A stretch of 29,422 nt of DNA from a virus, in IMG/VR virus record IMGVR_UViG_3300009161_000165, positions 1 through 29,422 of that record. One strand, 5' to 3'. Within the stretch, counting starts at the first letter, position 1. The number at the start of each line of letters is the position of its first letter. A model generated the notes under the pieces. The model was not told the origin of the DNA, ran no database searches, and worked only from the letters and a program-made list of their open reading frames with translations. Below are positions 1-29,422 of this stretch, one piece after another. The translations under genes were made by a program, and so were the position numbers.

Positions 1-1843
1 AATTTTTGATAGTTACAATGGCTTCGATTGTACCTGCTTTGGAGGTTGGTTTATCAACCAGACTTCGGCCAATTACATTAAAAGCCGTTATTTCACCAGG
101 TTGTGCCGCTCTAGCAATACCATCTCCTGCACTAACTAATCTATCGCCTTTGTGTACGATACCTATTACTTTTACCGGGACACGTCCAGTCATTGCAACT
201 GGCGGATGTGTGTCGTCTTCGCCGGCACCACCGTTCATCAAGTAGGCCGCTCTAGTACTTATTACACCAAACACTTTATCGCTTAATTCTGTAAGAGATT
301 TGGTAATTTCTGCTGATCCACCTAGTTCAACTACTGTGCCTGCGTCAAGCACTTCATCTGCGGCAAAGCGTTCTGCAACGTCAGCGTAGAGTGCTGTGGT
401 TGCTTGAGCAAAGATTCGATTAAAATAGACAGATGAGCTTCCAATATTACCTATGCCATTTCCGTTGTTGTTGTTGATATTACCAACGCTAACATTATTT
501 GAAAATATGGTATTAAACAACTGGGTAGATGAACCAATATTACCCACAGCATTACTACCACCTTTGATGATACTATTTGCACTAAGTGTTGTAGAATAAA
601 CAGTTGATGTATCTACAAAAAGTACATTACCGACTCCGCCAATACCTACTGAAAAACTTCCACCACTTGTGCCAATAGAAGCATTTGAGTTACCATTTTG
701 TATTTGGGTAACGCTAACTGCGGCATTAATACCGGTCATATAGAATGCATTACCATAAACATAACTATTTGATGTTATGCTACCAGAAGCACTGATAATA
801 CCTGTTACATACTCACCTGTTGTAGCAAATACTGCCACGTTTGGTGTACCACCAATGCTAATAGTAACGTTACCGCTACTTGACGGAATATTGGCTTCAC
901 TTGTACCATTGAATATCCTCGAAGCATAAATGCCCGAAGCACAAGCCACATTGCCTAAAAAATAACTAGCAGAGATATTACCAGTTGCACTTACTATACC
1001 ACCAGTTAATATGTTTCCATGTATAGCATTACCTGTTGAACTAACTATGCCACCGGTTAAGATATTGCCACCTATAACATTACCAGTAGTGCTGATATTA
1101 CTGCCTGCTGGAACTACTACGTTACCAACAAAATTCAAGCCATATACATTGCCCGCGGCACTTACTATACCAGCGGTTAAAACATTGCCGCCGGTAACAT
1201 TACCAGTTGTGCTTGATGTACTGGTGGCTATTATATTGCCGGTAAAAACTGTTGTGCCAGCGGCATTGCTAAGTGTTTCGCCAACATAAATGTAGGGAAA
1301 TAAACTGTACTGAGCTTGTGAACTTGCAACTGCAAATGCAACACTACTAAAAATTGCAACCCTTACGTTGTTAGCATACACCGTGGTAACGTAACGTGGT
1401 GTGGCACTGTTATCAAGAATGGTTTCGCCGACTGTGCCTGATACTCCTTGTGAGCTAGTATAAGCAGGACCCACAACTGTAAATGCGGCACCGGTATATA
1501 CTTTAAGTTGTACGTTGGTAGTATCGTACCACAACTCGCCAGTCACTGGGTTAGTTGGAGTTGCCGAACTTGCTGTAGACAGGGCTAGGGGTTTAAATTG
1601 TGTTCCGGTATATACTTTAAGTAATCCGTTTGTTTTGTCCCACCAAAGTTGTCCAGTTAATGGTGCAGGTGGTGCTGTGGTGTTTGACGCATTTTCCAAC
1701 AAGTGGATAAAGTTTTCATCTAAAAATTCACCATACCCAGCATAATTTTTGCCCACCAATGTCATTGAGCTTGCAGTATTGACGGTACCATCTGCTACTG
1801 TAGCAAAAACTGTACCGTCCGTTAAATTAATTGTATATGCCAT
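1..1843 (-). CDS. Tail-fibre-like virion protein, 3' end beyond window
   Basis: Reading from ATG at 1843, 614 codons stay open to the left edge, so the stop lies outside. The N-terminus (MAYTINLTDGTVFATVADGT, then GKNYAGYGE and ENFIHLLEN) matches a type I know from marine T4-like phage fibre proteins. Two 38-residue-period repeats with TGQLWWDKTN / TGELWYDTTN and LKVYTG follow (residues 61-125). The shaft is Gly/Asn/Thr-rich with three 17-residue repeats (215-231, 255-271, 272-288) and two IGG-containing repeats (about 310-345 and 379-410). From residue 483 the chain reads TTALYADVAERFAADEVLDA, with GVIST and MTGRVPVKVIG later. This resembles the C-terminal domain of marine phage fibres related to the Peptidase_G2 / intramolecular-chaperone family. 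The last visible residues (EAIVTIKN) look close to a natural end. Likely role: receptor-binding or peripheral fibre (inferred). An AGGAACAGG stretch lies upstream of the ATG. Confidence 0.85.
   Translation of the reverse strand, partial: MAYTINLTDGTVFATVADGTVNTASSMTLVGKNYAGYGEFLDENFIHLLENASNTTAPPAPLTGQLWWDKTNGLLKVYTGTQFKPLALSTASSATPTNPVTGELWYDTTNVQLKVYTGAAFTVVGPAYTSSQGVSGTVGETILDNSATPRYVTTVYANNVRVAIFSSVAFAVASSQAQYSLFPYIYVGETLSNAAGTTVFTGNIIATSTSSTTGNVTGGNVLTAGIVSAAGNVYGLNFVGNVVVPAGSNISTTGNVIGGNILTGGIVSSTGNAIHGNILTGGIVSATGNISASYFLGNVACASGIYASRIFNGTSEANIPSSSGNVTISIGGTPNVAVFATTGEYVTGIISASGSITSNSYVYGNAFYMTGINAAVSVTQIQNGNSNASIGTSGGSFSVGIGGVGNVLFVDTSTVYSTTLSANSIIKGGSNAVGNIGSSTQLFNTIFSNNVSVGNINNNNGNGIGNIGSSSVYFNRIFAQATTALYADVAERFAADEVLDAGTVVELGGSAEITKSLTELSDKVFGVISTRAAYLMNGGAGEDDTHPPVAMTGRVPVKVIGIVHKGDRLVSAGDGIARAAQPGEITAFNVIGRSLVDKPTSKAGTIEAIVTIKN
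980..1201 (-). repeat. Three 51-bp coding repeats in the fibre shaft
   Basis: Three copies of a 17-residue unit, N-x-x-G/H-G/N-N-x-L-T-x-G-I-V-S-x-x-G, lie at 1151-1201, 1031-1081 and 980-1030. The last two are directly adjacent. Copy 1 reads NVTGGNVLTAGIVSAAG and copy 2 NVIGGNILTGGIVSSTG. They probably form a repeating beta shaft and could expand or contract by recombination. Confidence 0.8.
1469..1663 (-). repeat. Two-copy TGxLWxDxTN module in the fibre N-terminal region
   Basis: Residues 61-87 (nt 1583-1663) and 99-125 (nt 1469-1549) carry the same pattern P-x-TG-Q/E-LW-W/Y-D-x-TN-x-x-LKVYTG-x-x-F, spaced by 38 codons. The DNA has diverged but the protein pattern is clear. In related phage proteins this module occurs in variable copy number after the same N-terminal anchor (established from memory, not searched). 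Confidence 0.75.
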
Positions 1844-1865
1844 ATCAGTTACCTGTTCCTATATC

Positions 1866-2471
1866 TTATACAGCATTAATGTTGCTCAATGTCTGTATTC
1901 GCAATGTGTAATCGATTTGAATTTGTCGATTTAAACTCTTTTGTACCGGGTGAAAAATAACATGGGTAATTAACCGCAAATCTGTAGAACTTCCGTTCCA
2001 ACTTTTCAACCCTAATTCATCAAATACATATTCACCGTTGAAATTAGTACTATTATCAAATGCTTGTTGTTCTGGTGGTTCGCCGTAATCTAACAAACAT
2101 GTTACTAAAATATCTGTATAGGCATTGCCAGATGTATGCAACACAGTCATTTTATTATTTTCAGGATCCGTGTCAGCCGCTGAATTATCATCCACAACTT
2201 TTTGGTATGTTTGATTATACAAGTCAGCATTTTGTCCTGTTGTATTTGGGGGCAAGTATGTAATAACTCCAGTAGGGTCAACTGAACTGCCACCATTGCC
2301 AAATGCCATTTGGTAAATGTAACCTAAGTTACGATTGCTCAAAGTCTGGGCCATTGCTATACTAATATTTTCATAATGGATGGCGTTCTTTTTGTCCACA
2401 AGAACTTCTCCCGAGACAGGGTCGTGTATTTTAACAAACCCTTCAATCTTGCACAAACCTGGGGTTATCAT
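1866..2471 (-). CDS. 201-aa virion structural protein, function unknown
   Basis: The protein starts MITPGLCKIEGFVKIHDP and continues SGEVLVDKKNAIHYEN, then MAQTLSNRN, MAFGNGGSSVDPTG, FDELGLKSW and IQIDYTLRIQTLSN near the C-terminus. I recall such proteins next to baseplate genes of marine T4-like phages, annotated only as structural. No catalytic motif, signal peptide or membrane segment is visible. The start is fixed by a strong Shine-Dalgarno (GGAGGG, 6 nt upstream) and by the ATGA overlap with the preceding 49-aa gene. The stop is 22 nt before the fibre start. Position between the giant wedge protein and the fibre suggests a connector or accessory role (inference). The motif around IHDP...VDKKNA is repeated in the 49-aa neighbour. 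Confidence 0.8.
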   Translation of the reverse strand: MITPGLCKIEGFVKIHDPVSGEVLVDKKNAIHYENISIAMAQTLSNRNLGYIYQMAFGNGGSSVDPTGVITYLPPNTTGQNADLYNQTYQKVVDDNSAADTDPENNKMTVLHTSGNAYTDILVTCLLDYGEPPEQQAFDNSTNFNGEYVFDELGLKSWNGSSTDLRLITHVIFHPVQKSLNRQIQIDYTLRIQTLSNINAV

Positions 2472-2617
2472 GCTCTGCCCTCCACATAAGTTCGTTGTGT
2501 TTTTGGATCAAAAATTCTCATGTGAGCTTGCACTGATATGGATCCGGTTTCGTTGGGTTTTTGAGGCTTTGCCTCTTTTTTTGGTTCCGCAATTTGTTTT
2601 GACTGTATATTTGCCAT
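2468..2617 (-). CDS. 49-aa small protein with a DPxT...VExRxA motif
   Basis: Reading ATG at 2617 to TGA at 2468 gives 49 residues: a Lys/Pro/Glu-rich half (for example EPKKEAKPQKPNETG) and an ordered-looking half ISVQAHMRIFDPKTQRTYV ending EGRA. The stop overlaps the next start as ATGA, and the next gene's GGAGGG lies inside its last codons, which fits a real translated gene. It begins 19 nt after the giant gene's stop. Its own ribosome site is weak (CAAGG about 13 nt upstream), so coupling to the giant gene is likely. The C-terminal half aligns by eye with residues 7-30 of the following 201-aa protein. No known family is recognised; minor virion component or assembly factor is a guess. It fills a gap that would otherwise be 165 nt. 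Confidence 0.7.
   Translation of the reverse strand: MANIQSKQIAEPKKEAKPQKPNETGSISVQAHMRIFDPKTQRTYVEGRA
2478..2483 (-). promoter_or_regulatory. Shine-Dalgarno of the 201-aa gene
   Basis: GGAGGG on the minus strand, 6 nt before ATG 2471 and inside the last codons of the 49-aa gene. It decides the start of the 201-aa protein over later Met codons. Confidence 0.75.
2563..2582 (+). terminator. Plus-strand hairpin with T7 tract, terminator-like
   Basis: On the plus strand GAGGC-TTT-GCCTC is a perfect 5-bp stem with a 3-nt loop, followed by seven T. On the minus strand it is followed by A, so it would stop only antisense (plus-strand) transcripts. It lies inside the 49-aa gene, where it encodes part of the Lys/Ala/Pro stretch. 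The stem is short, so it may be a by-product of that coding sequence. Confidence 0.35.
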
Positions 2618-2636
2618 GGTCTTTTATTTACCTTGT

Positions 2637-5600
2637 TTATAATCCACGCAAGAACCTTGCGGCCTGCGTATCAGTGTCTTGTAATGCTACCCCATCACTG
2701 GCTGTGCCATCCCCCAGTTGATACCATGTGGTAGAACATTCTCTTACCAATATAGTAACTTCTACTCCCGGGGGAGGTGCATGTAACTCTGGGTAGGTAC
2801 TTTGCGTTTTAAATTCGATGCTAACAGGATCAAAGTTTGACAAAGTCCAACGATATTGTCCTTCTGCAATTGCCACAGTAGTATCACTATAAGCATACTG
2901 TCTTGTTCCGCCCACGTAAACTTCGATTGCCCCAATTTCAACAGTGCTATCTTCAAAATTTGCAACGTCGATACTGGGTGCATAAAAAGTAGTAGTGCTA
3001 CCATCACCAGTGCTGGCGTCGCTTGTGATATAATTCTGAAACTCTTCGGGCAACAAATTACCACGTCCTATATCATACACATCAGCACCACTGGTATGAT
3101 TGGCTGCTGCCGTTCCAGCTGTGCCGCGAATAAGTCCCGAAATAGTATTAAAGGCCACATCTCTATAACGATACATAATTCGCTCACCATCTATTGTAAT
3201 CACACCAAAAATACCCGCTGGCAAATCTGGATTGCTAAGTGCCCGAGAATTATCAACATAAGCAATATCATCTAGATCGCCAAGATCTTGGGACAGTGCA
3301 GTTGTAGTAGCAGGAGTAATCCTATAGGTTGCTTGAATATTACGCATGTCTTGGAATATACGGAATGCTATTGCATTAGGAACCACACTGCTGGTAAATT
3401 CTGTAACAACCACAGTGTCTATGGTCCTAATAGGTCCGCTGGCCAATATCAAGTAGTCTCCTGCTGATGTAGTATCAGTGGCTCCTTGATATTCAATTGT
3501 GAAATCTTGACCTTCAAATAATCTATAACCATTTAATGTTACCCAAACTCTGCTGGCCAATACTCCAATACGTTCTAGATAAAAATTATTTTTATAAATT
3601 GCAGTTCCAACTGAGTAATCATATGACCCCGGAGCATCGGTTGTTGCACCTGCATCAAATACGGTACTATCATATGGTTCAGCAATGGTTAATCCTTCTA
3701 CAACTGGCCCAGCAAACAATAGCGTTAACGGAAATTGTTGTGATGTATCGTTCCAGGTGACTGTTTCAATTATGTCATTTAAGTTAACTAATATCTTTAG
3801 TTGCAATTGATTTTGTGTAATAACGTACTCAGCTTGAGTGTTTACGCTAATTAAAATTCTTGCTCCGCTAGGTGGAGGAGTGTTAAAAATAACCTGGCGG
3901 CCCGGAGTATTACTACCAGTCCAATTTGTAACAATGTATGTTCCAGAATATGGACCATAACTTTGCGGTTGTAATATGTTGTCTACCCAGACTGTAATAT
4001 CTGTGGGAGCATTGATGAGATTTTGATCGTATCCACTACGCTGTGGCAACCCAAAACTCACGCTTGAGTTATCGCCAAACCATTCAATTCCTGCAGGTGG
4101 AGTTAATCGAATACCGTTGCGAGTAACCACTGCATTAGCCGGATTAGATCCAGGAGCACCATTTGTTAGAACAATGTATCCAGTGTTTATGATTTCCGCA
4201 GTAATCACAGTATATTGTGACTGTGCAGTGCTCCATCCATAATCAGTTGTGGCCTGTCCGGTTCCCGAACCAATGCCGGTGGCAGTAAATATTGTTCCTA
4301 TGTTGTTGTTGGCAGCACCAATGGACACAAAATTGGTGGTGCCCACAATACTAATTGTATATTGTCTACCAATAACAAAATATCCAGCATCGATTGTGCA
4401 TAACCCAAATGCCACTAATGCTATTCCGTCGGTTGCACCATAAGTGGCACCAAACTCCACAAGACTTTGTGTAGTTGGCACAAATTCTAGCCAGTAACTA
4501 GCATTGGTTATAAGAATTCCTGGTATCGTATCCTGTAGTGCCCGATAATAACTACCACCAGTATTGACCACAGTCAGCGTTGTATAACTATCAGCAATAT
4601 TCCAAGCAACACTAGAAATATACGGAGTCCAGGTAGCACCACTGGCTACAGCACCGTTGACAAAAATTGCTAAACTTATTATTTCTGAAGAGTTTACAGG
4701 AATAATAACCGAACCGTCAACATCTGCACCTATGTAATTTCCGCGGAACAATTGACTGCCTCCGCCCAATTCATACACACTGATATCAACTGAATTGCCA
4801 TCAGCCACAGTGGGCAATAATGTTATGGTTTGATTGACCCAGTCAACAACGTAGTCAACGTCTCGTGCCAAATCTAATCCTGTGGTAATATTGCTAACTA
4901 ATATTTCTACTGGATGTGGTAACACATCGGCCCAACTAAATGTATCAGTTATTGCTGAATCATATGTGTAGCGTATATTAGAAACTGCAAATCCGTGCCC
5001 ATCTCTATTCCAATCAGCTCCAGGTCGAGTATAGATTCGCATGTCTAATGTGTCAAACTCTGCACCGTTAACTAACTCTTGTGGAGCATGTCCTTCATAG
5101 ATTCCAATAAATTCACCGCCATCTACATTGATGTCAGTTGGTAATGTACCTAATGTAGTATCAGTAAACTCACTTGTGTATTCAGCATCAATTGTCAATG
5201 CATTACCCAAGAAATAATTTCCATATACTTGCACTCCAGGATAAGCAATGCCATCGATTAAGAGTGGTAAATCAAGTCCAGGCTCATTAACGCCAGGAAC
5301 ATAATATCCCATGGTACGATCAACGCCAGTTAAATCCATAGCTGGTACTATAGTCCAGTCTTCAAGATTAAATGTTGGACCAACCACTGCGGTGGAATCT
5401 TGGCTACTGGCTTGGTACACACGATCTTCATACCGCACTAGAGTACCATCCTGATACGTGCCGTTTGCACTCCAATCTGATACGTCTGAGAAATATTGGA
5501 AACGATCAAACTTCATGGTAGTCTTGATACTACGCACAAGTCCGGCATACATGTTTGTACTCAAGTTATAATTCATGACCGCATAAGCGGTTGCCATACG

Positions 5601-8600
5601 ATTAGTACCGTTGCCACCATCAAATGTTATTGTGGGAGTTGTGGTATATCCTGATCCTGCATAAGTTATATCTACACTAGTTACTACGCCCGTAACAGCA
5701 TTGATTGTTGCTATGGCTTCTGCTGGCACCTCAGCGTCACCAGTAATAATAACTAACGGGGCTTCGGTATACCCTAATCCACCATCTATTATTCGTATGC
5801 TTATCAAATTTAATAGATAATTGCTGTACCATTGATTGTATGGCCATGTTGTCCATACTGTACTAGTTGCTGGCAGGTCACTTAAATTATTGATTGATGC
5901 ACCAGATGCAGTACCGTGATCATATGGTAATAAAATTGGGCTGGTATATGCTGGTATGTCTAGCGAAGTGTTGTAATATGCTGGCAAGTCAAAATCAGTG
6001 GTATCACCAAAGAATTCATCAAACCCTGCGTATTTTAAATTAAATTCTCGAATACTAACGTGATACGGCTTAACTTCTTGAATGTAATCGCTAACAAATT
6101 CTTGATTGTCTCTTATGTAATTTTGATAAGGTATCAATTCACGTATTCTGTGATCCACATCAATCAAGCTGGTTTTGACCAACCATTCGGGTGCTGAAAA
6201 TTCACTCAATACAAAATTGAATACCAATACCAATGCACGGTTGCGTTCAATTGCTAGTTCATTTACAAACAACTCTTCGTTAATGGCCTGTATAATTTTA
6301 CGTGTTTCTGTAACCGGTTCCTGATCAAAATATTGTGCATCAAATACTTCAACGTCAAACCCAAATCTTCCCAATGCATAATCCCACAATTCTGCTGAAA
6401 ATTCAATAGTACCATCTTGTAGACCAACACGTTCCCAGCTTAGATCAGTTTTTAAATAAATTTCAAACTTGCCCTGTGCATTAGCAGTGACCTTGACACT
6501 ACTGCCTACAGGAACTGTAAGAGTGGCCAATGCAGAGTATGTGGAGACTTCAGCCAAAACTTTGGTGCTGGAATTATAACCAGGAAGGTACCAATCAATG
6601 TAACTCCAATAATCCGGAGTATTGTAACCTTGCACTTGTGTCAAAATCAATACTCTTGTGTTGGCTTGAGTGTCGCTTGTTTCAACAGTATAAATTGTCC
6701 ACAATCCACGCTGACTACTGTCTGTTGTTACGAGATATTTGTATCCCAATGGTATTGACCCATTGGGATTGCTCCAGAACGGTGTTTGAAAACCTAGTAT
6801 TTCTAAATTGGCTACACGTAAATTCCAATTTGTAACAGTAACTCCGTCAACTGTTTCAGTTTGCATCGGTTCTGCTTGACTGCTGTTCAACAAATTGAAT
6901 GATCTATTTTCGCTAACAGGATACTGACTTAAAACTGTGTTGCATCTCACAAGATAGTTTTTCAATGCCGCAAAGCGATCCACAAACATACTTTGTCTTG
7001 GGCGGAATTGTACTCCGTATCTTTCAGCAGGACCCAGTCTTGGATCAGGCACTTGATTACCAAATGTGTCTACGCCACAGAAACTGTCTTGTAATTTGCG
7101 ATACAATATATCACTCAAGAATCCATCAGGACGATCTTGTGGTATTAATTCATACTCAACGTGAACATCAGCATCAGTTAATTGTTGATCAAATTCAATA
7201 TTAATAATTGTGTCACTGGCTTCGATGTAATCTCCGCTGTTATAAAGAGCTATGGTACTGGCATTGATTGGTGCCATGTACGGAATGCCTGACGCACGTG
7301 GATTAGTTATGTACGATGCTATGGTACTTACTGGCAGTGTTTTTCCAAGTTTGGTTGCGGTAACTGTGATGTCTCGCACCCAGAAATAATATTCTGTGGC
7401 GAATGTGCCATCTAACGTAAGTCTGGTGTTTACAGTATAACTGAATGAGTTGTAAGGTGTGCCTTCTCCGTTGTACTGTGCAGGAGGTACTGGACTGTAT
7501 ACCCATTGGTAAACATCAATTACACTTCCTGGGAATATTTGTGCCCAGCGACGACTAGCGTATGTGATGTTGTCTTGATTGGGATCGATAAATCTAACTG
7601 TTGATATATCCCACCAAACTTCGCCCACACGCTCACCAAACCAAGTAGTTCCACGAACATTTACTGGACCTATGTTGTACGACGCAGGATCAACGGCACC
7701 AATATAATCAATATTTTGTTTAGCGGCACCCAGTATTTTGCCTTGTAACGGATTAATAAAATCTAAAAATTCAGTTCTGGCTCCAGTAATTCTATCATAC
7801 AAAAATACTGAGTTTAATAAACGTATGTCCACGGTGGGCTGTTGTATGTTGGTCACTGTCCATGCAAGGGTGCCTGTGGTGTTTTCAAACACAAACACTG
7901 AACCAAAATCAGCTGAGCTATCACCGTAATCATTTTTAGGTGCTCCGGCCATGACCACACCTGATGTGTAATTGACTGAAGTACCAAATCCATCATATGG
8001 TGCCACGTCACTGTTGTTGATCTGTTGTCCAAAAACAAACTTTCCTGGGTTGGTAATGACCAAGGTTGAACTGGGCAAATAATCGTATGTGTAAATTGCA
8101 CCACTTTGTATAATTATTGAAAAGAACACAGTACTACCAACGTCAAAGATTGTGGTACCGTCATCAAATTCAGTTTCAAGATAGATAGTTCCTTTGGGTG
8201 CTCCGACCACTAGATTAATAGCCGAGTCATCAATACTGAGACTGCTACCGAATCCAGCATATTCTGTAGGATATGGACTCTCAATTGTTTGTGTCCAAGC
8301 AAATGTATCAAATCCTAAATCGTCAAATGTTGTGCCCACGGTGCCCGGTGCCACTTGTAATTTGTTAAATTGTGGTGCCGCATCAGGATTTTGAATAGCA
8401 AGCACAAGATATCCATCGGTGGTCACTGTGGCCAATACATTTTGTACGTTGGTGTTAATTGCTGCCGCCAACCCAGCTATATTCTGATCAGGGGCATTTG
8501 GCACAGCAACATCTATGTTGTTGATACGAATAGTATCACCATTGGTGAGTGCAGGATTAGCAATTGTAGAAGATATTGTGCCGTATACACGACTTTGATT

Positions 8601-11600
8601 TACAAAACGTTCAACCACGCCACCTTTGAAAATTTGAACACTACTTTGTGGCTCACCTACATATAAACTACAGTTATTAGTACAGATGTCTACAGATTGT
8701 CCAAAGTTACAAAACTCTGCCACTGTATTTTGACTTACTGTTTGTACCTGCTGGAATTGGTTGGTTTCAATTTCAATAATGTCACCAATTTGCAAGTTGG
8801 TTGTTATTGTCACGGCACTACCTACAATTTTAAATGTATTTGCACCACCTATCACGCTGTCAGTTTCGTTGATTAAAAATTGATTGTTAATGGTCACGCT
8901 TATTGGAGCGGTTGGAGCACCGCCTAACACAGTGATAACAGCAGACGAAGCATCAGTAGTGTTAATAAATCTTTGTACGTTACGATCAAAAACATACACA
9001 TTACCTGCTTCGACCTCACCGTCAACTGTGCGGTATGGTGTTCCAATTATAACTTGTCTACCATCAGTAGTACAAGAGATTGCATCTCCAAATTGGTCTC
9101 CAGCACTGAGTCCGCCTGATACACTTGATGTATCAATGGTATCTACATATTCAAAATAACTTTGTGCGTTTACAACCACAACATCACTAGGTGCTCTTGC
9201 TGTGATAAAAGTCACTGTGGTACCAGCAAATGTGTAATCAATATTTGGCCGCCATAATGCATCATTTACAGTAATGCTAAATGAATATATGTTTGTGGCT
9301 GTGAAAATTCCCACAGCATTACCAGTTGCGTCTATTCCATTGGCCAGATTAAATGTAGCAGATGTGGCAGGGATTTGAAATGCATAATATCTAGAAATAT
9401 CTATCAGCACTCCGTCGGCAGGAGCTGAGACAAAATTTACAGTACTAAAAGAGCCGCTAACAGTATAATTAACACCAACTGTTTGTAATTGCCCGTCCAG
9501 TGTCACTTTAAGTTGGCTTGAGTTGTTGATTTGTATGGTGTCATTGATGGTGTAAACGCTAGTGACACCATTTCCTCTAACTCGTATAAATTGATTTTGC
9601 CAATCAACCCGACCATAAGCGTGTACACTATTCAATCCAGGTGCACCAATATACATCCAACGTTCGTCAAGACTCATGGCCACACTATAACCAAACTCAC
9701 CAGCACCAGTTAGTAGTGTTCCGTATCCAGCAGGTTGTGTCAACAACTGCCATTGTGCAAACGGTACTACCCCGGGTTGTCCTCGAGCAGGATCACGATA
9801 TATAACACTGGCATATCCATTGTTGGCTTGGCTGCCAGACCCTAGACTTTTGCTTGCACCGGCCACTGCCCAGTTTTGATCGCCAAAATCTATAGCATTA
9901 CCATAACCGCGTACACCAGTAACATCTAGTGTGAGTACCGCGTCTTCACTGGATAGTGGGCTTATGGGAGTGTATTGATCACTGTAGTTTTTAACATACA
10001 AATACAATCCGCCTTTTTCAACGCCTGCACCAAATCCATATTTGGGACTGCCGACTAAGGCCGCTGTTCGATTTCTTGCTTGTGATACACTGGCACCATA
10101 TTGTTCGCCGGCATCTAACAATGCTGGATAAAGAGAAATAACATCCGAAAATACTGTGTTCTTTTGCAATACTTCCCACAAGCCACTGCCGTTGTTGTCT
10201 ACCCAAACTCTTGCACCGGGCAAAATATCATTGGCATATGGTAATGTAAGTACATCGCTTGCCTGTGCAACACGCATGGTTTGCAATGTAAATCCTAGGC
10301 CAGTACCGTTTGCGACTGATCTATTGCCACTAAACGCAAATGCAATGTTTACTGTGGTTAAATTTAATACTGATAATACTTGATATACACCGTTGACTTC
10401 AATATCAAAGAATTTAATAATTAACTTGTCGCCAGCAACCAGGCCATGATTACCGCTAAAGATCACACGGCTGGTGCCGTTTAAATTATCACATACGTGT
10501 TGTATCTGTCCAGGTACTGCTTGAGCACGATAAATGTTCCAATCATAATCATTGATCTTGGCCACCCATATACTGGTACCAACTTGAATTGCATCTATGT
10601 TGGCACTTAAACTGGCTGTGCTATTGATATCAAACACTGTGATATCAACATCATCAAGACTTACATATCCTGCTGAAGGCAAGCCAGTATCAGTAGGTAA
10701 TTCTGTCGTGGTTGGTAAAATATCAGGACTTGTGAGTTTATAACTCTGTCTCCAAACATCACTTAGTAGTATTTGTTGATCTGCTGAGCTCGGTTGTTGC
10801 GGCAATACCACTTGGACCAGGCTAGGATTGGCATCTAACAATGCACGATTTAAACGAAGTTCAAAGAAACTGCGATTGGCATTGGCACCATACACACTTC
10901 GCTGTACTGCCCAGTTTTCATATATGCTATAATCGGCTGCTTCTTTGCCAAGGTTGGCCGATTTAAATAATTCTGCCGCAAGGATAGTGCCCTTGGTATC
11001 AAGGAACTGTCGATATATATTAACTTGACTAACGTCGTCAAGGTTTAACGCGGCCAAGTATTGTCTAGGCTTGTATCCAATCAATCCGTATGCCAATAGA
11101 TCGTTGTCAAGTTCGATGTTGGCAGTATTGATATTGTAACTGTTGGCCAACTGATTGGCTTTGTTGGCAAGATTGGGCAACAACCCAAGTTCCATTTGTG
11201 TATAGTCGCTTTGTACCCAATCATTGAAATCAAACTTTTCAGTTGGCTGAACTATTTTTAGAGCAGACCAATACACATTCTTGTATTTGACAATCTGTCC
11301 CTTGCTATAAGTGCGTAAACCTGTCCATTCTTCCACATTGTCTTGGTTTAAAATAAAACCTGGAGTGTCAAGTGTTCCATTCCAGTCAGCAGTGGTCACC
11401 GCCACAAGAGTTAATCGACTTTGTCTAGCACCTGTGGTGGGATCATAAATTAAATCGCCAAACACACTGCGATTACTTAACACAATCATGTGTTCAAAAT
11501 TTGTAAATTTCAAATCAATAAAACTAATTGTCTGAGTGCTCAATGGCTGTATAACAAATGTATTGTCTATACGAACAATATTGAGAGTGCGAGTTGGCAA

Positions 11601-14600
11601 CTCTCTTGAATTCTGATCCAACAATAAATTTTCGCTTGTTTCGGTCACAATGCTATCGACCACTGCACCTGCTCGTGTGACTGTTAATTTGGCGGCCAAT
11701 GGATTTAAATTGATGATTGCATCTGTATTCCAACCCTGCTGGCTCCAGTATAAAAATTCATCAACCATTCTTGACCAATCCAAGACATAGTTATTTTCTG
11801 AGATATTGTCAAAAGTAAGTCCTTGATTTTCTAGCAATTTGCCATAACTCAACAAGAAATCACTAACTGCGGTTTCGTTGCTGAAAATAAATCCATAAGG
11901 TACTTGAACCACATTATTACTATAGAAAGTTGGAACTCTAACGGTGATACCGCCGGAGCTGTATTCTTGCAATCTACCAACTGCTTGACTTTGTAATATA
12001 TTAAAATATGGTTGCGTAGTTCCGTATCCAAACACTGCATATCCGCCAGACACTTTTTGTATTGCTATTGAACTATAGACAATTCGATCAAATGGTTGAT
12101 TTTTATACAAAACAATATTGTAACTCTCGTCAGGAATCATCAATGTGTTGTTGGTACTATTGGGACTGGATTTTTCAGTGTATAATTTAATATATTGCTT
12201 GTCCGAATAACTGGCCATGCGATAACACAATCTCACGTCAAGATTGTCAAGATCGGCGGTAAGGGCTTGGGTGCTATTGATTCCAGACTGACGATTAAAA
12301 TCTACTATCCAATCAATATAGCTGGCTTTGCTAACACCATCGCCATAAATTTCAAGTTGATTAGCATTTAATCTGTAACGACCGTTGTACAAATACTGAT
12401 TGTAATCTGTATCAAACTTGTATAAATCTCGATCAGCAAACAATGCAAAGAATTCTGCTGGGCGAGTAACTGCCAGCACATGCATGACCGAGAATGGATA
12501 TGCTGAACTATTCCACCATGATGATTCTACCGGTCCGCCATCACCTATGGCCCAACTTTTGTTAAATTGTGCGGCACCGTTATATTGATTGAATGCAACC
12601 CCAACTACGCTGTTAAATGGACTTAATAATTCGCCCTCGGTCCCTGTGGGAATAACTGTGGTTAAATCTGGTCTAGCATATTCTGGTTTATAGTATGGCA
12701 CAACAGGATCTGCCACATAGCCTGCGGCCAAGTCATCCCACAATACCAGGTTGTCTTGTGTGTATGGTGCTGGACCATATCTATTTTCCCACCACGTGGG
12801 TTCAATTGCAAAGCCCAACATCTCCCAAGGAGTGTAACTGGGTTGCTGTGTATCGTAGTAGTATCTATAGATTCCACGCCAGGCACCCAGCAAGTTTTGT
12901 TTATCTAGTTTGCTTTGTGAATTGCTGTAGTTCCAGGTAAACTCATTGGTGGCCGTGTAAGTTTGTTGACTGTAATCCAGTTTGTTCCAACCGCAATAGC
13001 TCAAAAAGTCCTGGGCAAATATTGTATTAATTTCTTCAAACGTGTATCCGGTGGTACGAAACTGTCCTGGCAACACATTTTCAATTGTTAGTGGCACTGG
13101 ATTACCATCAAGTTTTAAATTGCTGTAAATTCTAGTTTCAAATTCCAACAATACTTGATCTCGTATGTCTCCAAACAACGGAGTTATGCTACCATCATGT
13201 CCTTGCGTGAAGTTTTCTACACCATTGCTGGTTGTTCTTGGAACCACAGCCGGTTGCCATGCAGGGTATAGTCCCAACTTGGTTGGAGTGTTGGGTACAA
13301 AATTACCATAAGTGGCATTGTATTCATTTATAGTTACAACATCTCCCAGTGCCAATGTTATGAGTATTGTTAATCGTGGGCCGTTGATGGCAACTTCATA
13401 ATCAAGACCACGTGTTAAAATTTCATCATTTAGATACACACACATGCCAAGGTAGTTGGCTGACTCGTAGTTGTATACTTGTACTGTGTCAAATGTGGGT
13501 TGTGTGGTATATCCCACTGTGTAAGAATTTGTAGCGTATGGCACACTGGCCGGGATCATGTCACTCCAGTAAAATGGTTGCGTGTCAAGTTTTCCCAGGG
13601 TGATATCGGCTATGGCAGTGTTAAGAATTTCGGCTGTTGTTTTAAACGCAATGTTTTGTTGTGTTAAAACTGCATCTAACATTTGTGCTTTAAATTTAAT
13701 GTATTCACGACCGTTAAATTGCAAACTGGCAAAAATATTGTAAGCTGGACTACGCATGAAATAGCCGGCTAGAGTCAATGGCGAACTTTGTTGTAGTATT
13801 ACCAGGCCATAAGGAACAATATCACCAAGATCTCGAGTGTTATTAGCACCGTTAATTTTACCAGTTACTGTCAACAAATTTTGGCAAATACTTTCGTAAT
13901 GTGTGCGAATTGTGCCCAAAGTAAATGCAGAGCTATTAGCATTGAGAGGGTTACTGTTAAGATTATTTGGTACTTGATAAAATGCTACCTTGCTGGTTTG
14001 ATCGCTTAATGCCAACACTTCAATAATATCAGTTGGGACATAAGTGTTTGTCAATGTAATGACAGTGCTATCAGTGCCAATTACATAGGTATACAATGAT
14101 GGGTCAACAAATTGACTACCTACATATATTTTAATTACAGGAACTGCAATAGATGTTTGCGTCGTGGTAGCAATGTCAAGTTTAAGAGGAGAACCGTCGT
14201 ATGTAAATTTAAATTGCTGATAAATTTGTTGCTCAACTACAGCAGTTTGCCAACCAATTAATTTTGCATAAATGGTTCTATCAGCATATTCACGTGCCGC
14301 CCCTGAACTGATGTCGCTGGTAGTACTAACATTATCTATAGTGTATGTAAACGTATCAACATACAAGTTGTTGTCAAACACAATATCACCAACGTTGTTG
14401 ATGTTTAAATATTGTAACGGGAATTGCAAAACTGGATCAAGTATGGTGGTATCTCCCACAGCATAACTGAATAATTTTGATCCTGCAAAGTCTGAAGATT
14501 GATATTTTACTTTGTTTCCAAAACTTACACCATCAACATCGTAGATATTAAAAAGTGGTGCTTGTTGGATTGCAGTTTTTTGTTGTGCTTCTATCCAATC

Positions 14601-17270
14601 AGTACCATCATACCAATAGGTAAGGCCGGCACTGGTATTGCCATTGAGGCAAACTGTGGATTGATCAAGCAATACTATTCCGTCAGGTGCTTGGGTCAAT
14701 GTAATAATTGGTTCGTCAACTGTGGCTGTTCCTGAACCAGATCCCGTAGTGGCCGCAATAAAACCGTCGCCAACTGCGTAAGTTATTCCAGAAGTTCCAG
14801 CAGCCGCATTCCAGTCAGTTGATCCAAGTGTTAAAATATTATAGTGTACGCCTATCAAAAAGTCGCCAGCGTTGGTATTAGGTGATGTATCAGGCGTAAC
14901 AAAACTAACAACATAAATTTTATTTTTTACATCAGTATCTTCATCTGCGGCAAAAATTACTCGTGTGCCTTCTACAAATGTATATCCATCTGTGGAATAA
15001 CTAGCACTACCTTCAACATTGCTAAATGCATCTGTTTGTGTAAAATCAATAATGTCCACAGGTGCTTTGCCGTCTGTGCCCATGTCCCATAATCGTAATC
15101 CAGATCTAAATTGTATAATAGGACGTTTGGCTCGATAGTTATTGTCAAGCACCGCGGTGGTATTGTTATATTCAGCTGTTGCATTAATTACATCAATGTG
15201 AAACCAGCGGTTACTGCGACTCCATGCATTTAGATCTTTACTGGCACGACTGATTGTGAGATAGTCCGGTTGTGTTGGCTCAACTACAACAGTTGTGGTA
15301 TCAGCATCTACAGCATAAGTTTCGTAAACATCAAGACTACTAGTTGGCAACAATTCAATTGCTGTTCCCACGCCGCTTACATAGTATTCTCTATTGGCCA
15401 CAGCATTGGCTGTCATTGATCCTGTTGCAGTTGATAATGCAACAGGTGTTGCTCCGTACTGAATACTGCTTACTGTGAATTTTACATTGTTAGCTGAAAT
15501 TGATCTCACATAATAAGTTTGTCCTGCCACCAATCCGCCAAGTGTGGGGGCAACAAATACAATTTCTTGACCCACATACAAAGATGTATCAGTGTTGTCA
15601 TATGTGATATAATTTGTGCCGTATTCGGTACCGGTACACGCAATACTAGTGGTGCCTGATCCGTAAGCGGCAGGCTCAACATTTCCTGTAAATCTTACTT
15701 TGAGGCCGTTAGTAAATGCAACTCCATTGGGAGATGTGTAGGTTTTTTTACCTAGAATTTGGTCAATATAAATTATGCCAGTTTGATCAGCATCAACTAA
15801 TCTAATGCGACCCACTAGGTCTGGATTTTGACTATCTTGATAATACAGAGTATCTTGTACTGCTGTTAATAATGGGATCTGTTGAAAGAGGTCAACTGGA
15901 TCTTTGTACCATTGTGTATTACTGTATACTGTGCCATACGATATTGTAAATTTTTCTAGAGGATTGATAATCCCGATATCAATCAATTGAAGGTACACCA
16001 CATCATCAACAGTGACGTAAGTGATTTGGTATTTGTTAACCAGGGCAGGATTATTGATAAAAATCAACGTTCTGGTATTGAGATTGGTAGTATCATCAAT
16101 ACCGTCGTATTCAATCAAGAATTCAACCAATGGTTGTCCGTTGATTTGATCGTAATCTAGTTCAGTAACTAAATCAATTGTGCCAATGTCAGTAAGATTA
16201 TAATAAAATGCTTGTGCATCAGTATAAGGCACATTAAATGTTATTGTACCAAGATCGGTGCCATCATTGACCACACCATACACATCTCTACTGCTGATGT
16301 TGGGAGAGTAGGGCAATGTTCCTGACACGCCCGGTTCTGATTGTATCCAAAATTCAGGTCCGTTGCCGGCTGTGGCATTTACAATATTCAACACACCTTG
16401 CATGTTGGATTGGTCTTGACTAGCGTAATAAAGTGTGTCTGGTGCATCTTGTGGCACAACAAATGTTACCAACCCAGTGGCAGATCCGTTGCGTGTTACG
16501 CCAGAATTATAACTATCGCCCACACCTGTGGTGGCTGCAGTTTTTATCCAGAATGGAAATGCTCCAGTTAATGTTAGATTAAATTGATAAGTGTTGCCAC
16601 GAATCAGACTAAGTGCAGGATTGTTTTGACTGTTGATTACATAGGCTTGAGTTCTGTTGTTGGTAACTCTGTATGTTATGGTTTCTTTGGGATTTTGGGC
16701 TATTTGAAAAGTGTACGTGCCGCCGCGAATTAATTCAATGACCGGATCTTCGCCATAAACTCCCGAAAAAGAATATGCATTTTCGGCCCGAGTCACTACA
16801 AAATTTTCCGACACTGGCGATACCACTGCCTCTACGTCAACTACTTCAGGACCTGCTGGTAACCAAAAATATTGGCCAAAATTTACAAATGCATCAAAAT
16901 CAACAAAAGGATCCCATGTGTAATACTCACTTGAGTATAGTCTATCTGGCCTGTCTCCATTGCCACCTTGAAATGCCACAGCATCATTCATGCCCGGATA
17001 GGTAATAGCGTTCTGTATCTTGTTGGTATTTTCAGGAACAAGACTTACTACTCCGGGCTCAAGTTGATAGTTGGCTCGTGTGGCCGTGGGTTCAATTACA
17101 TATTTGTCGTTGGGATTGACACCAGGGCCCACTGTGCGGCCAATAAATCCTTGTGATTTTTTAAAACTAGGCTCTTGTATCAGCTGATCTAGTGTGGCTG
17201 CAAGAAACTGTTTGTTGGCATCAGTCTGAAATATTTCAGGAAGAAAATCTACACTGCGAACCTTGGCCAT
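2637..17270 (-). CDS. Giant 4877-aa baseplate/virion protein in the gp7 position
   Basis: A single uninterrupted frame. The start is fixed by TAATG overlap with the gp6 stop and GGAG 8 nt upstream. The N-terminus (MAKVRSVDFLPEIFQTDANK, then TLDQLIQEP and GPGVNPNDKYVIEP) is of a type I know from large structural proteins of marine myoviruses; order after gp6 points to the gp7 wedge slot. Visible parts: LIRGxTYxF and cupredoxin-like strands (about 175-296); a beta module (537-620); a GSGTGxA module (797-850) repeated at 4292-4344; seven FG-GAP-like blades (2405-3135); an INN...AAINTN insert between blades 5 and 6 (about 2896-2976); EVKPYHVSIREF (about 3727); a GxGYT module (3826-3887); IDGERIMYRYRDVAFN (about 4688). 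No protease, lysozyme or membrane segment seen. T4 gp7 is about 1030 aa, so most of this is extra. Role as wedge scaffold with exposed adhesive modules is inferred. Confidence 0.85.
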   Translation of the reverse strand: MAKVRSVDFLPEIFQTDANKQFLAATLDQLIQEPSFKKSQGFIGRTVGPGVNPNDKYVIEPTATRANYQLEPGVVSLVPENTNKIQNAITYPGMNDAVAFQGGNGDRPDRLYSSEYYTWDPFVDFDAFVNFGQYFWLPAGPEVVDVEAVVSPVSENFVVTRAENAYSFSGVYGEDPVIELIRGGTYTFQIAQNPKETITYRVTNNRTQAYVINSQNNPALSLIRGNTYQFNLTLTGAFPFWIKTAATTGVGDSYNSGVTRNGSATGLVTFVVPQDAPDTLYYASQDQSNMQGVLNIVNATAGNGPEFWIQSEPGVSGTLPYSPNISSRDVYGVVNDGTDLGTITFNVPYTDAQAFYYNLTDIGTIDLVTELDYDQINGQPLVEFLIEYDGIDDTTNLNTRTLIFINNPALVNKYQITYVTVDDVVYLQLIDIGIINPLEKFTISYGTVYSNTQWYKDPVDLFQQIPLLTAVQDTLYYQDSQNPDLVGRIRLVDADQTGIIYIDQILGKKTYTSPNGVAFTNGLKVRFTGNVEPAAYGSGTTSIACTGTEYGTNYITYDNTDTSLYVGQEIVFVAPTLGGLVAGQTYYVRSISANNVKFTVSSIQYGATPVALSTATGSMTANAVANREYYVSGVGTAIELLPTSSLDVYETYAVDADTTTVVVEPTQPDYLTISRASKDLNAWSRSNRWFHIDVINATAEYNNTTAVLDNNYRAKRPIIQFRSGLRLWDMGTDGKAPVDIIDFTQTDAFSNVEGSASYSTDGYTFVEGTRVIFAADEDTDVKNKIYVVSFVTPDTSPNTNAGDFLIGVHYNILTLGSTDWNAAAGTSGITYAVGDGFIAATTGSGSGTATVDEPIITLTQAPDGIVLLDQSTVCLNGNTSAGLTYWYDGTDWIEAQQKTAIQQAPLFNIYDVDGVSFGNKVKYQSSDFAGSKLFSYAVGDTTILDPVLQFPLQYLNINNVGDIVFDNNLYVDTFTYTIDNVSTTSDISSGAAREYADRTIYAKLIGWQTAVVEQQIYQQFKFTYDGSPLKLDIATTTQTSIAVPVIKIYVGSQFVDPSLYTYVIGTDSTVITLTNTYVPTDIIEVLALSDQTSKVAFYQVPNNLNSNPLNANSSAFTLGTIRTHYESICQNLLTVTGKINGANNTRDLGDIVPYGLVILQQSSPLTLAGYFMRSPAYNIFASLQFNGREYIKFKAQMLDAVLTQQNIAFKTTAEILNTAIADITLGKLDTQPFYWSDMIPASVPYATNSYTVGYTTQPTFDTVQVYNYESANYLGMCVYLNDEILTRGLDYEVAINGPRLTILITLALGDVVTINEYNATYGNFVPNTPTKLGLYPAWQPAVVPRTTSNGVENFTQGHDGSITPLFGDIRDQVLLEFETRIYSNLKLDGNPVPLTIENVLPGQFRTTGYTFEEINTIFAQDFLSYCGWNKLDYSQQTYTATNEFTWNYSNSQSKLDKQNLLGAWRGIYRYYYDTQQPSYTPWEMLGFAIEPTWWENRYGPAPYTQDNLVLWDDLAAGYVADPVVPYYKPEYARPDLTTVIPTGTEGELLSPFNSVVGVAFNQYNGAAQFNKSWAIGDGGPVESSWWNSSAYPFSVMHVLAVTRPAEFFALFADRDLYKFDTDYNQYLYNGRYRLNANQLEIYGDGVSKASYIDWIVDFNRQSGINSTQALTADLDNLDVRLCYRMASYSDKQYIKLYTEKSSPNSTNNTLMIPDESYNIVLYKNQPFDRIVYSSIAIQKVSGGYAVFGYGTTQPYFNILQSQAVGRLQEYSSGGITVRVPTFYSNNVVQVPYGFIFSNETAVSDFLLSYGKLLENQGLTFDNISENNYVLDWSRMVDEFLYWSQQGWNTDAIINLNPLAAKLTVTRAGAVVDSIVTETSENLLLDQNSRELPTRTLNIVRIDNTFVIQPLSTQTISFIDLKFTNFEHMIVLSNRSVFGDLIYDPTTGARQSRLTLVAVTTADWNGTLDTPGFILNQDNVEEWTGLRTYSKGQIVKYKNVYWSALKIVQPTEKFDFNDWVQSDYTQMELGLLPNLANKANQLANSYNINTANIELDNDLLAYGLIGYKPRQYLAALNLDDVSQVNIYRQFLDTKGTILAAELFKSANLGKEAADYSIYENWAVQRSVYGANANRSFFELRLNRALLDANPSLVQVVLPQQPSSADQQILLSDVWRQSYKLTSPDILPTTTELPTDTGLPSAGYVSLDDVDITVFDINSTASLSANIDAIQVGTSIWVAKINDYDWNIYRAQAVPGQIQHVCDNLNGTSRVIFSGNHGLVAGDKLIIKFFDIEVNGVYQVLSVLNLTTVNIAFAFSGNRSVANGTGLGFTLQTMRVAQASDVLTLPYANDILPGARVWVDNNGSGLWEVLQKNTVFSDVISLYPALLDAGEQYGASVSQARNRTAALVGSPKYGFGAGVEKGGLYLYVKNYSDQYTPISPLSSEDAVLTLDVTGVRGYGNAIDFGDQNWAVAGASKSLGSGSQANNGYASVIYRDPARGQPGVVPFAQWQLLTQPAGYGTLLTGAGEFGYSVAMSLDERWMYIGAPGLNSVHAYGRVDWQNQFIRVRGNGVTSVYTINDTIQINNSSQLKVTLDGQLQTVGVNYTVSGSFSTVNFVSAPADGVLIDISRYYAFQIPATSATFNLANGIDATGNAVGIFTATNIYSFSITVNDALWRPNIDYTFAGTTVTFITARAPSDVVVVNAQSYFEYVDTIDTSSVSGGLSAGDQFGDAISCTTDGRQVIIGTPYRTVDGEVEAGNVYVFDRNVQRFINTTDASSAVITVLGGAPTAPISVTINNQFLINETDSVIGGANTFKIVGSAVTITTNLQIGDIIEIETNQFQQVQTVSQNTVAEFCNFGQSVDICTNNCSLYVGEPQSSVQIFKGGVVERFVNQSRVYGTISSTIANPALTNGDTIRINNIDVAVPNAPDQNIAGLAAAINTNVQNVLATVTTDGYLVLAIQNPDAAPQFNKLQVAPGTVGTTFDDLGFDTFAWTQTIESPYPTEYAGFGSSLSIDDSAINLVVGAPKGTIYLETEFDDGTTIFDVGSTVFFSIIIQSGAIYTYDYLPSSTLVITNPGKFVFGQQINNSDVAPYDGFGTSVNYTSGVVMAGAPKNDYGDSSADFGSVFVFENTTGTLAWTVTNIQQPTVDIRLLNSVFLYDRITGARTEFLDFINPLQGKILGAAKQNIDYIGAVDPASYNIGPVNVRGTTWFGERVGEVWWDISTVRFIDPNQDNITYASRRWAQIFPGSVIDVYQWVYSPVPPAQYNGEGTPYNSFSYTVNTRLTLDGTFATEYYFWVRDITVTATKLGKTLPVSTIASYITNPRASGIPYMAPINASTIALYNSGDYIEASDTIINIEFDQQLTDADVHVEYELIPQDRPDGFLSDILYRKLQDSFCGVDTFGNQVPDPRLGPAERYGVQFRPRQSMFVDRFAALKNYLVRCNTVLSQYPVSENRSFNLLNSSQAEPMQTETVDGVTVTNWNLRVANLEILGFQTPFWSNPNGSIPLGYKYLVTTDSSQRGLWTIYTVETSDTQANTRVLILTQVQGYNTPDYWSYIDWYLPGYNSSTKVLAEVSTYSALATLTVPVGSSVKVTANAQGKFEIYLKTDLSWERVGLQDGTIEFSAELWDYALGRFGFDVEVFDAQYFDQEPVTETRKIIQAINEELFVNELAIERNRALVLVFNFVLSEFSAPEWLVKTSLIDVDHRIRELIPYQNYIRDNQEFVSDYIQEVKPYHVSIREFNLKYAGFDEFFGDTTDFDLPAYYNTSLDIPAYTSPILLPYDHGTASGASINNLSDLPATSTVWTTWPYNQWYSNYLLNLISIRIIDGGLGYTEAPLVIITGDAEVPAEAIATINAVTGVVTSVDITYAGSGYTTTPTITFDGGNGTNRMATAYAVMNYNLSTNMYAGLVRSIKTTMKFDRFQYFSDVSDWSANGTYQDGTLVRYEDRVYQASSQDSTAVVGPTFNLEDWTIVPAMDLTGVDRTMGYYVPGVNEPGLDLPLLIDGIAYPGVQVYGNYFLGNALTIDAEYTSEFTDTTLGTLPTDINVDGGEFIGIYEGHAPQELVNGAEFDTLDMRIYTRPGADWNRDGHGFAVSNIRYTYDSAITDTFSWADVLPHPVEILVSNITTGLDLARDVDYVVDWVNQTITLLPTVADGNSVDISVYELGGGSQLFRGNYIGADVDGSVIIPVNSSEIISLAIFVNGAVASGATWTPYISSVAWNIADSYTTLTVVNTGGSYYRALQDTIPGILITNASYWLEFVPTTQSLVEFGATYGATDGIALVAFGLCTIDAGYFVIGRQYTISIVGTTNFVSIGAANNNIGTIFTATGIGSGTGQATTDYGWSTAQSQYTVITAEIINTGYIVLTNGAPGSNPANAVVTRNGIRLTPPAGIEWFGDNSSVSFGLPQRSGYDQNLINAPTDITVWVDNILQPQSYGPYSGTYIVTNWTGSNTPGRQVIFNTPPPSGARILISVNTQAEYVITQNQLQLKILVNLNDIIETVTWNDTSQQFPLTLLFAGPVVEGLTIAEPYDSTVFDAGATTDAPGSYDYSVGTAIYKNNFYLERIGVLASRVWVTLNGYRLFEGQDFTIEYQGATDTTSAGDYLILASGPIRTIDTVVVTEFTSSVVPNAIAFRIFQDMRNIQATYRITPATTTALSQDLGDLDDIAYVDNSRALSNPDLPAGIFGVITIDGERIMYRYRDVAFNTISGLIRGTAGTAAANHTSGADVYDIGRGNLLPEEFQNYITSDASTGDGSTTTFYAPSIDVANFEDSTVEIGAIEVYVGGTRQYAYSDTTVAIAEGQYRWTLSNFDPVSIEFKTQSTYPELHAPPPGVEVTILVRECSTTWYQLGDGTASDGVALQDTDTQAARFLRGL
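4240..4395 (-). repeat. GSGTGxA module, distal copy in the giant protein
   Basis: Residues about 4292-4344 read AGYFVIGRQYTISIVGTTNF, then IGAANNNIGTIFTATGIGSG and TGQA. The same order of motifs (AGxFxIGxxYxI, GxTxx, GxxFxAxTGxGSGT) occurs at 14721-14880. I know this module from many marine phage structural proteins. Confidence 0.75.
7866..10058 (-). other. Seven FG-GAP-like blades: probable beta-propeller in the giant protein
   Basis: Seven segments fit the FG-GAP blade pattern (F/Y-G-x-x-[SAV]..., about 10 residues, then V/I-x-G-[AST]-P/S, then G-x-[VA]-x-V-[FY]). The key aromatic residues are F2413, Y2456, F2526, F2727, F2856, F3007 and F3095. Clear examples are EFGYSVAMSLDERWMYIGAP, QFGDAISCTTDGRQVIIGTP and GFGSSLSIDDSAINLVVGAP. 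Blades 3-4 and 5-6 are separated by longer inserts that look like independent beta domains. The first two blades are the most degenerate. FG-GAP repeats form seven-bladed propellers in integrin alpha chains; a binding role here is inference. Confidence 0.7.
14721..14880 (-). repeat. GSGTGxA module, proximal copy in the giant protein
   Basis: Residues about 797-850 read AGDFLIGVHYNILTLGSTDW, then AVGDGFIAATTGSGSGTATV. This is a diverged second copy of the module at 4240-4395, about 10.4 kb away in the same frame. Confidence 0.75.
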
Positions 17271-20200
17271 TAAATTACTCCACTACCGGGTGCAGTACGC
17301 AAGTTGGTACTGGTCAATGCTTCAATAACGTCAATGTTGTTGATTGTGGCACCGTTAACAAATATTTCATTGGGTGCTGAACGTATTTCGTACAAGTCAC
17401 CAAAGTATTTCTGACTGTTGAGTGGTACCAACACCACGGAACTTATGATTGTGCCCAGTTGACTATGCAAGTAGGCCGCAAGTTCTGAGAAATAAAATGT
17501 ATCGCCAAAATTCCACTTGTCAATACTAAAATATGTATTCATTGCGGCTACCACACTACTTTTGATTTCGCTGGTACTGGCAGTTGAATTGCTTGCACGT
17601 ATGACCTTTATTGTGGCACGAAGATTTTGTGCGGCTTTTTCTCCAAACAAAGGTTTGAACACAACAGAGTTTAAAACAATGTTGTCACTTATCATTTTAT
17701 AATTTTCTAATCCTTGATACGCAGTTGACAATTCATCAATGGTAGGAATATCTGGCTCAACAACTTTGCCGGTTGTGTCACGTATCCAGTTTTGATATGA
17801 TGTGTAATATGCCAGTGTTACCACATACAAATCAATAATGTTTGTGGTTCCCGGATCAATACGTGCAGTCAACGGTGCATTGTGTCTGTATTGGAAATAC
17901 AATGCCTGACGTCCTGTTCTAGCAATCCATTCGTCTGTGACATCAATTAATGTTCTAACACCAGTTACACTAACACTGAGTTGATAAAACGCACCCACTG
18001 TGTTATTAGTATTAACTTGACTATATGCATAAAACACCTGCCCCGGAGTCCAAGAATTTTTTACTAATTCAATCTCATCATATGTGCCGTAGTCACTGGT
18101 CACTAGATCTGGTTCAACCAACAAGTATCTTTGTAAGTTGTCAAAGTCCACAGTTTTTTGCAAGTAGATATATTTTTGTGTTGGGTTAGTGCTTGGAGCA
18201 ACAATTTCATTAAAGAAATCAGGGTTGTCAGGAACCCCGTCATTGTCACTGTCGCGATATCCTACCAGGACCTGGAAGTCATCAACATAGCCGTCGCTTT
18301 CTACTGGTTGACCAGTTATGGTCATGTAGATATCGCCGGGCAAATGGTCAGTTGAATCTGGTTGGGTATTCACCGCCAAACAATTGATGTAGTCCTTGAT
18401 CACAGTGCCTGTGCGGCTGTCGTAGATCGGGGAACCATCGTAGAAGAAAAAGCGTGTTTGCAACACTGATCCAAAGAAATAGGACAGTCCGCGGAATGTA
18501 ATTGTGTAATTTTGATTCTGCACTACAAATTGTATCAACCAACTGGCGTCTAAATTTGTACCTGATGTGTTGCCAGCGTATGTTTGACTCCACGTGGCAT
18601 CAGCGTTCAAATTAGTGCTGGTAATTACATACCATGAGTATGGTGTTCCTGTTATGTCACCGTTGTTATCGTACCCTAATCCAAAGTTACGATTTAATAA
18701 AATTTGTTCAGTTATAGATAGTTCTACACTTTGTGGTAAATCGGTCACAAACAAAGGAATAATTGTGTTGATCAATGCTCCTGTGGGAACAAAATTATTC
18801 AGTGCAACCGGTCCAGCACCCGAAGACAAGTTACCAAGACCATTGTTGTATCCAGTGCCTTGAATGCTCAATGGGCTGGCCCAAATTTCTAATTTCTGAT
18901 CTGCTGAGGTAGGTGTACCTTGTTGTAGTTTGTTGTTTTTGTCAAAGTAGTAACCAGTTGGTGGAACAAATTTTATCAAACTTCCTACCACAGCATACTT
19001 GAATTGTGTTGTGGTAGTTGACCCAACTGGTATTGGTGTTCCTGCGGCATTTTTAAAATAGCCTGTGGTTTCATTGGCCAACGTTGTGCTTTGATTCCAG
19101 GTTGTGTTGGGTAACCAAGTGACTGCTGTTGGCAATGTAGCGGATGTGACCCTGGGGAAATTTGCATAATAAAATTGCCGCATCAAAGTTTCTGCTATTT
19201 TTGGTTGTATTTGATTTGTAACCAAATCAGAAATTTCATTACGGTTAGTCCAGGCAAACAAAATTGTAGGTAATATATTTTCTTCCCACAATCCACCATC
19301 ACTACCAAATATGTTTGTGCTTGAATATTTGCCTGTGTTGTCTACTAGATCAAGATAACGACTGGTTCCAATTGACGCACGATTTAATGCTTTAGATTTT
19401 ACAATGCTATTGTATTGAGTGTATGGAAAAAGATTATAGTCTTCGCCATTGACCATGCGATTTTGTGTGTAGTATCTAGCAGGAGCACGTTGTTTGATAG
19501 CGTCAATGCTTTCACGTGCTTGGCTGTTTGACACAGGTCGAGTGATACCGCAAGTGAATGTCATTGTTTCAAGATTACCAGCACGACTAATGTAACTGAT
19601 AGGAATGGTCACGGCTTGCATTTCTTCTGGATTGATAATATATTGCAATCCATTACTGGCACGAACATACGCTCGGAATGTGCCTACAGGAATCTCTGAG
19701 AATACTCCATCACCAAACACCATGGTAATTTGATCGTTAGTTCTTGAAGTAACTGAATATATAGGTCGTGTATCTGTAGCAATTTGTTCGCCGCCTGCGG
19801 CATAAATGTTTTCAGCATATTGCCATTCGCGATTTATGTTTCCAACATTGTCTAGTTGAAACAGCCAACGGTCTTCATTGTTAACACCTTCGATATTGAT
19901 ATTGACTGTGCGATTGCTCACTCGTTCACCTAAGTTAAAATCTTGATTTTGTAATATACCTTGTTTGAACATGAAGAAATAACCAGTGTTGGATGACTGA
20001 AATCCTAAACTGTCATTACGAAATAAAATATTAAAAGGTTGATTGGGTCGTGGTGGTGGTTCGTACAAATAGTTTTGACCAACTGAGGTTGAAGTCATTG
20101 CCTCAAAAGGCATGCTCACCCCATCCACTGTGGCAGTATATGGTACCACGGGCAAATATCCTGGAACTAAATTAATTGCATATTCGTCTGTTCGTATACC

Positions 20201-20740
20201 AAGTATTGTTTGGCGGTTGCCCGGTCTGCCAACTTTTTGTGTGTCTACTAAACTGGCATTTATAATTGTAGTAAATTGTTCTTGCCAGTCTGGGTTTGTG
20301 GGGTCTGCCCAATCCACAGTAATGTTGCTAAGATTTACACCATTATAATCCACTAGATTTTCTGTTGTGGTAACTGAAAATACTTTGAGTAATCCTTGTG
20401 CGGCAATGTTGCGTTTGGCAGTATAACTTACCAAATTTGCCAAACGCACAACTGAATCTCTACGTTCAGCTGTGTCCATGTAATTTTCGCGAGTGTTTAA
20501 GTCTGTGCGGAAAGCCAGTGCTTGCCCCATAAATGCCATAACATCTAGTAAGGCAATGTATTCGCTTGATTCAATATAGTCGTTGAATGTTTCTGGATAA
20601 TACAAACGCAGATAATCAACAAAACTTTTACGTAGTGTTTCAAAATCATAACTTTGAAAATCAGCTTCGCGATAAGTTTGGTAGATTTGTTTCCAATCCT
20701 CTACACCAAATATCGCTGTTTGTCTTGTGGTTTTTGCCAT
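17270..20740 (-). CDS. gp6: Baseplate wedge protein gp6, enlarged
   Basis: A 1156-aa protein of the gp6 / baseplate-J family, which forms the ring of wedge dimers around the hub. Recognisable pieces: LRKSFVDYLRLYYPETFNDY and ALLDVMAFMGQALAFRTDLN near the N-terminus; FGDGVFSEIPVGTFRAYVRA (about 347); then DAIKQRAPARYYTQNRMVNG, EDYNLFPY and NRASIGTSRY (403-460), the wording I associate with T4-like gp6; and SIDKWNFGDTFYFSELAAYL in the C-terminal region (1034-1107). T4 gp6 is 660 aa; the extra length is mostly between about 525 and 1030 and holds an Asp-rich loop DSDNDGVPDNPD at 830-841. The start has AGAGG 10 nt upstream. The stop overlaps the giant gene start by one base. It follows gp25, as in T4-like operons. 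Confidence 0.92.
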   Translation of the reverse strand: MAKTTRQTAIFGVEDWKQIYQTYREADFQSYDFETLRKSFVDYLRLYYPETFNDYIESSEYIALLDVMAFMGQALAFRTDLNTRENYMDTAERRDSVVRLANLVSYTAKRNIAAQGLLKVFSVTTTENLVDYNGVNLSNITVDWADPTNPDWQEQFTTIINASLVDTQKVGRPGNRQTILGIRTDEYAINLVPGYLPVVPYTATVDGVSMPFEAMTSTSVGQNYLYEPPPRPNQPFNILFRNDSLGFQSSNTGYFFMFKQGILQNQDFNLGERVSNRTVNINIEGVNNEDRWLFQLDNVGNINREWQYAENIYAAGGEQIATDTRPIYSVTSRTNDQITMVFGDGVFSEIPVGTFRAYVRASNGLQYIINPEEMQAVTIPISYISRAGNLETMTFTCGITRPVSNSQARESIDAIKQRAPARYYTQNRMVNGEDYNLFPYTQYNSIVKSKALNRASIGTSRYLDLVDNTGKYSSTNIFGSDGGLWEENILPTILFAWTNRNEISDLVTNQIQPKIAETLMRQFYYANFPRVTSATLPTAVTWLPNTTWNQSTTLANETTGYFKNAAGTPIPVGSTTTTQFKYAVVGSLIKFVPPTGYYFDKNNKLQQGTPTSADQKLEIWASPLSIQGTGYNNGLGNLSSGAGPVALNNFVPTGALINTIIPLFVTDLPQSVELSITEQILLNRNFGLGYDNNGDITGTPYSWYVITSTNLNADATWSQTYAGNTSGTNLDASWLIQFVVQNQNYTITFRGLSYFFGSVLQTRFFFYDGSPIYDSRTGTVIKDYINCLAVNTQPDSTDHLPGDIYMTITGQPVESDGYVDDFQVLVGYRDSDNDGVPDNPDFFNEIVAPSTNPTQKYIYLQKTVDFDNLQRYLLVEPDLVTSDYGTYDEIELVKNSWTPGQVFYAYSQVNTNNTVGAFYQLSVSVTGVRTLIDVTDEWIARTGRQALYFQYRHNAPLTARIDPGTTNIIDLYVVTLAYYTSYQNWIRDTTGKVVEPDIPTIDELSTAYQGLENYKMISDNIVLNSVVFKPLFGEKAAQNLRATIKVIRASNSTASTSEIKSSVVAAMNTYFSIDKWNFGDTFYFSELAAYLHSQLGTIISSVVLVPLNSQKYFGDLYEIRSAPNEIFVNGATINNIDVIEALTSTNLRTAPGSGVI

Positions 20741-20761
20741 TTGTATTGAGCCTCTATGTTT

Positions 20762-20769
20762 TATTTATG
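20762..20769 (-). promoter_or_regulatory. T4-type late-promoter-like octamer upstream of gp6
   Basis: The minus strand reads CATAAATA, one base from the T4 late consensus TATAAATA, within the 48-nt gp25-gp6 gap, the widest gap in the window. It lies 21 nt before ATG 20740, leaving room for a start site and the AGAGG ribosome site. The decamer CCCATAAATA recurs before gp25. Confidence 0.4.
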
Positions 20770-20788
20770 GGTATCAAAAACCACTAAC

Positions 20789-21166
20789 TTATACATAAGA
20801 GGCATTACGCTGTTGAAGATCAAAGAAAATACTTAATCTTTCGGCATCGGTGCTGGGTACCACAGTCAATTCAACTTCAATTAATATACCATTTTCTTGG
20901 GGGTAACTTTGCACGTTGTTGATGTAAATCCTAGGATCACCGCCGGCTACTCTTTGTACTTCATTTACTATAGAAGTGTTCAGATCTTCAAGTTGTGCCT
21001 CAAACAAAAAATCCCACAATGCTGTGCCGTATGCAGGACGTCCAGGCAATTGCCCTTGACGTATGTTAAATGCATTAAGCAAATCACGTTTTACCAAAGC
21101 AAAATCCGTGAGTGTAAACTTTTTGTATTGATTTTGTGTGTTGAATCCAATGAATGTTTGTGCCAT
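20789..21166 (-). CDS. gp25: Baseplate wedge protein gp25
   Basis: A 125-aa protein of the GPW/gp25 family (T4 gp25 is 132 aa), the small wedge subunit that joins gp6 near the sheath start. Characteristic wording: FTLTDFALVKRDLLNAFNIR, GRPAYGTALWDFLFEAQ, NEVQRVAGGDPRIYINNV (the family's usual [E/D]PR...V position) and VELTVVP near the C-terminus. The family resembles lysozyme only by name; no catalytic residues are expected. It starts 17 nt after the stop of the 666-aa gene. No Shine-Dalgarno is visible in CCTCCCATAAATACCAT, so translational coupling or another initiation route is likely. Next gene gp6 follows after 48 nt. Confidence 0.92.
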   Translation of the reverse strand: MAQTFIGFNTQNQYKKFTLTDFALVKRDLLNAFNIRQGQLPGRPAYGTALWDFLFEAQLEDLNTSIVNEVQRVAGGDPRIYINNVQSYPQENGILIEVELTVVPSTDAERLSIFFDLQQRNASYV

Positions 21167-21170
21167 ATGG

Positions 21171-21178
21171 TATTTATG
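21171..21178 (-). promoter_or_regulatory. Second CATAAATA octamer, immediately before gp25
   Basis: The same CATAAATA (within CCCATAAATA) as before gp6, but only 4 nt from the gp25 ATG. A late transcript starting 6-8 nt downstream would be leaderless or start inside the gene. It may be a chance match. Confidence 0.2.
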
Positions 21179-21183
21179 GGAGG

Positions 21184-23184
21184 TTATTCACCTGCTCCGC
21201 GTCCTTCAATTTTTAAACTCAAGGCAGCCAATCTTTGTTTGATATTTTTGCTCTTGTCTAACAGTATTGATTTAGCGGCCCTGATGTTTACTATGTTGGT
21301 AAATTTTCCAGTGTCTTGTAATCCTTGCTGTTGTCCTGGAGATAATCGAGTATAAATTGATTCCAACGTGGCTTGTAGGGTTGGTCCATTTGAATTAAAC
21401 AAATTACGTGCTTCTTGAAATTCGTTGTTAATTGCCGACCAAGCATCAGATGTAATTGTTTGTTGATTTTCTAATGCCGTTAATTTGTTAGCAATAGCGG
21501 TAAATGCAATGTTTGTTGGATTAATATAATCAGATGCTAGAGTCTTGGCAGTATTCACATACAATTCAACATCGGCTGTGTTTTCAGTCACTTGTTTAGC
21601 TGTGTAATTGGGTGCTGGTACTTTATCGTCACCTATCACACGAGTAGTGGCAGCGTCTACGGTGGCTCTACCCACAGTATCTGAAGCTGGTTTAGGAACT
21701 TCTTGTTGTTTGAATGCCGTTGGTATTTTTGTGTTTACTAGATTGACAGCAAATGCACCATCTCTTACCGCTGTGGCAAACTCTGCTTGTACTGCACCAG
21801 TACCGTCTCCGGGTATGGGCAGTCCTTTGGCAAATGCTTCTGCACTGGGCAAATCTTTAGCGGCATTTAAACTCATGCCAGCAATACCTTGGCTTGATAA
21901 ATTTTGTACAGGTATGCCTACCGCACCCATGCCTGCTACACCTTTGGTCATCAAGTCTTGTTGTATCTGGCTTTGCTTGGATGCATTGGCCAACAAATCA
22001 CCGGCGTTTTTAACTCCGTCTTTTCCAGTCCATACAGCAGGACTGTTTATCACTGTACTAAATGTTGACAAGTCTGTGTTAAATTTAGCACGGGTTCCTG
22101 GTTTAACATATCCGGCAGATTCTAATTGACCAAGATTTAATCCAAATGCACCCAGGCCATTGGCATCGCTTAGATCGCCAAACCCTTGTCCGGTAAGATT
22201 TTTTGCCTGTGCCAACACCCCGTTGACTTCGGGTATGCTCATAGGACCAATAGGAGCCACAGCACCCACAGAATTAATACCGGACGCAATCTTTGAAAAG
22301 TCTGCCACATTAATAGGACTGGTGACTGGCAGTCCAGTAATAGTTTTGTTGATTGTTTGTATCGAAGTTACTGCAACTGATCCTTGTACAGCAGATGCCC
22401 CAACTAAAGCTAAACCAAGTTGACTGGATCCGACCACGCCGCCCAGGGCTCCTGACACCGAAGATACTGCGGGGCCAACAGCGGCAGTCAATCCTGGGGT
22501 AATACCAGCAAGTGATCCGCCTAATGCTCCGCCGGCTGAACCAAGGCCTGAAGCAACACTACCTACCAGTGCGCCAAGGCCAGCGGCACCGCCAGTAATG
22601 CCACCTTTGGCAAATGCTGAATCAACTGATGGAATTCTACCAGTTGACAGGTCCACACCTGATGCTGATAGACTTGATGAAAATCCACCTAGACTGTTTA
22701 TACTACCGTTTATTCCAGACTGTGCTTGTGCCACAATGGCTTGTGCTCCAGCTAGGCCATCTGCGGCTTGTGTCGACGCACTGAGTGTTTCGCCAGGTGT
22801 GAACCCTACTAAACCACCAGTGTCGGCTTGTTTCTTAAAAATTGCAAATGCTTGCTCTCGAGTGAGTCCTGGTGGACCTTTGATAGCAAATGTTTTTGCG
22901 GTGCCGTCGGGATTTGTGGGAGCGGCTCCTGTTGCTGGCGTTCCTGTTGCTCCTGTTGTGCCGATTGTTGTATCTTCGGGTGGTCTTGGAAAACCAATTT
23001 CAGTTAAACTAGGTAATCCACGACGTATGCGTTCAGCATTTGTTCTGTCCCATATAATATAATCATTACCGGTATAGTTGAGATCTTGATCACGTGTTTT
23101 AGAATAGAGTTTAGAGTCAAGACTGGTAACACTGCTACCGACACTTGATTTAAGTTGGTCAAGATTAAATGTAAATTCTGCCAT
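21184..23184 (-). CDS. 666-aa Gly/Ala-rich baseplate structural protein
   Basis: The N-terminus has NYTGNDYIIWDRTNAERIRR followed by GLPSLTEIGFPRPP (about 37-69), then a Thr/Pro/Gly linker, an extended Gly/Ala/Ser-rich stretch (about 130-270) and a segment with FGLNLGQLESAGYVKPGTRA and SPAVWTGKDGVKNAGDLLAN (about 345-400). A helical C-terminus (about 560-660) follows. The QLESAGYVKPGT...VWTGKDG segment is one I remember from C-terminal parts of gp5-like or neighbouring structural proteins of marine T4-like phages (memory, not searched). The ATG lies 181 nt inside the gp5-like frame and has only a weak CAGG about 9 nt upstream. The frame is open upstream of the ATG to about 23253, so a -1 frameshift product fused to gp5 is possible. 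Probably hub/needle-associated. Confidence 0.75.
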   Translation of the reverse strand: MAEFTFNLDQLKSSVGSSVTSLDSKLYSKTRDQDLNYTGNDYIIWDRTNAERIRRGLPSLTEIGFPRPPEDTTIGTTGATGTPATGAAPTNPDGTAKTFAIKGPPGLTREQAFAIFKKQADTGGLVGFTPGETLSASTQAADGLAGAQAIVAQAQSGINGSINSLGGFSSSLSASGVDLSTGRIPSVDSAFAKGGITGGAAGLGALVGSVASGLGSAGGALGGSLAGITPGLTAAVGPAVSSVSGALGGVVGSSQLGLALVGASAVQGSVAVTSIQTINKTITGLPVTSPINVADFSKIASGINSVGAVAPIGPMSIPEVNGVLAQAKNLTGQGFGDLSDANGLGAFGLNLGQLESAGYVKPGTRAKFNTDLSTFSTVINSPAVWTGKDGVKNAGDLLANASKQSQIQQDLMTKGVAGMGAVGIPVQNLSSQGIAGMSLNAAKDLPSAEAFAKGLPIPGDGTGAVQAEFATAVRDGAFAVNLVNTKIPTAFKQQEVPKPASDTVGRATVDAATTRVIGDDKVPAPNYTAKQVTENTADVELYVNTAKTLASDYINPTNIAFTAIANKLTALENQQTITSDAWSAINNEFQEARNLFNSNGPTLQATLESIYTRLSPGQQQGLQDTGKFTNIVNIRAAKSILLDKSKNIKQRLAALSLKIEGRGAGE

Positions 23185-24701
23185 GTTATTTTGCCTGTAT
23201 TTACGCCAGCTGGAACTGGTACTGCACCTGGTGGCGGACTGGGTTTGCCTTCTTCAAACTTGACTTCCACGTCAACACCTTTGTTATGATACGGATAAGG
23301 TTCATGCGTGGCTGCTCGACTCACAATACTTTCAATACCTTCAGGTTTTACAATCCAACCTTTGCTGGTGTCAAATTCTGTATCGTCTAACAATGTTTTA
23401 GTCAATGGTTGTGGGGTATTAACCGCTCCAGCAGCCGCACCATTAAGATCAATACCACCAGCTTCTAGCACTAGGGCAGAGCCTGCACCCCATGCCCCCG
23501 ACGAACTGTTCAATGTAAGTGTACCGTCTGCTTTGACTCCGATTGTGTTTTTGCTGTATAATGTAATATCTTCTTGAGCTTGTATACTTAAAAATGTGTC
23601 TGTTTCCAACTGCATGTCTTCTTTGCTTTTCATTTTTAAATAACGTCCAGCAAACATATTGATATCTCGATCAGCATGAAAGTTAATATCACCTTTAGTT
23701 CGCAAGTTTATAGAGTTTGTAGCATACACATCCACTGTGCCTTCTACTCCAAACTCCAACCAAGTTTGTCCATTGGCATGAATAATATAGAAAAAGTTTC
23801 CCGAATCACTCATGGTAATTTGATGACCTAAGCTGGTACGCAATCTTAATAATGCATTTCGACCTTCAAGATCACCGTCGTCCATCACAAGACTATGTCC
23901 ACCCACACGACCGATGACTTGAGCTTGTTTGGGAGTAATTTCGCCTGCATTTAGTTTTGCACGAATATCGTTGGGTTTCATACCACCTTGATAAATGGGC
24001 ATGCCAGGAGTGCTAACACCAAATACAGCACTAGGAGTTTCACGTTGACTCGAACTTTGTATAGTTCCACGTTCGATATCATTTATAACACCTTGTTGAA
24101 ATAACCCCTGTGCTAGATAACCGTGTACTGGTTTAGTTGAATCAAAGAATCGCGGATCGTTAAAAATTTCTAAATTATTAGTGTTAATTTCTGCCACAGG
24201 CAAGCGTGTGGCACCAGCAAAATATGTTTCTTGATTTTGATTTTGAAATTCTGCTTGTGCTGCCGGTACAGAAGCAATAGCAGGAACCATGCTACCTAGT
24301 CCTTCGTCAGGAACCACACCAATATAAAATCCTTGACTACGATCACCGTTGACAAAAACACACAGTACTGTTACTCCTACATCTGGTGGAGTGAACCACA
24401 TGCCATAAGAATTAGAATTTCCATCTGTCCAAGTTCCAACACCAGCACTACTAGGATTGGCAGGGGTTGACCCGTAAAAAGGAGGCATGTAACTCACTGT
24501 GGTCCAATTGGTATCATCATTTTCGCTGGCTTGACTACCTGCAGAAAATGCATCAATATACACTCTCAAACGACCAGCTCGTGTGGGATCCACGGTGCTT
24601 TTAACTATTCCGTAAAATGGTCCAAATTCAGCAGGCACCCCACCACGATCTAATTTATAATTACTTGGGCGACCTCGACTGCGTTGTACATTTTCTGTCA
24701 T
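23004..24701 (-). CDS. gp5: gp5-like baseplate hub / needle protein without lysozyme domain
   Basis: Residues about 25-130 form the gp5 / VgrG-type OB fold (FGPFYGIVKSTVDPTRAGRL, YIDAF, TPPDVGVTVLCVFVNGDRSQ, GFYIGVVP). Residues 270-327 hold HSLVMDDGDLEGRN, RTSLGHQITMSDSGNFFYI and NGQTWLEFG. Residues 328-400 are alternating strands (INLRTKGDINFHADRDINMF, QAQEDITLYS, KADGTLTLNS), typical of the trimeric needle beta-helix. The T4 lysozyme domain is missing, as in other marine relatives I recall. A Pro-rich stretch (GKPSPPPGAVPVPAG, about 483-497) precedes the last 60 codons, which overlap the 666-aa gene in another frame and look like non-functional read-out. The start is supported by AAAGGA 7 nt upstream, 10 nt after the preceding stop. 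Confidence 0.88.
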   Translation of the reverse strand: MTENVQRSRGRPSNYKLDRGGVPAEFGPFYGIVKSTVDPTRAGRLRVYIDAFSAGSQASENDDTNWTTVSYMPPFYGSTPANPSSAGVGTWTDGNSNSYGMWFTPPDVGVTVLCVFVNGDRSQGFYIGVVPDEGLGSMVPAIASVPAAQAEFQNQNQETYFAGATRLPVAEINTNNLEIFNDPRFFDSTKPVHGYLAQGLFQQGVINDIERGTIQSSSQRETPSAVFGVSTPGMPIYQGGMKPNDIRAKLNAGEITPKQAQVIGRVGGHSLVMDDGDLEGRNALLRLRTSLGHQITMSDSGNFFYIIHANGQTWLEFGVEGTVDVYATNSINLRTKGDINFHADRDINMFAGRYLKMKSKEDMQLETDTFLSIQAQEDITLYSKNTIGVKADGTLTLNSSSGAWGAGSALVLEAGGIDLNGAAAGAVNTPQPLTKTLLDDTEFDTSKGWIVKPEGIESIVSRAATHEPYPYHNKGVDVEVKFEEGKPSPPPGAVPVPAGVNTGKITWQNLHLILTNLNQVSVAVLPVLTLNSILKHVIKISTIPVMIILYGTEQMLNAYVVDYLV

Positions 24702-24711
24702 TTATTATCCT

Positions 24712-27700
24712 TTAATAGTCAGATTTGTTAATTGGTTGGTTATTAGGAATTGTTGTGCTTGTAGGATTGCCTGGTGCGGCACCACGGCCTCTAGGTCCTG
24801 CGGCGGTTGCAGCCGCGTTGATTCTTGACACTACAGAATTTAATTTTGGTGGGCTAGATTCTATGTTTGTCGTGTCTAACACGTTGTTGTTGCCATCAGT
24901 AGCCGGCATTGGCGATTGTGCATTTTGTATGGAGACTGGTACAGTTTTAGCGGCAGCCCAGGAAGTTCTAGCATCGGTAAGTTCTCGTGAATTGCCAGGC
25001 GGTAATGAATTATTATATGCTCCTGTCGGCGATGCTTGTTGTGCACCAAGTATGGCTGCGGTGCCACCATCACTACTCAATGTACTACGTGGATCAGTTA
25101 AACCATTGTTTTGTATTCTGCCAGTAAGCTCTAGACCAATTCTGTTGCCAGTGGCTTGTGTTTGATTGTTTCCACGAGCTTTGTTGGAGGCTGCTACCGC
25201 GGAAGCATTGCTTGCTCTCTCAGAGTCAAGATCGTCGCTGGTGGCAAAATTTGCTGACGTTGATGTTGGTGCAGTTATCTTTGATGATTTAATAACAAAA
25301 GGATAAATTATACCAATTAACTCTTGTTCAAATTTTCCTTGTTTAAATTCGCTTGTTACTTTAATAGCACGATATACCCGACTTATTTTTGAAACTTTTG
25401 AATTGTATGCTTTTTGTGTGGCACTTTGTTTTCCACTATACGGATCGGCCAATCCTGTTTGTAAATTGTAGTCTTCGGGTGGTTGCCAATTTACTTCAAA
25501 TAATATATCTTGATTATCAAAAGAAATACTGCCATCAGGATTAAATCCGGTAGTCAATGCAGACGAGCCATAATAGATAGCCAATGGACCGAACACAAAG
25601 GAGCCTTGTTGCATCCATGCTGGATCCCCTATTATCTTGACTTTGGCATCTCTTAGACTGGCAGGATCATACAATTGTTCTGCGGCATTAGCAGTTAGTT
25701 CGTTTTGTTTGCCATCTCCCTGTTGACTTGTTTCAGCACTGCGAGCGGCAAGACTATAAACTAGAATTTCTTGATAATTTGATGTTGTGCTTGCTTTGAT
25801 ACGATCTGCTTGAGATCTGTCGCCCGGTTTACCAGTTATAGATGTTCTAAACAATATATTCAAATTTTCCTGATAATCTATTACCTGGGTATTTTGTCCG
25901 GTAAACCAAAAAGGATATGATTTATGCACTCCTGTAAAACTGTTTACCGGAAAATATATACTGTTGAGTCCTTTCACTAGATACGGACTCACGGTATATG
26001 TGATGTTGTAGGCAAAATCATTTCTTTTTTTATCAATTTTGTCGCTCCTGCGTGTGGCCGACATTGTGATATTGTACCACTTGACTTGATCATTTTTAAT
26101 TTTTGAAGGGTCTTTTGTTGGTACTTGCTCTCCGTCAGCATCAAACTCAAACAATGCTTGTTTAGTAATATATTGACTATTGCGTAATACAAGTTCTATT
26201 GCTTGTACAATCTGCATACCGGCAGTTATTGCAAAAGTGTTAGTGGTAGTGTCCACTGAGTTGGTATCTGGATTCAATGATTTTTGATCATTTTTACCAG
26301 AGGCTACATTTTTTTTATTAACTTTTGGACTGATGGGCATTACACTTGCACCGCTAATTAAATTCGATTCGGGTCCAACAAATTCTATTGAATAAAAATC
26401 AGCCTGTTCAATTTTACCAGCAATCACTGCTTGTTGTTGATAATCATTCAACGCGGCCATGAGTCCTTGCACCGCAGTTTTTTTGGCTGTAGGGGCGGCA
26501 GAGGCTGTTTGCGGTGCCACTGTATCAACAGCGGCGGTGTCATCTCGTTCTGCCTGTGCAGATGACACCGGAACGGTGGTTGCATTATCGATTCTTCGAA
26601 CAGTTGCTTGTTGATTTGCTCTATTACTGCCCCCAGGTACAAATCCAGAAGTTGAAATTTTAATGCCAGCTGTGCTTGCTCCAGGATTAGTAGGCGATGT
26701 GGTGGTTGTGCTGTATTCTGCTGATCCTCCCAACATCAATTCCACTGTGGATGCATTAAGTTGCATGTCTTCTCTTATGGTTCCGCGGTCTGTGGAACCT
26801 CCCACGTATTGACCAATGGTGGCACAATCCCATTCATAATTAACTGTTTTAGAACTCACATTCCAATTAATAGTTTTTACTAAAAATGGAATATATTTTT
26901 CCACGGCTGCTTTAGAATCACTTTTGGTAGTGTCAGCTGATATTAACCCACCTTTGATAGGTTGTACTATATTACCTTTTTCATCATATCCATAAAACCG
27001 TATTACCATCAGATACTGTGCTAGTCCGTAATTTACAGGACCGCCTTCGGTAGTTTGCGGTGCATAATTTGCTACTGCATCTCGTAATCTCTCCAACAAA
27101 GTCATACCTTGTGTTTCTATCACTGTGAATTTAAGGTCAACTGACGCATGTGCGGATCCAGTTCCTTTGCCGTGCAACAAAGATGTAAGGGTTATTGAGT
27201 CAAGATAAAAATCATTATCAAAATAAGGATTTCTATTTGCTGATGAATAAACTGCTTGTGGCTGTTCTGATCCAGGTTGTTGCCGAATCACACCATCACT
27301 GACTCCTGCACCGCCGCTTTGAAATAACAATTGATACCCATCAATTTTTTTATCACCTTTAAGCAAACGAGCGTAATCATAGTTGTTCATCAAATATACT
27401 GAAGCCACATAGCTGTAACTAAAATATTCATCTAATACATTAGGTTGCGGTTCAACTTTGACTAATTTAAAATCTCCAGCATTTGTAGCAGTTTGATTAG
27501 TAGTACTTGATGGTTTAACATTATCGTCCCTAGTAGGTGTTCCAGGTTGTATTGTGGCTCGAGCTTCTACTTCCCCCACAGTACCGTCAGAATTTGCTCC
27601 CACTGCGGGTGCTTTTAATGCAGTGTTACTAGTACTTGCTGTTCCATCATTTTCATAATATGTGGCCTGTGTTTGTTCTGTGGTTCGTACTGGTGCATTT

Positions 27701-28071
27701 GTACCTGTAGTAGCACCAGTGGTTTCTGTTGTAGCTGGAGGAATAGCATTAGTTGGTGTTGTAGTATCTGGTGGGGGTACAATTCTCCCGTTGTCACCAA
27801 CTTGTGCTTGTGGGGGTGCGTTGGGACCTTTTGGGGCATCATCACCAGCAGTCTGGCTAGCGGTGGCAGGTGGTGGGGGTTGATTTGCATTTATTTGTGC
27901 TTCAAGCGTTGCAATCTGTCCAGGAATGCTAGAAACTTCAGCGGTATATCTTGCTAGTATCGCCTGATTGCTTTGCAAACTTTTATTGAGAGTAGCAAGT
28001 CCGTTTTGTGCAATGCGATACCGTTCTCGCAGTCGAGCAATTTCTGCTTGAAGTTCTGTAACTGTTGCCAT
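24712..28071 (-). CDS. 1119-aa baseplate hub-region structural protein, coiled coil plus two domains
   Basis: Residues 1-62 are heptad-like (LQAEIARLRERYRIAQ, LATLNKSLQSNQAILARY), a likely coiled coil. A Pro/Thr/Ala-rich linker reaches about 200. Domain one (200-450) contains VYLMNNYDYARLL, FYLDSITLTSLLHGKGTGSA, FTVIETQGMTLLERLRDA, YLMVIRFYGYDEKG and VNYEWDCATIGQYV. A second linker spans 450-530. Domain two (530-930) contains WYNITMSATRRSDKIDKKRN, YTVSPYLVKGLNSIYFPVNS and HKSYPFWFTGQNTQVIDYQE. A low-complexity tail ends INKSDY. I remember similar proteins between gp53 and gp5 in marine T4-like phages, annotated as structural or hub; a gp27-like function fits its place before gp5 but is inferred. 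It starts 3 nt after the gp53 stop, with only a weak GGGG as ribosome site. Confidence 0.8.
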   Translation of the reverse strand: MATVTELQAEIARLRERYRIAQNGLATLNKSLQSNQAILARYTAEVSSIPGQIATLEAQINANQPPPPATASQTAGDDAPKGPNAPPQAQVGDNGRIVPPPDTTTPTNAIPPATTETTGATTGTNAPVRTTEQTQATYYENDGTASTSNTALKAPAVGANSDGTVGEVEARATIQPGTPTRDDNVKPSSTTNQTATNAGDFKLVKVEPQPNVLDEYFSYSYVASVYLMNNYDYARLLKGDKKIDGYQLLFQSGGAGVSDGVIRQQPGSEQPQAVYSSANRNPYFDNDFYLDSITLTSLLHGKGTGSAHASVDLKFTVIETQGMTLLERLRDAVANYAPQTTEGGPVNYGLAQYLMVIRFYGYDEKGNIVQPIKGGLISADTTKSDSKAAVEKYIPFLVKTINWNVSSKTVNYEWDCATIGQYVGGSTDRGTIREDMQLNASTVELMLGGSAEYSTTTTSPTNPGASTAGIKISTSGFVPGGSNRANQQATVRRIDNATTVPVSSAQAERDDTAAVDTVAPQTASAAPTAKKTAVQGLMAALNDYQQQAVIAGKIEQADFYSIEFVGPESNLISGASVMPISPKVNKKNVASGKNDQKSLNPDTNSVDTTTNTFAITAGMQIVQAIELVLRNSQYITKQALFEFDADGEQVPTKDPSKIKNDQVKWYNITMSATRRSDKIDKKRNDFAYNITYTVSPYLVKGLNSIYFPVNSFTGVHKSYPFWFTGQNTQVIDYQENLNILFRTSITGKPGDRSQADRIKASTTSNYQEILVYSLAARSAETSQQGDGKQNELTANAAEQLYDPASLRDAKVKIIGDPAWMQQGSFVFGPLAIYYGSSALTTGFNPDGSISFDNQDILFEVNWQPPEDYNLQTGLADPYSGKQSATQKAYNSKVSKISRVYRAIKVTSEFKQGKFEQELIGIIYPFVIKSSKITAPTSTSANFATSDDLDSERASNASAVAASNKARGNNQTQATGNRIGLELTGRIQNNGLTDPRSTLSSDGGTAAILGAQQASPTGAYNNSLPPGNSRELTDARTSWAAAKTVPVSIQNAQSPMPATDGNNNVLDTTNIESSPPKLNSVVSRINAAATAAGPRGRGAAPGNPTSTTIPNNQPINKSDY

Positions 28072-28074
28072 AGG

Positions 28075-28374
28075 TTAGAACCCCAGGGCTGATTTCAGCG
28101 TTGTGATTTTTGGTAGATAGATCTGCACACCTTGTTTGAAGTCCAAAGGTGGTGCTTGTAATGAGTTGGGATTGCGTTGATAAAATACCCACCATAGCGT
28201 GGCATTGCCATACAAGTCAAATGCCAGCAAGTCTGGTCTGTATTGATATGTTGTGTTAATAGTAAATTGCAAATCGTCGATTTCTTTGGGTATGGGTCTG
28301 TTGACCATTACGTCAAGAAAAAATTGACTATAGCCTGTGTTATAATAAGGGCTGGTTGTGTCATAGGTGGCCAT
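28075..28374 (-). CDS. gp53: Baseplate wedge gp53-like / LysM-like protein
   Basis: A 99-aa protein: YNTGYSQFFLDVMVNRPIPK, then TTYQYRPDLLAFDLYGNATL, WWVFYQRNPNSLQAPP and FKQGVQIYLPK. The order R-x-DLLAxxLYG-xxxLWWVF-xxxNPN...G-xxIxLP is the LysM-like signature of gp53-type wedge proteins, which mark phage adsorption to the wedge-hub interface rather than bind peptidoglycan enzymatically. It is about half the length of T4 gp53 (196 aa), so it represents the core domain only. The start overlaps the preceding stop as TAATG, and AGAGGAGG lies 9 nt upstream. Confidence 0.8.
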   Translation of the reverse strand: MATYDTTSPYYNTGYSQFFLDVMVNRPIPKEIDDLQFTINTTYQYRPDLLAFDLYGNATLWWVFYQRNPNSLQAPPLDFKQGVQIYLPKITTLKSALGF

Positions 28375-29422
28375 TACCAGAATCCTCCTCTAAGCAACTG
28401 TCCGCTGGCAAATCCTTGCAGGCTAAACTGTTTGCTGACTTGACTGCGTGTTTGTACAGGTATCAAAGTAATATCAATTTCCATTTTGGTTGGTACATAG
28501 CTGGAGGGTGTTTGGTTGCTTACACTACCGGCTACAGTATTGGGCGGTGCTGGAACTTTTTTGGTTGCACCCAAGGTTAACAATGAATTTAATAAACGAA
28601 CATTAACCGGAAGTGAACCGGCTTTGCCACTGGCTCCTGAATTGTTATATTTGTTTTCTAAATTTAATCCAAAGTTATTGGGGTTGGTTGTTCTTATATA
28701 GTCCACATCGTTGGGTAGGTTGTAACTAAATGAAGATATGACCACCGGATGATCTGAAAATTGATATTGTCCAAACCCGTTTAGTAAACAAATTGGTGGG
28801 GGTGTTCCACGTTGTGGATCCTGTCCATAAAACATTTTTGTTGCACTTCTAAAGAAATGTATCACTGCCAGCAAATAATTTGCTTCTTGTGTGTCTTGTG
28901 CTGTGAACGTGCCGCGAATTGAAATATCATCCACTCTTGAATTTTTGTAAAATATTCCGCGATAGTTTGAGTGAACAAGATCGTATTGTTCGTAGTTGGC
29001 TTTGTATGCTGTGCTGATTTGAGGAGTGTAGGGGAATATCACACCATCAGTTCCACTACCGTATCTCAATGGTTTAAGAATATCTGCACTGGGATCATTA
29101 TAAAGATAGTTTGCACCCGGTGCAAGGCTTAGTCTCACACGCCAATCTGTATTGCCAGGTTGTTTGTAACGTGCTTGAATTGTGGCTTGATTTTGTGCTT
29201 TTTGTTTGATAGCCGCTTCTTGTGAACCTTGTTCTTGTGCGGCAAAAGCCGCATCAGTTCCAAATTCGGATCCTGCCGCAGTGATCCCGCCTGCCGCAGG
29301 ATCTTCTAGTCCGCTAACTCCTGCTGGAGGGTAGGTAGTAGGCGGTACTGCCGCAATAGGCATACCGGTTGCATCAACTGGATCGCCTTGTGCATTAACA
29401 AAGCCACCATTACCATCAGGTG
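28374..29422 (-). CDS. gp48: gp48/gp54-like baseplate tail-tube cap protein, 5' end beyond window
   Basis: An internal Met at 29363 has no ribosome site, and the frame stays open upstream to the edge (PDGNGGFVNAQGDPVDATG before it), so the gene very probably starts outside. After a Pro/Ala/Gly/Gln-rich N-terminus the folded part begins at DWRVRLSLAPGANYLYND, followed by GVIFPYTPQISTAYKANYEQ, DLVHSNYRGIFYKNSRVDDI, TFTAQDTQEANYLLAVIHFF, ATKMFYGQDPQRGTPPPICL and VVISSFSYNLPNDVDYIR. I associate this wording with marine T4-like proteins annotated gp48, the cap on which the tail tube starts; gp54 is a related alternative. At least 348 residues are visible (T4 gp48 is about 364). It overlaps gp53 by one base. 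Confidence 0.75.
   Translation of the reverse strand, partial: PDGNGGFVNAQGDPVDATGMPIAAVPPTTYPPAGVSGLEDPAAGGITAAGSEFGTDAAFAAQEQGSQEAAIKQKAQNQATIQARYKQPGNTDWRVRLSLAPGANYLYNDPSADILKPLRYGSGTDGVIFPYTPQISTAYKANYEQYDLVHSNYRGIFYKNSRVDDISIRGTFTAQDTQEANYLLAVIHFFRSATKMFYGQDPQRGTPPPICLLNGFGQYQFSDHPVVISSFSYNLPNDVDYIRTTNPNNFGLNLENKYNNSGASGKAGSLPVNVRLLNSLLTLGATKKVPAPPNTVAGSVSNQTPSSYVPTKMEIDITLIPVQTRSQVSKQFSLQGFASGQLLRGGFW
28384..28391 (-). promoter_or_regulatory. Strong Shine-Dalgarno of the gp53-like gene
   Basis: AGAGGAGG on the minus strand, 9 nt before ATG 28374. It lies inside the last codons of the gp48-like gene and is the best ribosome site in the window, which settles the start at the TAATG junction. 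Confidence 0.75.

Follow-up and report, generated by a model that had tools for sequence, protein, structure and literature searches.

An apparent overlap between a gp5-like baseplate hub gene and its downstream neighbour is most likely the product of a two-base deletion in a single viral contig

Introduction

In gp5 of bacteriophage T4, the lysozyme domain occupies the region before the beta-helix of a single polypeptide. The hub/tail lysozymes of the Pootjesviridae (Rhizobium phage RL2RES and Sinorhizobium phage phiM9) and of Ochrobactrum phage ORM_20, associated with phrog_27932, likewise contain a central domain within the hub polypeptide, before the beta-helix. In PA5oct-like jumbo phages (Arenbergviridae; PA5oct EST35_0133), a structural gene lies upstream of gp5, and genes for a gp25-like protein, a wedge protein and a giant protein lie downstream. 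PA5oct gp5 ends at 477 aa, and small reverse-strand genes come after it.

The DNA analysed here, referred to as the window, is a linear viral contig from IMG/VR, 29,422 bases long. Its neighbourhood is similar to that of the PA5oct-like phages, but where PA5oct has the small reverse-strand genes, the window has a gene for a 666-aa protein, here called P2, which in the record overlaps the gp5-like gene; PA5oct gp5 contains nothing that corresponds to P2. P2 is a separate gene, unlike the domain of RL2RES, phiM9 and ORM_20, although its residues 343-439 are homologous to that domain.

Results and discussion

The gp5-like gene and the overlap in the record

In the open reading frame (ORF) listing of the window, the gp5-like ORF runs from 24701 to 23004 on the minus strand (565 aa) and the P2 ORF from 23184 to 21184 on the same strand. 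They have 181 nt in common in different frames. With respect to gp5, P2 reads in the -1 frame, and going upstream from the P2 ATG this frame stays open as far as 23253 (position 6170 of the reverse complement). The original prediction had described all of this correctly for the record. It had also remarked that the gp5 tail lacks recognisable gp5 features, and indeed nothing of the gp5 family is present there. The features of the region, with our reading of them, are:

23202-24701, minus strand: part of the gp5-like baseplate hub/spike gene that is in frame with all relatives; its 500 codons reach Val500, in the Pro-rich end ...PVPAGV
between 23201 and 23202, minus strand: two-base gap with respect to L003, L004 and all other relatives, from pairwise alignments; placement ambiguous by a base or two
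23004-23201, minus strand: out-of-frame gp5 "tail", 65 residues and a stop; product of the deletion, not conserved, its frame closed by stops in most relatives
23186-23188, minus strand: gp5 stop codon (TAA) of L003 and 49 other relatives, one base ahead of the P2 ATG; out of the gp5 frame in the window
21184-23184, minus strand: P2, separate downstream gene, 666 aa, putatively baseplate-associated, with a core domain in lysozyme position (about residues 320-440); 66 IMG/VR loci, alignment A1, hhalign match to the central domain of Rhizobium phage hubs
20789-21166, minus strand: gp25-like baseplate wedge protein, next gene downstream of P2 (PF04965, 3.5e-06; phrog_43, 5.4e-09)

The gp5-like ORF matches phrog_13211 (baseplate hub subunit and tail lysozyme; E=1e-39), which places it in the hub/tail lysozyme family, and PA5oct gp5 (E=2e-52, 33% identity over 82% of the ORF). 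For the OB-fold domain and the C-terminal beta-helix of a T4-type gp5, the matches to PF04717 (OB domain; 20.0 bits against a cut-off of 23.8) and to PF10106 (20.9 bits against 30.7) are both sub-threshold, each at the expected place. Further along the minus strand, the window has a 4,877-aa ORF (2637-17270); in PA5oct a similarly giant gene lies downstream of the one for the baseplate wedge, the two being likened by size and position and not by sequence.

The junction in relatives

Searching IMG/VR with each protein returned 66 loci for P2 and 59 for gp5; the loci with both genes present were reduced to 56 distinct junctions. The gp5 and P2 pairs of these contigs (L003 to L120) are the same two genes in the same order as in the window, with L003 99.9% identical, but there the genes are separate and the 181-nt overlap is absent. 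In 50 of the 56 distinct relatives the gp5 stop lies one base before the P2 ATG (TAA-N-ATG), and in the other six, the more distant ones, the two genes meet in a four-base ATGA overlap; no overlap longer than ATGA, and no case of gp5 and P2 as one frame, was found among the 56. From gp5 to P2 the frame changes by +1 in 50 relatives and by -1 in six, while the gene boundary is constant. Relatives with complete gp5 starts encode 499-512 aa, compared with 565 aa in the window, and every one of the 56 gp5 proteins finishes with [GS]-[VI]-E-[IL] and a few further residues. In 49 of the relatives the P2 frame is interrupted by a stop 9-18 nt ahead of its ATG.

The original prediction is borne out in part. 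Its author had named relatives with two clearly separate genes as the outcome that speaks against it, and every one of the 56 has them. Three explanations had been offered, and an indel in the record is the one that fits the relatives, with two bases missing instead of one; a programmed -1 shift and a true long overlap do not fit.

A two-base deletion private to the record

The closest relative, L003 (IMGVR_UViG_3300010160_002149), is 99.89% identical to the window across its full 7,019 nt. The differences are six substitutions and one indel, two bases that are absent from the window between positions 23201 and 23202, 17 nt upstream of the P2 ATG and exactly at the frame break. L004, with 91% identity over a 702-nt junction alignment, is without the deletion, and all other relatives examined keep the two bases (none of the 56 shares the overlap). 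Three near-identical contigs, L003, L019 and L025, jointly span window positions 15187-24279, and the deletion is the only indel among them. A search of IMG/VR with the gp5 end sequence that flanks the deletion found two other records only, both without it, and no second record that carries it. The frame-breaking indel is therefore private to one record: a near-identical sequence lacks it, and the relatives all keep the normal boundary.

Because the two bases are missing, gp5 leaves its frame after Val500, misses the TAA at 23188-23186 and ends only at the following stop; it thereby loses its conserved C-terminus and gains 65 unrelated residues. The P2 frame appeared open to 23253 because the deletion destroys the in-frame stop that normally closes it upstream of the ATG; the ATG and the frame of P2 itself are intact.

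Judging from these comparisons, the 181-nt overlap is not a biological arrangement of the lineage, but the result of a two-base deletion in this record; apart from it, the two are ordinary neighbouring baseplate genes. In the lineage, a gp5 of about 505 aa is followed by a separate P2 gene across a TAA-C-ATG stop-start junction, with P2 presumably translated by termination-reinitiation (translational coupling). Loss of two bases just ahead of the gp5 end carries the gp5 frame beyond its own stop and lays a meaningless tail over P2, with the stop upstream of the P2 ATG gone. We assign a probability of about 0.94 to the reading that the lineage has two adjacent, separate genes and that the record lost two bases near the end of gp5, most likely through an error, otherwise as a rare allele. 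A false overlap, and with it a false frameshift candidate, would thereby be removed.

Three substitutions within 27 nt inside P2 (22569, 22573 and 22595, minus strand) are also private to the window; at these positions another base stands in L003, in L004 and in every other relative with aligned sequence. In another contig, L039 (1837-3779), the P2 ORF stops early, at 3303 (488 aa), yet homology to residue 666 runs on to 3779; this is probably another frame break in a P2 gene.

Coding constraint in the overlap

The first 60 codons of P2 were compared with those of ten informative relatives, each with 46-55 base differences from the window; L003, with no changes in the overlap, and L004, with only five, are uninformative here. 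The values for the P2 frame (pS 0.52-0.65, pN 0.16-0.21) indicate purifying selection. The gp5-tail frame, with pS of 0.19-0.28 and pN of 0.26-0.33, shows no purifying selection, and in the informative relatives it has a stop at codon 34 and often also at codon 42. The substitutions, in this analysis of both frames, which had been proposed along with the original prediction, respect only P2, contrary to what a true long overlap implies; two frames that are both open and both constrained were not found in the relatives.

Origin of the deletion and alternative explanations

Within the two-base reading, we consider a sequencing or assembly error in one contig the probable cause (compare Warwick-Dugdale et al.), since the deletion is confined to that contig and disrupts a structural gene at its conserved end; how the probability is divided between error and allele is a matter of judgement. 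Possible, but rather unlikely, is a genuine frameshift allele present in part of the phage population, in which the C-terminus of gp5 is altered and translation of P2 continues to start at the P2 ATG. Such an allele would probably be defective, and the genes are separate either way. The undamaged ATG and frame of P2 agree with it, and the further private substitutions with respect to L003 may mark the window as a distinct, divergent strain. It is opposed by the retention of the gp5 C-terminus in 56 of 56 relatives, by the lack of selection on the tail frame and by the failure to find a second deletion-bearing record in IMG/VR. We regard it as very improbable that the allele is real and also maintained, with gp5 acquiring a new C-terminal tail of 65 residues from sequence that overlaps the start of P2.

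Programmed -1 frameshifting that yields a gp5-P2 fusion of about 1170 aa is hardly credible, even though a P2-like domain does lie inside the hub polypeptide of RL2RES, phiM9 and ORM_20. The relatives contradict it. A conserved fusion would need a conserved direction of shift, the opposite of the mixed frame relations described above; 49 of the 56 have the P2 frame shut shortly ahead of the ATG, leaving no frame open through a shift site; and none of the 56 distinct junctions is fused. Moreover, the distant hubs place the domain before the beta-helix, and a gp5-P2 fusion would place it after. True overprinting by a real, selected gp5 tail has next to no probability: over 60 codons the tail frame meets no stop in the window, nor would it in L003 and L004 if entered, but gp5 of both stops before the P2 ATG, and in most other relatives the tail frame is interrupted and without purifying selection, so that both the junctions and the substitution pattern contradict it.

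P2 and the central domain of distant hub proteins

The P2 family is conserved in alignment A1. The full 666-aa protein gave no tblastn match in the named phages, and for the window's own P2 neither Pfam nor PHROGs gave anything at E 0.001; phrog_27932 is matched by 5 of 24 P2 members (best 8.7e-05). The core of P2, residues 343-439 around QLESAGYVKPGT and WTGKDG, corresponds to the central region of the RL2RES, phiM9 and ORM_20 hubs with an hhalign probability of 97% (E 1.3e-10), and HMM matches of the core to those hubs range from 1.8e-06 to 6.5e-05. An AlphaFold model of P2 is of low confidence (mean pLDDT 55.9, pTM 0.29). With this model, Foldseek found no significant match in the PDB; of its three best BFVD matches, two carry a gp5/hub annotation, which we use only as support. 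Sequence searches of the PDB returned chance or coiled-coil matches only, and P2 has no homology to the C-terminal half of Atu_ph07 gp5. The original prediction had placed the segment from QLESAGYVKPGT to WTGKDG in the gp5 polypeptide of relatives; this is right for distant phages (the Pootjesviridae and ORM_20 hubs, and those of BFVD) and wrong for this lineage. The gene beside gp5 here corresponds to a domain inside the hub of distant phages, which suggests that the module switches between forming part of gp5 and standing as a gene of its own.

The distant hubs keep an ESSxxY segment, the Glu of which we take, from lysozyme-like and lytic-transglycosylase motifs, to be the probable catalytic residue. 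Window positions 21865-22160, which encode the P2 core, are homologous to the Pootjesviridae hub domain, but lack this Glu; in the core alignment, none of the seven P2 members shown has a Glu counterpart. Because of this, P2 may be an inactive, lysozyme-like relative, now encoded by a separate gene and retained at the hub to serve in structure or binding, as far as its sequence can suggest. At the other end of the protein, only some relatives have the N-terminal module (about residues 12-88, YxGxDxIxWDxxNxERxRRGLxxL), while the rest of the protein is conserved.
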